Positions 1-64,000 of a stretch of DNA of 64,000 nucleotides are shown piece by piece. The DNA is taken from positions 1-64,000 of the forward strand of contig JANQRZ010000008.1 in the NCBI GenBank assembly GCA_028284265.1, given 5' to 3'. The notes beneath the pieces were generated by a model. It was not told the origin of the DNA. It did not search any database and worked only from the letters and a program-made list of their open reading frames with translations. Both the position numbers and the translations under genes were made by a program. The DNA comes from Rhodothermales bacterium. Lineage in GTDB: Bacteria > Bacteroidota > Rhodothermia > Rhodothermales > JANQRZ01. How positions within the stretch are numbered: position 1 is the first letter of the stretch; each line of letters begins with the position of its first letter.

Positions 1-39
1 ACTGGGTCGGAAAAGATTTTGAAGCGGCTGGTCACGGTT

Positions 40-134
40 CAGAGGGCAGAGGGCAGAGGGCAGAGGGCAGAGGGCAGAGGGCAGAGGGCAGAGGGCAGAG
101 GGCAGAGGGCAGAGGGCAGAGGGCAGAGGGCAGA
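40..134. repeat. 7-bp tandem repeat (minisatellite), about 13.5 copies
   Basis: The unit CAGAGGG is repeated head to tail without an obvious mismatch for about 95 bases. No gene lies in bases 1-206. The array sits downstream of the stop codon of the minus-strand MBL hydrolase. A 7-bp unit is not a multiple of three, and no reading frame across it looks coding. Perfect short arrays like this change copy number by slippage, so the count may differ between isolates or be collapsed in an assembly. Confidence 0.95.
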
Positions 135-206
135 CTAAGTTGGAAAAGGTACTCAGACGGTCGGAACAAGACGCTGCCTTCTGCTGGCTGCGTTCTGCTC
201 GCTGGG

Positions 207-950
207 CTACAGTTCGTAGGCCCCCAATTCTTCGCCTAGCTCCATCTCGGTGAACCACTTGCGCCCTTCATTGAGGTCGTCGTCCGTTAAACCGAACGGG
301 AGGTGGACGAGGAGCAGCCGGTGCGCGCCCGCCTTCGCTGCAACCTCGGCGGCTTCTTCGATAGACGAATGCACGCCCGGTATCGCGCCCGTCGCCTCGT
401 GGACGAGGAGGTCTGCCCCGCGCCCGAGTTCGACGACCTGCTCGCAGGGGGACGTGTCGCATGAGTATGCCACCGTTCGCCCGGACGCATGCTCGAACCG
501 GAGGCCAACCGTCGGGACCGGGTGATCGACGGGCGAGGCGGTGATATGCCACGTATCGTTCTTTAGCACGTCTGCACCCGGCGCGTGGGCGACCTCTTGC
601 CAGTCGATGTCAGGCACGCCATCCCACCGGCTCGTGTCGAACGCCTCCCACAGCCGACGGGCTTGGTCGAGCGCAGCGCGGATGCCATAGACCGGGATCG
701 GACGGCGGCGGCCCAGCAGCCAGAGCTTTTCCATGAAGAGCGGGAAACCGCTGACGTGGTCCGGGTGCTCGTGCGTCACGATGAGGCCATCGAACGTGTT
801 GAGGTCGATTCCGGCGACCATCATGCGCTGGACGAGGTCGCCGCCGCAGTCCACGGCGAGGGTAGAGGTGCCGTCTGAGACGGCGAGCATCGTGGTTGTG
901 CGGTGCGGGTCCGAGACCGCCGCGCCGGTGCCGAGGAGGTAGAGCGTCAT
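207..950 (-). CDS. MBL-fold metallo-hydrolase (RNase Z-like group)
   Basis: The 247-residue protein has the metallo-beta-lactamase core: an N-terminal strand with GTGAA (residues 7-11), the DCGGD segment near 34-38, and the metal-binding motif THEHPDH at 59-65. Further histidines fit the remaining zinc ligands (SPVDHP in the middle, VHLPFG near the end). It should be a soluble zinc-dependent hydrolase; the substrate cannot be read from the sequence. The start at 950 was chosen because the fold begins directly there; the frame stays open to 1106, but that extension is low-complexity Arg/Pro-rich sequence. First of a run of minus-strand genes. Confidence 0.85.
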
Positions 951-990
951 GGAAGGGGTCGAGTGACGAGGGGTGAGTGTCGAATGATAC

Positions 991-1389
991 TCACACGCCT
1001 CGCAACGCGGGGGACGCCTCGCCGCCGGACTCGTCACGGTGACGCCACTCCAGCGCTGCCAGCCCGCCGACGAACAGGCCCTCACCCACCAGATGCGCCA
1101 GCCCAAACATGGAGGCCGTGCCGACCAGCCACAGCGCGGCGATGCCGCACAGCACCGCCCACATCGCGTTCGCTACCACCAGCGCGACGATCAGGCGCCG
1201 GGGTGGTTGCTGCCGCCGGGCCAGCGAGAATGAGAAGGTCCCATACCCTAGGTTCACGAGAGCGAGGGTGATGACGAAGGCGTGCGGCAGAGCGTAGAGT
1301 TGACTCAGCCAGCCCGACAGGGCCAGCACGACCGCCCCGGCGAGGAACGCTGCCGTGCAGTCGAGCCACAGCAGTTTTCTAAGCGACAT
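991..1389 (-). CDS. small integral membrane protein, unknown function
   Basis: This 132-residue protein has about four hydrophobic segments (roughly residues 9-28, 35-55, 66-88 and 92-112) and a polar, charged C-terminus. I see no catalytic motif. It overlaps the upstream membrane-protein gene by 11 bases, so the two are probably translationally coupled and may form a complex. Function unknown. Confidence 0.7.
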   Translation of the reverse strand: MSLRKLLWLDCTAAFLAGAVVLALSGWLSQLYALPHAFVITLALVNLGYGTFSFSLARRQQPPRRLIVALVVANAMWAVLCGIAALWLVGTASMFGLAHLVGEGLFVGGLAALEWRHRDESGGEASPALRGV

Positions 1390-1945
1390 CGCCCTGCTCG
1401 GATTGCGCCGCTGCCCGGAACAGCCACGCCGATCCCGCGAACAGCGCGACGAAGAAGCCAGTCAGCGTCAGCACCTCCGCCGGGCTGCCTGCTCCAGAGG
1501 CCACCGCGATGACCGCAACCACCGCGAGGCCAAGCGCCGTCGCGACCATAGCGAGCGCCATCCCGCCTGCCCGGAAGCGCGCGATGAAGGCACCGACGAG
1601 GCCGAGCACGAGCACCGCGACATACATCCTGTTGGCGTCGCTGTCCTCGGCCCCGACGATCCCAACAGCCCCATTGACCCACACGAGCAGCACCGTCGCT
1701 GCGATAGCGAGGCCAACCCCACCTCGGTAGGCGGCGTTGCCTGTCAGCCGCGTAGCTAGTTCGTAGATGCCGAGAGAGCCAAAGAGGAGCACGCCCGCGA
1801 GGACGAAGTCGCCGAGGCTCCAATTCACCTCGTCGGTGAATTGCATGGCGATGAGAGGCAGCAAGAGAAGGAGTGCGGCGGCCATCCACGCCGCCATCCG
1901 CCATCGGCTCATCCGGTGAAGGTCTCTGTGTACGTCCATATTCAT
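1379..1945 (-). CDS. polytopic membrane protein, unknown function
   Basis: A 188-residue protein with about six predicted membrane helices; the N-terminus is basic and hydrophilic, followed by the first helix at about residues 17-37. A short acidic loop (EVNWSLGDF) follows helix one and another (GAEDSDANR) lies mid-protein. Similar small membrane proteins occur in many bacteria without an assigned role. It is the promoter-proximal gene of a two-gene unit with the 132-residue membrane protein downstream, and its leader carries two adjacent 12-bp repeats. Confidence 0.75.
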   Translation of the reverse strand: MNMDVHRDLHRMSRWRMAAWMAAALLLLLPLIAMQFTDEVNWSLGDFVLAGVLLFGSLGIYELATRLTGNAAYRGGVGLAIAATVLLVWVNGAVGIVGAEDSDANRMYVAVLVLGLVGAFIARFRAGGMALAMVATALGLAVVAVIAVASGAGSPAEVLTLTGFFVALFAGSAWLFRAAAQSEQGDVA

Positions 1946-1967
1946 CGCCCTCAGAGATTAGTGGATT

Positions 1968-1991
1968 GTCACGTTGTAATGTACTTTGTAA
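1968..1991 (-). promoter_or_regulatory. two adjacent 12-bp direct repeats, candidate operator
   Basis: Read on the minus strand, TTACAAAGTACA is followed immediately by TTACAACGTGAC, two 12-mers sharing TTACAA and GT. They end 22 bases before the start codon at 1945, inside an AT-rich patch in otherwise GC-rich DNA. Direct repeats at about one helical turn suit a regulator that binds side by side, such as a MerR-type LitR/CarH protein. That assignment is inference. Confidence 0.4.
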
Positions 1992-2040
1992 CATAAAGTT
2001 TCAGATGCATTGCCATGATGGACAAAAATCAGTTGCACCG

Positions 2041-3051
2041 CTACGTTTGAGTTGTGGGCCTTGCTTTAGCAAGATGCTCTGAGAGCGGAGCGGGAGTCGT
2101 GCGATGTGTCACTTGCCATCGTCGACAAAGATCACGCGCCGCTTCAGGCCACGTCGGAAAACGAAACTCGAAACCATGCTCCGAGAGCAGGCCCGGTACC
2201 ACGCGGCGGCTCTTCAGGACTAGCTCTGTCTCTGTCCGCAGGAAGAAGGCTCCAAACTCCAGCATCCACCGCGAGGCAGGAAGGCCGAGTGACGTACCCC
2301 ACGCCTCGCGTAGCATTCGCATAAACTCGGCATTGGAGAGCGGGTGTGGAGCTGCTAGGTTGACAGGGCCTTCTACGCTGTCGTTGGCAATGAGCCAGTC
2401 GACAGCTCGCACGAAGTCGATATCGTGAATCCACGAGATGTATTGCCGTCCATCGCTAGCGCGACCTCCGAGGCCGAAGCGCACGAGCTTGAGCAATACA
2501 TCGAACACGCCACCCCGATCGGGACTCATGGTCATGGCCGAGCGCATCGCCACGCGGCGCGTATGCGGAAGATTGGCCTCCATCAAGGTTTGCTCCCATG
2601 CCTTTGCCACATCGATGCTGAAGCTCCATGTGTCCGGTGCGTCAGGCTCATTGCCCCCGATCAGCCCGGTAGTCTCATCGTTCGGTGCATCGTAGCGGTG
2701 GGCATAGATCGTGGCCGTGCTCGCCTGAAGCCAAACGGCAGGTGGCTGCTTCGCCTGCGCGATAGCCTCGCCGACGATGCGGGTGGAATGAACCCGCGAG
2801 TCAAGTATGGCGCGGCGGTTCTCCGGCGTATAGCGGCAGTCCACGCTCCGCCCAGCGAGGTTGACGACGACATCGGCTCCGTCAACTTCCTCTGCCCAAG
2901 CTCCCATCGTTTTGCCATCCCAAGCCACCGTTCGCCAAGGGGCTTGGCTAGGGTGCCGACTAAGCACGACTACCTCGTGTCCAGCATCGTGGTAGGCTTT
3001 GGCTAGGATGCCACCGATCTGTCCAGAGCCACCGGGAAGGACGAGCTTCAT
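2041..3051 (-). CDS. TIGR01777 family sugar-epimerase-like protein (extended SDR)
   Basis: The 336-residue protein starts with the Rossmann dinucleotide-binding motif GGSGQIG (residues 7-13), followed by the acidic VDGADVVVNLAGRSVDCRY block typical of the SDR39U1/YfcH family, the STATIYAHR segment holding the family's Ser/Tyr region, and the C-terminal DUF1731-like part with LVLKSRRVVPGLL. Proteins of this family bind NADP(H); the substrate is not established. The length is slightly above the usual 300 because of a C-terminal extension. The gene is separated from the polyprenyl synthase upstream by only six bases, so co-transcription is likely. Confidence 0.9.
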   Translation of the reverse strand: MKLVLPGGSGQIGGILAKAYHDAGHEVVVLSRHPSQAPWRTVAWDGKTMGAWAEEVDGADVVVNLAGRSVDCRYTPENRRAILDSRVHSTRIVGEAIAQAKQPPAVWLQASTATIYAHRYDAPNDETTGLIGGNEPDAPDTWSFSIDVAKAWEQTLMEANLPHTRRVAMRSAMTMSPDRGGVFDVLLKLVRFGLGGRASDGRQYISWIHDIDFVRAVDWLIANDSVEGPVNLAAPHPLSNAEFMRMLREAWGTSLGLPASRWMLEFGAFFLRTETELVLKSRRVVPGLLSEHGFEFRFPTWPEAARDLCRRWQVTHRTTPAPLSEHLAKARPTTQT

Positions 3052-3057
3052 GGCAAG

Positions 3058-4083
3058 CTATTTCTTCCGCGCGACGACGTAGGCGGCGAGATCCATCAGC
3101 GCGTCGCGGGCCGGGGTCGGAGGGAAGGCGGCGAGGGCGACGGTGGCCTCGTCGGCGAGGGTCTGCATTTTCTGGCGTGCGTAGGCCAGTCCGCCGTGCC
3201 GCTGGACGAACTCGCCGACGGTGCGGATGTCCTCGCGGGTCTTTTTCTTGCGGCGAACGATCTTCAGGATCGCCTTGCGCTCGCGGGCGTCGGCGGTGCG
3301 GAGGGCGACGATCAGCGGGAGCGTCATCTTCTTCTCCTGCAGGTCGATCCCGAGCGGTTTGCCCACATCCACGTCGCCGAAGTCGAACAGGTCGTCGCGT
3401 ATCTGGAAGGCGAGGCCGAGCTTCTCGCCGATCTCCCGGAGGGCGGTGATCTCGTCCGTGTCGTCGGTCGTGGAGATCGCGCCGCAGGCGGTGCAGGCGG
3501 AGATCAGCGAGGCCGTCTTGTCGGAGATGATGCGGAAGTAGGTCTCCTCGTCGATATCGAGTCGCCGGGCTTTTTCGATCTGGAGTAGCTCGCCCTCGCT
3601 CATCCGGCGGACGGCGTCGGAGACGGTGTGGAGGAGGTCGTAGTCGCCGTGGTCGAGCGCGAGCAGGAGGCCACGCGAGAGGAGGAAGTCGCCGAGGAGC
3701 ACGGCGATTTTGTTCTTCCAGAGGGCGTTGATCGAGAACAGACCCCGACGGCGCTCGGCGTCATCCACCACGTCGTCATGGACGAGGGTGGCGGTGTGGA
3801 GGAGTTCGACGAGCGCGGCGGCGCGGTAACTCTTCTCCGTAACGCCGCCGCTGAGTTGGGCCGAGAGGAGCACGAGCACTGGGCGAATCTCCTTGCCCTT
3901 CTGCCGGAGCACGTACCGCGTGACCTTGTCCAGCAGCCCGATGCGGGAGCGCATCGCGTCGCGGAAGTACGACCGGAAGGCGTCGAGGTCGTCCTCGACC
4001 GGGGCGCGGATGTCCGAGAGCGACGGGGCGCGGCGCGGGCGGACGGTGGGGGCGAGGACGGGTGGCTCCATCGGCGTTTTCAA
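3058..4083 (-). CDS. polyprenyl diphosphate synthase (octaprenyl/heptaprenyl type)
   Basis: The 341-residue protein has both aspartate-rich motifs of trans-prenyltransferases: DDVVDDAERRR (first, about residues 103-113) and QIRDDLFDFGD (second, about 226-236), plus the KEIRPVLVLLSAQ block. It condenses isopentenyl diphosphate onto an allylic diphosphate in the cytosol, most likely making the side chain of menaquinone or another long-chain prenyl product. An Arg/Pro-rich N-terminus of about 25 residues precedes the fold. Chain length cannot be fixed by eye. It sits six bases before the TIGR01777 gene. Confidence 0.93.
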   Translation of the reverse strand: MKTPMEPPVLAPTVRPRRAPSLSDIRAPVEDDLDAFRSYFRDAMRSRIGLLDKVTRYVLRQKGKEIRPVLVLLSAQLSGGVTEKSYRAAALVELLHTATLVHDDVVDDAERRRGLFSINALWKNKIAVLLGDFLLSRGLLLALDHGDYDLLHTVSDAVRRMSEGELLQIEKARRLDIDEETYFRIISDKTASLISACTACGAISTTDDTDEITALREIGEKLGLAFQIRDDLFDFGDVDVGKPLGIDLQEKKMTLPLIVALRTADARERKAILKIVRRKKKTREDIRTVGEFVQRHGGLAYARQKMQTLADEATVALAAFPPTPARDALMDLAAYVVARKK

Positions 4084-4170
4084 TTATAACTGAAAGCTGA
4101 TACCCGACAGGCGTCCGGCAAGTTGCACCGCTGTGCGAAGATTCTGTACGGACGGCAAGGTACGATGCGA

Positions 4171-5190
4171 TCACACGCCCGTGCGCCGGAGCAGGACGAG
4201 GAAGAACGGCACTCCGCACAGCGCCGTCAGCACGCCGACGGGTAGCTCCTGATCGGGCAAGACCGTGCGCGCCGCGAGGTCGGCCCAGACGAGGAACAGC
4301 GCGCCCGCCGCGAACGACAGGGGTACGACCCGCCGGTGGCTTACGCCGACGATGAACCGAACGGCGTGCGGTACGATCAGGCCGACGAACCCGATGATCC
4401 CGCTCGCCGCGACGAGTACGCCCGTCACGAGTGCCGCCAGCCCGACGAGCGTGCGCTTGATGCCCTCGACCGGCACGCCGAGGCTCTGTGCGGGTTCTTC
4501 GCCTGTCAGGAGTGCGTCGAGCGGACGGGCCAGCACCCAGAGCGTGCCGAGGCCGAGGAACGACGCGCCTGCCGGGAGGGCAACCTCGCTCCAGGTCGTC
4601 CCGGCGAACGAGCCGAGGAGGAGGAAGAGGACGGTGCGGATGCGGTTCGGCTCGGGCGAGGCGAAGGTGACAAACGCGGTGAGCGCCGCGAGGAAGGCGG
4701 AAACGGCGACGCCCGCGAGGAGGAGACGGGCCGTCGAGATGCGCGGCCCCTGTCGTGCCACGAGGTAGACGACGAGCATCGCCGCGAGCGCACCGAGGAA
4801 GGCAGCGAGAGGAAGGGAGAGGGTCCGCGTGAGGAAGGGTGGCAGGAAGCCGAGGTAGAACAGCGACACGCCCGCACTCGCTCCGCTCGATACGCCGAGG
4901 ATGTACGGCTCGGCGAGCGGGTTGCGGACGAGCGCCTGCATCGCCACGCCGATCACCGCGAGGCCGCCGCCGACGAGCGCGGCGAGGAGCACGCGCGGGA
5001 GCCGGAGTTGCCACACGATCACGTCGGCCACCTCGCCCGGTGCTGCGACGGCTCCCGCCGTCAGCCGGTGCAGCACCGAGCGCGTGACATCGCCGAGGGC
5101 AACGTGCGCGCTGCCGAACGCGACTGCCATCGCCGCCGAGAGAACGAGCGCCGCGATGAGACCGAGGGTGAGCAGAACCGTTCGGCTCAC
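4171..5190 (-). CDS. FecCD/BtuC-type ABC transporter permease
   Basis: The 339-residue protein has the FecCD hallmarks: RLPRVLLAALVGGGLAVIG, then NPLAEPYILGVSSGAS, then the cytoplasmic loop and FVGLIVPHAVR near the C-terminus, over about ten membrane helices. It would form the inner-membrane channel for cobalamin, heme or a siderophore. Its start overlaps the end of the substrate-binding protein gene by four bases (ATGA), the usual sign of translational coupling. No ATPase gene of this transporter lies next to it. Confidence 0.93.
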   Translation of the reverse strand: MSRTVLLTLGLIAALVLSAAMAVAFGSAHVALGDVTRSVLHRLTAGAVAAPGEVADVIVWQLRLPRVLLAALVGGGLAVIGVAMQALVRNPLAEPYILGVSSGASAGVSLFYLGFLPPFLTRTLSLPLAAFLGALAAMLVVYLVARQGPRISTARLLLAGVAVSAFLAALTAFVTFASPEPNRIRTVLFLLLGSFAGTTWSEVALPAGASFLGLGTLWVLARPLDALLTGEEPAQSLGVPVEGIKRTLVGLAALVTGVLVAASGIIGFVGLIVPHAVRFIVGVSHRRVVPLSFAAGALFLVWADLAARTVLPDQELPVGVLTALCGVPFFLVLLRRTGV

Positions 5191-6062
5191 GGCTCGGCCT
5201 CTTCGAGTACCAGCACGCGCGCGATCTCTCTTGCTCCCTCGACCAGTCGCGGGCTGGGGCGGAGCAGCAGGTCGGGGTCGAGGCTGTAGACCCGTCCGTT
5301 GGCGACGGCAGGCACGGCGCTAAACGCCGGGTGCAGTTCGACGAGACGGGCCACATCGTAGTCCTCGCCCCAGCCGCCGACGATCACGTCCGGCGCGGCC
5401 TCCAACACGAATTCCTCCGAGAGCGTCACCGCCTCGCCCTCGAAGCCTGCCGTCACGCTCTCGCCGCCCGCAATCTCGATGAGGGTCTGTGTATACGATG
5501 CCCCACCGAAGGCGAAGAGTGTCTCGTCTCCGATGAGTAGAAGGACGCGGGGGCGAGGGCGTCCTTCAGTCGCGGCTCGGATCGATTCGATTTCCGTCTC
5601 AAACGCAGCGGCCTTCGCCTCGGCGTCGGTGCCGACGAGTGGGCTGAGGGCGCGGAGCACGCGGGGCACATCGTCGACAGCGTCGAACGAGAAGAAGTAG
5701 GTCGGGATGCCTGCTTCAGCGAGCGGGGTGGCGTCGTCCGGGTTGTTGATCTCGGCGTTGGCGAGGACGAGATCGGGCTGGAGCGCAACGACAGCCTCCA
5801 CGTCCAGCGGATACGTTCCGAAGCGCGGCAGCGAGTCGAGGCCGGGCGGATAGTTGTCGGCCTGACTGGCCCCGACGAGGGTGTGGCCGCCTCCGGCTTC
5901 AAAGAGCACCTCCGTCAGATTCGGCGCGAGCGTGAGGACGCGCTCGGCGGGGAGGTCGGCGTCGACAGCGCGTCCCAGGTCATCGGTGAGGGTGGGGGCC
6001 GCAGGCTCACGCTCGGCGCATCCGACGAGAAGCAGAATGCAGAGATAGAAAAGGGGGCGCAT
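5187..6062 (-). CDS. ABC transporter substrate-binding lipoprotein (BtuF/FepB-like)
   Basis: A lipoprotein signal (MRPLFYLCILLLVGC, lipidated Cys15) leads a class III periplasmic binding protein of 291 residues. The fold starts at RVLTLAPNLTEVLFEAG and continues through VEAVVALQPDLVLAN and PRVLLLIGDETLFAFGG. It delivers a metal chelate or corrinoid to the permease encoded immediately downstream (four-base overlap). Cobalamin is the closest match by pattern, but a siderophore cannot be excluded. The 78-base gap to the divergent kinase gene leaves no room for a cobalamin riboswitch, and I see no B12-box. Confidence 0.88.
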   Translation of the reverse strand: MRPLFYLCILLLVGCAEREPAAPTLTDDLGRAVDADLPAERVLTLAPNLTEVLFEAGGGHTLVGASQADNYPPGLDSLPRFGTYPLDVEAVVALQPDLVLANAEINNPDDATPLAEAGIPTYFFSFDAVDDVPRVLRALSPLVGTDAEAKAAAFETEIESIRAATEGRPRPRVLLLIGDETLFAFGGASYTQTLIEIAGGESVTAGFEGEAVTLSEEFVLEAAPDVIVGGWGEDYDVARLVELHPAFSAVPAVANGRVYSLDPDLLLRPSPRLVEGAREIARVLVLEEAEP

Positions 6063-6140
6063 AAGAGGCGGATCGGGTGGATTGAAAGGTACTACGCTGC
6101 ACGACGCCTTGCCGTAGCTTGCTCCGGTTTACCTCTACGT

Positions 6141-7088
6141 ATGATGCCTGTTCGCTCGCTTGCTGTCATCCTCAACCCGGCTGCCGGGAACCGCCGTGCC
6201 GGTCGAGAGCGTGCCCGGTTGGAGGCGGCGCTGGAAGCCGCCGGGGTACCGTTCGAGGTGCTGCTCACCGAGCGCCCGAACCACGCCTCGACGCTCGCCC
6301 GTCGGGCTGCCGGACGGTTCGATGCAGTCATCGCAGCGGGAGGTGATGGCACGTTGCAGGAGGTTGCGGCTGGACTGTTCGGCGACACGAGCGGGACAGT
6401 GCTCGGCGTGATTCCGCTCGGGACAGGCAACGACTTTGCTCGGCACCTCAATGTCCCCAGACGACCCGAAGCCGCTGTGCCTTCGCTGCTCAGTGCAGAC
6501 GAGGTGCCGGTCGATGGCGGCATCGTCCGCTGGCGCGAAGTCAGCGATACGCACCAACACGAGGCGGTCTTCATCAACGCGGTCGGGGTCGGGTTTGATG
6601 CGCTCGTGGCGGCGGAGGCAGCGCGGACGAAATGGGTACGCGGCGTCACGGGCTACGTCGTCGCTGTCCTTCGCACGCTCCGGCTCTGGACGCAGCCGAC
6701 CATCGAGGCGCGGAGCATCGTGGCGGAGGGGGAGGCGTGGGGTGAAGTCTATCGCGGCCCCTTCTTCCTCGCGGCGGTCAGCAACGGCACGGCGGTCGGC
6801 GGCGGATTCCAACTCACGCCCAACGCCCGGATCGACGATGCGTTACTCGACCTATGCCTTGTTGCCGGGCCGCTCTCGCTGCCGCGCATCCTCTACCTGA
6901 TGCCGAAAGCCATCCGGGGTCGCCACCTCGACGAGCCAGAGGTCCACATGGGCCGAGTGCAGCAGGTCTCCCTGAGCATCAATGCAGGTGTGCCGATCCA
7001 CGTCGATGGCGAGATTCTGACACGCTCGGCGGTCGAGGTGAACGTAGCTGTGCAGCCGGGCGCGTTTCGGATGCTGCGTCCGAGGTGA
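6141..7088 (+). CDS. diacylglycerol/lipid kinase family protein (YegS/DgkB-like)
   Basis: The 315-residue protein carries the DAGK catalytic signature: ILNPAAGNRRAGRER at the N-terminus (nucleotide-binding), GGDGTLQEVAAGL near residue 65 and PLGTGNDFARHL near 95. The C-terminal lobe holds FINAVGVGFDALV and a late IHVDGE motif. It should phosphorylate a lipid (diacylglycerol or a sphingoid-like base) at the inner membrane. The start at 6141 is supported because the fold begins within five residues; the frame is open 5' but that part lies opposite the divergent binding-protein gene. It converges on arsS with two bases between the stop codons. Confidence 0.9.
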   Translation: MMPVRSLAVILNPAAGNRRAGRERARLEAALEAAGVPFEVLLTERPNHASTLARRAAGRFDAVIAAGGDGTLQEVAAGLFGDTSGTVLGVIPLGTGNDFARHLNVPRRPEAAVPSLLSADEVPVDGGIVRWREVSDTHQHEAVFINAVGVGFDALVAAEAARTKWVRGVTGYVVAVLRTLRLWTQPTIEARSIVAEGEAWGEVYRGPFFLAAVSNGTAVGGGFQLTPNARIDDALLDLCLVAGPLSLPRILYLMPKAIRGRHLDEPEVHMGRVQQVSLSINAGVPIHVDGEILTRSAVEVNVAVQPGAFRMLRPR

Positions 7089-7090
7089 GC

Positions 7091-8248
7091 CTAGGCCGTC
7101 GCGCCACCGCAGGAGGAGCCGGAGCCAGCGGTGCAGCCGTAGCAGTGGCGCGCCGTGCGAATCTGCCGGGCCTGCCACGCATCGAGGTTGAAGTCGGCGA
7201 TGTGCGTGAAGGGAATCGCGGCGTCCATCTCCAACTGCTGGTTGAAATCGCAGTCGAACATTCGCCCGTCCCAGCTTACGGAAATCGTGTTGCGGCACAT
7301 CAGCCCGTCGATGGTGGCCGGGTTAAAGGCGTTGACGAGGCGCTCTAGGTAGGCCTCGGTCATGTCTTTCTCCAGCAGCCATTCGAGGTAGCGCGACATC
7401 GGCATATTGTTGAGCGCGAAGAGCCGGTCGAACGTCACGTCGTGATTTTTGGCGAGGGCGGCTTTCCACTCGTCTTCGAGCGAGGCCTGGTTACCCGCCA
7501 GGAAGGCTCCGACAGGGTTGGTCACGAGCGTGAGGACGCGCTTCGGGTCGCCCTGTCCATAGCCTGCCTCGTTCAGTCGGTGCAGGGCCTTGATCGACTT
7601 CTCGTAGGTGCCGTCGCCGCGCTGCGCGTCGGTACCGAGCTTGCGGTAGTGCGGAAGCGAGCACGCCACCTCGACGCCGCGCTCGGCAAACCACTCGGGG
7701 AGGTGCTGGTAGCGCCGGACGAGGAGGATGGTCAGGTTGCAACGGTCGATGACGTGGAGGCCGCGTGCGACGCACTCATCGACGAGGTACTCGAAGTGCG
7801 GGTTGAGTTCAGGCGCGCCGCCGGTCAGGTCGACGGTGTGGAGGGCGCTGTCCGGCGCGGCCATGATCTGGTCGATGGCGGCGAGGCAGGCGTCCACGGC
7901 GTCGCGGTGCATGTTCTCCTCGGTCCGGTCTGGACCCGAGTCCACATGGCAGTGGCGGCACGTCATGTTACACAGCTTGCCGACGTTGATCTGGAAGATT
8001 TCCAGCGGGGCCGGTGTGAGCGCAGGCCAGCCGCTCGCGGCGAGGTCGGCGTCGAAGGCCCCGGTGCCCGTGGGGCCGCCGCTGAGGTCCACAGCGTTGA
8101 GAGCGCGGAACTGGGCCGCCGGTTCGGCCAGCGGCGTGCGGCGCGCGTGGAGACTGGTGGTCCGCTTCGGACCGACGTCGGTGGAGTCCAGCAGCAGTTC
8201 GCGGCTGAGAACCTTGAGGTCGATGAAGTCGGTGTCGGCAGAGGACAT
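7091..8248 (-). CDS. arsS: arsenosugar biosynthesis radical SAM protein ArsS
   Basis: The 385-residue protein has the radical SAM cluster motif CNMTCRHC (Cys93, Cys97, Cys100) followed by HVDSGPDR, and ends in the family's cysteine-rich tail HCYGCTAGSGSSCGG. ArsS makes the SAM-derived adenosyl-arsenical precursor of arsenosugars. The N-terminal part (about residues 1-80) with SLHARRTPLAEP also matches the family. It lies 103 bases downstream of the AhpD-like gene, its usual partner, in the same orientation. I see no in-frame UGA, so this is not a selenoprotein version. No arsM methyltransferase is present in the window. Confidence 0.9.
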   Translation of the reverse strand: MSSADTDFIDLKVLSRELLLDSTDVGPKRTTSLHARRTPLAEPAAQFRALNAVDLSGGPTGTGAFDADLAASGWPALTPAPLEIFQINVGKLCNMTCRHCHVDSGPDRTEENMHRDAVDACLAAIDQIMAAPDSALHTVDLTGGAPELNPHFEYLVDECVARGLHVIDRCNLTILLVRRYQHLPEWFAERGVEVACSLPHYRKLGTDAQRGDGTYEKSIKALHRLNEAGYGQGDPKRVLTLVTNPVGAFLAGNQASLEDEWKAALAKNHDVTFDRLFALNNMPMSRYLEWLLEKDMTEAYLERLVNAFNPATIDGLMCRNTISVSWDGRMFDCDFNQQLEMDAAIPFTHIADFNLDAWQARQIRTARHCYGCTAGSGSSCGGATA

Positions 8249-8351
8249 AAAATCGGGGAGAGAAGAACGAGGTGCCCGGAAGATGCAGCAGGCGACGAGC
8301 GTTGTCCAGACCGCTCGATGATCAGTTTGTGCTCAGGTGGTGCGCTACGCC

Positions 8352-8684
8352 CTACATCATCTTCGCCTTGGCGTGCTCCAGCATCTGGACGCCGTGGACG
8401 AGCGAGGCCCCGCCGCGAATCGCGCAGGCGACGTGGACGGCCTCCGTCATCTGCTCTAGGTCGGCTCCCTTCTCTAGCGACTCTGACGTGTAGGCGTCGA
8501 TGCAATACGGGCACTGGACGGTATGCGCTACGGCGAGCGCGATCAGCGCCTTCTCGCGTGCCGAGAGCGCACCGTCTTCAAAGACTTGCCCGTAGTAGCT
8601 GAAGAAGGCGTCGGCCAGCGGCTGGCTGCCCTCGGCGATGTTGCCAAACTTGGCGAGGTCTTCGGGCTTGTAATACGTTTCCAT
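8352..8684 (-). CDS. arsenosugar biosynthesis-associated peroxidase-like protein (AhpD/CMD fold)
   Basis: This 110-residue protein is a single carboxymuconolactone decarboxylase/AhpD-like domain with the redox pair CPYC (in VQCPYCIDAYTSES) and a downstream histidine-containing helix (VHVACAIRGGASLVHG). The family is regularly encoded next to arsS, as here. The AhpD-type CxxC suggests a thiol-based redox activity, but the exact step in arsenosugar synthesis is not known to me. It is the first gene of the pair. Confidence 0.88.
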   Translation of the reverse strand: METYYKPEDLAKFGNIAEGSQPLADAFFSYYGQVFEDGALSAREKALIALAVAHTVQCPYCIDAYTSESLEKGADLEQMTEAVHVACAIRGGASLVHGVQMLEHAKAKMM

Positions 8685-9010
8685 GAGGGTAGTGAACGGC
8701 GTGGGAGGAGAGTCAGGAGGCGAGCAGGCGGGGGAAGATACTCGTCCAAACGAACATCGACTTCCTGATCGCGCCGAAGCATCACGAAAGCGAAACGAAC
8801 GGGCGGCAAGACAGGCCGAACGCCCTCAGAAAATGCTTCCTGCGCGCTGCGTGTGAGGGGGGAGCGTGATAATAAAAAGAGGGAATGGTGGCAAGATGGG
8901 GAACCTTTTCGTGACATAAAGTCGCGGATTTGAGGGTCTGGGAGCGACGTAAAAGGCATGGTCCAGTGTCGGAGAGGCTTGCAGGGAATCACACCTCACT
9001 TGGAGTCTTG
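8685..9010. other. divergent intergenic region, no gene seen
   Basis: The 326 bases separate the arsenosugar pair (minus) from the hybrid kinase (plus) and should hold both promoters. There is an AT-rich patch at about 8867-8880 and another at about 8902-8918. I could not find a convincing pair of -33/-7 elements or an ArsR-type palindrome. The kinase frame is open from 8930, but that stretch is not like coding sequence. Confidence 0.5.
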
Positions 9011-12000
9011 ATGCACCACGACACGTCCATGCTCTACGGGCTGCTGCACAGCTTTGGCGTCATGTTGCCATATCTCGGCATCAGTACGCTCGTCTACGTG
9101 CTCTACCTCCGGCGTGCGCGGTCGCTGGTTGCCGCCGGACAAATCTCCCGGACCTACGCGCTGGAAACCCTGTTGGTGTTGGCCTTCGTGCCGCTGTACT
9201 CAGTGGACTGGGCGTTCCTGACCCTCGCTGGACTGCCGCCGGATGGAACAGCAGGCCTGCTCGTGTTGGGCGTGCTCATCACCGCAAGCCTCGCCTCGTT
9301 GGGCGTGTTGGCTTGGAACTTCAGAAGAATCGACAGCAGTCTCGCCGCTATGCTGGCTGCGCCGGCTGACCTGAAGAAGTCTAGGGACACCCTCGCCGGT
9401 GTGCTCACGTCTTCGCGCGACGGCATGATGGTCTTCGACGCCGTCCGTGATGATACCGATACCGTCATTGACTTCACCTTCGAGATAGTCAACCCGGCCG
9501 CTGAGGCGATTGTCGGGCGCACGGCAGATGACCTCGTCGGCAAGCACCTGTTGGTAGAGATGCCGGGCAACAAGAAAGAGGGACTGTTCGATGCCTACTG
9601 CCGGGTCGTTGAGACCGGCGAACCCTACCATGGCAGCTTCTTTTATGACCATGACGGTATCACGGCCTACTTCGAGAGCCTCGCTACCCGGCGGGGCGAC
9701 GGGTTCGCGGTCACGTTCCGCGACGTGACCGAATACAAGACCCGCGAGCGTGCGTTGTCCGAGAGCCAGCAGTTGTTCCGCATGGCGTTCGAGGATGCCG
9801 CCGTCGGCAAAGCGCTGGTTGGCCCAGACGGGACATCGCTGCGGGTCAACGAAGCGCTGTGCTCGATGCTCGGCTACACGAAGGAGCAGTTGCTCGCGAT
9901 GACCTTCCCCGAGTTCACACACCCTGAGGACATCAACATCGATGTCGAGCAGTTCATGCTGCTTACCAGCGGCGAGATCGAGAGCTATGAGTTAGAGAAG
10001 CGCTATCTCCACCGCGACGGGCACATCGTGTGGGGCTTGCTCTCCGTCGCGCTTCAGCGTGGGGCCGACGAGGACGAGCTCCATATTATTGCGGAGGTCC
10101 AAGACATCACCGCTCGCAAGGAGGCCGAGGAGGTGATGCAGAGGAACGCCGAGCGGCTTCAGTTGCTTCTCAAGGTCGCATCGGACGCTTCGGGGAGCTA
10201 TACCTCACAGATTCATGAAGCCCTTGCGCTGGCGACTGACGTGCTCGGTCTGGGCATCGGCATCCTGAGCCGGATCGAGGCTGAGAGCTACACCATCGAG
10301 AGCGTCTATTCACCCGGAGTAGACCTAGCACCGGGGCAGGTCTTTGACCTCAGTCAGACCTATTGCGACCTCACGCTTGCGAGCAACGATGTCGTCGCCA
10401 TCGAGCACATGGGCCGGTCCGAGTACAAGGACCATCCGTGCTACAAAGCATTCGGTTTGGAAGCGTACATCGGGATTCCGGTCTATGTGGACGGTGCGGT
10501 CTACGGCACACTTAGCTTCTCCAGTGCGGCCCCGAAGGCTACGCCGTTCAGTGAGGAGGACCGCAACTTCATTCGCCTGTTAGGGCTGTGGGTGATGCAC
10601 GCCATCGGGCGGCGGAACGCAGGCACGGCTCTCCGGGAGAGCGAAACGCGCTTTCGCAATGCCTTCCGCCACGCCGCCATCGGCAAAGCGCTCGTCAGCA
10701 CGGAGGGCCGCTTGATGCGGGTGAACCTTGCCTTTGCATCCATGCTCGGCTACACCGTGGAGGAGATGAAGAGCATGACCTTCGCGGAGATCACGCATCC
10801 AGATGATCTAGCCGCTGACCTCAAGAACATCAAGCGCCTCCTTGATGGAGAGAGCGAGTCCTACGGACGCGAGAAGCGCTACCTGCACCGGGAAGGACAC
10901 GTCGTATGGGGCATGCTCTCCGTTTCGAGTGTGGTCGATGAGACGGGTGAGGTCCAGCACTTTGTCGCCGAGGTGGTAGATATCACGGCTCGCAAGGAGG
11001 CCGACCGTTTGAAGAACGAGTTCGTCTCGATGGTCAGCCACGAGCTGCGGACCCCGTTGACCTCCATCGCCGGATCGCTCCGCTTGATCGCAGCGCAGAA
11101 CAAGGTTCCGGACGCAACGCTTCATCTGATTGACATCGCCTCGCGCAACTCCGACCGCCTCGTGCGCCTCATCAACGACTTGTTGGATGTGCAGAAGATT
11201 GAGGCGGGCAAGCTGAAGCTGGAGATTGAAACGCGGTCCTTGACGACGCTTCTGGAGGACACCATCGAAGCCAACCAGAGCTACGGCGAGGCGCGAGGCA
11301 TCGTCCTCTGTCTGCGTCCGGGAGCACCCGGTGTTCAGGTCAGCGTGGACCCCGACCGCTTCATGCAGATTATGGCGAACCTGATCTCCAATGCGATCAA
11401 ATTCTCCCCAGAGCAGGGGACCGTAGAGGTCACGGCTATCGAGCGGTGGGATGGAACGGTTCGTGTCGCTGTCACCGACCACGGTTCCGGTATCCCGGAG
11501 TCGTTCCAGAATAGGCTCTTCGACCGCTTTGTGCAGGCGGACAGCTCGACGACCCGGAAGCAGGAAGGCACGGGGCTGGGGCTGAGCATCACCAAGTCGC
11601 TCGTAGAACTGCACGGCGGACGCCTCAACTTCGAGACCGAAGCAGGCGTGGGCACTACGTTCTACTTTGATCTTCCAGTAGCGATCTCCTCGTCATTCGC
11701 CGAGGCGACGTCTGCATCTGACCAGGTCGAAGGATCGCGTCCATCGCTCCTTGTCGTCGAAGACGACGCTGACGTGTCCCGCGTGCTGAACATGATTCTG
11801 ACGCGCAACGGTTTTCGGGTGGACATCGCCGCCGATGCCCAGGAGGCGCGTGCCCTCGCCGCCGAGCGGGTCTATGCCGCCGCGACGCTAGATCTTCGCC
11901 TGCCCGATGCCGATGGTATCACCTTACTGCGCGATTGGGGCGATACGATGCCAGAGCTTCCCGTCGTCGTGCTGGCCGTGGGCGCGAGCGACCGGCAGGA

Positions 12001-12487
12001 GGAACTAGTTGGCGGAACCGTGCCCGTGGCCGATTGGCTGGACAAGCCGTTCCACGCCCAACGTCTCCTCGAGACGGTTCAGCGTGTCGCTCTCTCGCCT
12101 TCAGTCCCACGTCTGCTTCACATCGAAGATGACCCGGACTGTGTGGCCGTTACCGCAATGACGTTGTCGTCTGTCGGTGAGGTTGTGTCGGTTGGCACGC
12201 TCGCCGAGGCCCGCGAAGCGCTCCACCGTGACCAGTTTGATCTTGCCATCCTCGACCTCGGCCTCCCGGATGGCGATGGGCTGGACCTACTGCCAGACCT
12301 GAAAGAGACTGGCACGCCCGTCGCCATCTATTCGGCACGCGCCACCGACGCCGAGGCGGCGCGGAACACCATCGGCCAGATCGTCAAAGGCCCGGTGGAC
12401 CATGCCCGCCTGCTGGACGTGGTTTGTAGCAGCATCGAACAGAAAGCGCAGGCCCCGACTCGCCCCACCACCGTTCTTTCCAAGTAA
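9011..12487 (+). CDS. hybrid sensor histidine kinase (membrane helices, PAS domains, GAF, HisKA, HATPase, two receivers)
   Basis: The 1158-residue protein begins with about three membrane helices (residues 10-120), then a PAS-like domain, a PAS domain (FRMAFEDAAVGKALV), a GAF domain, a second closely similar PAS (FRNAFRHAAIGKALV), HisKA with the phosphoacceptor block VSMVSHELRTPL, and an HATPase domain with DHGSGIPE and GTGLGLSI. Two receiver domains follow, with acceptor aspartates in TLDLRLPDADG and ILDLGLPDGDG. It has no Hpt domain of its own; the next genes supply a lone receiver and an Hpt-receiver protein, so a multi-step phosphorelay is likely. The start at 9011 (MHHDTSM) sits just before the first helix. 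Confidence 0.9.
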   Translation: MHHDTSMLYGLLHSFGVMLPYLGISTLVYVLYLRRARSLVAAGQISRTYALETLLVLAFVPLYSVDWAFLTLAGLPPDGTAGLLVLGVLITASLASLGVLAWNFRRIDSSLAAMLAAPADLKKSRDTLAGVLTSSRDGMMVFDAVRDDTDTVIDFTFEIVNPAAEAIVGRTADDLVGKHLLVEMPGNKKEGLFDAYCRVVETGEPYHGSFFYDHDGITAYFESLATRRGDGFAVTFRDVTEYKTRERALSESQQLFRMAFEDAAVGKALVGPDGTSLRVNEALCSMLGYTKEQLLAMTFPEFTHPEDINIDVEQFMLLTSGEIESYELEKRYLHRDGHIVWGLLSVALQRGADEDELHIIAEVQDITARKEAEEVMQRNAERLQLLLKVASDASGSYTSQIHEALALATDVLGLGIGILSRIEAESYTIESVYSPGVDLAPGQVFDLSQTYCDLTLASNDVVAIEHMGRSEYKDHPCYKAFGLEAYIGIPVYVDGAVYGTLSFSSAAPKATPFSEEDRNFIRLLGLWVMHAIGRRNAGTALRESETRFRNAFRHAAIGKALVSTEGRLMRVNLAFASMLGYTVEEMKSMTFAEITHPDDLAADLKNIKRLLDGESESYGREKRYLHREGHVVWGMLSVSSVVDETGEVQHFVAEVVDITARKEADRLKNEFVSMVSHELRTPLTSIAGSLRLIAAQNKVPDATLHLIDIASRNSDRLVRLINDLLDVQKIEAGKLKLEIETRSLTTLLEDTIEANQSYGEARGIVLCLRPGAPGVQVSVDPDRFMQIMANLISNAIKFSPEQGTVEVTAIERWDGTVRVAVTDHGSGIPESFQNRLFDRFVQADSSTTRKQEGTGLGLSITKSLVELHGGRLNFETEAGVGTTFYFDLPVAISSSFAEATSASDQVEGSRPSLLVVEDDADVSRVLNMILTRNGFRVDIAADAQEARALAAERVYAAATLDLRLPDADGITLLRDWGDTMPELPVVVLAVGASDRQEELVGGTVPVADWLDKPFHAQRLLETVQRVALSPSVPRLLHIEDDPDCVAVTAMTLSSVGEVVSVGTLAEAREALHRDQFDLAILDLGLPDGDGLDLLPDLKETGTPVAIYSARATDAEAARNTIGQIVKGPVDHARLLDVVCSSIEQKAQAPTRPTTVLSK

Positions 12488-12500
12488 GCCCTCTCCAAGA

Positions 12501-12887
12501 ATGGAAGCTCTGCAACGCATTCTCATCGTAGAGGACGACCCCGATATTCGATCCATTCTGCAAATGTCGCTCGAAGCGATGGGCGGGTATACCGTTTCCG
12601 CGGCCTGCAACGGCGTCGAGGCTATCGAGCGGCTCGCCACCTTCACGCCGGACCTCATCTTGCTCGATGTGATGATGCCCGAGATGGACGGGCCAACCAC
12701 CCTCGGGGCGCTTCGCTATATCCCCGCGTTTACATCTACGCCGGTCATTTTTCTCACCGCTAAGGCGCAGCGTCACGAAGTCGATCACTACAAAACCTTG
12801 GGCATCGCCGAGGTCATCCAGAAACCATTCGATCCCGTGCTGCTTTCCGAGCAGGTCCGGGACATTTGGAGTCGCCAGTATGTCTGA
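12501..12887 (+). CDS. single-domain response regulator
   Basis: A 128-residue stand-alone receiver: acidic pair in VEDDPD, acceptor Asp in LLDVMMPEMDG, switch Thr in FLTAKA and conserved Lys in VIQKPF. There is no output domain, so it acts through protein contact or as a phosphate shuttle. It starts 13 bases after the hybrid kinase stop and overlaps the next gene by eight bases, so the three form one operon. Confidence 0.92.
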   Translation: MEALQRILIVEDDPDIRSILQMSLEAMGGYTVSAACNGVEAIERLATFTPDLILLDVMMPEMDGPTTLGALRYIPAFTSTPVIFLTAKAQRHEVDHYKTLGIAEVIQKPFDPVLLSEQVRDIWSRQYV

Positions 12888-13629
12888 TATGAACACGTTC
12901 CAAGCGCAGATGCAGGCCCAGCGTGACGCCTACGCTCACGATTTGCCCCGTCGCTTGTCTGGCATCCAAGCGTTGTGGAGCGAGGCGCTGGATGGTAATG
13001 AAGAGAGGCTCCGCGAGGCACACGCGCTGATTCACAAGCTGCGCGGCAGTGCCGGGATGTACGGCTTCGGTAGGGTTAGCGAAGCGGCAGGGCTGCTGGA
13101 CGTAGCCCTGTCCTCGTTCTTCGGTAGTGAGCGGGGACTGGAGGAGTGGAGCGATCAACTCGGCGAATTAGTTTCGACACTGGTCGCCTCAACAGAGGAG
13201 CCGCAGGACGCCCTGCCCAACATTGCGGCTCCTTCGCTGTACGCTCAGAACTATGACCAGTCCATGGTTCTCGTCGTCGATGACGAGCAGCCAGTTCGCG
13301 ACTCGATCCGGTTCTATCTCGAACAGGTTGGCTTTCGCTCGATCTGTGCTGCCAACGGTCAAGAGGCCATCGAGATGGCAACCCAGACGCCGCCCGACAT
13401 CATTCTGATGGACATCCAGATGCCGGAGATGAATGGGTTGGAAGCGACAGCGTCTATGGCGGAGGACCCACAACTGAAAGATGTGCCGGTGGTGTTTCTC
13501 ACGGCGGAGGACGATACGGACACCGTGCTCAAAGCACTCAGTGTCAGCAGCGAGGGGTATCTCGTCAAGCCCGTTGAGATGGACACCATCGCCAGCAAGC
13601 TGATGACCGTGCTGGCAGCGACAGCCTGA
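12880..13629 (+). CDS. Hpt domain-response regulator fusion
   Basis: The 249-residue protein has an N-terminal histidine phosphotransfer domain (about residues 10-105) with the block HALIHKLRGSAGMYGFG, and a C-terminal receiver (about 125-245) with VVDDEQ, the acceptor Asp in LMDIQMPEMNG, FLTAED and YLVKPVE. This arrangement can pass phosphate from the hybrid kinase's receiver through His to its own Asp. Overlap by eight bases with the upstream receiver gene supports co-expression. No DNA-binding output is visible in any of the three proteins. Confidence 0.9.
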   Translation: MSDMNTFQAQMQAQRDAYAHDLPRRLSGIQALWSEALDGNEERLREAHALIHKLRGSAGMYGFGRVSEAAGLLDVALSSFFGSERGLEEWSDQLGELVSTLVASTEEPQDALPNIAAPSLYAQNYDQSMVLVVDDEQPVRDSIRFYLEQVGFRSICAANGQEAIEMATQTPPDIILMDIQMPEMNGLEATASMAEDPQLKDVPVVFLTAEDDTDTVLKALSVSSEGYLVKPVEMDTIASKLMTVLAATA

Positions 13630-13716
13630 GTTTGGCTCGACAAGGAGAGGTAGTCATTGAGCAAACGTGGTGGGTAAGAGGGGAGCACATCCCAATCAAC
13701 TTGCTCCTCACGACCC

Positions 13717-15069
13717 ATGACCGCACGTCTCCTGCACCTTCGCATGGTGCTCCCACTTCTCTTCTTCTCGCTCCTCTTCACTGCCTGTGACAGCGACTCG
13801 GGCGATGATCCGGCACCTCTTCAGGACATCGTCGAGCTAGCCCAAGGAACGCCCGATCTGAGTATCCTCGTCGACGCGCTCGTCGAAGCTGGTCTCGTCA
13901 CCACGCTTCAGGGCGACGGACCGTTCACGGTTTTCGCTCCGACCAACGCCGCGTTCCAGGCCTTGCTTGCCGATCTTGGCGTCACCGCTGAGGAACTCCT
14001 CGCCCGCGATGACCTCGGTGACATCCTGACCTACCATGTCGTTCCGACCGAGGCGTTCTCCACGGACCTCTCGGACGGCCAGATGCTGATGACCGTCGAG
14101 GGCAGCATGCTGGAGGTAGACATCAACGGTTCGACGATCTCGCTTATCGGCGAGACGAACACTGTCACCGTGACGACGCCGAACATCGACGCGAGCAACG
14201 GTGTCGTTCACCTCATCGATGCGGTGTTGCTCCCCGGCGATCCTGCGCCGACGCAGGACATCGTCGAACTCGCGCAGGCGACGCCGGACCTCAGCACGCT
14301 CGTCACGGCACTCGTGGAGGCTGAACTCGTCTCCACACTCCAAGGCCCTGGCCCGTTCACCGTCTTTGCGCCGGTCAACGCCGCGTTCGATGCGCTCGGC
14401 AGTGAGGTGGTAGGCCGTCTGCTGGAGGACGATAACCAAGCGCTGCTCCAGAAGGTGCTGACCTACCATGTCGTGCCGGGACAGATTCTCGCCGCTGACC
14501 TCGTGGACGGGCAGACCGTCACGACGGTCGAAGGCTCGACGCTGACCATCGACCTGGATGGCGGTGCGACCGTGGACGGCGTGGACATCATCGCCACCGA
14601 CATTCTGGCTACGAACGGGGTGGTTCACCTCATCGACGAGGTGCTACTGCAGAACCTTGATGTTGTGGACGTAGCCACGGTGCAGGGCTTCAGCACGCTC
14701 GTCACGGCGATTGGCGTCGCCGGACTGGAGAGCACGCTACGTGGCGCCGGTCCGTTCACCGTCTTCGGCCCGACCAACCAAGCCTTCGACGACCTGCCCG
14801 ACGGGACGCTCGACGACCTGCTCGCCGATCCCGACGCACTCGCCAACGTGCTGACCTACCACGTCGTCCCGGCCGAGGCGTTCTCGTCTGACCTCTCCGA
14901 CGGACAGGTGCTCACGACCGTGCAGGGTGGCACGCTGGAGGTGGACATCGACGGCAGTACGATCTCACTCATCGGCGATGAGAACACGGTGACTGTGACC
15001 GCCGCCGATGTCGATGCGAGCAACGGCGTGGTGCATGCGATCGACGCCGTGCTGCTGCCGGGAGAGTAA
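13717..15069 (+). CDS. lipoprotein with three fasciclin (FAS1) domains
   Basis: A lipobox (LLFTAC, lipidated Cys about residue 21) is followed by an acidic linker and three FAS1 domains of about 135 residues each. Each contains GPFTVFAPTNAAF-like and LTYHVVP-like motifs and ends with NGVVH-IDAVLLP. Domains one and three are much closer to each other than to domain two (LSDGQ, NGSTISLIG and NTVTVT motifs shared), so they arose by internal duplication. FAS1 proteins mediate adhesion at cell surfaces. The gene is 87 bases after the phosphorelay operon and ends before a strong terminator. Confidence 0.93.
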   Translation: MTARLLHLRMVLPLLFFSLLFTACDSDSGDDPAPLQDIVELAQGTPDLSILVDALVEAGLVTTLQGDGPFTVFAPTNAAFQALLADLGVTAEELLARDDLGDILTYHVVPTEAFSTDLSDGQMLMTVEGSMLEVDINGSTISLIGETNTVTVTTPNIDASNGVVHLIDAVLLPGDPAPTQDIVELAQATPDLSTLVTALVEAELVSTLQGPGPFTVFAPVNAAFDALGSEVVGRLLEDDNQALLQKVLTYHVVPGQILAADLVDGQTVTTVEGSTLTIDLDGGATVDGVDIIATDILATNGVVHLIDEVLLQNLDVVDVATVQGFSTLVTAIGVAGLESTLRGAGPFTVFGPTNQAFDDLPDGTLDDLLADPDALANVLTYHVVPAEAFSSDLSDGQVLTTVQGGTLEVDIDGSTISLIGDENTVTVTAADVDASNGVVHAIDAVLLPGE

Positions 15070-15090
15070 TCCCGGTAGGCAGCAGTAGGT

Positions 15091-15123
15091 GAGGGCGACG
15101 GGCCGTGGGTTACCGTCGCCCTC
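15091..15123 (+). terminator. rho-independent-type hairpin after the fasciclin gene
   Basis: A perfect 11-bp stem, GAGGGCGACGG pairing with CCGTCGCCCTC, encloses an 11-base loop, starting 21 bases after the fasciclin stop codon. A short T-containing stretch (ATTCTGTTT) follows. The next gene is convergent (ends 15148 on the minus strand), so the hairpin may serve both directions. Confidence 0.8.
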
Positions 15124-15147
15124 ATTCTGTTTGTGCGCCGCTAGCGG

Positions 15148-15510
15148 TTAGCGCACAACAATGCGGGCGGCGCGCGCGCCACTGAGCGTCAGTCGCGTGT
15201 CCACCGTTTGGCGAAACCGTTTGCGCTCGCCCGGCGCGATCTCGCGCACTTCCACCTGCATCGTCTCGACCGGCTCCACGCCCGGCTCGACGGGCTGGTC
15301 GTAGAGGTCCACGTTCACCGTCGCGCTGGCGAGCGGCCGCTCGGTCGGATTGACGAGGAGGCCCGTGACGACTTGCTTGCCGTCTTCCTCGCGGACGAGC
15401 CGGAATTCTTCGACGTGGGCGTCGAGTGCGGCCTGCTCACCGCCACATCCAGCGAGAAGGATGAGGAGGAGCGCAACAGCAACGTGGCGGATTGGGAAGA
15501 CGTGGGGCAT
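15148..15510 (-). CDS. small lipoprotein, FxLYD-like
   Basis: The 120-residue protein has a lipoprotein signal (LLLILLAGC, lipidated Cys about residue 22) and one small beta-rich domain. The pattern TGLLVNPTERPLASATVNVDLYD, with a hydrophobic-Leu-Tyr-Asp core, and the later IAPGERKRF fit the FxLYD/DUF3426-like family, which is surface-exposed and of unknown function. It stands alone between the fasciclin gene and valS. Confidence 0.7.
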   Translation of the reverse strand: MPHVFPIRHVAVALLLILLAGCGGEQAALDAHVEEFRLVREEDGKQVVTGLLVNPTERPLASATVNVDLYDQPVEPGVEPVETMQVEVREIAPGERKRFRQTVDTRLTLSGARAARIVVR

Positions 15511-15529
15511 GATTTCAGGGGCTTAAAGT

Positions 15530-15650
15530 TTCTCCCTCGGAGATGTCACGACGAGCAGAGCGAGGAGAACGCGAAGCCTCGCCGCAGGCAAATCTCCTGC
15601 GTCGAAGCTTATTGCACCGAAGGGGATTTCTCGCTTCGCTCGAAATGACA
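15530..15650. repeat. dispersed intergenic repeat element (third copy type)
   Basis: The stretch ends with GGGATTTCTCGCTTCGCTCG followed by AAATGAC (15623-15649), the typical end of short non-coding repeats found between genes in many bacterial genomes. Its other end, near the sequence TCTCCCTCGGAGATGTCACG, is less clear. It fills the gap between the small lipoprotein gene and the end of valS. The left boundary is approximate. Confidence 0.55.
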
Positions 15651-15667
15651 AAATGGGTAGTAGGCTC

Positions 15668-18367
15668 TTAGCCCAAATCGTCGAGGTTGGCGCGGAGCTT
15701 GTCAATCTCCGCCGAGGCGTCGGCAGCCTTCTGGCGTTCGCGCTCGACGACCTCCGCCGGGGCGCGGCTGGTGAACTGCTCATTCGAGAGCTTCTTCTGA
15801 ACGCTCGCGCGGAAGCCCTCTTTCTCTTCGATGGCTTTGAGGAGGCGGTCGCGCTCGGCGTCGAGGTCGATCATCCCGGCGAGTGGGACAAACACCTCGT
15901 GCGACCCGATGACGACTGTCGCACTCGCCTTCGGCTTGGCAAGGTCGGTACCGACGGTCAGGCGGTCTACGTTGGCGAGGCGCTCGAAGTAGCGACCGTG
16001 CGCGTCGAGCGTCTCGGTGAGGGGGGCGGTCCCGGCAAGGTTGACGAGGGCTTCCACCGGCTTCGACGGGGCGACGCCGTACTGGCTCTTGACGCCTCGG
16101 ATGCCGGAGATCAGTTCCTGCATGAGCGCGAACGCTTCGGCAGCGTCGGGGTCCGTCTCGGCGTCATTGGCTTCAGGCCACGCGGCGGCGATGCAGGCGT
16201 CCCCGGCTTCGCGCGGGCGGAGGCGGTGCCACAGTTCTTCCGTGATGAACGGCATGAACGGGTGGAGCAGCTTCGTCATCTGCTCATAGACCTCGATGGC
16301 GAGGGCGATGGTCTCGTCGTCCATCTGCTCGCCGAACTCGGGCTTGGCGAGTTCGAGGTACCAGTCGCAGTAGTCGCGCCAGAAAAGGTCGTAGATGGCG
16401 AGCGCCGCCTCGTTGAGCCGGTACCGCCCGACAGCTTCATCTACTGTTTTAACTGTCTGGTTCAATCGCGTAAGCAGCCAGCGCTCGACCAAGTCCAACT
16501 CATCAAAAGAACGGGTACGCTTGTAATCTTTGCCCGGCTCCATGAACCGACCGAACACGTTGAAGGCGTTCCAGATTTTGTTGGCGAAGTTGCGCCCCAT
16601 CTCGAACTTCGACGGCTCCAGCTTGATGTCTTGGCCCGGTGTGCAGAGGACGTTGAGCGAGAAGCGAACCGCATCGGCCCCGTACTGCTCGATCATGTCG
16701 AGCGGGTCGATGCCGTTACCGAGCGACTTCGACATCCACCGGCCCTGCGCGTCCTTGATCATCCCGGTGATGTAGATGTCGCGGAACGGGACGTTGCCCG
16801 TGAAGTGGAGGCCCGCCATCACCATCCGGGCGATCCAGAAGAAGAGGATGTCGTAGCCCGAGACGAGCACTGTCGAGGGGTAGAACGCCTTGAGGTCGTC
16901 CGTCTCCTCGGGCCAGCCGAGCGTGGCGAACGGCCAGAGCCACGACGAGAACCACGTATCGAGCACGTCCTCGTCCTGCACCATCCCCGGCTCCGGCTGT
17001 TCGACGCTCACGACGAAGTCGCGGCTCTCGTCTATCTCGCCGTCAGCGTCCACGTAGTACCACACCGGGATGCGGTGGCCCCACCAGAGTTGGCGGGAGA
17101 TCGTCCAGTCGCGGATGTTGTCGAGCCAGCGGACGTACTCGTTCTGCCAGCGCTCAGGATAGAACCGGATGTCGCCGTCGCGGAGTGCCTGCAGCCCGAG
17201 GTCAGCGAGGGGCTGCATCTTGACGAACCACTGCCGCGAGATGAGCGGTTCGATGACCGCCTTCGAGCGCGACGAAATCGGGACCGAGGTTTTGTACGGC
17301 TCCACCTTGTCGAGCAACCCCGCCGCGTCGAGGTCGGCGACGATCTGCTTGCGCGCCTCGAACCGGTCGAGCCCCTCGTAGGGGCCGCCGTGCTCGTTGA
17401 TCGTCGCATCGGGATTCATGATCGTCAGCACCTCCAAGTCGTGGCGCTTGCCGATCTCGAAGTCGTTCTTGTCGTGCGCCGGGGTGACCTTGAGCGCGCC
17501 CGCGCCGAACTCCGGGTTGGCGTGCTCATCGGCGACGATGGGGATGGTCCGGTCGGTGAGCGGCAGGCGCACGCGCTGGCCGACGAGGTCGGTGTAGCGC
17601 TCGTCCTCGGGGTGGACGGCGATGGCGGTGTCGCCGAGCATCGTCTCGGGCCGCGTGGTCGCAATCGTGATGTGCCCGTCGCGGTCCGCGTAGGGGTATT
17701 GGATCCACCACATCTGCCCGTCGCGCTCGACGTTGTCCACCTCTTCGTCGGAGATCGCCGTCATGTTCTCCGGGTCCCAGTTGACGAGGTAGTGGCCCCG
17801 GTAGATCAGGCCCTGCTCGTAGAGCTTGACGAAGATGTCCTGCACGACATGGTTGTAGTCGTCGTCGAGGGTGAAGCGTTCGCGGGACCAGTCGCACGAG
17901 GCTCCGAGGCGGCGCTTCTGGTCGAGGATGATGCCGCCGAACTCTTCGACGTAGGCCCAGACGTGTTCGAGGAACGCCTCGCGTCCGATCTGCTTCCGCT
18001 CGATGCCTTCGGCCCTCAGCTTGCGCTCGACCACATTCTGCGTGGCGATTCCGGCGTGGTCCATCCCCGGAATCCAGAGCGACTCGACGCCCCGCATCCG
18101 GTTCATCCGAATGAGCGCGTCCTGCACCGCGTCTTGGAGCGCGTGGCCCATGTGGAGCCGCCCCGTCACGTTCGGCGGCGGCATCGGAATCACGAACGGT
18201 GAGGTGCCCGCGTCGCGTTGGGCTTGACCGCGTTCGGTGTCGGCGCGGAAGAAGTCGTGGCCTTCCCAGAAGGCGTACCACCCGGCCTCGACGGTGGTCG
18301 GGTCGTAGGCGGTGGCGTCGGCGTCCTGGGTGACGGGCGGGGCGGGGCGGAGGTCGGTCTCGGGCAT
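15668..18367 (-). CDS. valS: valyl-tRNA synthetase
   Basis: The 899-residue class I synthetase has the HIGH-type motif HMGH (residues 72-75, in PPPNVTGRLHMGHAL), an editing domain with TTRPETMLGDTAIAVHP, and the KMSKS-type loop MSKSLGNG near residue 545. The C-terminus has a Val-type coiled-coil arm (DLDAERDRLLKAIEEKEGF to the end). It charges tRNA-Val with valine in the cytosol. The length matches the bacterial ValS family. The long open frame on the opposite strand is a GC-driven shadow. Confidence 0.98.
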   Translation of the reverse strand: MPETDLRPAPPVTQDADATAYDPTTVEAGWYAFWEGHDFFRADTERGQAQRDAGTSPFVIPMPPPNVTGRLHMGHALQDAVQDALIRMNRMRGVESLWIPGMDHAGIATQNVVERKLRAEGIERKQIGREAFLEHVWAYVEEFGGIILDQKRRLGASCDWSRERFTLDDDYNHVVQDIFVKLYEQGLIYRGHYLVNWDPENMTAISDEEVDNVERDGQMWWIQYPYADRDGHITIATTRPETMLGDTAIAVHPEDERYTDLVGQRVRLPLTDRTIPIVADEHANPEFGAGALKVTPAHDKNDFEIGKRHDLEVLTIMNPDATINEHGGPYEGLDRFEARKQIVADLDAAGLLDKVEPYKTSVPISSRSKAVIEPLISRQWFVKMQPLADLGLQALRDGDIRFYPERWQNEYVRWLDNIRDWTISRQLWWGHRIPVWYYVDADGEIDESRDFVVSVEQPEPGMVQDEDVLDTWFSSWLWPFATLGWPEETDDLKAFYPSTVLVSGYDILFFWIARMVMAGLHFTGNVPFRDIYITGMIKDAQGRWMSKSLGNGIDPLDMIEQYGADAVRFSLNVLCTPGQDIKLEPSKFEMGRNFANKIWNAFNVFGRFMEPGKDYKRTRSFDELDLVERWLLTRLNQTVKTVDEAVGRYRLNEAALAIYDLFWRDYCDWYLELAKPEFGEQMDDETIALAIEVYEQMTKLLHPFMPFITEELWHRLRPREAGDACIAAAWPEANDAETDPDAAEAFALMQELISGIRGVKSQYGVAPSKPVEALVNLAGTAPLTETLDAHGRYFERLANVDRLTVGTDLAKPKASATVVIGSHEVFVPLAGMIDLDAERDRLLKAIEEKEGFRASVQKKLSNEQFTSRAPAEVVERERQKAADASAEIDKLRANLDDLG

Positions 18368-18564
18368 GGAGGCGGCAGTAGAGCGGAGCCGATGAATCTA
18401 CGGCGCGGCGGGTGCAGACGCCGTGAAAGCAGCGCGTGGCTCAGGGAAGGGAAAGGTGAGCTGTCAGGCGGAAAGAGAAAGTGCATCGCGTGCTGCTCGG
18501 ACGTACTCCCCTACGAGTACAGATCGGGCTTATCCTTTGGGCCGACCTTACCATACTTTGCTCT

Positions 18565-20132
18565 ATGCTCCGCATTCTAACTTTTGTCAGCTTTGCCTCG
18601 CTGCTGCTCTCGACTACTTCGGCGCAGCCCACCGCCATGCTCGTACCTCCTGACCCTGTGGCGGACGGTCGCTTCGGCAAGTCGGTGGCGAGTGTGCCCG
18701 ACACCGACGGCGACGGGCATGAAGACATTTTGATCGGGGCTGCGGACGACAACGTCCCTGGAGCTAGAAAGGCCTATCTCTTCAGCGGAGCCACGGGCGT
18801 TCTACTCCACGCGTTCGATCCCCCCGACCCCACGCTGCGATTCGGCTATCCGGTATCCGCCGTACCGGACACCGATGGTGATGGACGCGGCGACCTGCTG
18901 ATAGGGGCCATAGATGAAACTGGGCCGCCAATCTCGGGAAGAGCCTACTCTACTCCGGGTCTACCGGTTCGCTCCTCCGCACGTTCGAATCGCCCGACGC
19001 TGATTTTGGCAATGGCGCCTTTGGATTCGCGCTCGCAGGCGTACCGGACGCTGACGGCGATGGGCGCGGCGATGTATTGGTCGGCTCTTCTTGGGATCAT
19101 TCCGACTCGCGCCCTTACGCCTATCTTTTCAGCGGATCAACCGGTGCTCTCCTGCACAGGATCGCTGACCCAAGTAAGAAGGGAAATGGAGGGTTTGGCT
19201 TGATCAACATTGCATCCGTCACTGATACTAACGGGGACGGGCGAGGCGATCTACTGCTTCCAGACAATATGTTCGATAACCGTGTCGGAGTCGTTTACCT
19301 CGTTAGTGGGGCAACCGGTGAGCTTCTGCATATCCTTGAGCCTCCCACGCCGCAACCAAGCGCACGCTTTGGAGCGATTACCGCTGGCCTCCCTGACCTC
19401 AATGGCGATGAGCGCGGCGAGATATTCATTGGAGCGTTATACGAAGATGAGAAGGTCATTAATGATGGTCGGGGCTATGTATATAGCGGGGCTACCGGTG
19501 CGTTGCTCTTTTCTCTCTCCTCGCCGATGCCAGAGGAGAACGGTCATTTTGGCCGTGCTGGCGCTGGGCTTCCTGATATAGACGGTGACTCCGTCCCCGA
19601 CTTTGTCGTCAGTGCTTGGGAGGAAGGGGAGCCTCGTGGTCAGGTTCACCTCTTCTCCGGGGCTTCGGGCGCGTATCTACGATCGTACTCTTCTCCCGCC
19701 GCGGAAGGCGTCAACAGCGCCTTCGGTGTCGCGGTAGCCGGGGTACGTGACGCAGAGGGGAACGGGAAGATTCTCGCGGGAGCGCCGCGCGAGGTTGATA
19801 GTGCAGGGCGAGCCTACCTCATCACTGAAATTGGCGCGACGCCCGTTGAGCCGGAGAGCGAGATGTCCACGACACTAGCGCTTCATACGCCTTATCCGAA
19901 TCCTCTCCGCTCGGTTACAACGCTCACGCTCGATATGCCCAAGGCGACGGCCGTGCGGATCGCGGTCTACGATGTGCTCGGGCGCGAGGTGGCGGTGCTG
20001 CTCGACCGAGCAGTGGCAGCGGGTCAGCACAGCGTTTCATTCGATGGAGCGGATTTGCCGAGTGGTGTTTACCTCATCCGAGCGACGACAGACGGGGCAG
20101 AGCAGACCGAACGGGTGACCCTGATTCGGTAG
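18565..20132 (+). pseudogene. FG-GAP/integrin-like repeat protein with T9SS sorting domain, broken by a one-base frameshift
   Basis: From ATG 18565 a signal peptide (MLRILTFVSFASLLLSTTSA) leads FG-GAP repeats with DTDGDGxxD calcium loops, then the frame changes near 18948. Upstream reads ...GRAYS; in the +2 frame the same motif continues (SGSTGSLLRTFESPDADFG) to a T9SS type A C-terminal domain (YPNPLRS, VYDVLGREVAVLLD, GVYLIRAT) ending at 20132. Inserting one C after 18948 gives AYLYSGSTG and restores a single frame of about 522 residues. Either a real frameshift or a base missing in the read. Likely a secreted surface protein in the intact form. Confidence 0.85.
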
Positions 20133-20152
20133 CGGCTTTCCCCGAAACTCCT

Positions 20153-20184
20153 TTTGCCCGCCGCCGCGCCCTCGATTTATATTG
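20153..20184 (+). promoter_or_regulatory. candidate promoter for the tRNA pair
   Basis: TTTG at 20153-20156 and TATATTG at 20178-20184 are 21 bases apart, close to the Bacteroidota -33/-7 consensus (TTTG, then TAnnTTTG about 19 bases on). Transcription would begin about ten bases before the tRNA-Pro at 20201. Spacing is slightly long and the -7 element is one base off. Confidence 0.45.
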
Positions 20185-20200
20185 CCGCCCTGTCCAACCT

Positions 20201-20274
<74 letters not shown>

Positions 20275-20310
20275 CACCGCCCGCAAGGGTAGACGCAAGC
20301 AGGTTGGATT

Positions 20311-20383
20311 GCCAATGTAGCTCAGTTGGTAGAGCAGCTCACTCGTAATGAGCAGGTCACCGGTTCGAGTCCGGTCATTGGCT
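20311..20383 (+). tRNA. tRNA-Thr (anticodon CGT)
   Basis: A 73-base cloverleaf: acceptor GCCAATG pairs with CATTGGC, the anticodon stem GCTCA/TGAGC holds the loop CTCGTAA, giving anticodon CGT for codon ACG. The T arm is ACCGG-TTCGAGT-CCGGT and the discriminator is T. The 3' CCA is not encoded. It directly precedes the sensor kinase gene. Confidence 0.96.
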
Positions 20384-20445
20384 CCCTCGAAGGCCCAGGC
20401 GGCGCTCCGCGCTTCTTGGGCCTTTCTATTTGGCTCCGACCGCGT

Positions 20446-22053
20446 ATGTCCAGCCTATCCGCCCAAGCGCTCATCCGCCAGACGGTCTTGGCCGAACTCG
20501 GCCTGCGCGTCATCAGCGCAGACAGCATCGGCACACTGGCTGGCTATGTGGCCCATGCCGTCGCGGATGCCATTGGAGCGGCGGTAGTCGGCGTGTTCGA
20601 GTGGGAGCGCGAGGCCCTCGTGCTACGCGCCGGCGCCGGATGGCCGGACGAGTTGTATGGGCGTGCCGTGCTAGGCGTTGCGGACCAGCACATCGAGACG
20701 GTGCTCGGTACGAGTGAGCCGGTATCGATCCACGACGAGGTCCCCGAGGCGTTGGCCGCCGTGGGTATTGCCTCCGGCCTTACGGTCCGTCTTGGCGGAG
20801 CGGGCGAACCGGCGGGTGCACTCGGGGCCTACGCCTTCGAGGATCGGGTGCTCGATGACGGTGTGGCGACGTTTATGGGGGCGGTTGCTGCCTTGCTGGC
20901 AGGAGGGATCGAGCGGGTGCATATGGAGCAAGCCTTGCGGGAAAGCGAAGCCCGTGCGCTCGCTGTGCTCCGAACGACCGTAGACGGCGTCATCACGATT
21001 GACGAGAGGGGGCAGATCGAGTCGTTCAACTTGGCGGCGGAGCGCATCTTTGGCTATACCGCTGCCGAGGTTGTGGGGCAGAACGTCCACATCCTCATGC
21101 CCGACCCCTACCACGCCGAACACGATGGGTATATCCAGGCCTATCACGAGACGGGGCGGCGCAAAATCATCGGCATCGGGCGCGAGGTCGTGGGGCGGCG
21201 CAAGGACGGCTCGACCTTTCCGCTCGACCTCGCCGTGAGCGAAGTCCGCCTCGCCAATCGCACCATCTTTACAGGTTTCGTCCGCGACATTTCCGAGCGA
21301 CGGACGCTGGAGCACGAGGTACTCCGTGTCGCCGAAGACGAGCGGCGGCGGATCGGGCACGACCTCCATGACGGGCTGGGGCAGATGCTCACCGGGACGG
21401 CTCTCATTGCGCGCGGTCTGGCCCGAAAGATCGAGCGGAACGAAGTGCCCGAGGTCGAGGAAGCCGAGGAGGTTGTACATCTGATCAAGGAGGCCGACGC
21501 GCATGCCCGCCGCCTTGCACGCGGTCTGGCACCCGTAGAACTGAACCAAGGAGGACTCGCTGCTGCGCTCGAACGCCTCGCTGCGAACGCGGAGCCGCTC
21601 TTCGGCATCCGGTGCACGGTCGAGGTGCTGGGCGAAGGAACGGCTTCCCTGCCTGACGCCGTCCCGATGCATCTCTTCCGCATCGCGCAGGAAGCCCTCT
21701 CCAACGCCGTGCGGCACGGCCAAGCGGAGCGCGTCGCCATCACGCTCGCGCACGGTTCGGACCGGCTGCGGCTCCGGGTACAAGACGATGGACGAGGCTT
21801 CCCCGATGTACTTCGCACGGGCGGTGCTGAAACCCTCGCTACTCACCTGGATGCAGGAGAGGACCTCAGCGCGCCTACGTCCGGGCGACCGGAAGACAAT
21901 CGGGGCATGGGCATCCGCATCATGCACTACCGTGCCCGCGTCATCGGCGGGCGGCTCGAAATTCGTCCGGGCACCGAACGCGGCACGGTCGTAACCTGTA
22001 CGCTACCGCTTTCGCACCGTGCCTCTGACGACCTAGAAACATCACGGCTATGA
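20446..22053 (+). CDS. GAF-PAS sensor histidine kinase with FixL-like heme-PAS signature (HisKA_3 type)
   Basis: The 535-residue protein has an N-terminal GAF-like domain (about 10-155), a PAS domain (about 170-285), a HisKA_3 dimerisation domain with the phosphoacceptor in HDLHDGLGQ (His308), and an HATPase domain with DDGRGF and GMGIRIMHYR. The PAS segment matches the oxygen sensor FixL at the heme pocket: EHDGYI with His226 where FixL has its proximal heme ligand, and IIGIGR with Arg246 where FixL has the O2-contacting Arg. There is no membrane helix. ATG 20446 was preferred over the open 5' part, which overlaps the tRNA. The following LuxR regulator overlaps by four bases. Heme binding is inferred, not shown. 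Confidence 0.88.
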   Translation: MSSLSAQALIRQTVLAELGLRVISADSIGTLAGYVAHAVADAIGAAVVGVFEWEREALVLRAGAGWPDELYGRAVLGVADQHIETVLGTSEPVSIHDEVPEALAAVGIASGLTVRLGGAGEPAGALGAYAFEDRVLDDGVATFMGAVAALLAGGIERVHMEQALRESEARALAVLRTTVDGVITIDERGQIESFNLAAERIFGYTAAEVVGQNVHILMPDPYHAEHDGYIQAYHETGRRKIIGIGREVVGRRKDGSTFPLDLAVSEVRLANRTIFTGFVRDISERRTLEHEVLRVAEDERRRIGHDLHDGLGQMLTGTALIARGLARKIERNEVPEVEEAEEVVHLIKEADAHARRLARGLAPVELNQGGLAAALERLAANAEPLFGIRCTVEVLGEGTASLPDAVPMHLFRIAQEALSNAVRHGQAERVAITLAHGSDRLRLRVQDDGRGFPDVLRTGGAETLATHLDAGEDLSAPTSGRPEDNRGMGIRIMHYRARVIGGRLEIRPGTERGTVVTCTLPLSHRASDDLETSRL

Positions 22054-22703
22054 CCACGCGCATCCTACTCGTCGACGACCACCCGCTGATGCGAAAGGGT
22101 CTCGCCCTTACGCTCGACGCCGAAGCTGACCTTGAGGTGGTGGGTCAGGCGTCCGATGCTGAGGAAGCCCTCGGCGTCTTTGACGACCTCGCGCCCGACC
22201 TCGTACTCGTGGATGTATCACTCCCCGGCATGAACGGGATCGAACTCGTCAAGCATCTCATCGTGCGCGACGAAGAAGTTAAGGTGCTCGTCGTCTCGCG
22301 CCACGACGAGTCGCTCTACGCCGAGCGGGCCGTCCGTGCGGGGGCGAAGGGCTACGTCTCGAAGCTCGAAGCCGACGAGGCGATTGTGAAGGCGGTGCGC
22401 TATGTGCTCCGGGGTGGGATCTATCTCTCGGAGGAACTCAAAGACAAGCTGCTCTTCGGGGCCGCGGTCGGACGGAAGGACGCGATGCAGTCTCCTCTGG
22501 AGGTGCTCTCGGACCGCGAATTGGAGGTCTTCGAGATGACGGGACGCGGACTGCCGACGAAGGAAATCGCCGAGCGGCTGCACCTCTCGGTCAAGACGGT
22601 CGAGAGCTACCGGGCGCGGATCAAGACGAAGCTAGGCCTGGAGAGTGGAACCGAGTTGATGCAGCACGCCGTCCGCTGGGTCGAGGGCGAAGGGGCTGGC
22701 TAA
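22050..22703 (+). CDS. NarL/FixJ (LuxR-type) response regulator
   Basis: A 217-residue regulator: receiver (about 1-120) with VDDHPL, acceptor Asp in LVDVSLPGMNG and Lys in YVSKLE; and a LuxR-type helix-turn-helix (about 145-210) with LSDRELEVFEMTGRGLPTKEIAERL and LSVKTVESYRARI. It overlaps the sensor kinase gene by four bases and is its cognate partner. Being placed upstream of the YceI, stress-protein and cbb3 oxidase genes, it is a candidate activator of those genes when oxygen is low. Confidence 0.93.
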   Translation: MTTRILLVDDHPLMRKGLALTLDAEADLEVVGQASDAEEALGVFDDLAPDLVLVDVSLPGMNGIELVKHLIVRDEEVKVLVVSRHDESLYAERAVRAGAKGYVSKLEADEAIVKAVRYVLRGGIYLSEELKDKLLFGAAVGRKDAMQSPLEVLSDRELEVFEMTGRGLPTKEIAERLHLSVKTVESYRARIKTKLGLESGTELMQHAVRWVEGEGAG

Positions 22704-22869
22704 AACCCGCCGGAAGCGTGTAGAGTAATTCCCTAGTGTTGGCGTAGGGGAGAACCGGCAAACCATTTCCAGCCATGCTGACACCCTCAGCAGGGTTAGG
22801 CCGTCAGTGGTGAGGTGCCGGAACGGGGACTTTAGGGCGGTTCATTTGTCACCCGCCTGCCCCCCGCCC

Positions 22870-23436
22870 ATGATGCACTCCGGCGTAGCCCTCGTTCTTT
22901 GCCTCATCGTCGCTGCCCCCCCTCCATCGTTCGTCTTCGAGCCGAGCAGCCGCCTCTGGGTCGAAGGCACCTCTAGCCTCCATGACTGGAGCTGTGAGGT
23001 CGAGCATTTCGCTGGCACACTTGAGGCCGAAACCACCGACACCGGTCTCGCCAATCTCACGCATACGCGTGTCACGGTCCCTGTTCAGGGCATCGATTGT
23101 GACAACGGCACGATGAACGGAAAGCTGCGCAAGGCGCTGGCTTCCTCCGACCACCCGACCGTGACGTTTGCCCTCACGCGCGGTATTGTTGGCGCAGACG
23201 ACACGGACGGATGGTTTGACATCGACGTCTTGGGGCAGCTCACGGTTGCCGGGGAAACGAAGCCTGTGCAGATCGCTGCACGCGGCAAGGCTCTCGGAGA
23301 CGAGCGGTTCCGGCTGACGGGCCACCTCGCACTCCACATGACCGACTACGGCATCGATCCACCGACGGCACTGCTTGGCACGCTCAAGACCGGCGACGAG
23401 GTGACGGTCCACTTCGACGCCACCATCAGGCGCTGA
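22870..23436 (+). CDS. YceI family periplasmic protein (first copy)
   Basis: The 188-residue protein has a signal peptide (MMHSGVALVLCLIVAAPPP) and the YceI lipocalin-like barrel: SSLHDWSCEVEHFAGTLEAE, then CDNGTMNGKLRKALASSDHPTV, then FDIDVLGQLTVAGETKPV and a C-terminal DEVTVHFD strand. YceI proteins bind isoprenoid-like ligands; the one here is unknown. A 129-base gap to the regulator's end probably contains the promoter of this operon. A second YceI gene follows after four bases. Confidence 0.9.
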   Translation: MMHSGVALVLCLIVAAPPPSFVFEPSSRLWVEGTSSLHDWSCEVEHFAGTLEAETTDTGLANLTHTRVTVPVQGIDCDNGTMNGKLRKALASSDHPTVTFALTRGIVGADDTDGWFDIDVLGQLTVAGETKPVQIAARGKALGDERFRLTGHLALHMTDYGIDPPTALLGTLKTGDEVTVHFDATIRR

Positions 23437-23440
23437 GGCT

Positions 23441-24055
23441 ATGCAAAGCATGTGGAGTCTAAGCTTAGGACTTGTTCTTCTCGGTAGTGTGCTAGGCGGC
23501 GTGCCCGCTCACGCTCAGTGGGAGTATGCCCTCCAGCCGGGAAGCGTCTTCTGGATTGATGGCACCACGTCCGTCGGCGGATTTACCTGCATGGCAGATC
23601 AGGCTGCCGGTGTGGGTGTGCTCGACGGCTCCTTACAGGAGACCGGGATCCAAGCTGCTCGGACGAACTTCGATGCTGTCGTAGCTGTGCCGGTCCGGGT
23701 ATTCGATTGCGGCCTCCGGCAAATGAACCGCGACCTCTACGAAGCCCTCCGCGGCGCGGAGCATCCGGCGATACGGTTCACCCTCACGTCGGCCTCGATA
23801 ACCGACACCAGCGCTAACGATGGCTGGGCCACCGTAGATGCGTGGGGTACGCTTTCGCTGGCCGGAGCCGAGCGTCCACTCCGCTTGCAGGCCGAGGGGC
23901 GGACCCTTCCCGATGGTCGCCTGCGCCTTCGTGGAAGCCACGCACTCCGCATGACGGATTTCGGGGTGGCCCCGCCTGCTGGTCCGCTTGGGCTGGTTCG
24001 CGCCCGCGACCACATCACCGTCCGATTCGACCTCATAGCTGCCCCGTCTAACTAG
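23441..24055 (+). CDS. YceI-like periplasmic protein (second copy)
   Basis: A 204-residue protein with a signal peptide (MQSMWSLSLGLVLLGSVLGGVPAHA) and a diverged YceI barrel: GTTSVGGFTCMADQAAG, CGLRQMNRDLYEALRGAEHPAI, TVDAWGTLSLAGAERPLRL and DHITVRFDL. It is a tandem paralog of the preceding gene, four bases away, with clearly different sequence; the central CxxxxMNxxLxxAL motif is kept. Probable partner in the same operon. Confidence 0.85.
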   Translation: MQSMWSLSLGLVLLGSVLGGVPAHAQWEYALQPGSVFWIDGTTSVGGFTCMADQAAGVGVLDGSLQETGIQAARTNFDAVVAVPVRVFDCGLRQMNRDLYEALRGAEHPAIRFTLTSASITDTSANDGWATVDAWGTLSLAGAERPLRLQAEGRTLPDGRLRLRGSHALRMTDFGVAPPAGPLGLVRARDHITVRFDLIAAPSN

Positions 24056-24095
24056 GGCATACGGTCCTTTCCGCTACCAACCAACCTCACCCGCC

Positions 24096-25361
24096 ATGAA
24101 AGCATACCGCCTCCTCTTCCTCACTCTCGCACTGCTCCCGCTGGCTGCCTACGCCCAGCAGGGCAACAACTTCCAATACTACCGGCCTCCGGGGCAGGCT
24201 GGCCTCAACGTGTTCGAGGCACCCAAAGAAGCAGGATCGAGGTTCGACGGCCTCCACGTAGATGTGGGGGGTGACTTCGCCATTCAGTTCCAAGGCCTGA
24301 CGCAATCGAATGATTCCACCTCCCTCGTCGAGTTATCGAACAACTTTGCGCTGCCGACGGCAAACCTCAACATTGATGTTCAGTTTGCACCGGGGATGCG
24401 GATGCACTTACGCACGTACCTCTCCTCGCGCCACCACCCCGAGGCATGGGTGAAGGGAGGCTACTTCCAAGTTGACAACCTCGACTTCGTCCAAGAGGGC
24501 TTCCTGTCGAACGTCATGGAGTCCGCACGCTTCCGCTTCGGTATGGACGAGATCAACTACGGGGACACCCACTTCCGCCGCTCCGACAACGCACGGGCGA
24601 TGTACAACCCTTTCGTGGGGAACTACATCATGGATTCCTTCTCCACTGAACCGTTCGCCGAGGTGAGTGTCCTGAACTCGGGCTTTATCGGGGTCCTCGG
24701 GATCTCGAACGGGCGGCTCAACCAGAGTCCGCTGGAGGGGGACGACGGCATCGCGGTGTTCGGCAAGCTAGGCTACGACCGCCAGATCAACGATATGGTG
24801 CGGACCCGCCTGACAGGGTCCGTCTATCACAGCACAGATGCCGGTACGCGCGACTACCTCTACGGCGGCGACCGAGCCGGGTCGCGGTACTACAATCTCC
24901 TCGAAGTGATCGACGAAGAGCGGCCTAGCGACTTCCTGCCTCGCTTTAACCCAAGTTTCCCGTATCAGACAGCCTTCCAAGTCAACCCGTTCGTGCAGTA
25001 TCAGGTGGCCGAGAGCGTAGGTGTCGAGCTTTTCGGTGTGGTCGAGCGGAGCATCGGCGGGCCAGACGGTGCCGGGGCCTACACACAACTCGGCGGCGAA
25101 CTGCTTCTCCGGTTCGGCCCGGACCGGGACTTCTACCTAGGCGGTCGGTATAACACCGTCAACGGAGCGGCCGTTGAGGACGGGCCAGAGCAGGAGATCA
25201 GCCGCCTCAACGTGGGCGGCGGTTGGTTCCTCACAAACAATGTGATGGCGAAGGCCGAGTACGTGACCTCATCCTACGACGGGGCTGGGTTCGCCACCAG
25301 TGTCAAGTATGCCGGGGCCGAGTTCAGCGGTTTCGTTCTGGAGGCCGTCATCAGCTTTTAG
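24096..25361 (+). CDS. outer-membrane beta-barrel (porin-like) protein
   Basis: The 421-residue protein has a signal peptide (MKAYRLLFLTLALLPLAAYA) and alternating hydrophobic/polar strands with aromatic girdle residues through the whole length, ending in a C-terminal aromatic Phe (FVLEAVISF), as in outer-membrane porins. It contains no FAD, heme or TonB motif. It follows the two YceI genes by 40 bases, which suggests a shared transcript. I do not recognise a named family, so solute specificity is unknown. Confidence 0.75.
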   Translation: MKAYRLLFLTLALLPLAAYAQQGNNFQYYRPPGQAGLNVFEAPKEAGSRFDGLHVDVGGDFAIQFQGLTQSNDSTSLVELSNNFALPTANLNIDVQFAPGMRMHLRTYLSSRHHPEAWVKGGYFQVDNLDFVQEGFLSNVMESARFRFGMDEINYGDTHFRRSDNARAMYNPFVGNYIMDSFSTEPFAEVSVLNSGFIGVLGISNGRLNQSPLEGDDGIAVFGKLGYDRQINDMVRTRLTGSVYHSTDAGTRDYLYGGDRAGSRYYNLLEVIDEERPSDFLPRFNPSFPYQTAFQVNPFVQYQVAESVGVELFGVVERSIGGPDGAGAYTQLGGELLLRFGPDRDFYLGGRYNTVNGAAVEDGPEQEISRLNVGGGWFLTNNVMAKAEYVTSSYDGAGFATSVKYAGAEFSGFVLEAVISF

Positions 25362-25556
25362 CAGGGCTTGGCCTCAACATGTAGAGCCCCAATCACCGTA
25401 AACGTTGAAAACCCAGATCGCGGGATTCGTCTCGGGGCCACCCTAGCTCTGGCTGTACAGGCCCTCATGTCCGAGTTAAGCTCTACCGTCTCTTCGGGTC
25501 CGCACCGTTAACCGCCCTGCGCTTCTCGTCCCTCGCCGTCCAGCCCTTTCTTTTCG

Positions 25557-26462
25557 ATGCAGCATCTCCTCGTTGCCCGTGACTTCTCTCCGTGTTCTGA
25601 GCGTGCCCTTGCGGTAGGCCTTGATCTCGCCGCTCGTACCGACGCTACGCTTCACCTCGTCCACGCCGAGGTGCTACACGGCGACCCCTACGGGAAGCCC
25701 GCCAACCCGGCTGGAACACTCGATAAGCTCCGCGAACGGTTGAAGGAGGGCGTAGAGCGCGACCGCGATCCCACTGCTCGGTACAACCCCGAAAGCGTGG
25801 CGGTCGAGCACGCGGTTGTCCGCGATGTGGCGGCGGCTCCGGCACTCCTACGCTACGCGGAGGAGCATGACGTTGACCTCGTCGTTCTTGGGACGCACGG
25901 ACGGCGGGGGCTGCGCCGGGCCGTACTCGGGAGCGTGGCCGAAGAGGTGGCCCGCCTCGCCCCGTGCTCCGTCCTCGCTGTGCGTGCAGGTGATGAGGCG
26001 TTCGCGCCGGACACCGTGCTCGTCGCGGTGGACTTCTCCGACGGGAGCCGGGCGGCGCTCCACCATGCCGCGCGTTTTGCCGAGGTCTACGGCGCACGCC
26101 TTGCGATACTTCACGTCATCGAAGAGATTTCGGTCCCGGAGTTTTACGACCTCGGGCTGGTCAGCGTCTATACCTATGGACCCGAGTTCGACGAGCGTGC
26201 CCTCCGTCACCTTCGTGTGTTCGCGGAAGAGGCGCTTGGCGAAGATGTCGCACGCAGCGCGAGCTACTATGTCAAAGTCGGCTCGCCAGCAGGGACGGTA
26301 GTGGATATGACGGAGAAGGTGGAGGCCGACCTCGTAGTGGTTGGGACGCGGGGGCTGTCCGGTGTTCGTCGCCTGCTGCTTGGGAGTGTGGCCGAGCGCG
26401 TGCTGCGTCTGGCCCCAGTCCCCGTTTTCGTCGCTCGGTCAGGTAGTATGGAAGAGCGGTAG
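25557..26462 (+). CDS. universal stress protein, two Usp domains
   Basis: The 301-residue protein contains two Usp domains. Both carry the ATP-binding pattern G-2x-G-9x-G-S: GTHGRRG with ALGS-type turn (VVLGTHGRRGLRRAVLGSVA) in the first and GTRGLSGVRRLLLGSVAERV in the second. Cytosolic; associated with growth arrest and low oxygen. Upstream 195 bases (25362-25556) hold no gene. Confidence 0.93.
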   Translation: MQHLLVARDFSPCSERALAVGLDLAARTDATLHLVHAEVLHGDPYGKPANPAGTLDKLRERLKEGVERDRDPTARYNPESVAVEHAVVRDVAAAPALLRYAEEHDVDLVVLGTHGRRGLRRAVLGSVAEEVARLAPCSVLAVRAGDEAFAPDTVLVAVDFSDGSRAALHHAARFAEVYGARLAILHVIEEISVPEFYDLGLVSVYTYGPEFDERALRHLRVFAEEALGEDVARSASYYVKVGSPAGTVVDMTEKVEADLVVVGTRGLSGVRRLLLGSVAERVLRLAPVPVFVARSGSMEER

Positions 26463-26562
26463 GAGCCTGTTTCTATTCTTCTGGGTGCTACATTGCCCTG
26501 TCGGCGTGCTTTCCCAGCCCGCGACCTTGTATCATCCATGTCCCAGTGCCGTGTCGGTCCAG

Positions 26563-27036
26563 ATGCGCCCCCGCTTCGAGGTCGTCGCTCCGCATCCGCC
26601 GGAGGAGGTGGCGCGGCGGTTACGGGAAGCGCTTGCTCTGCCCGAGACGCTGTGGCGAGGCGATGTGTACGGCGCGCACTCTGTGTTCTATGTCCCACTC
26701 AGCGAGGAGCACGTCTGGTCTCCGTTCCTGTCGCTTGACTTGCAGTGGCAGGGGGAGGGCACCCTGGTCCGGGGGCGCTTCGGCCCCAAGCCCTCGATCT
26801 GGACGCTGTTCGTCGCGGCGTATGCCGTGTGCGGGTGCCTCGCCTTTTTTGCGCTTGCCTTCGGCTGGTCGCAATGGTGGATTGGTCAACCGGCGTGGGC
26901 GCTGGCGATGTTGCCCGTTACCCTAGTGGGGGCACTCGTCGTGTATGGCTTGGCGCGCTACGGGCAGCGGCGGGGGCAGGAGCAGATGGAGGCGCTCCGC
27001 CGCTTCCTAGAGGAGACGGTCGACGTTCGGGTGTAG
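26563..27036 (+). CDS. small membrane protein, unknown function
   Basis: This 157-residue protein has a hydrophilic N-terminus (about residues 1-85, with EVVAPHPPEEVARRL) and two hydrophobic helices near 88-110 and 113-135, then a charged tail. No motif is recognised. The upstream part of the open frame overlaps the stress-protein gene and is not coding in this frame, so ATG 26563 is used. It sits between the Usp gene and ccoN. Confidence 0.65.
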   Translation: MRPRFEVVAPHPPEEVARRLREALALPETLWRGDVYGAHSVFYVPLSEEHVWSPFLSLDLQWQGEGTLVRGRFGPKPSIWTLFVAAYAVCGCLAFFALAFGWSQWWIGQPAWALAMLPVTLVGALVVYGLARYGQRRGQEQMEALRRFLEETVDVRV

Positions 27037-27153
27037 GGGCGATCCCCACACTGTGCAGCAGGTGTGCCCGACGGGGAGGTTGGGCCGGGTCTGTCGTCGC
27101 CATCGCAAGCAGGGTTGGACCTTGGGAGACGTTCCTCACCCGCTCTTCTCCTG

Positions 27154-28656
27154 ATGGCTGAACTCACGACCACTGCCCAAGCCGGCGCGCTCGCCCGTCC
27201 CACGCTTGAGGTCTTCCGCTACGACGACCGCATCGTCCGCCACTTCACGCTTGCGACGATCCTATGGGGCTTCGTCGGGATGCTCGTCGGCGTCATCATC
27301 GCGCTCCAGCTTCCGTTCCCCGAAGCCAACCTCGGGCCGTACCTCTCGTTCGGTCGGCTTCGTCCCCTCCACACGAACGCTGTCATCTTCGCCTTCGCGG
27401 GCAACGCCATCTTCGCGGCGATCTACTACTCGACGCAGCGGCTCTGCAAGGCGCGGATGTTCTCCGACTGGATGAGCCGGTTCCACTTCTGGGGCTGGCA
27501 GGGCATCATCGTGGCCGCCGCCATCACGCTCCCGCTCGGGCTGACGACCTCGAAGGAATATGCCGAACTAGAGTGGCCCATCGACATCGCGATCACGGTC
27601 GTGTGGGTTGTCTTCGCGGTGAACTTCTTCGGGACGCTCTACAAGCGGCGCGAGCAACACATGTACGTCGCGCTCTGGTTCTACATCGCCACGATTGTCA
27701 CGGTGGCGGTGCTGCACCTCGGCAACTCGATGGCGGTCCCGGCGAGCTGGTTCAACAGCTACCCGATCTACCGGGGCGTGCAGGACGCGCTCGTGCAGTG
27801 GTGGTACGGCCACAACGCCGTCGCCTTCTTCCTCACGACGCCGTTCCTCGGCCTGATGTACTACTTCCTCCCGAAGGCCGCCGAGCGTCCGGTGTTCTCC
27901 TACCGCCTGTCGATCATCCACTTCTGGAGCTTGGTCTTCATCTACATCTGGGCCGGGCCGCACCACCTCAACTATACCGCGGTGCCCGAGTGGGCCGCGA
28001 CGCTCGGGATGGTCTTCAGCGTGATGCTCTGGATGCCGAGCTGGGGCGGCATGATCAACGGCCTGTTCACGCTGCGCGGCGCGTGGCACAAGCTGCGCGA
28101 CTCGGTTGTGCTCAAGATGTTCGTCGTCGGGATCACGTTCTACGGGATGTCGACGTTCGAAGGCCCGATGCTGTCGGTCAAGACGGTCAACGCGCTCTCT
28201 CACTACACCGATTGGAACATCGCCCACGTTCACTCGGGCGCGCTCGGGTGGAACGGGTTCATGACGTTCGGGATGATCTACTGGCTCGTGCCGCGCCTCT
28301 GGAAACGCGAGCTGTGGTCGCAGAAGATGGCGAACGCCCACTTCTGGATCGGGACCATCGGGATTCTGCTCTATGTCCTCGCGATGTACACCTCGGGTAT
28401 CACGCAGGGCCTGATGTGGCGCGCCTTCGACGACACAGGCCGCCTGCTCTATCCGGACTTCATGGAGACGGTCATCCAGATCAAGCCGATGTACTGGGTC
28501 CGGCTGATCGGTGGGACGATGTACCTCGGTGGGGTGGTGCTGCTGATGGTCAACGTATGGCAGACGATCCGCCGTGCGCCGAAGGATCTTCCCGACCCGG
28601 CAGTCGCTGTTCCCGCCGCTTCATCCACGTCCGCCAAAGACATCCCTGTCGCCTAA
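27154..28656 (+). CDS. ccoN: cbb3-type cytochrome c oxidase subunit I
   Basis: The 500-residue protein is the catalytic membrane subunit of the high-affinity terminal oxidase. The metal-ligand histidines fit: GHNAVAFFLTTPFLG with His in the Cu-B region, AGPHHLNYTAVPEW (His-His pair), and the late NIAHVHSGALGWNGFM pair for hemes b and b3. About 12 membrane helices. Low-spin heme ligand region is near LRPLHTNAVIFAF. It reduces O2 in the inner membrane. ATG 27154 gives MAELTTTAQAG, just ahead of the conserved start. First of four overlapping or adjacent oxidase genes. Confidence 0.95.
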   Translation: MAELTTTAQAGALARPTLEVFRYDDRIVRHFTLATILWGFVGMLVGVIIALQLPFPEANLGPYLSFGRLRPLHTNAVIFAFAGNAIFAAIYYSTQRLCKARMFSDWMSRFHFWGWQGIIVAAAITLPLGLTTSKEYAELEWPIDIAITVVWVVFAVNFFGTLYKRREQHMYVALWFYIATIVTVAVLHLGNSMAVPASWFNSYPIYRGVQDALVQWWYGHNAVAFFLTTPFLGLMYYFLPKAAERPVFSYRLSIIHFWSLVFIYIWAGPHHLNYTAVPEWAATLGMVFSVMLWMPSWGGMINGLFTLRGAWHKLRDSVVLKMFVVGITFYGMSTFEGPMLSVKTVNALSHYTDWNIAHVHSGALGWNGFMTFGMIYWLVPRLWKRELWSQKMANAHFWIGTIGILLYVLAMYTSGITQGLMWRAFDDTGRLLYPDFMETVIQIKPMYWVRLIGGTMYLGGVVLLMVNVWQTIRRAPKDLPDPAVAVPAASSTSAKDIPVA

Positions 28657-28674
28657 CCCTGCCCCGCGATTCCC

Positions 28675-29388
28675 ATGTTCAACCGACTCATCAAAGCGAA
28701 CGGGCGGCACCGCAGGCTCGAAGGCTGGCCGTTCATCTTCACCGCCCTCACCGCGCTCGCCATCCTCACCGGGACCATCATCGAGTTTGCCCCGCTCTTT
28801 CTCGTGGACGACAGCATGACGGCACCCGAAGGTGCAACGCCGTGGACTCCGCTCGAAGTCGCCGGACGCGATCTCTACATCCGCGAAGGGTGTAACAACT
28901 GCCACAGCCAGATGGTGCGGCCCTTCCGCCACGAGCTAGAGCGCTACGGCAACTTCTCGACCGCCGCCGAGACGGCATTCGAGAGTCCGCACCTGTGGGG
29001 ATCGAAGCGGACCGGCCCAGACCTCGCCCGGCTCGGCGGGAAGTACCCCCACCTCTGGCATGTCCGCCACATGGAGGACCCGCGCTCGACCTCGCCCGGC
29101 TCGATCATGCCGGACTACCCGTGGATGCTGACGGCGCGGATGGACTACGAGTACCTGCCCTCGGTGATGAGTGCGCTCCGCACGGTCGGTCTGCCGTACT
29201 CCGACGCCGAGGTGGAAAACGCCCCAGCGCTCGCCCGCGCGCAGGCCGAGCAGATCGCCGCCGAGATCGTTGAGCAGGGCGGGCCGGAGGGCCTCGCCAA
29301 CAAGGAAATCACGGCGCTCGTCGCCTTCCTCCAGCGGCTTGGTGTCCAGCACAGCGAGCCACTCACCGCAGCCCCCGACCAGCCATGA
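28675..29388 (+). CDS. ccoO: cbb3-type cytochrome c oxidase subunit II
   Basis: A 237-residue protein with one N-terminal membrane helix (about 18-45) and a periplasmic c-type cytochrome domain. The heme site is CNNCHS (EGCNNCHSQMVRPF), and a distal Met is available in GSIMPDYPWML, typical of CcoO. It passes electrons from CcoP or cytochrome c to CcoN. It is 18 bases after ccoN and overlaps the next gene by four. Confidence 0.95.
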   Translation: MFNRLIKANGRHRRLEGWPFIFTALTALAILTGTIIEFAPLFLVDDSMTAPEGATPWTPLEVAGRDLYIREGCNNCHSQMVRPFRHELERYGNFSTAAETAFESPHLWGSKRTGPDLARLGGKYPHLWHVRHMEDPRSTSPGSIMPDYPWMLTARMDYEYLPSVMSALRTVGLPYSDAEVENAPALARAQAEQIAAEIVEQGGPEGLANKEITALVAFLQRLGVQHSEPLTAAPDQP

Positions 29389-29585
29389 TGAAAGACGCCG
29401 TCCGCGCCCTCGAAACGGGAGCCTTCGCCGAGATCGGCGTCCTCGCCTTTTTCGTGGCCTTCCTGCTCATCGTCGTCTACGCCCTTACGCTCTCGAAGCG
29501 CAGCCGCGACGCGGCCAAGCAGATCCCGCTCGACGACCTCCCCGACGCTTTCCCTTCCCACACGACCAACGGCAACCCCGCATGA
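29385..29585 (+). CDS. ccoQ: small cbb3 oxidase subunit CcoQ-like
   Basis: This 66-residue protein has one membrane helix (about residues 15-36) and a short charged C-terminus, the size and place of CcoQ between ccoO and ccoP. It overlaps ccoO by four bases and ccoP by four. CcoQ stabilises the oxidase complex but is poorly conserved in sequence, so the call rests mainly on position. Confidence 0.75.
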   Translation: MMKDAVRALETGAFAEIGVLAFFVAFLLIVVYALTLSKRSRDAAKQIPLDDLPDAFPSHTTNGNPA

Positions 29586-30229
29586 GCGACGCCGCACCCA
29601 TCCCCGATCCCGAGTCCCCGCTCCGCGACGCTACGGACTCCACACCGCTCGTCGGCGATGCGAGCGATCTTATCATCCGCGGCCATAAGTACGATGGTAT
29701 CCGCGAGTACGACAACCCGATGCCGGGCTGGTGGACGATGTTGTTCCTCGCTTGTGTCGCGTTCGCGCCGCTCTACGTCGTTGGCGTCCACGTCTTCGAC
29801 TGGATCGATGACTACGGCGAGGACCTCGCCGAAGCGCAGGCCGACCTCGCCCAGATTCGAGAGGTCTATGCTTCGACCGGACCATCGTTCAAGACCGACC
29901 CCGGCGCGCTCGCTGAGTACGCCGCCGATGCCGCGTTCGTGGAGGCTGGAGTGGAGCCCTACCAAGCCGTCTGCGCGGCGTGCCACGGCGACGCTGGGCA
30001 AGGTCTCATCGGCCCCAACCTGACGGACGATTACTGGATTCACGGCGCGACGCCGACGGACGTGTACCGCGCCATCAACGAGGGCTTCCCGGCGCAGGGG
30101 ATGCCTGCTTGGGGCAACCAACTCACACCCGAAGAGCAGGCGCAGGCGATGGCCTTCGTGCTCTCACTGCGCGGCACTGACCCGCCCAACCAGAAGGAGC
30201 CACAGGGCGAACGCGTCACTGGCTCCTGA
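29582..30229 (+). CDS. ccoP: cbb3-type cytochrome c oxidase subunit III (one-heme form)
   Basis: The 215-residue protein has an N-terminal CcoP region (YDGIREYDNPMPGWW), one membrane helix (about residues 45-70), and a single c-type cytochrome domain with CAACHG and a Met ligand in GMPAWG. The classical CcoP has two heme-binding sites; only one CxxCH is seen here. It is shorter than the usual ~300 residues. Start ATG 29582 was chosen because it overlaps ccoQ and the upstream frame is not coding. Confidence 0.9.
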   Translation: MSDAAPIPDPESPLRDATDSTPLVGDASDLIIRGHKYDGIREYDNPMPGWWTMLFLACVAFAPLYVVGVHVFDWIDDYGEDLAEAQADLAQIREVYASTGPSFKTDPGALAEYAADAAFVEAGVEPYQAVCAACHGDAGQGLIGPNLTDDYWIHGATPTDVYRAINEGFPAQGMPAWGNQLTPEEQAQAMAFVLSLRGTDPPNQKEPQGERVTGS

Positions 30230-30249
30230 CCGCTCCCGCCTGACCGCGT

Positions 30250-31698
30250 ATGGCCTCGAACTTCGTCCCGGCCTCCGACCTCGACATCCTCGAATCGCCA
30301 GAGGAGATCCTCTCGACGCTCACTCGCGACGGCAAGCGGCGCTGGCTCTACCCGACGCCGGAGAAGGGGCGGTTCTGGCACCAACGACGCATCCTGGGCT
30401 GGGCACTCATTGCGCTCTTTGTTGCCCTGCCCATCGTTCGTATCAACGGGAAACCCGCCGTCTTCCTCGATGTGGTGCAGCGCGAGTTTACATTCTTTGG
30501 CTTCACCTTCTACCCGACCGACACCTTCCTGCTGCTCCTCTTCGGGATCGCCGCGCTGACGAGTATCGCGCTCCTGACGGCGCTGCTCGGGCGCGTGTGG
30601 TGCGGATGGGGTTGCCCGCAGACGGTCTACCTAGAGTTCGTCTTTCGACCCATCGAGCGACTGATCGAAGGAAAGGAACACGTCCGCAAGCGTCGGAACG
30701 AAGGGCCGTGGAGTTTCGATAAGGCCTGGCGGAAAGCCCTCAAGTGGGGCGTCTACGCCGTGTTTTCCATTGCCGTCGCGCACGTCTTTGTGAGCTACAT
30801 CGTCGGGTGGGAATCGCTTCTCGATTGGATGACGGGGTCGCCGTTCGAGCACTGGGGGTTCTTCGTGCTGATGGCCGGGACCAGCGCGCTCGCGCTTTTC
30901 GACTTCGGGTTCTTCCGCGAGCAGATGTGTACCATCGTCTGCCCCTACGCCCGCTTCCAGAGCGTGCTGCTGGATGAGGATTCGATGATCGTCTCCTACG
31001 ACCCGAACCGGGGGGAGCCTCGGTCGAAGCGGTCGAAGAAGACCATTGAGCAGGAGGAGGCAGGGCTGATGCCTTCGAAGGGCGACTGCATCGACTGCTT
31101 CGCTTGCGTCCGCACCTGCCCGACGGGCATCGACATCCGCGACGGGTTGCAGATGGAGTGCATCGCCTGCACGCAGTGCATCGATGCGTGCGACACCATC
31201 ATGGACCGGATCGGCAAGCCGCGTGGGCTGATCCGCTACACGAGTGAGCACGCGCTCGAAGACCAACCGACCCGCATCGCCCGTCCGCGCACAGTGCTCT
31301 ACAGTGTGCTGCTCCTCGCCGTGACCGTGATGTTCACCGTTGCCCTGACGACTCGCGGGGCTTACGATGTCGAAGTCGGGCGCGTGACCGGTATGCCCTT
31401 TACGGAATTGCCGGATGGCCAGATCGCCAACCGGGTTCGCTTCCGGGTTCAGAACCAGACGACACAGCCAACGGCCTTCTCTGTCGAGGTCATCGCGCCG
31501 GAGGGGGCGAGCCTGCGCGTCGGTGGTCGTCAGCCCATCCAGGTCGCACCGCGTGACCTAGGGCGCGTCGAAGCGTTCGTCGTCGTGCCGCGCACTGCGT
31601 TCAGCAATGCAGCGCAGCAGGAGGCACAGTTTCGCGTCGTCTTCGAGGATGGCCACGAGGAGACCCTGACTTTTCCCTTGCTCGGACCTAGCCGCTAG
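30250..31698 (+). CDS. ccoG: cytochrome c oxidase accessory protein CcoG (RdxA/FixG)
   Basis: The 482-residue membrane protein has several helices, the RVWCGWGCPQTVYLE motif, a CIVCPYARFQS stretch, and ferredoxin-like 4Fe-4S clusters in CIDCFACVRTCPTG and CIACTQCIDACD. A C-terminal immunoglobulin-like domain follows (about 380-480). CcoG helps assemble the cbb3 oxidase, probably handling copper. It lies 20 bases after ccoP in the same direction and so belongs to the oxidase operon. Confidence 0.95.
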   Translation: MASNFVPASDLDILESPEEILSTLTRDGKRRWLYPTPEKGRFWHQRRILGWALIALFVALPIVRINGKPAVFLDVVQREFTFFGFTFYPTDTFLLLLFGIAALTSIALLTALLGRVWCGWGCPQTVYLEFVFRPIERLIEGKEHVRKRRNEGPWSFDKAWRKALKWGVYAVFSIAVAHVFVSYIVGWESLLDWMTGSPFEHWGFFVLMAGTSALALFDFGFFREQMCTIVCPYARFQSVLLDEDSMIVSYDPNRGEPRSKRSKKTIEQEEAGLMPSKGDCIDCFACVRTCPTGIDIRDGLQMECIACTQCIDACDTIMDRIGKPRGLIRYTSEHALEDQPTRIARPRTVLYSVLLLAVTVMFTVALTTRGAYDVEVGRVTGMPFTELPDGQIANRVRFRVQNQTTQPTAFSVEVIAPEGASLRVGGRQPIQVAPRDLGRVEAFVVVPRTAFSNAAQQEAQFRVVFEDGHEETLTFPLLGPSR

Positions 31699-31706
31699 CC
31701 GCTCCC

Positions 31707-32615
31707 ATGACATCTTCTCCTGACTTTGCCCACCTCGTCTGCGCGCTCGACTTCTCGGAAGGCTCCGAAGCTGCGCTCATCCGCGCCGCTGACCTCGCCG
31801 AGCGGTTCCACGCCCGCCTCCACCTCTTCCACACAGAGGCGACCTTTCGAGCGAGCAGGGGAGGTGAGCACCAAGCCGACCAGGCGAAGGACCAATCGCT
31901 GGTTCGGCTCTACGAGTTCGCGGAGGAGGTACTCGGCGGGACCGATGTCCTCGATGTCCTCGGCCCCGAGTTCGTGGTCCGCCACGGGGAGTACGCTGCC
32001 GATGCGGTCGTCCGCTATGCCACCGAAGTAGAAGCAGGCCTCGTCGTGCTTGGTACTCACGGGCGAAGGGGCTACCAGCGCCTCGCACTAGGGAGTGTGG
32101 CCGAGTCGGTTGTCCGCCACGCGCCGTGCCCGGTCCTGACGGTACCGAACGAGGCCGCACGCACCGCGCCGAGTCCTTCGCGGCCCGTGCTCGTCGCCGT
32201 CGATTTCTCGGCGCACAGCCGAGCGGCGCTCCAACTCGGCGAGCAGTTCGCGGCGCTCTTCGACGCACCCATAGAGGCGATCCATGTTGCTGAGGACCTC
32301 GGCCTCGTGCCGGAGTTCTACACCGATGCTGGGATGGTCGTCGCGCACAACATCCCGGAGCTGGCTGACAAAGCCGAGGCTCATCTGCAGCAACTGGTAG
32401 ACGAAGAAGGCGGCACGGCTCGGCCGCATGTTCGGTTTGGGCGTCCTCACCATGAGATCGTCGCGCGCGCCGAGGAGGTTCGTGCCGGGCTTGTCGTCAT
32501 GGCGACGCATGGGCTGACAGGCGTGAAGCACGCGCTCCTCGGGAGTGTCACCGAGCGCGCACTTCGGCGGTCTCACTGTCCGGTGTTATCGGTTCGCGCC
32601 AGAGGAGGTCGCTAG
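31707..32615 (+). CDS. universal stress protein, two Usp domains
   Basis: The 302-residue protein has two Usp domains; the first ends with VVLGTHGRRGYQRLALGSVAESV and the second with VMATHGLTGVKHALLGSVTERA. It is similar in arrangement to the Usp at 25557-26462 and begins eight bases after the ccoG stop. Cytosolic. Placement directly in the oxidase operon suggests expression together with the low-oxygen genes. Confidence 0.93.
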   Translation: MTSSPDFAHLVCALDFSEGSEAALIRAADLAERFHARLHLFHTEATFRASRGGEHQADQAKDQSLVRLYEFAEEVLGGTDVLDVLGPEFVVRHGEYAADAVVRYATEVEAGLVVLGTHGRRGYQRLALGSVAESVVRHAPCPVLTVPNEAARTAPSPSRPVLVAVDFSAHSRAALQLGEQFAALFDAPIEAIHVAEDLGLVPEFYTDAGMVVAHNIPELADKAEAHLQQLVDEEGGTARPHVRFGRPHHEIVARAEEVRAGLVVMATHGLTGVKHALLGSVTERALRRSHCPVLSVRARGGR

Positions 32616-32616
32616 C

Positions 32617-34182
32617 ATGCAAACGCCCGAGCTTGTTCACTATTCGACAGAACCGTGGCCCGCTGCCGAGTCGTCGGAGGAGAGAGCGGTCTTCTCCCGA
32701 CTTCAAGCGGGATTCCGCGACCAATTTGAACAGGTCTTTCCCGACCCGCTCGCTCCGCGAACCGTCGTCGTGGTGCCCAGTCTTTCGCTGCCCGTTGATG
32801 AGCTACGCAAGATCAGTGGGGTGCATCACTACGAAGAGCGGATGCTCTTTACGCTGATGCTCTTGCGGATGCCGCATACGCGCTTGGTCTTCGTTACGAG
32901 CCAGCCCGTAGCGCCGGGCATCATCGACTACTACCTGCACCTTCTGCCCGGCATTCCCAGCGTTCATGCCCGCGAACGACTCTGTCTCCTTGCCTGCCAC
33001 GATGCCTCCGAGGTGCCGCTGACGCAGAAGGTCTTGGACCGCCCGCGCCTCATCCAGCGCATCCGTCGCGCCATCGGCGATCCGGCATCGGCTCATCTGA
33101 CGTGCTTCAACGCGACCGCTTTGGAGCGCACCCTCGCCGTTCGGCTCGGCATTTCCCTCTACGCCTGCGACCCTGCGCTTGGCCACCTCGGTACCAAAAG
33201 CGGAAGCCGGAAAGCATTCCGAGAAGCAGGAATCCTACTTCCTGACGGAGCCGAGGACCTGCGCGATATGGACGATGCAGCCGCCGCCTTGGCTGCACTG
33301 AAGGGCAGACAAGCCGGTCTACGTAAGGCTGTCGTCAAGCTAGATGAGGGCTTCAGTGGCGAGGGCAATGCCGTTTTCTCATTCGAGGGAGCACCCGAAG
33401 GGGCGGGGCTGGAGGCGTGGGTGCGCGGCGCATTGCCTGAGCGCCTTCGGTACGAGGCAGCTACTGAAACATGGGACCACTTCGCAGCGAGTTACGCCGA
33501 GATGGGTGGGATCGTCGAGGCATGGGTGGATGGAGAGATGAAGACGTCTCCTTCAGTACAGTGCCGCGTGGACCCGGCAGGGCGGCCTGCGGTGATCTCG
33601 ACACACGACCAACTCCTCGGGGGGCCATCCGGCCAAGTGTTCCTCGGCTGCACCTTTCCTGCTGACGGGGTGTACCGCCGAGCGATTCACGAAGCCGGGC
33701 AGCGCGTCGCGGGTGTACTCGCTGAGAAAGGCGTGCTGGGACGTTTCGGGATCGACTTTGTCTCCGTGCGGTCGGGCAGCGAGTGGCAGCACTATGCCAT
33801 CGAGATCAACCTTCGCAAAGGGGGGACGACGCACCCCTACGACATGCTGGAGTTTCTGACCGATGGGGCCTATGATGAAGGGAGTGGCCTCTACAGAACG
33901 CCGAGCGGACAGGCACTCTACTATTTCGCTTCAGACAACCTCGTCAGCGAGCGGTACCACGGCTTGACGCCACGCGACCTCGTGGACATCGCTGTGGAAC
34001 GGCATCTTCACTTCCACGGGGGAACCCATGAAGGGGTCGTGTTTCATCTCATCGGGGCGCTCTCGCAGTTCGGAAAGCTGGGGGTGCTCTGCATCGCCGC
34101 GAGTCCGAACCGGGCGCGGACGCTCTACGAGGAGACCGTCGTTGCCCTCAACGTCGCCAGCGACGAGACCCGTGTCCTCTAG
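32617..34182 (+). CDS. ATP-grasp peptide-ligase-like protein (PGM1-related)
   Basis: The 521-residue protein has an N-terminal alpha/beta domain (about 50-185: VVVPSLSLPVDELRKISGVHHYEERMLF) and a C-terminal ATP-grasp region: KLDEGFSGEGN (241-251) fits the glycine-rich nucleotide loop, and EINLRKGGTTHPY (396-408) fits the metal-binding Glu/Asn block. This resembles the PGM1 family, named for a Streptomyces peptide ligase. The reaction expected is ATP-dependent amide bond formation; the substrate is unknown. It starts one base after the upstream Usp stop and 26 bases before the next Usp, so it is within a stress/oxidase operon. ATG 32617 is used; the 5' frame overlaps the Usp. Confidence 0.7.
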   Translation: MQTPELVHYSTEPWPAAESSEERAVFSRLQAGFRDQFEQVFPDPLAPRTVVVVPSLSLPVDELRKISGVHHYEERMLFTLMLLRMPHTRLVFVTSQPVAPGIIDYYLHLLPGIPSVHARERLCLLACHDASEVPLTQKVLDRPRLIQRIRRAIGDPASAHLTCFNATALERTLAVRLGISLYACDPALGHLGTKSGSRKAFREAGILLPDGAEDLRDMDDAAAALAALKGRQAGLRKAVVKLDEGFSGEGNAVFSFEGAPEGAGLEAWVRGALPERLRYEAATETWDHFAASYAEMGGIVEAWVDGEMKTSPSVQCRVDPAGRPAVISTHDQLLGGPSGQVFLGCTFPADGVYRRAIHEAGQRVAGVLAEKGVLGRFGIDFVSVRSGSEWQHYAIEINLRKGGTTHPYDMLEFLTDGAYDEGSGLYRTPSGQALYYFASDNLVSERYHGLTPRDLVDIAVERHLHFHGGTHEGVVFHLIGALSQFGKLGVLCIAASPNRARTLYEETVVALNVASDETRVL

Positions 34183-34208
34183 CCTCCTCAGCCACTGACG
34201 GTTCTGCT

Positions 34209-35162
34209 ATGCTTGCCCCGAATCGCATCCTCGTCCCGCTCGACTTTTCCGGTGCCTCTGACGCCGCGCTCCGTCGCGCTGCCGATCTGGCTGCCCGCAC
34301 CGGTGCTGCCCTACATGTGCTGCACGTTGTGGCGGGCTTCGAGATGACCGGTGCCGAGATGCCCGATGCGGACCGGGCCTTCTACCAGCGCGTTTGGGAC
34401 CGGGCCGAGGCCAAGCTCAACAACTACCTTCAGCGCGCTGGCCTGTCTGGGACCGGGTTAGAGTACGTGCTCGCACACGGCGCTCCGTCGCAGGCAATCC
34501 TCGCCTACGCGGAGGCGCACGACATCGGGTTGATCGTGATGGGGACGCACGGGCGTACAGGGCTACAGCGCTTTTTCCTCGGCAGCGTTGCCCATGAGGT
34601 GCTACGCCGCGCCGAGATGCCCGTGATGGTGGTGCCAATGGCGGATGCTCCGCTGAAACCGCTCCGCCGCGTCGTGGCACCAACCGATTTTTCCGATGCG
34701 TCGCGTATGGTACTTCCCGTCGCCGCCAGCCTCGCCGCGCTGTACGGTGCCGACCTCGACCTGCTTCATGTCCTCGAACCGGTCCGCTACCTTGAGGCCA
34801 TCGCGGGAACCACGATTACCGCCGACCTTACGCCGGGTCTCCGGGAACGGGCTGAACGCAAGGTGCAAGAGTTCGTGGCTGATCCAGACCTCGCGCGGAT
34901 GCTGGCTGGGAGAGACCAAGCCGAGGACCTGAAGCCTGTGGAAGGGGGAGCCGGTCTAGCGCGCATCAGGTCGCACGTCGCTGAAGGGCGCGCAGCCGAA
35001 ACCATCGCCGAAGCCGCTCGGGAGTGGCACGCCGACGCCATCGTGATGGCGAAGCGAGGCTTGCATGGCGTGGAGCGTTTCCTGCTGGGGAGCGTGACCT
35101 CGCGGGTGTGCCACCTCGCTCCGTGTGCGGTCCTGGTCGTTCCCTTCGGTTTTTCTGCGTAG
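34209..35162 (+). CDS. universal stress protein, two Usp domains
   Basis: The 317-residue protein carries two Usp domains with nucleotide-binding patterns VMGTHGRTGLQRFFLGSVAHEV and VMAKRGLHGVERFLLGSVTSRV. The second copy has lost the first Gly of the pattern (AKRG in place of GxxG), so it may not bind ATP. It ends the run of Usp/ATP-grasp genes before a hairpin. Confidence 0.92.
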   Translation: MLAPNRILVPLDFSGASDAALRRAADLAARTGAALHVLHVVAGFEMTGAEMPDADRAFYQRVWDRAEAKLNNYLQRAGLSGTGLEYVLAHGAPSQAILAYAEAHDIGLIVMGTHGRTGLQRFFLGSVAHEVLRRAEMPVMVVPMADAPLKPLRRVVAPTDFSDASRMVLPVAASLAALYGADLDLLHVLEPVRYLEAIAGTTITADLTPGLRERAERKVQEFVADPDLARMLAGRDQAEDLKPVEGGAGLARIRSHVAEGRAAETIAEAAREWHADAIVMAKRGLHGVERFLLGSVTSRVCHLAPCAVLVVPFGFSA

Positions 35163-35194
35163 CCGCAGACGGGGGCTGGGGGAATATCTGATCG

Positions 35195-35213
35195 TGTAGG
35201 GGGCACCCCTACA
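35195..35213 (+). terminator. perfect 8-bp hairpin between Usp and the ccoI unit
   Basis: TGTAGGGG and CCCCTACA flank the three-base loop GCA, about 33 bases past the Usp stop. No T-tract follows, so it may be a weak terminator or a protein-binding palindrome. The remaining 35214-35313 stretch shows no gene and may contain the promoter for the small membrane protein and ccoI. Confidence 0.45.
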
Positions 35214-35313
35214 ATACTGACCGCCGTAGCCCGACCTAGTACGTGCCCTACGCACCGTCATAGCGGCTTGGTAAGCTTCAGCATCTTGCCGTCATCACTA
35301 ATCACCTCCTCGT

Positions 35314-35526
35314 GTGGATACTCTCTCTAGCAACGGGCATTCGGGAGGACGTGTTGGGCCGGGGCAGGCCGAGCAGCGTCCCTCGCTGGTACCTCCTCAC
35401 ATCGCGTGGCCACTCTTTATCGTGCTTCTGCTCGCGATGAGCGTCGGAGCCGCACTGTTCACAGCCTACATGGCCGTATCGGACGGTGGGGTCGAACTCG
35501 TAGAAGACGCGCCGTTTACGCACTGA
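35314..35526 (+). CDS. small single-helix membrane protein ahead of ccoI (FixH/CcoH position)
   Basis: The 70-residue protein starts with GTG and has one membrane helix (about residues 30-52: WPLFIVLLLAMSVGAALFTAY). It ends one base inside the start of ccoI (TGATG). In many genomes ccoH/fixH precedes ccoI, but this protein is much shorter than the usual 150 residues and the sequence shows no clear match. I call it only by position. Confidence 0.6.
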   Translation: MDTLSSNGHSGGRVGPGQAEQRPSLVPPHIAWPLFIVLLLAMSVGAALFTAYMAVSDGGVELVEDAPFTH

Positions 35527-38045
35527 TGCCCGCCATCGTCCCCGATATCGCCCCGGTTCTGGTGACCGCCGAATCGCCGTGCGCTCATTGCAGCCTGCCG
35601 GTTGGCTCGCAGCCGGTGCGTCGGGGCGAGGCTGCGTTCTGCTGCACGGGCTGCGCGGTCGTCTACGAGGCCCTCGGCGCTGCCGGGTTTGGCGAGACCT
35701 ACTATCGCCTCCGCGAACTCCCAACGGAGCGTGAGGCCACGCGGCCCGTCGCGCCGGACGCCCTGCAGGTCCGTGAGCTTGACACGCCTGAGTTTCTCGA
35801 TACCCACACCCGGCGCACTGCCGATGACCAGCGCGTGGGCGAACTATTCGTAGACGGCGTGCATTGTGCGGCGTGTGTGTGGCTCGTTGAGCAGCTACCC
35901 TACCACGTTGAGGGCGTGATCCAAGCCCGCCTCGATCTGCCTCGGGCGCGGCTTCGGCTCACCTTTGACGATGGGGTTCGGCTGTCCGCTGTCGCCGACT
36001 GGCTGGCGCGGTTCGGGTATGCGCTCCGACCTGCCCGCACCGAAGCGCTCGGGCAGCGCACCGACGCCGAGCGGCGGCTCCTCGTCCGGCTCGGCGTGGC
36101 GTGGGCGCTCGCCGGGAACGTGATGCTCCTCGCCTTCGCGCTCTACGCGGGCCTCGACCGCACCGGCGGCGACGGCCTAGCGACGGCAGCGCGCTGGATC
36201 AGCCTCGCCCTTGCCGTCCCCGCTGTCACCTACGGCGCGGCTCCGTTCTTTCGGCGGGCCTCGGCATCGCTTCGGGCAGCGTGGGGCGTCCGCGACCTCC
36301 GTCGCCTCCACATGGACACGCCCATCGCCCTCGGTATTGCCATCGGGTTCGGTCACAGCGCATGGGCGACGATCACCGGACAGGGCGAGGTGTGGTTCGA
36401 CTCGATCACGGTGCTCATCGCGGCGCTGCTGACGGCGCGGTGGCTTCAGCTTCGCAGCCGCCGCCTCGCAGGCGAGGCCTCAGAACGTCTCCTCGCGCTC
36501 GTGCCGACGATAACCCGCCGCGTCTGCTCCGATGGGACGGTCGAGGCCGTTCGTGTCGATAGGCTCAGGCGGGGTGATCTGGTGATGGTACCCGCAGGCG
36601 AGGTGGTGCCGGTGGACGGGACCGTGACTGGCGGGGCAAGCCGACTCAACAACGCGGTGCTGACGGGCGAGAGTCGCCCCGAGCCGGTTCGCCTCGGCGA
36701 TCGCGTTGAGGCTGGGGCGACAAACCTGAGTGCCCCACTGCGTCTCCGCGTTGAGCGCGTCGGCGAGGCGACCCGCGTGGGACAGCTTCTCGCGTGGGTC
36801 CGCGATGCCGAGGCGCGCTGCGCGCCTGCCGTGCTCTTGGCTGATCGGATCGGCGGAGTCTTCGTTCTTGCCGTTGTTGCCCTCGCCCTTGGCACCGCTC
36901 TACTGTGGAGCGTCCTCGACCCGGCGGCGATGCCGCACCACGTTGTCGCGCTGCTTGTCATCACCTGTCCGTGCGCGCTCGGGATGGCAACGCCGCTGGT
37001 GTTCACCGTGGCGGCAGGCCGTGCGGCTCGCGCCGGGCTGTTTGTCAAGAGCGACGAGGCCGTGCAGCGGCTCACCGAGGTCGATGCGGTAGTTCTCGAC
37101 AAGACGGGCACGCTCACTGAGGGACGGATGGTGCTGACGGCATTGGAGGGAGACCTCGGCCTGAGTCCAGAGCAACGTGAAGAAGCGCTCGGCATCGCCG
37201 CCGCGCTCGAAACCGAGAGCACGCATCCCATCGCCGAAGCCCTCGTCCGGGAACAGGGGAACGGTCGATATGGAGCTCCCACCGCGTTCGAGTCTGTCGA
37301 CGGGTGCGGCGTCCGGGGCGTCGTCGGTGGCCGCGAGGTTTGGGTGGGTCGCCCCGACTGGATTGCTGCCGAGGTGGGGCCACCTTCGCCGCCGCTTGCC
37401 GCCGCGTGGAGCAGCTACACCCGCCAAGGCCACACGCCTGTTGGCGTGGCCGTAGACGGTTGCTGGGCACTCGCCCTCGCTGTCGGGGACGCCCTCCGCG
37501 ACGATGCGCACGCGCTCGTTCAACAGTTGCAGGACGAGGGCAAGGGCGTCCACATTCTCTCTGGCGATCACCCCGTTACGGTCGCCACTGTCGCGGCCCA
37601 GCTAGGCATTGACCTGAAGCACGCTGTCGGCGGGGCCTCGCCCGAGGCGAAGCGCGAGGCGGTTACCGCTTTGCAGCAGGAAGGTCGCACCGTGCTGATG
37701 GTCGGCGACGGGGTCAATGACATCGCTGCGCTCCAATCGGCTGATGTGGGTGTGGCAGTGGGCGGTGGGAGCACCGCTGGCCTCGTCGCTGCCGACGTGT
37801 TTCTGACGCACCCCGGCCTTGCGCCCATCGCAGCGCTTCTCGACGGAGCGCACAGTGCGATGCGGACGGTGCGCGGCCTGCTCGCCTTCGCGCTCGCCTA
37901 TAACCTCGTCGGAGCCGGGGCTGCGGTCGCCGGTCTCGTGACGCCGCTCGTCGCGGCGGTGGCAATGCCGCTCTCATCGCTCACCGTGGTTGCGCTGGCG
38001 CTGCTCCAGCCCTCGTTCCGCCGCTCGCGTGGAGGATCGTCATGA
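35526..38045 (+). CDS. ccoI: heavy-metal P-type ATPase, copper type for cbb3 assembly (CcoI/FixI)
   Basis: The 839-residue protein has a Cys-rich N-terminus (CAHCSLPVG, CCTGCAVVYEALG), a heavy-metal-associated domain with GVHCAACVW, about eight membrane helices, a transmembrane CPC motif (ITCPCALGMATPL), the phosphorylation site DKTGTLTEG, an HP motif (ESTHPIAEAL) and MVGDGVNDIAAL. It pumps Cu+ outward across the inner membrane to supply the oxidase's Cu-B centre. It overlaps ccoS by four bases. Confidence 0.94.
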   Translation: MPAIVPDIAPVLVTAESPCAHCSLPVGSQPVRRGEAAFCCTGCAVVYEALGAAGFGETYYRLRELPTEREATRPVAPDALQVRELDTPEFLDTHTRRTADDQRVGELFVDGVHCAACVWLVEQLPYHVEGVIQARLDLPRARLRLTFDDGVRLSAVADWLARFGYALRPARTEALGQRTDAERRLLVRLGVAWALAGNVMLLAFALYAGLDRTGGDGLATAARWISLALAVPAVTYGAAPFFRRASASLRAAWGVRDLRRLHMDTPIALGIAIGFGHSAWATITGQGEVWFDSITVLIAALLTARWLQLRSRRLAGEASERLLALVPTITRRVCSDGTVEAVRVDRLRRGDLVMVPAGEVVPVDGTVTGGASRLNNAVLTGESRPEPVRLGDRVEAGATNLSAPLRLRVERVGEATRVGQLLAWVRDAEARCAPAVLLADRIGGVFVLAVVALALGTALLWSVLDPAAMPHHVVALLVITCPCALGMATPLVFTVAAGRAARAGLFVKSDEAVQRLTEVDAVVLDKTGTLTEGRMVLTALEGDLGLSPEQREEALGIAAALETESTHPIAEALVREQGNGRYGAPTAFESVDGCGVRGVVGGREVWVGRPDWIAAEVGPPSPPLAAAWSSYTRQGHTPVGVAVDGCWALALAVGDALRDDAHALVQQLQDEGKGVHILSGDHPVTVATVAAQLGIDLKHAVGGASPEAKREAVTALQQEGRTVLMVGDGVNDIAALQSADVGVAVGGGSTAGLVAADVFLTHPGLAPIAALLDGAHSAMRTVRGLLAFALAYNLVGAGAAVAGLVTPLVAAVAMPLSSLTVVALALLQPSFRRSRGGSS

Positions 38046-38233
38046 CCGTGCTCTACGTCCTCATCCCACTCGCCCTCGTCCTTGCTGGTGGAGCCGTACT
38101 CGCGTTTCGTTGGGCCGTCCGCGACGGGCAGTTCGACGATACCGAGACGCCCGCCCTTCGCATTCTCCTCGACGACGATTCGCTGGCAAACCCAAACGCT
38201 TCCTCTGAACCTCTCGACGCCCCGTCCCTATGA
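38042..38233 (+). CDS. ccoS: cbb3-type oxidase assembly protein CcoS
   Basis: A 63-residue protein with one N-terminal membrane helix and the CcoS signature FRWAVRDGQFDD (the family's W-x4-GQFDD) followed by the Pro/Leu-rich ALRILLDDDS. CcoS is needed for heme and copper insertion into the oxidase. It overlaps ccoI upstream and the next gene downstream by four bases each. Confidence 0.95.
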   Translation: MTVLYVLIPLALVLAGGAVLAFRWAVRDGQFDDTETPALRILLDDDSLANPNASSEPLDAPSL

Positions 38234-38769
38234 CCACGACATCTCCAACCGCTACTCGCTCCGTTTCTCCTCCGCGTCCCCTCGCGCCCCTCAGTGGAGC
38301 CGTGACCGATGGGGTCGCCGTCACGTTCCAGTGGGAGGGGGTTCCCGGTGCTCAAGGCTACCGGATTGAGGTCAGCTCGGATCGCCAGTTTGCGCGCGGT
38401 ACGCTCGTGCTCGATGCCGGACCGAGCACCGAACTGGTCCTTACCGAGTCGCTTCCCGTCACCGACGCGCCTCTCTTCTGGCGAGTCCGTGCCGAGCTAG
38501 AGCGCGGCACGACGAGGTGGAGTCCGTACGGTCGTTTTCATGTTGGCTCCGACGATGCCGTTGATGCGTTCCGCCTGAAGAAGGAGGCGGAGCAAACCGA
38601 GGCCCGAAAGGAGTGGCTCCGCCACAAAGCCGACGCAGATCGGGCGCGCGACCTCGTGCCGCACTGGCAGCGCGATGACACGAACCCGACGGGTGCTGAG
38701 ATTGCCAGCTACGGCGTCGTCATGCTCGGCTCGTTTGCACTCCTCGTCATCCTGCTCCTGCTTCTCTGA
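38230..38769 (+). CDS. fibronectin-III-like, C-terminally anchored membrane protein, unknown function
   Basis: The 179-residue protein has a cytosolic-looking or periplasmic beta domain (about 15-105: GVAVTFQWEGVPGAQGYRIEVSSDRQF, then LFWRVRAELERGTTRWSPYGRF) resembling FN3, a charged helical linker with many Lys/Glu/Arg (about 115-150), and a single C-terminal hydrophobic helix (GVVMLGSFALLVILLLLL). It has no signal peptide. It overlaps ccoS by four bases, so it is the last gene of the oxidase-assembly unit. I know no named function. Confidence 0.7.
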   Translation: MTTTSPTATRSVSPPRPLAPLSGAVTDGVAVTFQWEGVPGAQGYRIEVSSDRQFARGTLVLDAGPSTELVLTESLPVTDAPLFWRVRAELERGTTRWSPYGRFHVGSDDAVDAFRLKKEAEQTEARKEWLRHKADADRARDLVPHWQRDDTNPTGAEIASYGVVMLGSFALLVILLLLL

Positions 38770-38781
38770 GCGAGGAGGTCG

Positions 38782-39480
38782 TCAGGGGAGGCAGAGAATC
38801 TGCTGCACGCCGCCTGTAGCGGGGACCGGATGCGCCATCACCACACGAGCGATGGTGAGACAGCCTAGAGCGATCACGAGTATGCCGCCCGCCCGTTGCA
38901 GCCAGAGCCGACGTGCCGGTGGTACGAGCGCGCCGACCGTTCCGGCGAGCGCGAGGGCCGGTACGGTACCGAGACCAAAAACGGCGAGGGTGGCAGCCCC
39001 GGCGGCTGCGCTGCCGGTTGTCGCCGCCTTGGCAAGCATCCCGTAGACGAGACCGCAGGGAAGGAGTCCGTTGAGCGCGCCTAGTCCGATGAGTGCGCCG
39101 GAGCGGCCGTTCTGCATGAGGCGGCGTACCGCCGGACCCAGCCGAGCCGCCACGCGCCCACTGAGTGCCCCGGCTCCCGGTAGACGGTGGAGCACCCCAC
39201 ACAGCCCCAGCCCGACGCCAACGAGCACCAAGCCGAGTACGACGCTCAGAGCGTTCTGTGCCCCTGAGATAGCGATGCCGACAAGCCCTCCCGCTAGCCC
39301 GGCGAGTGCTCCCAGCACGGCATACGTCGCCGTCTTCCCCACGAAGTACGCGGCCTGTCGATGGTGTGCACGGCCTGCTGGCCCCGTATGCGCGAGCAGG
39401 GCAACGAACCCGCCGCACATGCCCATGCAGTGCGCAGAGCCGAGAAGGCCGACAAAGAAGACGACAGAGAGGTCGAACAA
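38782..39480 (-). CDS. TauE/SafE-type membrane protein (HCMGMCGG subgroup, copper/oxidase-linked)
   Basis: The 232-residue protein begins with LLGSAHCMGMCGGFVALLA, a cysteine motif (HCMGMCGG) of the subgroup often found next to cbb3 assembly genes and thought to handle copper. It has about six helices; GLLPCGLVYGML repeats the Cys theme in the second half. It is convergent with the FN3-like gene (12 bases between stops) and its promoter must lie in the 39481-39781 gap it shares with the sulfur genes. Confidence 0.85.
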   Translation of the reverse strand: MFDLSVVFFVGLLGSAHCMGMCGGFVALLAHTGPAGRAHHRQAAYFVGKTATYAVLGALAGLAGGLVGIAISGAQNALSVVLGLVLVGVGLGLCGVLHRLPGAGALSGRVAARLGPAVRRLMQNGRSGALIGLGALNGLLPCGLVYGMLAKAATTGSAAAGAATLAVFGLGTVPALALAGTVGALVPPARRLWLQRAGGILVIALGCLTIARVVMAHPVPATGGVQQILCLP

Positions 39481-39630
39481 GGTACTGGGCTACAAGCGAA
39501 GGCTTACAACATCGTCTGTATGCGAAGCGCACGCTGTACGCTTCCTGCGTGTCTTGGTGTGGGGGAACGCCTGACACGGCGGATGGCGTCCGTGTGGAAG
39601 GGTCTGACGACACGAGTGTTGATCGCAGGC

Positions 39631-39758
39631 TGTACTAAGAAACGAGTTTGACAATACGAGGCATCCACTTGTGAGCGCGGTAGGTGAGCGGCTTCACCAT
39701 TCCTTTGTCAAGTTGGGCTGGAACCAAGCAATGTGGAGGCTGTACATTTCTTAGTACA
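39631..39758. promoter_or_regulatory. perfect 12-bp inverted repeat spanning the divergent promoter region
   Basis: TGTACTAAGAAA (39631-39642) and its exact reverse complement TTTCTTAGTACA (39747-39758) lie 104 bases apart in the 301-base gap between the TauE/SafE gene (minus) and the sulfur operon (plus). The right arm is also part of a second short palindrome, TGTAC-N8-GTACA (39741-39758). A TTGACA hexamer occurs at 39648-39653. The rest of the gap (39481-39781) shows no gene. A regulator binding both arms could control both directions. Confidence 0.5.
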
Positions 39759-39781
39759 ACATGACATAACAAGTAGAGTTA

Positions 39782-40351
39782 ATGGAACTGACTCAACCAT
39801 GGCCTTGGTACGTCGCCGGTCCTCTGATTGGCCTCGTCGTGCCCGCCCTCTTGCTCTTCGGCGGCAAGGTATTCGGCGTCTCGGCCAACCTCCGCCACGT
39901 CTGTGCCGCGCTGCCGGTCCCCGAAAGGCGAAAGCCTGGCTTCCTACGCTATGACTGGCGGCGCACGGGGCTATGGAATCTGGTCTTCGTAGCCGGAGTC
40001 GCTGTCGGCGGCTTCGTCGGCATTCGCCTTCTCTCAGACTCGAGCCTGCCGCTAGCGCTTTCGTCTGACACGTTCGCCGCGCTCGCCAGTGTTGGCGTTG
40101 AGGACGTGACCGGCTTCGTGCCGAGGGATCTCATTTCGTGGGGTGCGCTCGCTACGCCCATCGGGGCGCTCATGGTGATCGGCGGCGGGTTTCTCGTCGG
40201 CTTCGGCGCACGGTGGGCCGGAGGCTGCACGAGTGGGCACGCCATCTCCGGCCTCGCCGATCTGCAAGTGCCGTCGCTCGTCGCTGTCGTCGGCTTCTTC
40301 GTCGGTGGGCTGTTCGTGACGCACCTTCTCCTTCCGCTCCTTCTCTCGTAG
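39782..40351 (+). CDS. YeeE/YedE family sulfur transporter half (N-terminal half type)
   Basis: The 189-residue protein has about four or five helices and the motif FGARWAGGCTSGHAISG (about 142-158) with the Cys used by the TsuA/YeeE thiosulfate and sulfide-handling transporters. The second, complementary half is encoded two bases downstream. Together the two would form one inner-membrane permease for a reduced sulfur species. Confidence 0.9.
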   Translation: MELTQPWPWYVAGPLIGLVVPALLLFGGKVFGVSANLRHVCAALPVPERRKPGFLRYDWRRTGLWNLVFVAGVAVGGFVGIRLLSDSSLPLALSSDTFAALASVGVEDVTGFVPRDLISWGALATPIGALMVIGGGFLVGFGARWAGGCTSGHAISGLADLQVPSLVAVVGFFVGGLFVTHLLLPLLLS

Positions 40352-40353
40352 CC

Positions 40354-40899
40354 ATGTGCACCGACACGCCTCCGTACCAACAGGGCGATGGCCTCCCGGA
40401 CGACTGCATCGACACCGAGCAGGTCGCGTCCGATGTTCAGGACCGGGTGCTCGCCGAGGGCAGCGCGCCGCTCTCTCTCGCCATCTACGGACTGCTCGGC
40501 GTCGGTGTCGGGATCGTCTTCACCCAGAGTCAGGTCGTCTCGTGGTTCCGCATCTACGAGATGTTCCGGTTCGAGAGCTTCCACATGTACGGCATCATCG
40601 GAAGCGCCGTCGCCACAGCAGCCCTTTCGATCTGGCTCATTAAAAAGCTGAACCTCACGACCGTCCACGGCGAGCCGATCCAGCTTTCGCCCAAGGAGTG
40701 GGGCGACTCGCGCGTGCCCGGTGCGCGCTACTGGATGGGCGGGACGGTGTTCGGCCTCGGCTGGGCGCTCCTCGGGGCGTGTCCCGGACCGATCTTCGCG
40801 CTACTCGGCGGCGGCATCACGGTCATGGTGGCGGCGCTCGTCGCTGCGCTCGTCGGGACGTGGACCTACGCCGTGCTCCGCGACCGTCTGCCTCACTGA
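40354..40899 (+). CDS. YeeE/YedE family sulfur transporter half (C-terminal half, DUF6691-like)
   Basis: The 181-residue protein has a hydrophilic N-terminus of about 50 residues (MCTDTPPYQQGDGLPDD, including Cys2), then about four membrane helices and the motif LLGACPGPIFALLGGG (about 145-160) with the conserved Cys of the second YeeE half. It begins two bases after the first half. The extra N-terminal stretch is longer than I would expect for the family. Confidence 0.85.
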   Translation: MCTDTPPYQQGDGLPDDCIDTEQVASDVQDRVLAEGSAPLSLAIYGLLGVGVGIVFTQSQVVSWFRIYEMFRFESFHMYGIIGSAVATAALSIWLIKKLNLTTVHGEPIQLSPKEWGDSRVPGARYWMGGTVFGLGWALLGACPGPIFALLGGGITVMVAALVAALVGTWTYAVLRDRLPH

Positions 40900-40944
40900 G
40901 GTCGGCTTAATCTGTCACCACGCTTCACGTCAACCCTCGACATC

Positions 40945-42402
40945 ATGCTGTTTCGTCAATACACCGATCCCAAGCTCGCTCAGTACGCCTACCTCGTCGG
41001 CTGCCAGAAGACGAAAGAAGCGCTCCTCATCGACCCGCTCCGCGACATCGACCACTACGTCGAGGCTGCCGAGGCGGAAGGCCTTACGATCACCGCCGTC
41101 GCTGAGACGCACATCCATGCCGACTTCCTATCGGGCGCTCGCGCGTTCGCCGAACAGCACGGCGTGAAGCTCTACCTCTCCGACGAGGGAGCCGATGAAG
41201 GCTGGGCCTCGAACTGGGCGAAGGATGCAGACTACGACGTGACCTGCCTCCGCGACGGCGACACGTTCATGATCGGCAACATCGAGGTGACGGCGGTTCA
41301 CACACCGGGCCACACGCCGGAGCACCTGAGCTACGTCGTCATTGACAAAGGCTCCGGCGCGATGACGCCTATCGGGATCGCAACCGGCGATTTCGTCTTC
41401 GTCGGTGACCTCGGACGGCCCGATCTGTTGGAGCAGGCCGCCGGACTGCATGGCGTCCAAGAAGACGCGGCGCGGACGCTCTTCCACTCGCTGCCGACGT
41501 TCCATGCCCTCGGTGACGAACTACAGGTGTGGCCCGCCCACGGCGCAGGCTCCGCGTGCGGCAAAGCCCTCGGGGCCGTTCCGACGACGACCGTCGGCTA
41601 CGAGAAGCGCTACAACGCCTCGCTCGCCGCCGCTGATGCGGGGGAAGCTGCGTTCGTAGACGCCATCCTTGCCGGTCAGCCCGAGCCGCCGACCTACTTC
41701 GCCCGGATGAAGCGCGACAACCGCGACGGCGTCCCGCTCCTCGGCGATCTGTCGACGCCGCCCCGCGTCACAGCAGACGACTTCGGCGAGAAGATGAACG
41801 ACGCGCTCGTCATCGACACCCGCCTCGACCGCTCGGCCTTCATGGCGCAGCACGTCCCCGGCGCGCTCTACGCCCCGATGAACAAGAGCTTCAACACGGC
41901 CGTCGGCTCACTGGTCGAGGACGAGACAACACCCCTTCTGCTCGTCGTCGAGGAGGGCCGCGTGGAGGAGGCCGTGCGCGACCTCGTCCGCATCGGCTAC
42001 GACGAGGTCGTCGGGTACACCACGCCCGGCGATCTCGCCCGCTACTTCGAGGACGGCGGTGCGTTTGCCTCCATCGAAGAGATCACCTTCGACGATGTGG
42101 CGCGGATGAAAGGCGATGCGGACACAGCGGTTGTGGACGCCCGGTTTGCGAGTGAGTATGCCGAAGGGCACGTTCCCCGCGCGGTCAATGCTTCGTACAC
42201 CCGGCTGCCGGACTACGTCGAGGACCGCGTGCCCCAAGACAAGACGCTCCTCGTGCACTGCGCCTCCGGTGCTCGTGCGGCGGCGGCGAGCGCCTTCCTC
42301 GCCCGCGAGGGCTTCGACGTGCGCTACGTCAACGACCGCTTCACCGACTACGCGGCGTTGCACGAGATCGAAACCGGTGTTTCCGAATCTATCGGAGCCT
42401 AA
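40945..42402 (+). CDS. MBL-fold hydrolase fused to two rhodanese domains (persulfide dioxygenase-like)
   Basis: The 485-residue protein has an N-terminal MBL domain (about 1-230) with ETHIHADFLSG, HTPGHTPEH and VGDLGRPD, as in ETHE1-like persulfide dioxygenases, and two C-terminal rhodanese modules. The first (about 280-360) has VVEEGR where the catalytic Cys is expected and is probably inactive; the second (about 390-475) has the active-site loop HCASGARA. It should oxidise or transfer sulfane sulfur. It belongs to the sulfur operon, 45 bases after the transporter. Confidence 0.9.
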   Translation: MLFRQYTDPKLAQYAYLVGCQKTKEALLIDPLRDIDHYVEAAEAEGLTITAVAETHIHADFLSGARAFAEQHGVKLYLSDEGADEGWASNWAKDADYDVTCLRDGDTFMIGNIEVTAVHTPGHTPEHLSYVVIDKGSGAMTPIGIATGDFVFVGDLGRPDLLEQAAGLHGVQEDAARTLFHSLPTFHALGDELQVWPAHGAGSACGKALGAVPTTTVGYEKRYNASLAAADAGEAAFVDAILAGQPEPPTYFARMKRDNRDGVPLLGDLSTPPRVTADDFGEKMNDALVIDTRLDRSAFMAQHVPGALYAPMNKSFNTAVGSLVEDETTPLLLVVEEGRVEEAVRDLVRIGYDEVVGYTTPGDLARYFEDGGAFASIEEITFDDVARMKGDADTAVVDARFASEYAEGHVPRAVNASYTRLPDYVEDRVPQDKTLLVHCASGARAAAASAFLAREGFDVRYVNDRFTDYAALHEIETGVSESIGA

Positions 42403-42487
42403 TTTCCGAGCAGGGACAGGCGTTCACCACCGGCCCACCACCGAGCATCTGTCCCCGCTCACCCTTTCGCGCCTTCCCACTCCGGCC

Positions 42488-43363
42488 ATGCTCTACGTTA
42501 TCCTCGGTGCCATCGCCATCGGTCTCGTCCTCGGCCTCCTCGGCTCGGGCGGGTCGATCCTCACGGTACCCGTGCTGGTCTATCTCGCCGGTGAGCCGGA
42601 CAAGGTGGCGATCGCCGAGAGCCTCGCGATTGTCGGAGGTATCGCGCTCGTCGGAGCGCTGCCCTACGCACGGCAGAAGCTGGTGGACTGGCACTCAGTG
42701 CTCTACTTCGGGGTGCCGGGCATCCTCGGAACCTACGGTGGGGCGGCACTCGCAAAGTGGATACCGGGGGCCGTGCAGCTTGCGCTGTTCGCTCTCGTGA
42801 TGATCCTCGCGGCGGTGCTGATGTTTCGCGGTAGGAAAGAGCCGGAAGACGGTGCCCCCCGCGAGCGGCAGGCGCTGTGGAAGATCGCGAGCGAGGGGTT
42901 GCTCGTCGGCGTGCTGACGGGCCTCGTCGGCGTGGGGGGCGGGTTCCTCATCGTCCCGGCTCTCGTGCTCCTCGGGGGGCTGTCGATGCGGCTGGCGGTG
43001 GGGACGAGTCTGTTCATTATCGCCGTCAAGAGCGCAGCGGGGTTCTGGAAATACACCGACGTGCTCGCCGAGGCCGGTCAGTCGGTGGACTGGGGGCTGA
43101 TCGGTCTGTTCGCGGCGATTGGGATCGTCGGCTCGTTCATCGGCAATGCGCTCAGTCAGCGGGTTCCGCAGGCGCAGCTCAAACGCGGGTTCGCCGTGTT
43201 CCTCATTATCATGGGCGGGTTCATCCTCGTCCGCGAAGGTCCGAGAGCCTTCGGCCTCGGCGAGGCGGAGGCCGCTATGCCGTCGACTACGATGCCCGTT
43301 GCACCGACCGCGGCAGCCACTGACTCAATGCCCCTGCACCTCGTGCCTGCACGCTATGAGTGA
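42488..43363 (+). CDS. TauE/SafE family permease
   Basis: A 291-residue membrane protein with about eight helices and the family's glycine-rich motifs GLLGSGGSILTVPVL near the N-terminus and GLVGVGGGFLIVPALVLL in the second half. It would export sulfite or a similar anion, the likely product of the upstream MBL-rhodanese protein. ATG 42488 was preferred because the fold begins at once; the longer frame overlaps the upstream gene. Its stop is inside the thioredoxin start by eight bases. Confidence 0.88.
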   Translation: MLYVILGAIAIGLVLGLLGSGGSILTVPVLVYLAGEPDKVAIAESLAIVGGIALVGALPYARQKLVDWHSVLYFGVPGILGTYGGAALAKWIPGAVQLALFALVMILAAVLMFRGRKEPEDGAPRERQALWKIASEGLLVGVLTGLVGVGGGFLIVPALVLLGGLSMRLAVGTSLFIIAVKSAAGFWKYTDVLAEAGQSVDWGLIGLFAAIGIVGSFIGNALSQRVPQAQLKRGFAVFLIIMGGFILVREGPRAFGLGEAEAAMPSTTMPVAPTAAATDSMPLHLVPARYE

Positions 43364-43673
43364 TCGATTCCAGACCGACGTACTCGACAAGAGCCACGAG
43401 AAGCCAGTCGTGGTAGACTTATGGGCGCCGTGGTGTGGGCCGTGTCGCGTGCTCGGTCCGACGATCGAGCGGCTGGCAAAGGCGTCGGGTGGCGCGTGGC
43501 GGCTCGTCAAGATCAACACCGACACGCACCCGGCCCTCGCGCAGCGCTACGGCGTGCGCGGCATCCCCGCCGTCAAGCTGTTCGTGGACGGCACCGTCGC
43601 CGCCGAGTTCACCGGGGCACTACCGGAGCATGCCCTCCGCCAGTGGCTCGATCAACACCTGCCTGCTTCTTGA
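43356..43673 (+). CDS. thioredoxin
   Basis: The 105-residue protein has the active site WCGPC in WAPWCGPCRVLGP, cis-Pro loop VRGIPAVKLF and the conserved DLWAPWC start. No signal peptide, so it is cytosolic. It overlaps the TauE gene by eight bases, so it belongs to the sulfur operon, where it may reduce persulfides carried by the rhodaneses. Confidence 0.95.
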   Translation: MSDRFQTDVLDKSHEKPVVVDLWAPWCGPCRVLGPTIERLAKASGGAWRLVKINTDTHPALAQRYGVRGIPAVKLFVDGTVAAEFTGALPEHALRQWLDQHLPAS

Positions 43674-43679
43674 CCTACT

Positions 43680-44030
43680 ATGTCGCTTTTCTCTCGCCTG
43701 ATGAACCGCTCCGGCGACACCAAAATGCCCGCAGCCGACTTCGTCGCCCGCTACGACGGTAGCGCGCCTGTGGTCGACGTTCGCACCCCCGATGAGTTTG
43801 CTGGCGGGCATCTCGCCGGTGCGGCGAACGCGAACGTCATGGCACCCGACTTCACTGACCAGATCGAAGCACTTAGTCTACCGAAGGAGGAGCCGGTCTA
43901 TCTCTACTGCCGCTCCGGCAACCGCTCGGGCAAAGCGACAGCGATACTGCGGGAGAAAGGCTATACGAAGGCCGTCAACATCGGGGGCTACGAAGCGTTG
44001 AAGGCAGCGGGAGCAAAGGTGCGTCTGTAA
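43680..44030 (+). CDS. single-domain rhodanese
   Basis: A 116-residue sulfurtransferase domain with the active-site loop YCRSGNRSGKA (catalytic Cys about residue 78) and PVVDVRTPDEFAGGHL near the N-terminus. It starts six bases after the thioredoxin stop. Transfers sulfane sulfur to a thiol acceptor. Confidence 0.94.
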   Translation: MSLFSRLMNRSGDTKMPAADFVARYDGSAPVVDVRTPDEFAGGHLAGAANANVMAPDFTDQIEALSLPKEEPVYLYCRSGNRSGKATAILREKGYTKAVNIGGYEALKAAGAKVRL

Positions 44031-44039
44031 TCGACCGAT

Positions 44040-44459
44040 GTGTTTTTTCGCTATGTCGTGTCGATTTCAACCGATAGCCCTGCGGTGTCGCTCGACGACT
44101 CCTTGCGGGTGCCGCCTGTTTTGCTCGATGTGCGGCAGCCCGAGGAGTACGCTGTGAGCCACCTGCCCGGTGCCGTCCGCGTCGATCCCGACGCCTCTGC
44201 CGAGGTACTGCGCGACACGCTCGCCGCCTTTGACGCGGATCGGCCGGTGGTGCTGTACTGCTCGGTCGGCTACCGATCCGCCCGCCTCGCCGAGCGCCTC
44301 GAAACGGCCGGTCGTCCGGCTCTGAATCTCGACGGCTCCATTTTTCGGTGGGCGAGCGAGGGTCGCCTGGTCGTCCGCAACGAAACCGTGGTTCGTGAGG
44401 TGCATCCCTACGATGCCCTGTGGGGACGGCTGCTGCCCCGTGATCTCCGCGCGAAGTAG
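44040..44459 (+). CDS. single-domain rhodanese (second copy)
   Basis: The 139-residue protein has a rhodanese domain with VLLDVRQPEEYAVSHLPGAV and the active loop YCSVGYRSARL (catalytic Cys about residue 77). A GTG start at 44040 is used; another in-frame GTG occurs at 44058. It is the last gene of the sulfur unit and converges on the GntR regulator gene with five bases between stops. A C-terminal extension of about 30 residues carries a VVREVHPYDAL motif. Confidence 0.88.
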   Translation: MFFRYVVSISTDSPAVSLDDSLRVPPVLLDVRQPEEYAVSHLPGAVRVDPDASAEVLRDTLAAFDADRPVVLYCSVGYRSARLAERLETAGRPALNLDGSIFRWASEGRLVVRNETVVREVHPYDALWGRLLPRDLRAK

Positions 44460-44464
44460 CCGCT

Positions 44465-45271
44465 TCAGTCGCCCTGCTTCTTGAAGACTGGCTCGAACTC
44501 GCGCAGCGGCATCCCCGCCGTCGTCTTGCCGCCGGATTCGCGGGCGAGTTCGAGGTCGAAGGCTACGCGGTCAGCGCGGTAGTAGCGACGCTGGTAGTAG
44601 ATCGCCCGGTCGCCCGCGCTAAGGCTCGTCCGCTCGACGAGGAGAAGCGGGGCACCCTCGGATATGTCGAGCGCTTTGGCTTCGTCCGGTCCGGCAAGGA
44701 TGGCTTCGATGCGGTAGTGTCCCCGGAGTACGGGGATGTCGTAGTCGCGCTCCAGTACGCGGTAGATCGTCTCGTGCGCGAGGTCATGGCCTTCGAGCAG
44801 TTGGGCGTAGAACAGTGGCAACCACGTCCGGTCGAGCGCGACCGGCGCGCCGTCGCCAAGGCGGAGGCGGTCGAGGCGGACGACCGTGGTGCCCTCATCG
44901 AGACCAAGCGCTTGGGCGGCGGCGGGCGGGGCGATCTCCGGATCGTGGTGGAGTACGCGGCTCGACGCGGCTAGTCCGGCGCGCTCCATGTCCTGCGCGA
45001 AGTCAGTCAGCCGGACCAGCCCCTGCGGCAGTTTCGGTGGGGCGGCAAATGAGCCAAGGCCTTGGCGGCGATAAATCAGCCCCTCGTTCTCCAGCGTGGC
45101 GAGTGCCCGGCGGACAGTGATGCGGCTCACACTGAACAGATCGCCGAGGTCGTGCTCGCTCGGAAGCTGGTCGTGGGCGGCAAAGTGGCTGGAGGTCACC
45201 TGCTCGCGGAGCCAGTCGGAAAGCTGCTCGTGGCGCGGGCGACCGGATTGGAGCAAAGGGATATCAGACAT
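44465..45271 (-). CDS. GntR family transcriptional regulator (HutC subfamily, UTRA domain)
   Basis: The 268-residue protein has an N-terminal winged helix (LPSEHDLGDLFSVSRITVRRALATLENEGLIYRRQGLGSF, about residues 35-80) and a C-terminal UTRA ligand-binding domain (about 100-245) with REVA-like turns and a late YYQRRYYRADRVAF. It is a dimeric, effector-controlled DNA-binding protein. It is convergent to the sulfur operon, and the upstream gap contains a 10-bp palindrome; its target is unknown. Confidence 0.92.
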   Translation of the reverse strand: MSDIPLLQSGRPRHEQLSDWLREQVTSSHFAAHDQLPSEHDLGDLFSVSRITVRRALATLENEGLIYRRQGLGSFAAPPKLPQGLVRLTDFAQDMERAGLAASSRVLHHDPEIAPPAAAQALGLDEGTTVVRLDRLRLGDGAPVALDRTWLPLFYAQLLEGHDLAHETIYRVLERDYDIPVLRGHYRIEAILAGPDEAKALDISEGAPLLLVERTSLSAGDRAIYYQRRYYRADRVAFDLELARESGGKTTAGMPLREFEPVFKKQGD

Positions 45272-45330
45272 CGGGCGGCAGACGTGTGACCTTCTTCAAA
45301 GTAAGAAGAGACCTCGTACCAAACGATAGC

Positions 45331-45340
45331 TGTAATTACA
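45331..45340. promoter_or_regulatory. 10-bp palindrome TGTAATTACA upstream of the GntR gene
   Basis: The perfect palindrome sits 60-69 bases upstream of the GntR start codon in an AT-rich, 140-base gap. HutC-type regulators bind short palindromes of this kind, often repressing their own gene. On the minus strand a near-match to the Bacteroidota -7 element (TACTTTG, at 45297-45303) lies closer to the start, with a possible TTTG at 45320-45323. All of this is by eye. Confidence 0.35.
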
Positions 45341-45411
45341 AGTTGCACAAGTCGTATTCTTTACTGTGTATAGCAGGGTCTCCACTGGTCGAAGTCGGCG
45401 TGGAGCTGTGT

Positions 45412-46806
45412 TTAGCGTCTGTCGGTCGGGGGAGCAGGCGGGGCAGGACGCAGTGGCCCCGTGTGCGAGTCGCGGGGGATGAGATGCAGGTCTGTCTGCC
45501 GCCCGTCGATGTACCACACGGTTGACCCATCGAAGAAGGCGTCCTGCTCCAGCATGATCCGCACTTTCTGGTCGCCCCACTCGGCGACTGGCACGACAGC
45601 ATTGAGCTCGATGGAATAAGCGGTATTGGGATAGAGTGGGTAGTCGCCGATCCCCGGCACGCCGCCCTGCTTGTCCCACATACCAATCGCGGGCCCAGCG
45701 GCGTGTCCGTGGAAACCGATGGGATGAGTGTAGATCATGGCTTCGATTCCCTCGCGTTCGGCCATACTCAAGCTCGCTGCCAGCACCTCATTGCCGGTCC
45801 GGCCCGCCGCGAACTCGTTCGTGAGAATATCCTGCAGGCGGTTGCCGGTGGCGAAGGCTGTGCGGAGGCCTGCGGGGGCTTCGTGCTCGCCCGGGCGCAA
45901 CACGTAGGCGTGCTCCTGTGTGTCCGTGTTGAGTCCGAGATACGTGATTCCAAAGTCGACGTGGAGCAGGTCGCCGGGCTGGATGGTGCCGCTGCTGCTG
46001 CCCCAGTCGGAGAAGTCGCTGCTGCGGGGGCCGCTCTCAGCGCGTTGGATGGAGACACTCGGGTGAAACCACGTAACAAGCCCGAGACGGCGGACCCGGT
46101 CGCGATACCACCACTCGACATCGTCCACTGTGGTGATGCCTGGGGTGATGACCTGCTCGGAGAATCCTTCGGCGATGATCGCCTGAGCGATCTTGACGAT
46201 GGTTGGATAGACCGTCATCTCCTCGGGCGTGCGCGTTTCCAGCCACCCCACCGCGAGGTTCCCCCCGGAGACGATGCGCTCGTGGTAGCGTTCGGGGAGT
46301 GCGGCTAGGAAGCCGTCGAACTCGCTGTCGGTCATCCCATCGGCGAGGGCGAAGGTCGTGGACCGGTTGATGGCAATACGCTCGGGGTTGCGCTCGGCGA
46401 CCACGTCTGCCAGACGCGCCCACTGGTCCGGCTGGGTGTCGGGGTCCCACGCTGCCGGGAAGGCGTCGCCCACGCTGTAGCGCGCAATCGCCAAGCGCTC
46501 GACGCCTTCGCTTTCGCCTTGGTCATAGAACAGCAGGATCGTGCGGCGGCGAGCGTTGAGCCACGTCGCGGGCAGCATCGTGCGAACCACAGGGTCCTCG
46601 TTGTATTCTCGGGCACTAAGGATCCACATATCGATGCCAGCACGCCGCATCACGAGCGGAATCACCGTCTCCAGACGCTGCTCCAGCCACGCATCTCGGA
46701 CCTCGGCACGCTCACGCATCGAGAGAATGGCTGGGATAGCGTCCTGGGCTGTAGCGGGCGACCCGGACACGAGGAGCGCGATAAACAAGCAGATCAACCA
46801 GCGCAT
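45412..46806 (-). CDS. secreted M24 family peptidase (aminopeptidase P-like)
   Basis: The 464-residue protein has a signal peptide (MRWLICLFIALLVSGSPATA) and a C-terminal M24 domain. The pattern LLHVDFGITYLGLNTDTQEH holds the metal-binding Asp residues; IYTHPIGFHGH supplies a metal His; later GIGDYPLYPNTAYSIELNAV contains a candidate Glu ligand. The N-terminal domain is the creatinase-like region (IDMWILSAREYNEDPV). It is likely periplasmic and cleaves peptides with a Pro or modified residue, but lacks a sure match to a named enzyme. ATG 46806 was chosen for the signal peptide. Confidence 0.85.
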   Translation of the reverse strand: MRWLICLFIALLVSGSPATAQDAIPAILSMRERAEVRDAWLEQRLETVIPLVMRRAGIDMWILSAREYNEDPVVRTMLPATWLNARRRTILLFYDQGESEGVERLAIARYSVGDAFPAAWDPDTQPDQWARLADVVAERNPERIAINRSTTFALADGMTDSEFDGFLAALPERYHERIVSGGNLAVGWLETRTPEEMTVYPTIVKIAQAIIAEGFSEQVITPGITTVDDVEWWYRDRVRRLGLVTWFHPSVSIQRAESGPRSSDFSDWGSSSGTIQPGDLLHVDFGITYLGLNTDTQEHAYVLRPGEHEAPAGLRTAFATGNRLQDILTNEFAAGRTGNEVLAASLSMAEREGIEAMIYTHPIGFHGHAAGPAIGMWDKQGGVPGIGDYPLYPNTAYSIELNAVVPVAEWGDQKVRIMLEQDAFFDGSTVWYIDGRQTDLHLIPRDSHTGPLRPAPPAPPTDRR

Positions 46807-47130
46807 AGGGAGGCGGGCGGGTGGAGAAAGGTATTGTCGGATGATACGATGCTCGCAGCGTGTAGTGATGCGAGGCCGAGGCGTCGTCAGGGCTGTGCGG
46901 TGCTCACTGCAGGACAAATGTCAGAGCGTCTGCGGGGTACATCTCAAGGCTGAGACAGGCAGCGGACATAGCGCCGTAATTCAGTCGAATACGAGCAATA
47001 GAAGGGAAGAGGTGAACGCAGAGAGGACGCGAGCGCAGACTGGAAGGGGCAGGAATGGTTTGTGTCACTTGGACCATTGCACGCCAGAAAAACACCTGTC
47101 TCGTCTCACACTCCTTTTGGGTCCACCGCC
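46807..47130. other. divergent intergenic region, no gene seen
   Basis: The 324 bases separate the M24 peptidase (minus) and the TonB receptor (plus). I see no RNA gene, clear promoter or strong repeat. A GTTTG-containing patch near 47058 may be part of a receptor promoter. Confidence 0.45.
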
Positions 47131-49431
47131 GTGCTCCGCTTCGCTCTCTTTATCGTTCTGCTGCTCGCTACGCAGCCGTCCGCGGCGCAGGGGCCGTTGC
47201 CGTCCGAGCCGGAACAGGAGGCTTCTGTCAGCGGGACCATCCGCGATGCGGAAACCGGCGAGACGCTGATTCAAGCGACCATTCTCGTCGCAAGCACGGG
47301 AATCGGCACCACGACCAACCGGCAGGGGTTCTATGCCCTCACCGGGTTGCCATCGGGCGAGGTCACGCTGGTCATCTCCTACCTCGGCTACACCTCGGAG
47401 CGTATCGCGCTCACGCTCGGCGCAGACGAAAGCCGCCGACTGGATGTGGCGCTGAACCCGGCGACGCTGGAGAGCGGCGAGGTGGTGGTCGAGAGTGAGG
47501 CTCCGCTCGAAGAGGAGAAAGCCGTCGGCGTGCAGCGCGTACCGATGCAACTCATCCAGCAGATTCCCTCGGCGGTGGAGAACGACCTCTTTCGGGCGCT
47601 CCAACTTTTGCCCGGCGTCAAGGCCGCCAACGACTTCTCTTCGAAGCTCTACGTCCGCGGCGGCTCGCCGGACCAGACGCTCATCCTCCTCGACGGCACG
47701 ACGGTCTACAACCCAACGCACTTCTTCGGCTTCTTCTCCACGTTCAACACCGACGCCATCAAGGACGTGCAGGTCTACAAGGGCGGCTACCCGGCGGAGT
47801 ACGGCGGGCGGCTCGGCTCGGTGATCGACGTCCAGAACCGGGACGGCAACCGCAACCGCTTCGACGGCAAGGCGAGCGTTGGCCTGCTCGCCTCGCGTGT
47901 CAACGCCGAGGGACCGATTCGCCTCGGTGGTACGCGTGGGTCGTGGTTCCTCGCCTTCCGGCGCTCGACGCTGGAGCCGCTCCTCGCCGCGCTCCGCGAG
48001 TCCGAGGAGTTCATCCCCGAAGGGTTCTACTTCTATGACTTCAATGGCAAGGTCAACATTGACGCTTCGCCGAACGACCGCTTCTCCTTCGCGGGCTATG
48101 CCGGGGTGGACGACGTGAAGTTTCCTTTCGCCGACGATGCGCGCTTCGATCTCCGCTACGGCAACCAGACCGGTAGCTTCCGCTACACGCGCATCCTCTC
48201 GGACCGCGTCTTCGCGACACTCCGGCTGACCGGCTCGCGTTACGTCAACTTCCCCAAAGCCGAGGTGGCGGGCGTGACGTTCGAGCGGCGCAATACCGTC
48301 GACGACTACTCGGCGAAGGCCGATGTGGAGTGGCTGGCGAGCCGGGCGGTCGAGGTGCAGGGCGGTTTCTGGGGTGGCAATCTGACGCTCCGGCTCAACG
48401 ACTTCTTCGATGAGCGGGAGACGCTCGCCTCACGCATCGAGAGCAACTACGCCTCGGGCTATCTCCAGACGAAGCTCCGCCCGACGCAGGACTGGACCAT
48501 CACCGGCGGCCTCCGCGCTAACTACTTCTCGTCGGGTGACTATCTCCGCTTCGAGCCGCGCCTCCAGATCGACCGGACGTTCGGCGAGCGCGTGCTCGCG
48601 CAGGCCGCCTACGGGCGATACTACCAGTTCCTCACGCTCATCTCGAACGAGGCTTTCTCCGGGTTCGACGTGTGGACGACGACCGACGAGGGCGTGCCGC
48701 CATCGTATGGCGACCAGTTCATTCTCGGCCTCAAGACCCGCCCGCTCCCGAACCTCGGCGTCGATGTGGAAGGTTATTACCGCACGCTGCGCGATCTCTT
48801 CGAGTTCGACCCGACGATTCCGGACGTGTCGGGGTTCGACTACGAGGACATCTTCCGTTTCGGCGAGGGCTATGCAACGGGCGTCGAGTTTCTCGTCGAG
48901 CGCCCGCAGGGGCGTGTCAATGGGTTCGTCGCCTATACACTCGCGCTCACCCAGCGCAAGTTCATCGGGGCCAACGGCGAGCCAGTCAACCCGCATCCTG
49001 TGACGGGCGAGGCGCAGTTCTTCTCCCCGAAGTATGACCGGCGGCACGACCTCGCGGTCGTCGGGAATCTGGAACTCGGGCGCGGGTGGACGATCACCGG
49101 AGCCTTCGTCTATGCGACGGGGCAAGCCTACACGCGCCCGAACGGGCGGTACCACATCGACCCGCCTATCGGGAGCGTGGACGGTGACGCGATCACCACG
49201 TCGGGGCTGAATCGTGCCCGGCTTCCGGCCTACCACCGCGCCGACATCAGCTTCACGAAAGCAGGCAGCTTCTTCGGGCTGGGCGACTATGAGCTGCGGA
49301 TGCAAGGAATCAATGTCTATGGACGCCGCAACGTGTGGTTCAATCAGATCGACCTAGATGACAACCCGGTGGAGACGCCCGTTCGGATGCTGCCTTTCCT
49401 TCCCAATATTTCGCTGACAGTAGACTTTTAG
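47131..49431 (+). CDS. TonB-dependent outer-membrane receptor (carboxypeptidase-regulatory N-terminal domain)
   Basis: The protein of about 766 residues starts with GTG 47131, giving the signal peptide VLRFALFIVLLLATQPSAAQ, where the upstream open frame gives none. A CarboxypepD_reg-like domain follows (about 32-110: SGTIRDAETGETLIQATI), then the plug (LRALQLLPGVKAANDFSSKLYVRG-like region, with QTLILLDGTTVYNP) and a C-terminal 22-strand-type barrel ending in LPNISLTVDF. The receptor imports a large substrate that cannot be named. It overlaps nothing; the DUF4249 gene follows three bases after the stop. Confidence 0.93.
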   Translation: MLRFALFIVLLLATQPSAAQGPLPSEPEQEASVSGTIRDAETGETLIQATILVASTGIGTTTNRQGFYALTGLPSGEVTLVISYLGYTSERIALTLGADESRRLDVALNPATLESGEVVVESEAPLEEEKAVGVQRVPMQLIQQIPSAVENDLFRALQLLPGVKAANDFSSKLYVRGGSPDQTLILLDGTTVYNPTHFFGFFSTFNTDAIKDVQVYKGGYPAEYGGRLGSVIDVQNRDGNRNRFDGKASVGLLASRVNAEGPIRLGGTRGSWFLAFRRSTLEPLLAALRESEEFIPEGFYFYDFNGKVNIDASPNDRFSFAGYAGVDDVKFPFADDARFDLRYGNQTGSFRYTRILSDRVFATLRLTGSRYVNFPKAEVAGVTFERRNTVDDYSAKADVEWLASRAVEVQGGFWGGNLTLRLNDFFDERETLASRIESNYASGYLQTKLRPTQDWTITGGLRANYFSSGDYLRFEPRLQIDRTFGERVLAQAAYGRYYQFLTLISNEAFSGFDVWTTTDEGVPPSYGDQFILGLKTRPLPNLGVDVEGYYRTLRDLFEFDPTIPDVSGFDYEDIFRFGEGYATGVEFLVERPQGRVNGFVAYTLALTQRKFIGANGEPVNPHPVTGEAQFFSPKYDRRHDLAVVGNLELGRGWTITGAFVYATGQAYTRPNGRYHIDPPIGSVDGDAITTSGLNRARLPAYHRADISFTKAGSFFGLGDYELRMQGINVYGRRNVWFNQIDLDDNPVETPVRMLPFLPNISLTVDF

Positions 49432-49433
49432 TC

Positions 49434-50369
49434 ATGATGACGCGCTTGTTTGCTTTTCTGTTTTTGACGGGTCTGGTCGCAGGGTGTGACCTCGCCGAGG
49501 AAGACTTCCAGCCGGAGGTTGTCGTCGAGGGAATCCTCATCGCCGGGGAGCCGATGACGTCGGTTCGGCTTTCCGAGACGGCTCCGCTCGGGGCAGTCTA
49601 TACGTTCGACCGCTATGCGCTCAGTGGGGCGACGGTTCGGGTGCTGCTGCTGACAGAAAGCAGCGAGGTAGAGGAGACCTATGAGCTTGTGGAGAACGTG
49701 GATATCCCCGGCAACGAGGGGAGCTTTCCCGGTGTCTACGTGCCCGAGCCGAGGCCAAAGCCCACGGTGTTGCCGAACCGCCGCTACCGGCTCGAAGTGG
49801 AACTGCCGGGAAGAGGCGATCTCGTCCCGTCCGGTACGCTGATTCGAGCGGAGACCGCTGTGCCGGATACGTTTAGCATCGTGACGCAGCCTCCGGCTTC
49901 GATCCCTTACGATATCACGAGGCCATCGCCCGCGATTGATGTAACGACGAGCACCGACGCGGAGCGGCAGTCCATCTTCATCTTCAACATCCGAGCGACG
50001 GAGCCGGAGAACTACCCGCTTACGCCGCTGGTCGCCTCGTTCGTCGATCAGGGCGACCTTGATGCTGAGGACCTCGTCTCGGGGTCTTCGCCGCTGCTCA
50101 ACGAGGCCAACTACGAGCGCAACGCCGACGGGTCACTCCGTCTTCGGGTCCCGTGGTTTGCGATCAGCTACTTCGGCCCCAACGTTTTCACGGCCAACGC
50201 CCTTGACGACGCCTTCTACGATTTCCTTCGCTCCCGCGACGCCCAGTTCAATCCGACCACCCTCTCGCCCGGCGAAATCCAGCGCGTGTTCTCGAATGTG
50301 GAGAACGGCGTCGGCGTCTTTGGCAGCATGGCTCGCGCCAAAGCCGATCCGGTATTTATCGAACAGTAG
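49434..50369 (+). CDS. DUF4249 family outer-membrane lipoprotein
   Basis: The 311-residue protein has a lipobox (LTGLVAGC, lipidated Cys about residue 18) and the beta-rich DUF4249 pattern (VVVEGILIAGEPMTSVRLSETAPLG, then RRYRLEVELPGRGDLV). It is regularly encoded just after a TonB-dependent receptor in the Bacteroidota and probably forms its surface partner, like SusD, though unrelated to it. It is two bases downstream of the receptor. Confidence 0.92.
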   Translation: MMTRLFAFLFLTGLVAGCDLAEEDFQPEVVVEGILIAGEPMTSVRLSETAPLGAVYTFDRYALSGATVRVLLLTESSEVEETYELVENVDIPGNEGSFPGVYVPEPRPKPTVLPNRRYRLEVELPGRGDLVPSGTLIRAETAVPDTFSIVTQPPASIPYDITRPSPAIDVTTSTDAERQSIFIFNIRATEPENYPLTPLVASFVDQGDLDAEDLVSGSSPLLNEANYERNADGSLRLRVPWFAISYFGPNVFTANALDDAFYDFLRSRDAQFNPTTLSPGEIQRVFSNVENGVGVFGSMARAKADPVFIEQ

Positions 50370-50389
50370 GGCATGAGGCAAGAAGCAGG

Positions 50390-52756
50390 CTAAAAAGGGA
50401 TATTGTCCTCGACATCGTCGGGTGCACGCTCGGTGCGGTGGAGTGCGATGCCGGTTGGGTCGAAGCCGAAGAGGTCTTCGGGGGAAAAGACGAGGCGGAA
50501 GTCGTGCTCGCTGGCGAAGAACGGGGTGAACTTGGCGGCGAACTCATCGAGGCGCTTGAGATAGTACGCCGTGTTCTCGTCCGGGTCGTCGGGGTTCCAG
50601 GCGTCGGCGAGGCGGGCGTTTTCAAACGCGGTCACGTTCGCGCTCGTCCCCGTGACATAGTAGCTGATCCGGTCGCCCTTCGTGACGGGCTGGCCGGTGG
50701 TCTCCGCGCGGCGGATCGCCAGTTCGTAGGACGCGGCCCGCGTGCGCTTGCCATTGGCTACATCCGCGAGGTACTGCTCGACGGTGTCTTTCAGTGTCTC
50801 GGTTCGCTGGAAGCTCTCGACGCCCTCCCAGTCGTGGTTGGTGACCTTGTCCCGCGTGTCGAGGTAGAGATCGTGCAGGCCCTGAATGTCTTCGTCGAGC
50901 AAGAGCGGGATGGCCTTACGGAGAAAGCGCCGCCCGAAGCGCTCCGACGAGCGTGAGACGAGCGAGGAGCCTTTGAACTTCAGTGTTCCGTCGTAGCGGA
51001 GGAGGGCGTAGTTCTTCTTCTTGTACGAGAGCATCTTCTTGAACCGCCCGTCGAACCCGATGCGGATGCCCTCCGGCATCTCGGCATTCAGCGTCTCGAC
51101 AAACGCTCGTTCCTCGGCATCGCCGCGCACACCGTCCGGTGGGACGAATAGCACGCCGTCGGTATCGACCTCGACCACGAGGCCGCCGCGCTCGCGGATC
51201 AGCCGGATGATGGTTCGCAATAGCTCCTGCCCGACGCTTGCCACGCGGTCTGCCTCGGCAAAATCGTTGAAGATCGCCATGCCAAAGCCCATATTGCCGT
51301 AAAAGCTATTTATGATGTTCTTGTAGGCCGTCTGCCGGGCGTCGAGTTCGCCGCGCTCGTCGTCGGAGCCGGCCTCGCGCATGAGCGACTTGGTCTCGAA
51401 GCGGAGGTCGGTGAGCTTGCGGAGGAGGTTGGGGAAGAGGCCGAGGGTGTCGCCTGCGGGCTTGACGTCCCAGCCGAGCATGATGGACGGGTACAGGCTC
51501 TCGACGTCAGCGTAGATAATTGGTCCGACGACGCCGGTGACGAACACGTCGGTGTAGCCGCCGACGGTCTGGCTGCCCCACTCGGCCTTCGGCAATGCCT
51601 GTCGCTCGCGGAGGTACTCACGCACGAAGAGGGCTTCGATTTTCGCCGCCGGGCCGGTGCGGGCGCACTGGTCGTAGGGCATCGGCACCATCTGCGTGAG
51701 GTAGAACGTGCTCCCCGACAGGTGCCGACTCAGCCGCTCGGTCTCGATCACGTCGTCGAGTGCATACGCCAGCAGCCGCTCCGGGTCTTCGTCCCAGACT
51801 TTCGGGATGTCTGCGCCGTCCACGTAGGTGCGGTCCTCCGGCGCAAAGCCGAAATACTTGGCCGCCGCCTTCAGCCCGTAGGCCGGGAGGTCGCGCTTGA
51901 ACACGTCGTAGCTCATCACCTGGAAGTAGGTGTCGATGACGTGCCGCCCCGCGATGTCGAGCGCGGGGAAGTCGATGCTCCGCTCGGCGAAGCGCATGGA
52001 GGAGGGGAACGAGCGCGGCACCGACCCGTCGCGGCCTATCGCGAAGGGCACGCCCCAGCGGTCGCACCGCGTCATGAGGTACGGGAAGTCGAAGGCGTAG
52101 CAGTTGTGGCCCTCGATCACGTCGGGGTCTTTCTCGCGGATCAGCCGAACGACCTCTTGCAGCAGCGTCTTCTCGGGCAGCGTCCGGGCGTCGAGGAGGC
52201 GCGTCCAGCCCCGGTTGTCGGAGAGCGAGACGATGATGACGGCGTCCTCGGCGCGCTCGGCGTTGGGGAAGCCGCCCGCGCTGGCGTAGGTCTCGATGTC
52301 GAGCTGCAGCCGGTAGAGGTCGTCGAAGGCCATGCCCTTGAAGAGCGTCCGCCCGGTCTGCATGAGGTACTGCTGCTCAGGCGGGCCGGGGAAATAGACC
52401 TCGTCGGGGCGCTTGGCGTAGGTCTCGGTGACGCGCTCGATGTGGCGGACGGCGTCCCAGTACGCGCCCCGGCTCGGGAAGGCGACGAGGTGCCGGAAGT
52501 AGCCGTCGCCACCCAATTCCTGAAACCGGAACCGCTCGCGGGGGAAGTCGCGCAGCAGGTCGATGTCGGCGAGAAAGAAGAACGGGTAGAACGGTTCGTC
52601 GCTCTGCTCGACCTTCGTCGGCCCGGTGCGACGGTAGACCCGCATCTGCTCTGTTCCATCGTCCGCCGCGACGAGGTGTAGCCCGACGATCCGCTCGGTC
52701 CGGTCGCGCCCGTAGAGGGCGTCGTCGTGGACGGCAGAGGAGGAGAGGTCGGACAT
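50390..52756 (-). CDS. family B DNA polymerase
   Basis: The 788-residue protein has the 3'-5' exonuclease motifs Exo I (DIETYASAGG, Asp153 and Glu155) and Exo II (VIEGHNCYAFDFPYL), and polymerase motifs A (ADVESLYPSIML), B (YKNIINSFYGNMGF) and C in the variant form VDTDGV. The DTD of motif C is kept though the leading Tyr is not. It is a replicative or repair polymerase with proofreading; this archaeal-type enzyme occurs in Salinibacter relatives. ATG 52756 is used; the longer frame is not like coding sequence. Confidence 0.92.
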   Translation of the reverse strand: MSDLSSSAVHDDALYGRDRTERIVGLHLVAADDGTEQMRVYRRTGPTKVEQSDEPFYPFFFLADIDLLRDFPRERFRFQELGGDGYFRHLVAFPSRGAYWDAVRHIERVTETYAKRPDEVYFPGPPEQQYLMQTGRTLFKGMAFDDLYRLQLDIETYASAGGFPNAERAEDAVIIVSLSDNRGWTRLLDARTLPEKTLLQEVVRLIREKDPDVIEGHNCYAFDFPYLMTRCDRWGVPFAIGRDGSVPRSFPSSMRFAERSIDFPALDIAGRHVIDTYFQVMSYDVFKRDLPAYGLKAAAKYFGFAPEDRTYVDGADIPKVWDEDPERLLAYALDDVIETERLSRHLSGSTFYLTQMVPMPYDQCARTGPAAKIEALFVREYLRERQALPKAEWGSQTVGGYTDVFVTGVVGPIIYADVESLYPSIMLGWDVKPAGDTLGLFPNLLRKLTDLRFETKSLMREAGSDDERGELDARQTAYKNIINSFYGNMGFGMAIFNDFAEADRVASVGQELLRTIIRLIRERGGLVVEVDTDGVLFVPPDGVRGDAEERAFVETLNAEMPEGIRIGFDGRFKKMLSYKKKNYALLRYDGTLKFKGSSLVSRSSERFGRRFLRKAIPLLLDEDIQGLHDLYLDTRDKVTNHDWEGVESFQRTETLKDTVEQYLADVANGKRTRAASYELAIRRAETTGQPVTKGDRISYYVTGTSANVTAFENARLADAWNPDDPDENTAYYLKRLDEFAAKFTPFFASEHDFRLVFSPEDLFGFDPTGIALHRTERAPDDVEDNIPF

Positions 52757-52870
52757 GGACGGCGGCAGGTGGCGAGGAGCAAAGCTAAGGCGCTGGCTTG
52801 ACACCCTCGCGTCAGCCCGTCCGTTCCTCGCGGCGGGACCGTTACGCTCCCACGCTGCGTACACGGCGGC

Positions 52871-54434
52871 ATGACGACGTGCCTTCGCTTTCTTCTGCTT
52901 GCCGCGCTGGTCCTCGGCGCTGCCACGTCCGTGCGGGCACAACTCAGCGCCGCCCCAACTGCGCTGAGTGTGACTGTACCACAGGGCGAGCAGGCCGAGC
53001 GGACGCTGACGCTGACGAACACCGGGAGCAAGGCGGTATCGTTCTGCCTAAAACTTCGAGCGCCCTCTTCAACGACAGACAGGGTTGAGACTGAGCGAGA
53101 AGGCGACCGGATCGGCCTGTGGTGAGATCGGTGAAATCCTATTTGAGCTAGATGAGGAAGACACGGGCTTCTTTTGGGACCCCTATGGGCTAGCGATGAC
53201 CCCTGACGGTCGCCTTTTCACCTCTGATAGTTCCGAACTAGAACTAACCGTCGAGTTGACAACGGAGCTCGAGGTGGTGCGGAGCTTCGAGCAGCCCGTC
53301 GTGGACCAAGTGGGCATCGACGCAATCACGCGGGGAGTGACCTATAACCCCGACACTGGCACACTCTGGTGGCTCAACATCGAGCGGGATGTGGTTGACC
53401 AGATGATTGTGTTCATCCGCGCCCTTCTTGTGGAGGGCGATCTCGACGGGGTTGCTACCGGACGCCGCATCGATCTTCCCCTCACCGGGGGCGATCCGCC
53501 GGTCGACATCTTCCCACTGGGAGCAAGCTACGATTCCGCTACCCACCGCTACTACTTCAGCAGCTTCTCGAATGAGGACGGCTCGACCATCTGGGCCGTG
53601 GACACGCTTGGGGCCATCGTCCCCGGTTATCCCGTCCGCGAGACGGCCTACCCCGGTGCAACGGTCACGGCCCCGGACGCTCACGGCGGGGCCAGTGGTG
53701 AGCCGGAGGCCGTGCGCCTAGAGCTTACCGTAGCGGTAGTCGGCGGCAGCCAAACAGATCGCTTGGTCGTGTCGGACCCTACCGGCGTCAATCTGGACGT
53801 CGAGACGCTGCTGCCGGACGTGAGCGGCGGATCGGGCTTCGGCAGTATCACAGGCGAACCGCTGCGGAGCCGGGTGGACCCGAACGGGGTGCTCTACTTC
53901 CCGTTCGTGAACTTCGACACAGAGGGGGTGGTCGGCATACGCCCGCATCCGCTGCCGCCGTCATGGCTGGCGCTGAGCGAGTGGGATGGAACACTTGGGT
54001 CGGGCGAGAGCGTGGAGATCGATCTGACGTTCTCGGCAGGCACACGTAACGTCGGCAACACCTACGAGGCCGCACTTCAAGTGTTCGAGGCTGAAACGGG
54101 CGAAGCGCTGGAGGTACCCCTGTCGCTGGAGGTCGCGCCGCCGGTGGACACGGAGAGGGATCTGCGCGCACAGGCGGGGGCCTCGCTGTCGGTCTATCCG
54201 AACCCGGCAGCAGGACCGGCGACACTCGCCGTTTCGCTGCCTGAGCGGGTACACCTACGGGTGGCGGTGTACGATGTGCTCGGGCGGCAGGTCGTGCTCC
54301 TCGCCGACAAGCAGGCGGAAGCCGGACCGCATCGCTTCTCGTTCGATGGGGCCTCGCTACCGGCAGGGGTCTACCTCGTGCGCGCCACCGCCGGAGCCGA
54401 GCACCTCACCGAACGAATCGCCATCGTGCGGTAG
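52871..54434 (+). pseudogene. secreted protein with T9SS sorting domain, broken by a one-base frameshift
   Basis: From ATG 52871 a signal peptide (MTTCLRFLLLAALVLGAATSVRA) leads a short Ig-like start; then at the run AAAA (53050-53053) the frame is lost and stops at 53125. From about 53052 another frame reads on (NFERPLQRQTGLRLSEKATG, then DEEDTGFFWDPYGLAM), through a beta-propeller-like region, to a T9SS type A domain (YPNPAAG, VYDVLGRQVVLLAD, GVYLVRAT) ending at 54434. Deleting one A gives FCLNFERPLQ and one frame of 520 residues. Gene decay or a homopolymer sequencing error. Confidence 0.85.
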
Positions 54435-54464
54435 CGCCGGAGGCGGGCATCAGTCACAAGTTGG

Positions 54465-54578
54465 CTGTCATTGCGAGGAGGCCGTAGGCCGACGCGGCAA
54501 TCTCAAAATGAATGAGCCTCTGTTGGGAGATTGGCTGCGCCGAGCCTGCGGGTTGCTTCGCTACGCTCGCAATGACAG
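54465..54578. repeat. dispersed intergenic repeat with perfect 13-bp terminal inverted repeats
   Basis: CTGTCATTGCGAG (54465-54477) and CTCGCAATGACAG (54566-54578) are exact inverted repeats at the two ends of a 114-base element. Inner parts (GCGGCAATCTC and GAGATTGGCTGC) also pair partly. No coding frame crosses it. This terminal sequence is a well-known type in bacterial intergenic repeats. Confidence 0.8.
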
Positions 54579-54592
54579 GCTTCTTTACAGTA

Positions 54593-54715
54593 GGTCATCT
54601 CGACCGAGCGCAGACACATCGTGTCGGAGCGAGTGGAGAGATCTCTTCGGGTACAGTCTCAGCAATCTGGCAATGGTTTCCCCGGAGAGATCCCTCGACT
54701 GCGCTCGGGATGACC
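54593..54715. repeat. second dispersed intergenic repeat, inverted ends GGTCATC/GATGACC
   Basis: GGTCATC (54593-54599) and GATGACC (54709-54715) bound a 123-base segment; near the ends both arms share CGAGCGCAG-type sequence (CTCGACCGAGCGCAG against CTGCGCTCGGGATGACC). It starts 14 bases after the first repeat. Together the two elements fill most of the 315-base gap between the surface protein and the BNR-repeat gene. Confidence 0.7.
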
Positions 54716-54749
54716 AAAGGGGGCAACGGAGCGCGATAGTCTCCGACGA

Positions 54750-57320
54750 TCAGCGCGTCAGCGTGACCGACCGGGTCTGCTGCTTGCCGTCGGCGCTGAG
54801 GCGGACGAGGTAGGTGCCGGTTGCGGCGTCCGCGCCATCCCACGTCACGCGGTGCTCGCCCGTCGGTCGCTCCTCGTCCAGCAGCGTTGCCACGCGGCGG
54901 CCCCGCACGTCAAAGACTTCGAGCGTCACCCGCGCCGGAGCGTCGAGCCGGTAGGTCAGCGCGGTCGATCCAGAGAACGGATTCGGATATGCCGCGTCGA
55001 GCGCGAAGTCGAGCGAGGCCGCTTCGTTTTCCGTCGCCACATCGAGGCCCGACACGTCGAGTCGCCACATCGAGCGGCCGTGCGTTCCGGCAGCGAGGAA
55101 TCGCTCGGTCGGATGGACCTTGAGGTCGTAGACCGACACGGCAGGCAGGCCGGTACCCAACGCGCCCCACGTTTCGCCCCGGTCGAGTGAGACGAACGCG
55201 CCCACGTCCGAGCCGACGTAGATCACGTCCGTGTCTACCGGATCGACGGCGAGGGCGTTGACGGGGGCATCAGGGAGGTTGCCCGTGATGTCGGTCCACG
55301 TCTGCCCGGCGTCGTCTGTGCGGAAGACGTGGGGGACCGGCTCGTACCACTTCAGCCCAGAGAACGTCGCGTAGGCCGTCTCGGGCAGGACCGGGTCGGG
55401 GATGACGCGCGTCACCCAGCGCTCGGGGAGATTCGGCTGCGTCACATCGGTCCACGTATCGTCGCCGTCGGTGGTCACCCATAGCTTGCCATCAGCGGTG
55501 CCTGCCCAGATGATGTCCGAGTTGGCAGGGGAGACGCCGATGGTGCTGACCGTGTTGATGCGCGGCTGCGTCCCGGCGAGGCGCGGCGAGATCCGGGTCC
55601 AGCTCTGCGCGCCGTTCGTCGTGCGGTAGACGTGGTTCGTGCCGTAGTAGAGTGTTAGGTTGTCGTTCGGGTCCATGATGACCGGCGTGGACCAGTTTCT
55701 CGGCTCGCCGAAGTCGATTCCGTCGGTGGCCCCGTTGAAGCTGAACCCGCCGTCCGTCGATTTGCCCAGCCCGCCGTTTTGCGACTCGGCGTAGATGATG
55801 TCGGCGTTGGTAGGGTCGACAATCGTGTAGAACCCGTCGCCGAAGTAGATCACGTCCCAGTCATCGAGTGCGCCGGTGAGGGTGCGGTTGGTGCTGTTGT
55901 CCTGCGTCCCGCCGTAAAGTCGCTCGGGGTTCTGCGCGTCGAGGCCGATCTCGTAGAAGTGGGTGATCGGCAGCCCGTTGATCGGTGTCCAGGTATTGCC
56001 GCCATCGGTTGAGCGGTCGATCCCGCCGTCGTTGCCGCTGAGGACCACGTCGGGGTCGTCGGGCTTGAAGGCCATCGCGTGGTGATCGACGTGGAGCACC
56101 TCGAAGCCGTATTCGGCGTTCCAGCCTCCGCCTTGGCGGCGGATGAGCGGCGTCGAGAGCACGAAAACGTCGTCCGGGTCGTCGGGCGCGACGCGCACTT
56201 GCCCCATCCACCACTCGAACCCGCTCGTGTCGAAACCAATCTGGCCGCCGGGATCGGCGTCGGTCCACGTATCGCCGCCGTCGTCGGAGCGGTAGAGGCC
56301 GACGTAAGACGTGCCGTTGGTGTAGTAGGCGTAGATCGTGTCGGGAACGTCGCGGCAGATCGCAAGCCCGATCCGTCCGATGGGTTGCGAGTCGGGGTTG
56401 GGGAGGCCGTTGGTGGGGCCGAGTTCGTTCCACGTATCGCCACCGTCGGTGGAGCGCCACAGGCCGCTCGTCGGGCCGCTGAGGTCGCTCCCGGTGGGGC
56501 GGCGGATGCGGCTCCAAGACGAGGCAAACAACACGTCGGGGTTGTCGGGCCGCATCTCAAGGTCGATCACCGCCGTCGAGTCCGAGAGAAAGAGCACGCG
56601 CTCCCAGTTCGCGCCGCCGTCCTCGGTGCGGAAGACGCCGCGCTGCTCGTTCTTGCCGAAGTAGGCTCCGAGCGCTGCGACGAACACCCGGTCGGGGTCG
56701 GTCGGGTCAATGCGGATGCGGCCAATCGAGTAGCTCTCTTCGAGGCCGAGGAAGTCCCACGTTGCCCCCGCGTCGGTCGTACGATAGATGCCGCCGCCCG
56801 CGAAGTTGTTGTGGCTCCCGTTCGCCTCGCCGGTCCCGACCCACACCGTGTTCGGGTCGGTCGGATGAACCGCCACGTCGCCGACCGTGAGGACGGCCTG
56901 GTCGTCGAAGATCGGTGCCCAGGTGAAGCCTGCGTCCTCGGAGCGGAAAACGCCGCCGGTCGCGGGCGAAGCGTAGACGATGTCCGGCTCACTTGGCGCA
57001 AACTCGATGTCGGAGATCCGCCCGCCGACGTTGGTCGGCCCGGCCTGCTCCCACGCCCCGAACGGGCCGCCGCGTGCCGCCTCGGCGCGGAGCACCTGCG
57101 CGTCGGCGAGGGCCTCGCGCATCGCGGCGGGATCGGCCTGCCAGACGGGGAAGAGGCGCTGGTCTGCCTCCCATTCGGCAGGCCGCATGTCCGGTCCGGG
57201 AACGTCTTCGGCCTCGGGCGTCGTCGGGTGCGTGGTGTTCGCGAAGCGCGGCCAGAGCCACACCGCAGCGGTGAGGAAGAGGAGGGCTGCGGGGAGGGCG
57301 ACGAGGACGCGAGACGACAT
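54750..57320 (-). CDS. BNR/sortilin-like beta-propeller surface protein with T9SS sorting domain
   Basis: The 856-residue protein has an N-terminal hydrophobic signal (LVALPAALLFLTAAVWLW), a run of Asp-box/BNR repeats (STDGGDTW, SEDAGFTW, TTDAGATW, RTDDAGQTW and others) that build a large beta-propeller, and a T9SS type A tail (AYPNPFSG, VFDVRGRRVATLLD, GTYLVRLSADG). Several repeats carry PTDPN-like turns typical of sortilin-type glycosyl hydrolase-like proteins. The likely location is the cell surface. Ligand unknown. Confidence 0.9.
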   Translation of the reverse strand: MSSRVLVALPAALLFLTAAVWLWPRFANTTHPTTPEAEDVPGPDMRPAEWEADQRLFPVWQADPAAMREALADAQVLRAEAARGGPFGAWEQAGPTNVGGRISDIEFAPSEPDIVYASPATGGVFRSEDAGFTWAPIFDDQAVLTVGDVAVHPTDPNTVWVGTGEANGSHNNFAGGGIYRTTDAGATWDFLGLEESYSIGRIRIDPTDPDRVFVAALGAYFGKNEQRGVFRTEDGGANWERVLFLSDSTAVIDLEMRPDNPDVLFASSWSRIRRPTGSDLSGPTSGLWRSTDGGDTWNELGPTNGLPNPDSQPIGRIGLAICRDVPDTIYAYYTNGTSYVGLYRSDDGGDTWTDADPGGQIGFDTSGFEWWMGQVRVAPDDPDDVFVLSTPLIRRQGGGWNAEYGFEVLHVDHHAMAFKPDDPDVVLSGNDGGIDRSTDGGNTWTPINGLPITHFYEIGLDAQNPERLYGGTQDNSTNRTLTGALDDWDVIYFGDGFYTIVDPTNADIIYAESQNGGLGKSTDGGFSFNGATDGIDFGEPRNWSTPVIMDPNDNLTLYYGTNHVYRTTNGAQSWTRISPRLAGTQPRINTVSTIGVSPANSDIIWAGTADGKLWVTTDGDDTWTDVTQPNLPERWVTRVIPDPVLPETAYATFSGLKWYEPVPHVFRTDDAGQTWTDITGNLPDAPVNALAVDPVDTDVIYVGSDVGAFVSLDRGETWGALGTGLPAVSVYDLKVHPTERFLAAGTHGRSMWRLDVSGLDVATENEAASLDFALDAAYPNPFSGSTALTYRLDAPARVTLEVFDVRGRRVATLLDEERPTGEHRVTWDGADAATGTYLVRLSADGKQQTRSVTLTR

Positions 57321-57396
57321 AGCAGAACGTGCAAAGCAGAAGACGGGATGGCTAGATACGAACCGAACCCGGTCCGATCAAGGCCTGTCTACATCT

Positions 57397-58392
57397 CTAT
57401 TCTGCCGCCTCAACAAGTCGCCGGGCGACGGTCGTGTGGAAGACGGGTTGCCGTCGCTCCATCACGGTCAGGAGCAGGCCCTCGTTCTCCAGTTCGATCA
57501 GCGTTTCGCCGAGCAGTGAGAGCATCCGCGAGGGGTAGGACTGCGAGGTTTTTCGGTAGAACGCATCTAGCTCGGCGGCAAACTCGCTTGTGAGGTAGGG
57601 ATAGGCAGGCTCCCACAGTTCCGCTGCCGGGTCGCCTGCGTAGCGGTAGCGCCGGAACTGGATGTCGAAGGTGGTCCCGAACTCGTGGCTGGAGGTCGTG
57701 CGCGAGGCGTTGACGTTGACGCGGCGGAGCGCGGCCTGGTCCTCCTGCGTCCGCAGCACCGACGAGATATAGAACTTGTACGGCGGCAGGCCATACCCCG
57801 CCAGCCTCGCCTGAAACCGCACGCCGATAGAGTCGAGCACTGCTGCTGCTGAGGGCGTGACATACGGCACCGAGTAGGTCAGCCTGCCGACCCAGTAGTA
57901 GGGGCTATCCCCGAGCCGAACCAGCCCGGCCTCGGCGGCTTCGTCGAGCACATCATCGCGCTTCTCGACCGAGGCGACGCCCAGCCGCTGCGCCATCTCG
58001 ACATGCACCGCGTTGCGCGAGCGCCGGAGCAGGCGGCGCTGCTGGTCCGAGAGCAGCGGCACTTTGAGATACTGCGCCTCCCGCTCTTCGATAAACGTCG
58101 CCAGCCGCGCCCGCTCCGCCTCAACAATATGCCGCCGCTCCTCGGCTTTCTTGATCGCATAACTCGTCGCGGCAAGCGCACCGAGCAGAACCAAGATGAG
58201 GCCGAGCGGAATAAGGACTCGCTTCTTCCGGTAGACAGGGCGCGGCTTTCTTGGCTGGAGTGAAGGCCTAGTAATGCGGCGCGAGGACGGCTTCAGCTTG
58301 CGTTGTGCGGAGGGCTTGTACGGGTGGCCGATCAGGTCGGGCACGGGCGGGAGGGCGGTTCGGCGGGGGAGGACAGGCGGGTGGTCAATCAC
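57397..58392 (-). CDS. DUF5715 family protein, VanY-like motif (upstream paralog)
   Basis: The 331-residue protein has a basic, Pro-rich N-terminus, one membrane helix (about residues 55-80) and a C-terminal domain with SVLRTQEDQAALRRVNVNAS followed by SSHEFGTTFDIQF. SxHxxGxAxDI is the zinc-peptidase signature of VanY/M15; the pattern SSHEFGTTFDI matches the metal His and Asp with Thr-Thr in the middle. It could be a D,D-carboxypeptidase-like enzyme acting on peptidoglycan, anchored in the inner membrane. The next gene upstream is a paralog 10 bases away. Confidence 0.8.
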   Translation of the reverse strand: MIDHPPVLPRRTALPPVPDLIGHPYKPSAQRKLKPSSRRITRPSLQPRKPRPVYRKKRVLIPLGLILVLLGALAATSYAIKKAEERRHIVEAERARLATFIEEREAQYLKVPLLSDQQRRLLRRSRNAVHVEMAQRLGVASVEKRDDVLDEAAEAGLVRLGDSPYYWVGRLTYSVPYVTPSAAAVLDSIGVRFQARLAGYGLPPYKFYISSVLRTQEDQAALRRVNVNASRTTSSHEFGTTFDIQFRRYRYAGDPAAELWEPAYPYLTSEFAAELDAFYRKTSQSYPSRMLSLLGETLIELENEGLLLTVMERRQPVFHTTVARRLVEAAE

Positions 58393-58402
58393 GCACTGCC
58401 CA

Positions 58403-59251
58403 TCATCCTACCGGGTTCCAGAGCGTGATATGAAAGACGGGCTGGCGCGACTCCAAGAGCACCACCACCTTGCGCTCCTCCTGCATCTCCAACAGCACGC
58501 GGCCCATCAGTCCGGCGAGGTGTTCCCAGTAGCCTTGCGCGAGGGCGTTGTACTGCATATGCAGCAGGTCGGTGAGTGGGGCGTCGAGGTCAGGTAGGGC
58601 CGCCGACGGCAGCCGGTCCTCGGCACGAGGGACGTACTGGTACTTCGTGTAGACGATGTCTACCGTCGTGCCGAACTCATGACTGGAGCGCCCGGTCGTG
58701 GCATTGGCATTGATCTGCGCGAGGGCTGCCTGACTCGTTGCTGTCCGCGTCACCGATGAGATCGTGTACCTCAAGGGTGGCAGCCCGCTCTTGCGGAGCT
58801 CCGCCTGAAATCGTTGCCCAATCTCGGCGAGGAGGTCGGCGGTCTGCGGGGTGATAAATGGCGACGAGTGCTCTAGCACCTTGACGGTGTAGAACTCATT
58901 GTCGGCCAGTGGGACGAGGCGGCCCGCGCCGAGATGGCTCCGCAAGTCGGACTCTCCCCGAACCGGTGGGACACCAAGTGCTCGCCCGCGCTCCAAGTGC
59001 AGGCGGTAGGGGAGGCGGCGCAGGGCTGCTTCCTCATCCGACTGCGGCATCCGTATGCGCTCCAGTCCGGCTTGCTTCGCCCGTACCGAGTCGGTCAGCG
59101 CTTCGATCGTCTGAAGCACGGATGCTTCGAGAGACGGGCCTGCTGCCTCTTCGGTGGATGCGGTCGCGTCAGGCTCCACAAAGCGCGCCGTGCCGAAGCC
59201 GATGGCCGCAGCGATGAGGGCGGTGAGAACGAAGGCGAGGGCGCGGGGCAC
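58403..59251 (-). CDS. DUF5715 family protein, VanY-like motif (second paralog)
   Basis: The 282-residue protein has an N-terminal hydrophobic segment (ALAFVLTALIAAAIGFGTARF) and a C-terminal domain with SVTRTATSQAALAQINANATTGRSSHEFGTTVDIVY, the same SSHEFGTT-DI motif as its downstream neighbour. It lacks the basic N-terminal extension of that paralog. Ten bases separate the genes, so they are an operon formed by tandem duplication. Confidence 0.8.
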   Translation of the reverse strand: MPRALAFVLTALIAAAIGFGTARFVEPDATASTEEAAGPSLEASVLQTIEALTDSVRAKQAGLERIRMPQSDEEAALRRLPYRLHLERGRALGVPPVRGESDLRSHLGAGRLVPLADNEFYTVKVLEHSSPFITPQTADLLAEIGQRFQAELRKSGLPPLRYTISSVTRTATSQAALAQINANATTGRSSHEFGTTVDIVYTKYQYVPRAEDRLPSAALPDLDAPLTDLLHMQYNALAQGYWEHLAGLMGRVLLEMQEERKVVVLLESRQPVFHITLWNPVG

Positions 59252-59285
59252 GGATTCGCAGGGGAGAATGAAGAGGGTTGAGGGG

Positions 59286-59330
59286 GGCGGCTACGATTCG
59301 TCGGCGGCTACGATTCGTCGGCGGCTACGA
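59286..59330. repeat. 17-bp tandem repeat across the superoxide dismutase stop codon
   Basis: GGCGGCTACGATTCGTC is present twice in a row (59286-59302 and 59303-59319), followed by an 11-base partial copy. The stop codon of the sodC gene (59308-59310, TAG on the minus strand) lies in the second unit. Because 17 is not a multiple of three, each unit offers a different frame, and a copy change could alter the C-terminus. Confidence 0.85.
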
Positions 59331-59907
59331 TGACGCCGCAGGCGATACGATTGCCCGCGTCGCCGGTCGGCTGCGAGGTGTAGTCGTCCTGCCCGGCGTG
59401 GACAATCACGCCGCGCCCGATGATCGACGCGGGGCCGCTCATCTGGAGGACCGTGTCGATGCGCTCATAGCGGCCTGCCCCGTCGTCATCGCCTTCGATG
59501 TTGCCGAGGTCTCCAGCGTGGCGCTGCCCGGCCGGGTCATTCGGCGCACCGTGCGGTGAACCGTCGGGCGCGAAGTGTCCACCAGCAGAGGAGCCGTCGG
59601 GCGCGCTGCAGTCGCCGGTCTCGTGGATGTGCAGCCCGTGCGGCCCTTCGCCGAGGCCACGCATCTCCGCAACGACCCGGACGCCGCCCTCGACAGCGGT
59701 GAAGGTGACTCGCCCGCTCGTGGTGTTGCCCTCGGTCGGGTTGAGCACCGCGACAGCCTCATCGGCGCTGATCCCATCGGCTATGCCGACGGGTGTCTCC
59801 ACGGTGTCAGGTTCGACGATGTCAGGCGGTTCGACGGGGTCCGGTTCGGTAGCGCAGGCAGCGAATAGGAGAAGCGGGGCAAGCAGGACGAGTGAGCGAG
59901 GCGACAT
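59308..59907 (-). CDS. sodC: Cu/Zn superoxide dismutase lipoprotein
   Basis: The 199-residue protein has a lipobox (APLLLFAAC, lipidated Cys about residue 18) and a SodC domain: GLHIHETGDCS (copper His pair), GGHFAPDGSPHG and HAGDLGNI (zinc and copper ligands), GRGVIVHAGQDDY and GNRIACGVI with the disulfide Cys. It removes superoxide in the periplasm or at the outer face. ATG 59907 gives the lipoprotein signal; the frame is open further upstream but not coding-like. A 95-base gap leads to a divergent ABC gene. Confidence 0.93.
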   Translation of the reverse strand: MSPRSLVLLAPLLLFAACATEPDPVEPPDIVEPDTVETPVGIADGISADEAVAVLNPTEGNTTSGRVTFTAVEGGVRVVAEMRGLGEGPHGLHIHETGDCSAPDGSSAGGHFAPDGSPHGAPNDPAGQRHAGDLGNIEGDDDGAGRYERIDTVLQMSGPASIIGRGVIVHAGQDDYTSQPTGDAGNRIACGVIVAADES

Positions 59908-60002
59908 GGCGGATAGGGAGATGGGTGGGAGGGCAAGGTAGGGCATCGGGGCAAGCGCTATTTTATCGCTGACCGCACCCAAACCGTTCCGCCCTGTCGC
60001 CC

Positions 60003-60632
60003 ATGCTTGCCGCGCCGCGCCTCGAAGCCGAAGGCCTCCACCAGCGTTTCGGTCGGCGTGTCCTCTTCCGGGGGCTAGAGTTTGCGCTCGGGGCGGGCGA
60101 CTCGCTCGCCATCACGGGTCGGAACGGGGCGGGCAAATCGACCTTGCTTCAGATTGTCGCCGGGGTTCTTACACCCACGCAAGGCGCGGTCCGGTTGTGG
60201 CTGAACGAGGAGGCCGTCGAGCAGGAAGATCGTTCGCTGCGCGTCGGTCTCGTTGCGCCCTATCTCCAACTCTACAATGCTTTCAGCGCCGAGGAGAATC
60301 TCGCCTTTCTCGCGCAGGCTCGCAGGCTCCCTGCTGCGGCGGCTCGGATCGCCGCTGTGCTCGATCGTGTCGGTCTCGGTGGACGTGGCAGTGATCTCGT
60401 TGGAACCTACTCGTCCGGTATGAAGCAGCGTGCCCGGTTTGCCGCGGCGCTTCTTGCCGAGCCGTCCGTGCTGCTGCTCGATGAGCCGACCTCGAACCTA
60501 GACGAGGCCGGGCGTTCGTTCGTGGAGACGCTGGCCGAGGCTCACTGCGAGGCCGGTGGCATCCTGCTTGTCGCCACAAACATCGAGTCGGAGGTAGCAC
60601 TGTGCGACCGGGCGCTCGGGATTGAAAACTGA
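60003..60632 (+). CDS. ABC transporter ATP-binding protein
   Basis: A 209-residue ATPase with Walker A GRNGAGKST, signature YSSGMKQR and Walker B LLLDEPTSNLDE followed by the H-loop region (LLVATNIESE, lacking the usual His). The short length and NGAGKST/SSGMKQR combination recall CcmA-like heme exporters or multidrug ATPases, but no permease is next to it. It stands alone between divergent sodC and convergent tonB. Confidence 0.9.
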   Translation: MLAAPRLEAEGLHQRFGRRVLFRGLEFALGAGDSLAITGRNGAGKSTLLQIVAGVLTPTQGAVRLWLNEEAVEQEDRSLRVGLVAPYLQLYNAFSAEENLAFLAQARRLPAAAARIAAVLDRVGLGGRGSDLVGTYSSGMKQRARFAAALLAEPSVLLLDEPTSNLDEAGRSFVETLAEAHCEAGGILLVATNIESEVALCDRALGIEN

Positions 60633-60633
60633 A

Positions 60634-60667
60634 AGCGCCCCGACCGCGGTGAGGCAGTCGGGGCGCT
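60634..60667. terminator. bidirectional terminator hairpin
   Basis: An exact 11-bp stem, AGCGCCCCGAC pairing with GTCGGGGCGCT, with a 12-base loop lies between the convergent ends of the ABC gene (60632, plus) and the TonB gene (60688, minus). No strong T-tract follows on the plus strand; AAA precedes it, giving T residues on the minus strand side. Confidence 0.75.
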
Positions 60668-60687
60668 AAGGTCTGGCGAGAACGAGT

Positions 60688-61353
60688 CTAGCGCAGGCGG
60701 AACTTGACGGGGAGCGAGAAGCGGACCTTGACCGGCTGACCGCGCTGGCGGCCCGGCTTGAACTTCGCCTCGCGCACCGCGCGCAGCGCCTCGGCGCAGG
60801 TGTTGCCACCGGGGTCGCGCACGCACACCGGGTCGTTGACGTTGCCCTGCTCGTCCACCACGAACTGCACGAAGACCGTGCCCTCGATTCCGGCGCGGCG
60901 GGCGAGTTCAGGGTACTGAATCCGCGACTGCAAGCCTTCGAGGCCACCGATCAATTCCGGCGGGTTCTCGACGATCACGAAAATCTCAGGCTCGGTTGGC
61001 TCCGGCTCGTCTTCAGCGGGCGGGGGCGGGGGCGGGAGGTCCGTCGGCGCGTCGTTCAGGTCGAGGTCCATGTCGAGGTCGAGGTCGATCTCCTCGGTCA
61101 CGTCCTCATCGGGGACTTCGACGGGGGCCGGTGGCTTCGGCGGGGGCGGCGGCTTCTCCTGCTGCTGCGTCTGCTCGATTTCTTCGACCTGCACGATCTC
61201 CTGCTGCTCCTCAACGATCTGGAAGTCCTGCGCCGTCTGGAAGTGGACCGTAAACAGGCCGAGGAGGATGAGCAGCGAGGCCGCAAGGCCAAGCTGGACG
61301 AAGATCATGTACCGTTTTTTGAGGTCGGCTTCGTCGGTTTTGCGGACGGGCAT
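60688..61353 (-). CDS. energy transducer TonB (copy A)
   Basis: The 221-residue protein has an N-terminal membrane helix (about residues 14-36), a Pro/Glu-rich periplasmic linker (PPPPKPPAPVEVPDEDV) and a C-terminal TonB domain with the YPELARRAGIEGTVFVQFVVDEQG and VREAKFKPGRQRGQPVKV motifs. It couples the proton gradient to outer-membrane receptors. No exbB or exbD is nearby. The C-terminal ~75 residues are nearly identical to copy C. Confidence 0.93.
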   Translation of the reverse strand: MPVRKTDEADLKKRYMIFVQLGLAASLLILLGLFTVHFQTAQDFQIVEEQQEIVQVEEIEQTQQQEKPPPPPKPPAPVEVPDEDVTEEIDLDLDMDLDLNDAPTDLPPPPPPAEDEPEPTEPEIFVIVENPPELIGGLEGLQSRIQYPELARRAGIEGTVFVQFVVDEQGNVNDPVCVRDPGGNTCAEALRAVREAKFKPGRQRGQPVKVRFSLPVKFRLR

Positions 61354-61500
61354 GGGATCAAGGGTTCGTGAGCGACAACGGACAATATAAACGTTGGAGG
61401 CGTTGCGTCTAGTGCTTGGTCCAACGAAATCGGTGCGGCAGGGTTCACGAGCCGCTCGATTTCACAATGGACCGAGCGAGAGCGATAAAGTTGCTCCCCT

Positions 61501-62175
61501 TCATCGCAGGCGGAACTTGATCGGGAGCGAGAAGCGGACCTTGACAGGCCTGCCACGCTGGCGTCCCGGCTCAAATTTCGCATCACGCACCGCACGCAGC
61601 GCTTCCTCACAGGTCCCACCACCGGGGTCGCGGACGCACACCGGGTCGTTGACGTTGCCCTGCTCATCGACCACGAACTGCACGAAGACCGTACCCTGAA
61701 TCTCCGCCATGCGTGCCAGCTCGGGATATTCGATGCGTGCCTGCAGTGCTTCCAGCCCGCCGACCAGCTCGGGCGGTTGCTCCACGACAACGAAAATTTC
61801 TGGCTCCACTTCTCGGGGCGTTTCAGGTTCGGCAGCAGGTGGTGGGGGTGGGAGCGACGGCGGGGCGACAGACTCGCTTAGGTCGAGGTCCATGTCGAAG
61901 TCGAGCACAATGTCTTCCACGATGGCCTCATTCGCCACTTCGATGGGGGCCGGTGCCTTGGGAGGCGGAGGAGGCTTCTCGGCTTGATGTGTCTGTTCTA
62001 CCTCTTCCACCAAGACCACCTCTTGCTGCGTTTCGACAATCTCCAACTCTCCTGTACTATCCATCGGTACAGAGAATAGTAAGATGATCGTGGTGAGAGA
62101 GAGGGCGAGTCCGATCTCAAAAAACACTGGATAGCGTCGGCGCAGGTCCGTCGCGCTGTTCTTGAGTTGGGGCAT
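61501..62175 (-). CDS. energy transducer TonB (copy B)
   Basis: The 224-residue TonB protein has an N-terminal membrane helix (about 16-38), an acidic/proline-rich linker with PPPPPAAEPETPREVEPE, and the C-terminal YPELARMAEIQGTVFVQFVV domain. It is about as similar to A as a typical paralog but differs at several C-terminal positions (MAEIQ, GGGTCEEAL, DAKFEPGRQRGRP). It lies 147 bases upstream of copy A, in the same direction. Confidence 0.93.
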   Translation of the reverse strand: MPQLKNSATDLRRRYPVFFEIGLALSLTTIILLFSVPMDSTGELEIVETQQEVVLVEEVEQTHQAEKPPPPPKAPAPIEVANEAIVEDIVLDFDMDLDLSESVAPPSLPPPPPAAEPETPREVEPEIFVVVEQPPELVGGLEALQARIEYPELARMAEIQGTVFVQFVVDEQGNVNDPVCVRDPGGGTCEEALRAVRDAKFEPGRQRGRPVKVRFSLPIKFRLR

Positions 62176-62297
62176 GGCTAGGGAGGTGGGTGAGACTCCT
62201 TCTAACCAACAGCTAACCTCATAAACGGCGTGTAATGATAAAACGTGTACATGCTGTACGCTTGAGCCTAGTCTAGGTGTAAGGATCTCCCGTACAC

Positions 62298-62948
62298 TTA
62301 GCGGAGGCGGAACTTGACGGGGAGCGAGAAGCGGACCTTGACCGGCTGACCGCGCTGGCGGCCCGGCTTGAACTTCGCCTCACGCACCGCGCGCAGCGCC
62401 TCAGCGCAGGTGTTGCCGCCGGGGTCGCGCACGCACACCGGGTCGTTGACGTTGCCCTGCTCATCGACCACGAACTGCACGAAGACCGTGCCCTCAATTT
62501 CCGCGCGCAGAGCCATCTCGGGATAGCGGATGCGCGATTGCAGACCTTCGAGACCGCCGATCAATTCCGGTTGTTGTTCGACGATAGGGAAGATTTCTCG
62601 CTCGTCTGGAGACTGAGGTGGATCGACAGGTGGAGCAGGCGGTGGCGGAATGATGGTTGGTTCGGTGAGAAGGTCGCCAAGCTCGGGGAGGTGGACAACA
62701 TCATCAACTTCAGTTTCCGCTACCTCGATAGGAGCAGGTGGTTTGGGCGGTGGGGGCGGTTCAGGGTGTTGCACTGTGACATCGATCTCGATGGACGGCA
62801 CGAACTCTTGGTCAGTGGTGATGACTGTCACATCCTCGCCGAAGCGAAGCGGAATGGAGAAGGCGGTGACGCCGAGGGCGAGGGCCAGCAGCAGGCTGAC
62901 TTGGAGCAGGAGCGGATAGCGGCGGCGGAGCGCGGTCTGTTCGGACAT
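62298..62948 (-). CDS. energy transducer TonB (copy C)
   Basis: The 216-residue TonB protein begins MSEQTALRRRYPLLLQ; an in-frame upstream ATG at 63005 gives only a Cys-rich stretch and is not preferred. It has a membrane helix (about 15-36), a PPP-rich linker and a C-terminal domain (YPEMALRAEIEGTVFVQFVVDEQG) whose last ~60 residues match copy A almost exactly. A 122-base gap to copy B and 63 bases to VanZ contain nothing I recognise. Confidence 0.92.
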   Translation of the reverse strand: MSEQTALRRRYPLLLQVSLLLALALGVTAFSIPLRFGEDVTVITTDQEFVPSIEIDVTVQHPEPPPPPKPPAPIEVAETEVDDVVHLPELGDLLTEPTIIPPPPAPPVDPPQSPDEREIFPIVEQQPELIGGLEGLQSRIRYPEMALRAEIEGTVFVQFVVDEQGNVNDPVCVRDPGGNTCAEALRAVREAKFKPGRQRGQPVKVRFSLPVKFRLR

Positions 62949-63011
62949 GGGAGCGCAGGGTTGGGTGGCCGGATTGCATCTATCCAGACACGGGCACCCT
63001 GCCATCGTTGC

Positions 63012-63356
63012 TCAGGTAAGCGCCGCGTGCCCTCTCCGCTGTATCCATAGAAGCACACCAAATCCTGCGAGTAACCCGACGATGTCGGCGACCACATCGA
63101 GCACTTCGGGGCTGCGACCGACGAACGCGATGAGGCCTTGGCTAATCTCGGTGCCCATGCTCAGGGCGATGCCCGCTGCGAGCACGCGCCCCGTGTGGTG
63201 CGGCCATGTCCACAGCCACAGGAGTGCCCCAATAAAGAACATGCCGAAGTGCCCCACCTTGTCGAAGCTGAGGAGCGTCGAGTCAGGCAGGGTTTCGCCG
63301 GGGATAAGGCAGAGGACGAGGATCACCAGCGCCCAGCCAATCGAGAGTGCTTTCAA
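63012..63356 (-). CDS. VanZ family membrane protein
   Basis: The 114-residue protein has about four membrane helices and the VanZ-like pattern LDKVGHFGMFFIGALLW-type motif (SFDKVGHFGMF) followed by TEISQGLIAFVGRSPEVLDVVADIVG. VanZ proteins are integral membrane proteins of uncertain role, some tied to glycopeptide resistance. It lies 18 bases downstream of the nnrD gene. Confidence 0.9.
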   Translation of the reverse strand: MKALSIGWALVILVLCLIPGETLPDSTLLSFDKVGHFGMFFIGALLWLWTWPHHTGRVLAAGIALSMGTEISQGLIAFVGRSPEVLDVVADIVGLLAGFGVLLWIQRRGHAALT

Positions 63357-63374
63357 TGCGTCCTGTAGTGCGGA

Positions 63375-64000
63375 TTAGCCGACGAAGAGGTACGGCAGTT
63401 CATTGAGGAGGTCGGTAGCGAGGAGAGAGCGGGGTTGCCGGTCGGCGGTGTAGCGGTCGGCGGCGCGCCCGCCGAGGTGGAGAGCGCAGACCGCCGCATC
63501 GGTGGCACTGAGGCCCTGTGCGAGGAGGCCGACGGTCATCCCAGCGAGAATGTCGCCTGTCCCCGCTGTAGCAAGAGCCGGGCCACCCGCGCCGGTTACG
63601 AACATCTGTCCTTCCGGCGTTCCGACCACGCTCGGCATGCCCTTGACGACGAGCACACTGTTCCACCGCGTCGCCCACTCAGCGGCGAGACTGATCCGGT
63701 TCGTCGTGCCGAGGTCGTCTGTGCCGATGAGCCGCTGGAGTTCACCTGTGTGTGGAGTCAGTATCCAGTGTCCATTGGCATGCTCGGCGAGAACATCGGT
63801 GTGTCCGGCGACGGCATTCAGACCGTCTGCGTCTATGACAACGGGTCCATCGAGCCGAGGGAGCAAATCGCGGACGAGTTGCTGCGTGGCCGGGTGCTTA
63901 TTAAGGCCACAGCCGACGAGCACAGCATCGGCGTGGGCAGCGTGCTTGAGGATGTCATCGAGCGCATCGGGTGCGAGGGAACCGTCATCGGTTTCAGTGA
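63375..64000 (-). CDS. nnrD: ADP/ATP-dependent NAD(P)H-hydrate dehydratase (partial, 5' end beyond window)
   Basis: The readable C-terminal part (about 208 codons) has the carbohydrate-kinase-like signature: VLVGCGLNKHP, VVIDADGLNAVAG, WILTPHTGELQRLIG and the nucleotide motif ATAGTGDILAGM. The frame runs on past 64000 with no start, so the gene continues to the right, probably as the usual NnrE-NnrD fusion or a stand-alone NnrD. It repairs hydrated NAD(P)H. The gene ends 18 bases before VanZ. Confidence 0.92.
   Translation of the reverse strand, partial: TETDDGSLAPDALDDILKHAAHADAVLVGCGLNKHPATQQLVRDLLPRLDGPVVIDADGLNAVAGHTDVLAEHANGHWILTPHTGELQRLIGTDDLGTTNRISLAAEWATRWNSVLVVKGMPSVVGTPEGQMFVTGAGGPALATAGTGDILAGMTVGLLAQGLSATDAAVCALHLGGRAADRYTADRQPRSLLATDLLNELPYLFVG

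Follow-up and report, generated by a model that had tools for sequence, protein, structure and literature searches.

Does the histidine kinase encoded upstream of a cbb3 oxidase locus in this Rhodothermales bacterium sense oxygen, and does it control the oxidase genes together with the response regulator (RR) encoded beside it? The window analysed here is a 64,000-nucleotide stretch of one contig. Taking the explanation as a whole, we consider it likely that the pair forms a cytoplasmic two-component system for sensing oxygen, in which a FixL-type sensor sits on a DesK/NarX-type kinase, and that its DosR-like RR controls the oxidase genes directly, without FixK or Fnr. This reading is built on domain order, pocket residues, PAS fold, RR type, a palindromic box, the positions of that box and co-occurrence, all read from sequence or computed. 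The pair and the relevant parts of the kinase are as follows.

20446..22053, plus strand: sensor histidine kinase, 535 aa, in the order GAF, FixL-type PAS (predicted heme domain), HisKA_3, HATPase_c
20977..21300, plus strand: FixL-type PAS core (residues 178-285)
21121..21123, plus strand: codon of His226, by alignment the predicted proximal heme ligand (FixL His200)
21181..21183, plus strand: codon of Arg246, by alignment the predicted distal ligand-switch residue (FixL Arg220)
21340..21543, plus strand: HisKA_3 domain (residues 299-366), phosphoacceptor expected at His308 in DLHDGLGQ
22050..22703, plus strand: RR, receiver domain (Asp55) and LuxR-type HTH (GerE)

The mechanically called TTG start of the kinase reading frame, at 20326, overlaps a tRNA-Thr gene (20311-20385), and the ATG at 20446, already chosen in an earlier sequence-only reading of this DNA, is therefore the correct start. 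Pfam models for PAS, HisKA_3 and HATPase_c match the kinase above cut-off. The GAF domain that the same reading placed ahead of the PAS is weak by sequence (GAF_3, 20.5 bits vs. a cut-off of 27), but the predicted structure (pLDDT 86) shows it clearly, residues 2-165 adopting a GAF fold (best match 3ci6, Z 19.9, 2.7 Å over 159 residues). This N-terminal domain is exchanged among orthologues, GAF being kept in only part of them (only some match GAF models), while in others receiver-like or membrane segments are seen, by eye, at the N-terminus. In every one of 29 family members the kinase part has a HisKA_3 match, and the model of this part superposes on VraS and DesK; the proposed fusion of a FixL-type PAS to HisKA_3, where classical FixL has HisKA, is thus real. 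With a HisKA_3 and HATPase kinase adjoining a receiver-GerE regulator, the pair falls among the HisKA_3/NarL-family two-component systems.

The PAS core shares 46% identity with Bradyrhizobium FixL, and its best sequence matches in the PDB are FixL (1d06, E 6.8e-36). Superposed on 1dp6, the heme domain of FixL, the modelled domain gives a Z of 20.5 and 1.2 Å over 116 residues, likewise at 46% identity. Pocket residues that agree with those of FixL are His226 (His200), Tyr229 (Tyr203), Ile241 (Ile215), Arg246 (Arg220) and Leu262 (Leu236), while Ile238 of FixL is replaced by Val264 and Arg206 by Ala232. The Arg206 position varies across the order, being Ala, Asn, Ser or Arg, and because it is Ala232 in this kinase, switching could differ from that of FixL. 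In Sinorhizobium meliloti, the R200A variant of FixL retained heme and CO binding (PMC10765370). Equivalents of His226 and Arg246 occur in every orthologue compared across the order, His226, Tyr229 and Arg246 are invariant among 29 aligned sequences, and both ligand residues are missing from the alignable paralogues and remoter kinases. The sequence-only reading had named His226 and Arg246 as FixL heme-pocket residues and proposed an alignment to FixL as the check; in that alignment both fall inside pocket positions, opposite His200 and Arg220, and their invariance in the compared orthologues and absence from the paralogues bear the claim out. Natural variants exist in the same class, the heme-ligand His being Phe in one kinase (L197, approximately 9527-10579) and Tyr in another (L200, approximately 9472-10530). 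Both of these His-less kinases retain an RR, L197 also retains a strong copy of the box described below, and, judging from their sequences, the variants may have lost heme sensing.

The LuxR-type partner held up as well, with Pfam receiver and GerE/LuxR domains. Across the order its Asp55 is invariant, its recognition helix is largely invariant and mean column identity is 73%. On the NCBIfam FixJ model the RR scores 88.5 bits (cut-off 255), with GacA (150.6) and NarL (124.4) ranking above, and DevR is its second-best solved relative. By sequence, then, the RR is closer to GacA, NarL and DevR than to FixJ and is of the NarL/DosR type. The match of the NCBIfam FixL model is confined to the PAS part of the kinase (154.6 bits vs. 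a cut-off of 850); given this, the HisKA_3 kinase part and the affinities of the RR, the sensor is FixL-like but not FixL by family definition.

Downstream of the pair, the window holds the following genes.

22807..23436, plus strand: YceI family protein 1 (probable ATG 22870), a neighbour kept in other families
23441..24055, plus strand: YceI family protein 2 (Pfam)
24096..25361, plus strand: porin-like outer-membrane barrel, no Pfam or NCBIfam match
25557..26462, plus strand: universal stress protein (Usp), two Usp domains
27154..28656, plus strand: ccoN (TIGR00780, over cut-off)
28675..29388, plus strand: ccoO
29385..29585, plus strand: ccoQ-like, 66 aa (reading of the sequence)
29579..30229, plus strand: ccoP (FixP_N, Cytochrome_CBB3), start approximate
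30250..31698, plus strand: ccoG
31707..32615, plus strand: universal stress protein
34209..35162, plus strand: universal stress protein
35406..38045, plus strand: ccoI, copper P-type ATPase (probable ATG approximately 35526)
38042..38233, plus strand: ccoS-like, 63 aa (reading of the sequence)

All of the cco genes that had been reported downstream (ccoNOQP, ccoG, ccoI and ccoS) were found, at 27154-38233; ccoH was not identified in this otherwise complete locus from ccoN to ccoS. The "five-domain stress proteins" of the same account are in fact three two-domain Usp proteins (25557, 31707 and 34209). The porin-like protein is modelled, with moderate confidence (pLDDT 68), as a beta barrel similar to OmpT/OprO porins; its gene has those of the kinase, RR and YceI proteins as neighbours in several families of the class, in some with a box in front. 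Between two of the Usp genes lies a gene for an ATP-grasp protein with a PGM1_C domain (32545-34182); a homologue is encoded close to ccoN and the kinase in a different family (L070).

A de novo EM search of the 300 bp upstream of ccoN, with no prior model, yielded tGTAGGGg..tcCCCTACa (log-likelihood 326 vs. 63 in shuffles), that is, the palindrome TGTAGGG-N5-CCCTACA. With weight matrices trained for each test on other families only, the box exceeded 12 bits in 36 of 37 ccoN upstream regions and in 0 of 740 shuffles, mostly 105 to 195 bp ahead of the ccoN start. Other motifs were set aside: GCATG-N11-CATGC and CATC-N4-GATG, from the first dyad counts, are coding artefacts of the conserved RR start and kinase end, and TCGGCAGCGCTGCCGA and TGGACGGT-AT-ACCGTCCA, from EM on Usp upstream regions, were taken to be coding motifs from tandem Usp genes. 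The copies in the window are given below, with genome ranks in the 3.7-Mb window genome based on mismatch counts rather than on the weight matrix.

22719..22737, plus strand: weak box copy with 3 mismatches (10 bits) ahead of the YceI-YceI-porin genes, possibly chance
27032..27050, plus strand: box TGTAGGGGCGATCCCCACA, 122 bp before the ccoN start, the sole 1-mismatch copy in the genome
35195..35213, plus strand: perfect box TGTAGGGGGCACCCCTACA ahead of ccoI, the sole 0-mismatch copy in the genome
39558..39576, plus strand: imperfect box of uncertain regulatory role (16 bits), with a YeeE/YedE-type sulfur transport gene (39782) 206 bp further on
62278..62296, minus strand: 2-mismatch box (19.8 bits) upstream of tonB (61501-62175, minus strand)

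Four 2-mismatch copies exist in the genome, one of them the copy 103 bp before tonB, which is one of two adjacent tonB genes (61501-63005, minus strand), and three outside the window. No box lies directly before the kinase gene in the window. A motif shared by the YceI, Usp, ccoN and ccoI genes had been suggested earlier; it is present before ccoN and ccoI and weakly before YceI, and was not seen before the Usp genes of the window. The cbb3 genes had also been called the usual FixLJ/Fnr targets, a point that needs correcting: FixJ acts chiefly by activating fixK (PMC4999443), and FNR/FixK-type boxes were found in 0 of 38 ccoN upstream regions. Because such boxes are missing there and the box that is present is of the GGG/CCC kind, direct control of ccoN by the RR is the more likely arrangement.

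Among 114 genomes of the order, the kinase occurs in 74 and ccoN in 41, and 39 of the 41 ccoN genomes have the kinase (Fisher 7.5e-8, the test and the counts taking no account of shared ancestry). The two genes lie within 12 kb of each other in 15 of these 39 genomes, from seven families, and are divergent neighbours in some. The kinase was not detected in two ccoN genomes, G043 and G059, both incomplete; one family with many genomes (f15) shows neither gene, and the only other genome of the same genus searched (G001) lacks an orthologous kinase, ccoN and an exact box. Kinase and RR are also found where this ccoN is missing, in 35 genomes of the order, and cbb3 therefore cannot be the sole target. 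Two further families of the class retain the cluster of kinase, RR, porin and YceI genes, with boxes in some. Co-occurrence, linkage in seven families and the palindrome before ccoN and ccoI together give comparative support to the link from sensor to oxidase that the sequence-only reading had suggested.

Orthologous kinase loci (656 kb) hold 38 box sites above 17 bits, vs. 0.8 in shuffles and 0 in 131 kb of control loci; they precede the kinase gene (in at least eight loci), the RR, ccoN, Usp, YceI and porin-like genes. Elsewhere in the order box sites precede ccoG and ccoI, and in relatives also nitroreductase, tonB (in two other families too), hemN and ScdA_N genes. From the sequences, the box-bearing genes (HemN, nitroreductase, ScdA_N, Usp and cco) fit a hypoxia response, and a GC-rich palindrome in front of Usp and nitroreductase genes makes this, by prediction only, a regulon of the DosR/OsdR type. 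In a sample of the phylum, a perfect box was present in 11 of the 52 genomes that have the kinase vs. 1 of the 342 that lack it (Fisher 8e-10, again uncorrected for shared ancestry); G043 and G105 have an exact box and no detected kinase. It could be argued that the box belongs to another, co-inherited regulator, Crp-type or other, and that the two-component system controls something else, as binding of the RR to the box is a prediction and the system occurs in genomes without this ccoN. We think this improbable, however, given that the box precedes the kinase gene itself in many loci, follows the kinase's distribution in the phylum, and resembles, with its GGG...CCC palindrome, the boxes of NarL-family regulators (OsdR, AGGGCCGATCGGCCCT; PMC5069765), while the genome's one above-cut-off HTH_Crp_2 match sits elsewhere and, by eye, is without the classical FNR cysteine pattern. 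Within the window, a weak Crp-HTH match (45065) falls on a protein whose sequence is of the GntR type.

In the window a sulfur cluster (39558-43673) also follows ccoS at a distance of 1.5 kb. It comprises two transport genes of the YeeE/YedE type, a rhodanese-domain metallo-hydrolase and, by eye, TauE-like and thioredoxin-like proteins, and the imperfect box lies ahead of it. The PAS could conceivably bind heme and yet respond to NO, CO, sulfide or heme redox state rather than to O2. This cluster and its box would suit such a signal, as would the ScdA/Ric repair gene among the box-bearing genes, and the NreBC pair of Bacillus licheniformis responds to sulfide, as do DosS and DosP to H2S (PMC9918477); but the pocket is FixL-like in detail and the best box targets are cbb3 oxidase genes, the classical low-oxygen response, and we regard a signal other than O2 as unlikely. 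A PAS that keeps the FixL sequence without heme, in a kinase driven by its GAF domain or by redox state, is very improbable, for although some members of the class lost the His and keep the RR, and N-terminal domains vary among orthologues, the ligand residues stay invariant in the compared orthologues while the N-terminal domain is swapped and the FixL-Arg206 position drifts.

For the preferred explanation, an oxygen-sensing kinase with an RR acting directly on the oxidase genes, we infer heme binding, O2 as the ligand, a kinase turned off by O2, binding of the RR to the box, and activation rather than repression. Heme held by His226 in the PAS would bind O2, and Arg246 would swing onto the bound O2 like Arg220 of FixL. 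With O2 bound the HisKA_3 kinase would be off, and upon its loss the RR would be phosphorylated at Asp55. The phosphorylated RR dimer would then bind TGTAGGG-N5-CCCTACA boxes some 120 bp or more ahead of its targets, switching on ccoNOQP and ccoI, and in relatives also ccoG, Usp, YceI, porin, nitroreductase, hemN and tonB genes and the gene of the kinase itself. The task of FixLJ and FixK would thus be done in one step, in the fashion of DosS/DosT-DosR. For the class as a whole, the balance tips slightly toward a FixL-type sensor on a NarX/DesK-type kinase being the master low-oxygen regulator, replacing both FNR and the FixLJ-FixK cascade, with one RR acting directly on a DosR-like regulon that includes cbb3.

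Parts of this arrangement are familiar from other bacteria. FixL-FixJ of rhizobia, Caulobacter and Burkholderia shares the heme-PAS ligand residues (46-52% identity), a LuxR-type RR and the association with cbb3, but its kinase part is HisKA rather than HisKA_3, whereas here no FixK/FNR box precedes ccoN and control of the oxidase is predicted to be direct. The NreB kinase of Staphylococcus is of the HisKA_3 type. NreB-NreC also resembles the present pair in combining a PAS-containing, O2-sensing kinase with a NarL-type RR acting on a GC-rich palindrome (PMC8139620), but NreB carries a 4Fe-4S cluster and the targets are nitrate and nitrite reductases. DosS/DosT-DosR of Mycobacterium tuberculosis and OsdK-OsdR of Streptomyces pair a heme sensor with a NarL-family RR, and their regulons have Usp and nitroreductase genes behind a GGG...CCC palindrome (PMC5069765, PMC11203133); genes of these two kinds typify the DevR and OsdR regulons. 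In those sensors, however, heme is held in a GAF domain, in contrast to the FixL-type PAS predicted to hold it here; moreover, the present box is spaced otherwise and cbb3 genes are its most consistent target. In Myxococcus xanthus, NmpRSTU ties heme-based sensing to cbb3, Usp and HemN genes (PMC11841059), but through a globin-coupled kinase, an NtrC-type regulator and a multi-component relay.

Candidates elsewhere were also considered. A scan of the contigs of the window genome gave four HisKA_3 kinases, none shown with a FixL pocket; the FixL pocket is present in plasmid-borne Azospirillum proteins, whose kinase parts, as aligned, resemble HisKA; and a PAS kinase on the Pandoraea vervacti plasmid pPV15 (L182) looks like HisKA_3, but is without the FixL Arg. 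The latter kinase, on a conjugative plasmid, has a LuxR-type RR and lies among universal stress genes. In the literature searched, mainly freely accessible papers, neither a FixL PAS joined to HisKA_3 nor an oxygen-sensing two-component system for this bacterial group was found described. The FixL sensor module occurs on two different kinase types, and our findings suggest that FixLJ-like and DosR-like systems share parts through recombination. The box yields a predicted regulon that is open to checking by expression, and the system offers a testable oxygen-control circuit for a bacterial group for which, in our literature search, none has been described.

Follow-up and report, generated by a model that had tools for sequence, protein, structure and literature searches.

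A BesA-like ATP-grasp ligase as a candidate member of a FixLJ-type low-oxygen regulon in Rhodothermales

The window analyzed here, meaning the whole stretch of 64,000 nucleotides, covers positions 1 to 64,000 of the forward strand of contig JANQRZ010000008.1 from a Rhodothermales bacterium (assembly GCA_028284265.1). It contains a gene cluster that opens with a FixL-like kinase encoded together with a receiver plus LuxR-type regulator, the two genes overlapping by 4 bp, and continues through the features listed in the table. A tRNA-Thr gene at 20311-20385 covers the listed start of the kinase ORF (20326), which was discarded because it lies inside the tRNA gene, and the first in-frame ATG past the tRNA was adopted. 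The first-pass annotation had placed an ATP-grasp gene between two Usp genes on the same strand behind the cco genes, and its coordinates and spacing were correct: a single base separates the upstream Usp stop (32615) from the ligase ATG (32617), and 26 bases separate the ligase stop (34182) from the next Usp ATG (34209). Both flanking Usp proteins have tandem domains and score above the PF00582 curated cut-off in Pfam. Consistent with the annotation's statement that no biosynthetic cluster is present, Pfam assigned the neighbouring genes in the window to respiration, stress and transport, and the ligase has no small precursor-peptide gene in view on either side, where the gaps are 1 and 26 bases.

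Table. Coordinates of the features of the cluster in the window
Feature	Position	Strand	Evidence
FixL-like oxygen-sensor histidine kinase (GAF, haem-PAS, HisKA_3, HATPase)	20446..22053	+	Pfam, FixL 1d06 match 7e-36
FixJ/NarL-type response regulator (receiver + LuxR helix-turn-helix)	22050..22703	+	Pfam PF00072 1.5e-27, PF00196 5e-17
Weak regulator-type palindrome copy before YceI pair	22719..22737	.	score 12.9
Two YceI-domain genes	22807-23436, 23441-24055	+	Pfam PF04264 1.6e-15 and 1.3e-7
Usp (tandem)	25557..26462	+	PF00582 6e-62
Regulator-type palindrome TGTAGGGGCGATCCCCACA, before ccoN	27032..27050	.	motif search
ccoN	27064-28656	+	Pfam COX1 9e-124; probable true start near 27151
ccoO	28675-29388	+	Pfam FixO 7.5e-82
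ccoP	ends 30229	+	Pfam FixP_N 2e-14
ccoG	30250-31698	+	Pfam FixG_C 4e-17
cbb3 oxidase gene block ccoN, ccoO, ccoP, ccoG	27064..31698	+	Pfam
Usp (tandem), 8 bp after ccoG	31707..32615	+	PF00582 4e-54, 183 bits, two stretches
BesA/PGM1-like ATP-grasp ligase, 521 aa	32617..34182	+	Pfam, sequence and structure comparison
Usp (tandem), 26 bp after ligase	34209..35162	+	PF00582 2e-65, 220 bits, two stretches
Perfect regulator-type palindrome TGTAGGGGGCACCCCTACA, before P-type ATPase	35195..35213	.	motif search
Copper-type P1B ATPase (FixI/CopA-like)	35406..38045	+	TIGR01525 5e-136, TIGR01511 8.5e-120, PF12156

The ligase matched the ATP-grasp family PF24923 (2e-22) and the PGM1_C family PF18105 (2.5e-14), and its predicted model (pLDDT 89, pTM 0.88) bore out the ATP-grasp fold and the peptide-ligase type assigned at first pass. 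By model comparison, the closest solved structure was BesA (8yi6), the L-propargylglycine-L-glutamate ligase of Streptomyces (Z 39.4 over 449 residues, TM 0.78/0.88; sequence match 3.8e-42, 30% identity), with which the window ligase shares the fold over its whole length and the SPS, HDQ, FPAD and EINLRK motifs. PGM1 of pheganomycin (3wvq, 3wvr), to which the first-pass annotation had related the gene, has the ATP-grasp with PreATP-grasp and PGM1_C domains in common but was more distant both in structure (Z 30.7 for 3wvq) and in sequence (16-17% identity). Across 47 homologues from several phyla, K241, E301, R317, D380, E396, N398 and R400 were invariant and aligned with BesA, and K241, D380, E396, N398 and R400 (the catalytic Lys, the Asp/Glu/Asn metal ligands and Arg) are present in BesA too. 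Judged by sequence and predicted structure, the product of the gene is very probably an active carboxylate-amine ligase of the ATP-grasp class and the BesA/PGM1 type; its score failed the NCBIfam NF042917 BesA equivalog cut-off (175.6 vs 750 bits), which marks it as a relative of BesA rather than BesA itself. Ligases of this group are known mainly from antibiotic and unusual-amino-acid pathways. Unlike BesA, the window ligase lies in a respiration cluster with propargylglycine genes absent around the locus, and unlike PGM1 it has neither a natural-product cluster nor a precursor peptide at its locus.

The PAS domain of the kinase retains the haem-pocket stretch HDGYIQAY...IIGIGR and is predicted to be haem-binding and of FixL type. 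A palindrome, TGTAGGG-N5-CCCTACA, precedes ccoN and the P-type ATPase gene in the window and is similar to a FixJ site (TAAGTAATTTCCCTTA) and a SELEX motif (GTAGTTTCCC) described in the literature (PMC4999443); this likeness, together with their co-location, suggests that the regulator pairs with the palindrome. The one mismatch-free match to TAGGGN5CCCTA in the 3.69-Mb genome, at 35195, falls inside the cluster, as do 3 of the 28 one-mismatch sites. With two mismatches allowed, the looser pattern GTAGGG-N5-CCCTAC showed no genome-wide enrichment, a control pattern being commoner, and isolated weak matches in the rest of the genome are therefore untrustworthy.

For the comparison of relatives, a scoring matrix was built from nine sites, none of them directly before a ligase gene, and the threshold was set at a score of ≥10. 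Such sites were found in the ligase upstream regions of 13 of 19 relatives, a count drawn from genomes that are not fully independent and from the same loci in which the palindrome had first been spotted by eye; two of the 13 regions (L146, L147) were added after the matrix was fixed, and 200 column-permuted matrices gave a mean of 0.375 regions with a site and never more than 10. In two further relatives (L023, L024) the site heads the operon that contains the ligase, while in L025 the only site ahead of the ligase is a weak one (score 7.3). The ligase flanks are unrelated between families, and a separately acquired ligase copy (L029-L031) also bears the site, which recurs before ccoN in G002 and, as a strong copy, before the YceI pair in G030 (L134). 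In the relatives, the ligase's own site lies 110-170 bp upstream of the gene; the matrix scan detected none directly before the Usp-ligase-Usp genes of the window and none upstream of ligase genes outside the order. A GC-rich, self-complementary palindrome directly 3' of a stop codon, as at 35195 and in L017, L018 and L033, might also be a transcription terminator hairpin instead of a regulator site. However, it is followed by no T-run, it occurs ahead of ligase genes that are divergently placed (L019, L021, L027) as well as before ccoN and YceI, and its letters are kept beyond mere pairing, so that this highly unlikely reading was rejected.

Conservation of the Usp-ligase-Usp order and constant company with ccoN/ccoG, both named in the first-pass annotation as points to check, were not found: Usp genes flank the ligase on both sides in the window only, and the ligase lies within about 10 kb of ccoN/ccoG in only 3 of 16 genomes of the order (G000, G059, G022). 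By the annotation's own refuting condition, non-conservation in relatives, the association that it had regarded as the new part fails as a gene order, but it persists in another form, namely as the upstream site in relatives lacking the adjacency, through which the proposed low-oxygen setting extends to them. Usp was the nearest neighbour on one side in 6 of the 16 ligase-carrying relatives within the order, against 0.12 expected (about 50-fold over chance; P about 1e-9, with shared ancestry ignored). Full FixO was present in 13 of the 16 carriers, a trend that fits co-occurrence with cbb3 but is confounded by kinship, and low-oxygen neighbours of the ligase elsewhere comprise cbb3, nitroreductase, PFOR and CtaA/SCO/COX1. 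The ligase gene occurs in only 20 of 114 genomes of the order, whereas FixL-like kinases occur in most of them, and it is therefore an accessory member of the regulon. Chance hitch-hiking, by which the ligase gene came into the oxidase operon without any functional link, would fit its patchy presence in the order, its varying neighbours and an exact gene order confined to the window, but it is made very unlikely by the site before the ligase in most carriers of the order, even far from cbb3 genes, by the same site at the copy of separate origin, and by the excess of Usp adjacency. Membership of the ligase in a predicted low-oxygen regulon is well supported by sequence, and we consider it highly probable.

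We propose, with a probability of about 0.6, that a FixLJ-type low-oxygen regulon of Rhodothermales has taken in a BesA-like ligase. Upon a drop in oxygen, the haem-PAS kinase would phosphorylate the regulator, which would bind TGTAGGG-N5-CCCTACA and, presumably as an activator, switch on the cbb3 oxidase, the Usp proteins, the copper ATPase and the ligase; the window ligase would be transcribed from the ccoN promoter and that of relatives from its own upstream site. In the DosR (DevR) dormancy regulon of mycobacteria, a low-oxygen NarL-type regulator likewise governs several Usp genes, a nitroreductase and a P-type ATPase, a membership that parallels the present one (compare L025), but the haem sensor domain is PAS here and GAF there, the DNA site differs, and the cbb3 oxidase and ATP-grasp ligase are members here. 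The signal could also be nitrate, nitric oxide, redox or general stress rather than oxygen as such, as Usp proteins respond to many stresses and NO and CO are possible ligands of haem PAS domains. NarL-family regulators, e.g., NreC, also bind GC-rich palindromes (PMC5694512), which agrees with such a signal; we nevertheless regard it as improbable, since a FixL haem-PAS domain is present in the kinase adjoining the regulator, and since the high-affinity oxidase and, in L024, pyruvate:ferredoxin oxidoreductase are among the genes at the sites. The oxygen-responsive system proposed here resembles FixLJ of Rhizobiales in its haem-PAS kinase, LuxR-type regulator, suggested control of a cbb3 oxidase and DNA site, and differs in the HisKA_3-type core and GAF domain of the kinase; whereas fixK is the only known conserved FixJ target (PMC4999443), the sites here stand directly before oxidase, Usp, YceI, ATPase and ligase genes. 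In the open-licence literature, we found no paper on a predicted FixLJ-like regulon of Rhodothermales, and none under the ligase family name or joining IQCH with ATP-grasp. The predicted regulon (cbb3 oxidase, Usp, YceI, copper ATPase and ligase) is of use in itself in this poorly studied order, and a concrete regulator, DNA site and enzyme can now be named for study.

As to the reaction, a glutamate-like amino acid would be activated at its carboxylate with ATP and then coupled to the amine of a second molecule. The putative amide product would be a small dipeptide, for which a gamma-glutamyl structure is our tentative assignment, at close to but below even odds. A gamma-glutamyltranspeptidase gene lies 3' of the ligase in L028, L145 and L146, all of one family, and fits such a product, while 30% identity to BesA is too low for substrate transfer. 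The ligase may instead be a low-oxygen gene whose product is not gamma-glutamyl, joining other amino acids or modifying the end of a protein, peptide or polymer, which we hold to be a serious possibility though a minority one. The fold is shared by PGM1, whose reaction links a ribosomal peptide with an amino acid derivative, and by further peptide ligases of Streptomyces, and the low identity to BesA likewise leaves room for other substrates, as do the neighbours elsewhere: in Rhizobiales an amidohydrolase of the AstE/AspA type, translationally coupled to the ligase, and in lake proteobacteria a sugar transferase. However, BesA is clearly nearer than PGM1 in sequence and structure, the gamma-glutamyltranspeptidase adjoins the ligase in L028, L145 and L146, and the window ligase has no precursor-peptide gene in view beside it. 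The repeated tie of the ligase to a regulon for oxygen sensing is a pointer to a small molecule, so far unrecognised, that is made under limited respiration.

Outside the order, the ligase neighbours are varied, and only 1 of 299 Acetobacteraceae genomes has the gene. A scan of the window for FNR boxes gave no signal (10 matches with ≤2 mismatches vs 6.9 expected). Exact TTGA-N6-TCAA matches upstream of the ligase numbered 10 against 0.6 expected at first count, a figure that was not upheld: those in Microvirga fall within a divergent kinase gene, and those of L030 and L031 within the ligase gene itself. The boxes left belong to three Rhodopila genomes (TTGACCTGGATCAA) and one Caulobacteraceae genome (TTGACGCCAATCAA), and because these carriers form one clade in the tree, the FNR/FixK-type boxes are a lead only. 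It is a rather unlikely generalization that diverse bacteria make a dedicated gamma-glutamyl-type dipeptide at low oxygen, the BesA-like ligase having come under oxygen-responsive control more than once, in Rhodothermales at least twice by way of a FixJ-like site and in Alphaproteobacteria by way of an FNR/FixK-type box; if true, it would imply a low-oxygen metabolite without known counterpart. A link to polyphosphate was considered, as L017 and L033 have genes for CHAD, a Na/Pi transporter and PPK2 behind the ligase and L062 has a PPK2 gene before it, but it was judged local and set aside, CHAD being absent from the window's genome. In Microvirga, PurT adjoins the ligase gene and was taken as unrelated.

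The best-supported reading of the locus is that a BesA-like ATP-grasp ligase takes part in a low-oxygen response, in which it would be switched on along with the cbb3 oxidase and Usp proteins under oxygen shortage and form a small dipeptide, probably a gamma-glutamyl one. The 521-aa ligase matched the IQCH-like ATP-grasp and PGM1_C families of Pfam and, at a score far under its cut-off, the BesA model of NCBIfam, and its closest solved structure by sequence was BesA (8yi6, 3.8e-42). A structure model built from 47 homologues (pLDDT 89, pTM 0.88) was closest to BesA (Z 39.4, 449 residues, 30% identity), followed by PGM1 (3wvq, Z 30.7) and then generic ATP-grasp enzymes (Z 22 and below), which bears out the ATP-grasp fold, whose site the first-pass annotation had proposed to compare with PGM1. 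Residues K241, E301, R317, D380, E396, N398 and R400 were invariant in the alignment, and the motifs SPS, HDQ, FPAD and EINLRK were common to the window ligase and BesA, which makes an active ligase the safe reading.

Features of the ligase cluster in the window
Feature	Position	Strand	Remark
tRNA-Pro gene	20201-20275		adjoins tRNA-Thr
tRNA-Thr gene	20311-20385		
Near copy of palindrome	27032-27050		before ccoN
Usp	31707-32615	+	Pfam
ATP-grasp ligase	32617-34182	+	Pfam
Usp	begins 34209	+	Pfam
Perfect palindrome TGTAGGGGGCACCCCTACA	35195-35213		before P-type ATPase

All gene identifications at this locus were borne out by Pfam, and the positions first assigned to the Usp, ATP-grasp and Usp genes were correct. 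One base separates the first Usp stop from the ligase ATG and 26 bases the ligase end from the next Usp, with ccoN, ccoO, ccoP and ccoG upstream on the same strand (8 bases from ccoG to the first Usp). The first-pass annotation had also proposed a low-oxygen amide ligase, an idea that holds up, and a fixed Usp-ligase-Usp order with ccoN/ccoG, which does not: among the compared loci, Usp flanked the ligase on both sides in the window only, cbb3 genes lay close in the window and in two other ligase loci (L017 of genome G059 and L025 of G022), and no neighbour was constant. Of the 16 Rhodothermales genomes carrying the ligase, 6 (window, L017, L021, L022, L023, L025) nevertheless had a Usp as its closest neighbour on one flank, versus 0.12 expected, and so did one Chloroflexota genome (L070). 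The neighbours in L025 (nitroreductase, PAS kinase, NarL-type regulator), L070 (NarL-type regulator, CBS, Usp, CtaA, SCO, PCuAC, COX1), L024 (pyruvate:ferredoxin oxidoreductase, DHODH-like gene) and L023 (DsbD-type cytochrome biogenesis gene) likewise point to limited oxygen. A gamma-glutamyltranspeptidase gene follows the ligase in L028, L145 and L146.

The new part is a control site common to relatives, rather than the gene adjacency first put forward. TAGGG-N5-CCCTA occurs without mismatch once in the 3.69 Mb genome, before the P-type ATPase of the cluster, and at ≤1 mismatch 3 of 28 genome sites fall in the cluster versus about 0.12 expected by length; the copy before ccoN lies about 115 bp upstream of its probable start. 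We built a matrix from nine sites upstream of Usp, oxidase, ATPase or kinase genes, none directly before a ligase gene (that at L017 4101-4119 heads a Usp-ligase operon). Across 19 ligase upstream regions, a site scoring ≥10 was found in 13, from nine genera, all 110-170 bp before the start, versus a mean of 0.375 regions and a maximum never above 10 for 200 column-permuted matrices. Because the palindrome was initially spotted by eye in the same loci, the fairest single test comes from two regions obtained once the matrix was fixed, L146 and L147; both carried the site upstream of the ligase. The site stood at the start of the ligase operon in L023 and L024 and was weak in L025. A DHODH-like gene precedes the L145 ligase at the contig edge, which leaves the start of that operon out of view. 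The flanking DNA was unrelated between families; like the structure and active site, the shared control site is a computed result. Further sites precede ccoN in genome G002 and a YceI pair in G030, in the same layout as in the window.

The palindrome is similar to the FixJ site TAAGTAATTTCCCTTA reported in the literature and to the SELEX motif GTAGTTTCCC (PMC4999443). The PAS domain of the kinase opening the cluster matched FixL (7e-36), haem-pocket stretch included, and its gene overlaps that of a receiver-LuxR response regulator, which would pair with the palindrome. Since the listed kinase start (20326, TTG) falls within the tRNA-Thr gene, the true start is probably 20446; automatic annotation could mis-start this gene. 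Of 60 relatives, 44 had a FixL-like kinase, among them 14 of the 16 ligase carriers, and the kinase gene was often near cbb3 and Usp genes.

Full-length ligase relatives (about 55-65% identity) occurred in Rhodothermota, Chloroflexota, Acidobacteriota, Myxococcota, Actinomycetota, Bacteroidota and Pseudomonadota, and the ligase was present in 20 of 114 Rhodothermales genomes; it is an accessory gene moving between lineages. The ligase of L029-L031 grouped with Bacteroidota relatives (support 100/99) and was therefore acquired separately; it carries the site too. As the L070 ligase lies near those of L022 and L023 in the tree, its island may be common to them by transfer rather than have risen independently. 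The matrix scan found no site upstream of the ligase in loci outside the order. There, three Rhodopila genomes and a Caulobacteraceae genome had boxes of the FNR/FixK type (consensus TTGANCNNGATCAANG, PMC4999443) in front of the ligase; with hits within coding regions removed, the remainder came from one clade, and FNR/FixK-type control of the ligase is therefore treated as a lead.

Several other arrangements were observed. In the window, a 421-aa ORF without a Pfam match at 0.001 (24096-25361) separates the YceI pair from the cluster's first Usp, and sulphur genes (Sulf_transp piece, metallo-beta-lactamase/rhodanese protein, TauE/SafE exporter) lie behind the P-type ATPase (39782-43363). The genes for pyruvate:ferredoxin oxidoreductase, a DHODH-like protein and the ligase appear to form an operon at L024:1763-8294, and a strong palindrome lies 184 bp upstream of it. 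In two relatives (L017:5150-10943, L033:1208-7059) the ligase is followed by a polyphosphate set (CHAD, Na/Pi cotransporter-PhoU, PPK2), with the palindrome again before the following gene (a P-type ATPase in L017). In Rhizobiales (L073, L083, L085, L088, L091, L093) an AstE/AspA-type amidohydrolase gene just upstream overlaps or abuts the ligase, possibly a ligase-hydrolase pair acting on one small amide. Bins of Myxococcota and of lake and related proteobacteria (L049, L055, L056, L067, L068, L072, L087, L096) shared a conserved order in which a sugar transferase gene comes before the ligase and genes for a MopE-type metal-binding protein and FtsH come after it. The bins of L054, L055, L076 and L102 are titled Klebsiella pneumoniae or Bifidobacterium breve, names that are probably wrong; their ligase and neighbours are typical of lake proteobacteria.
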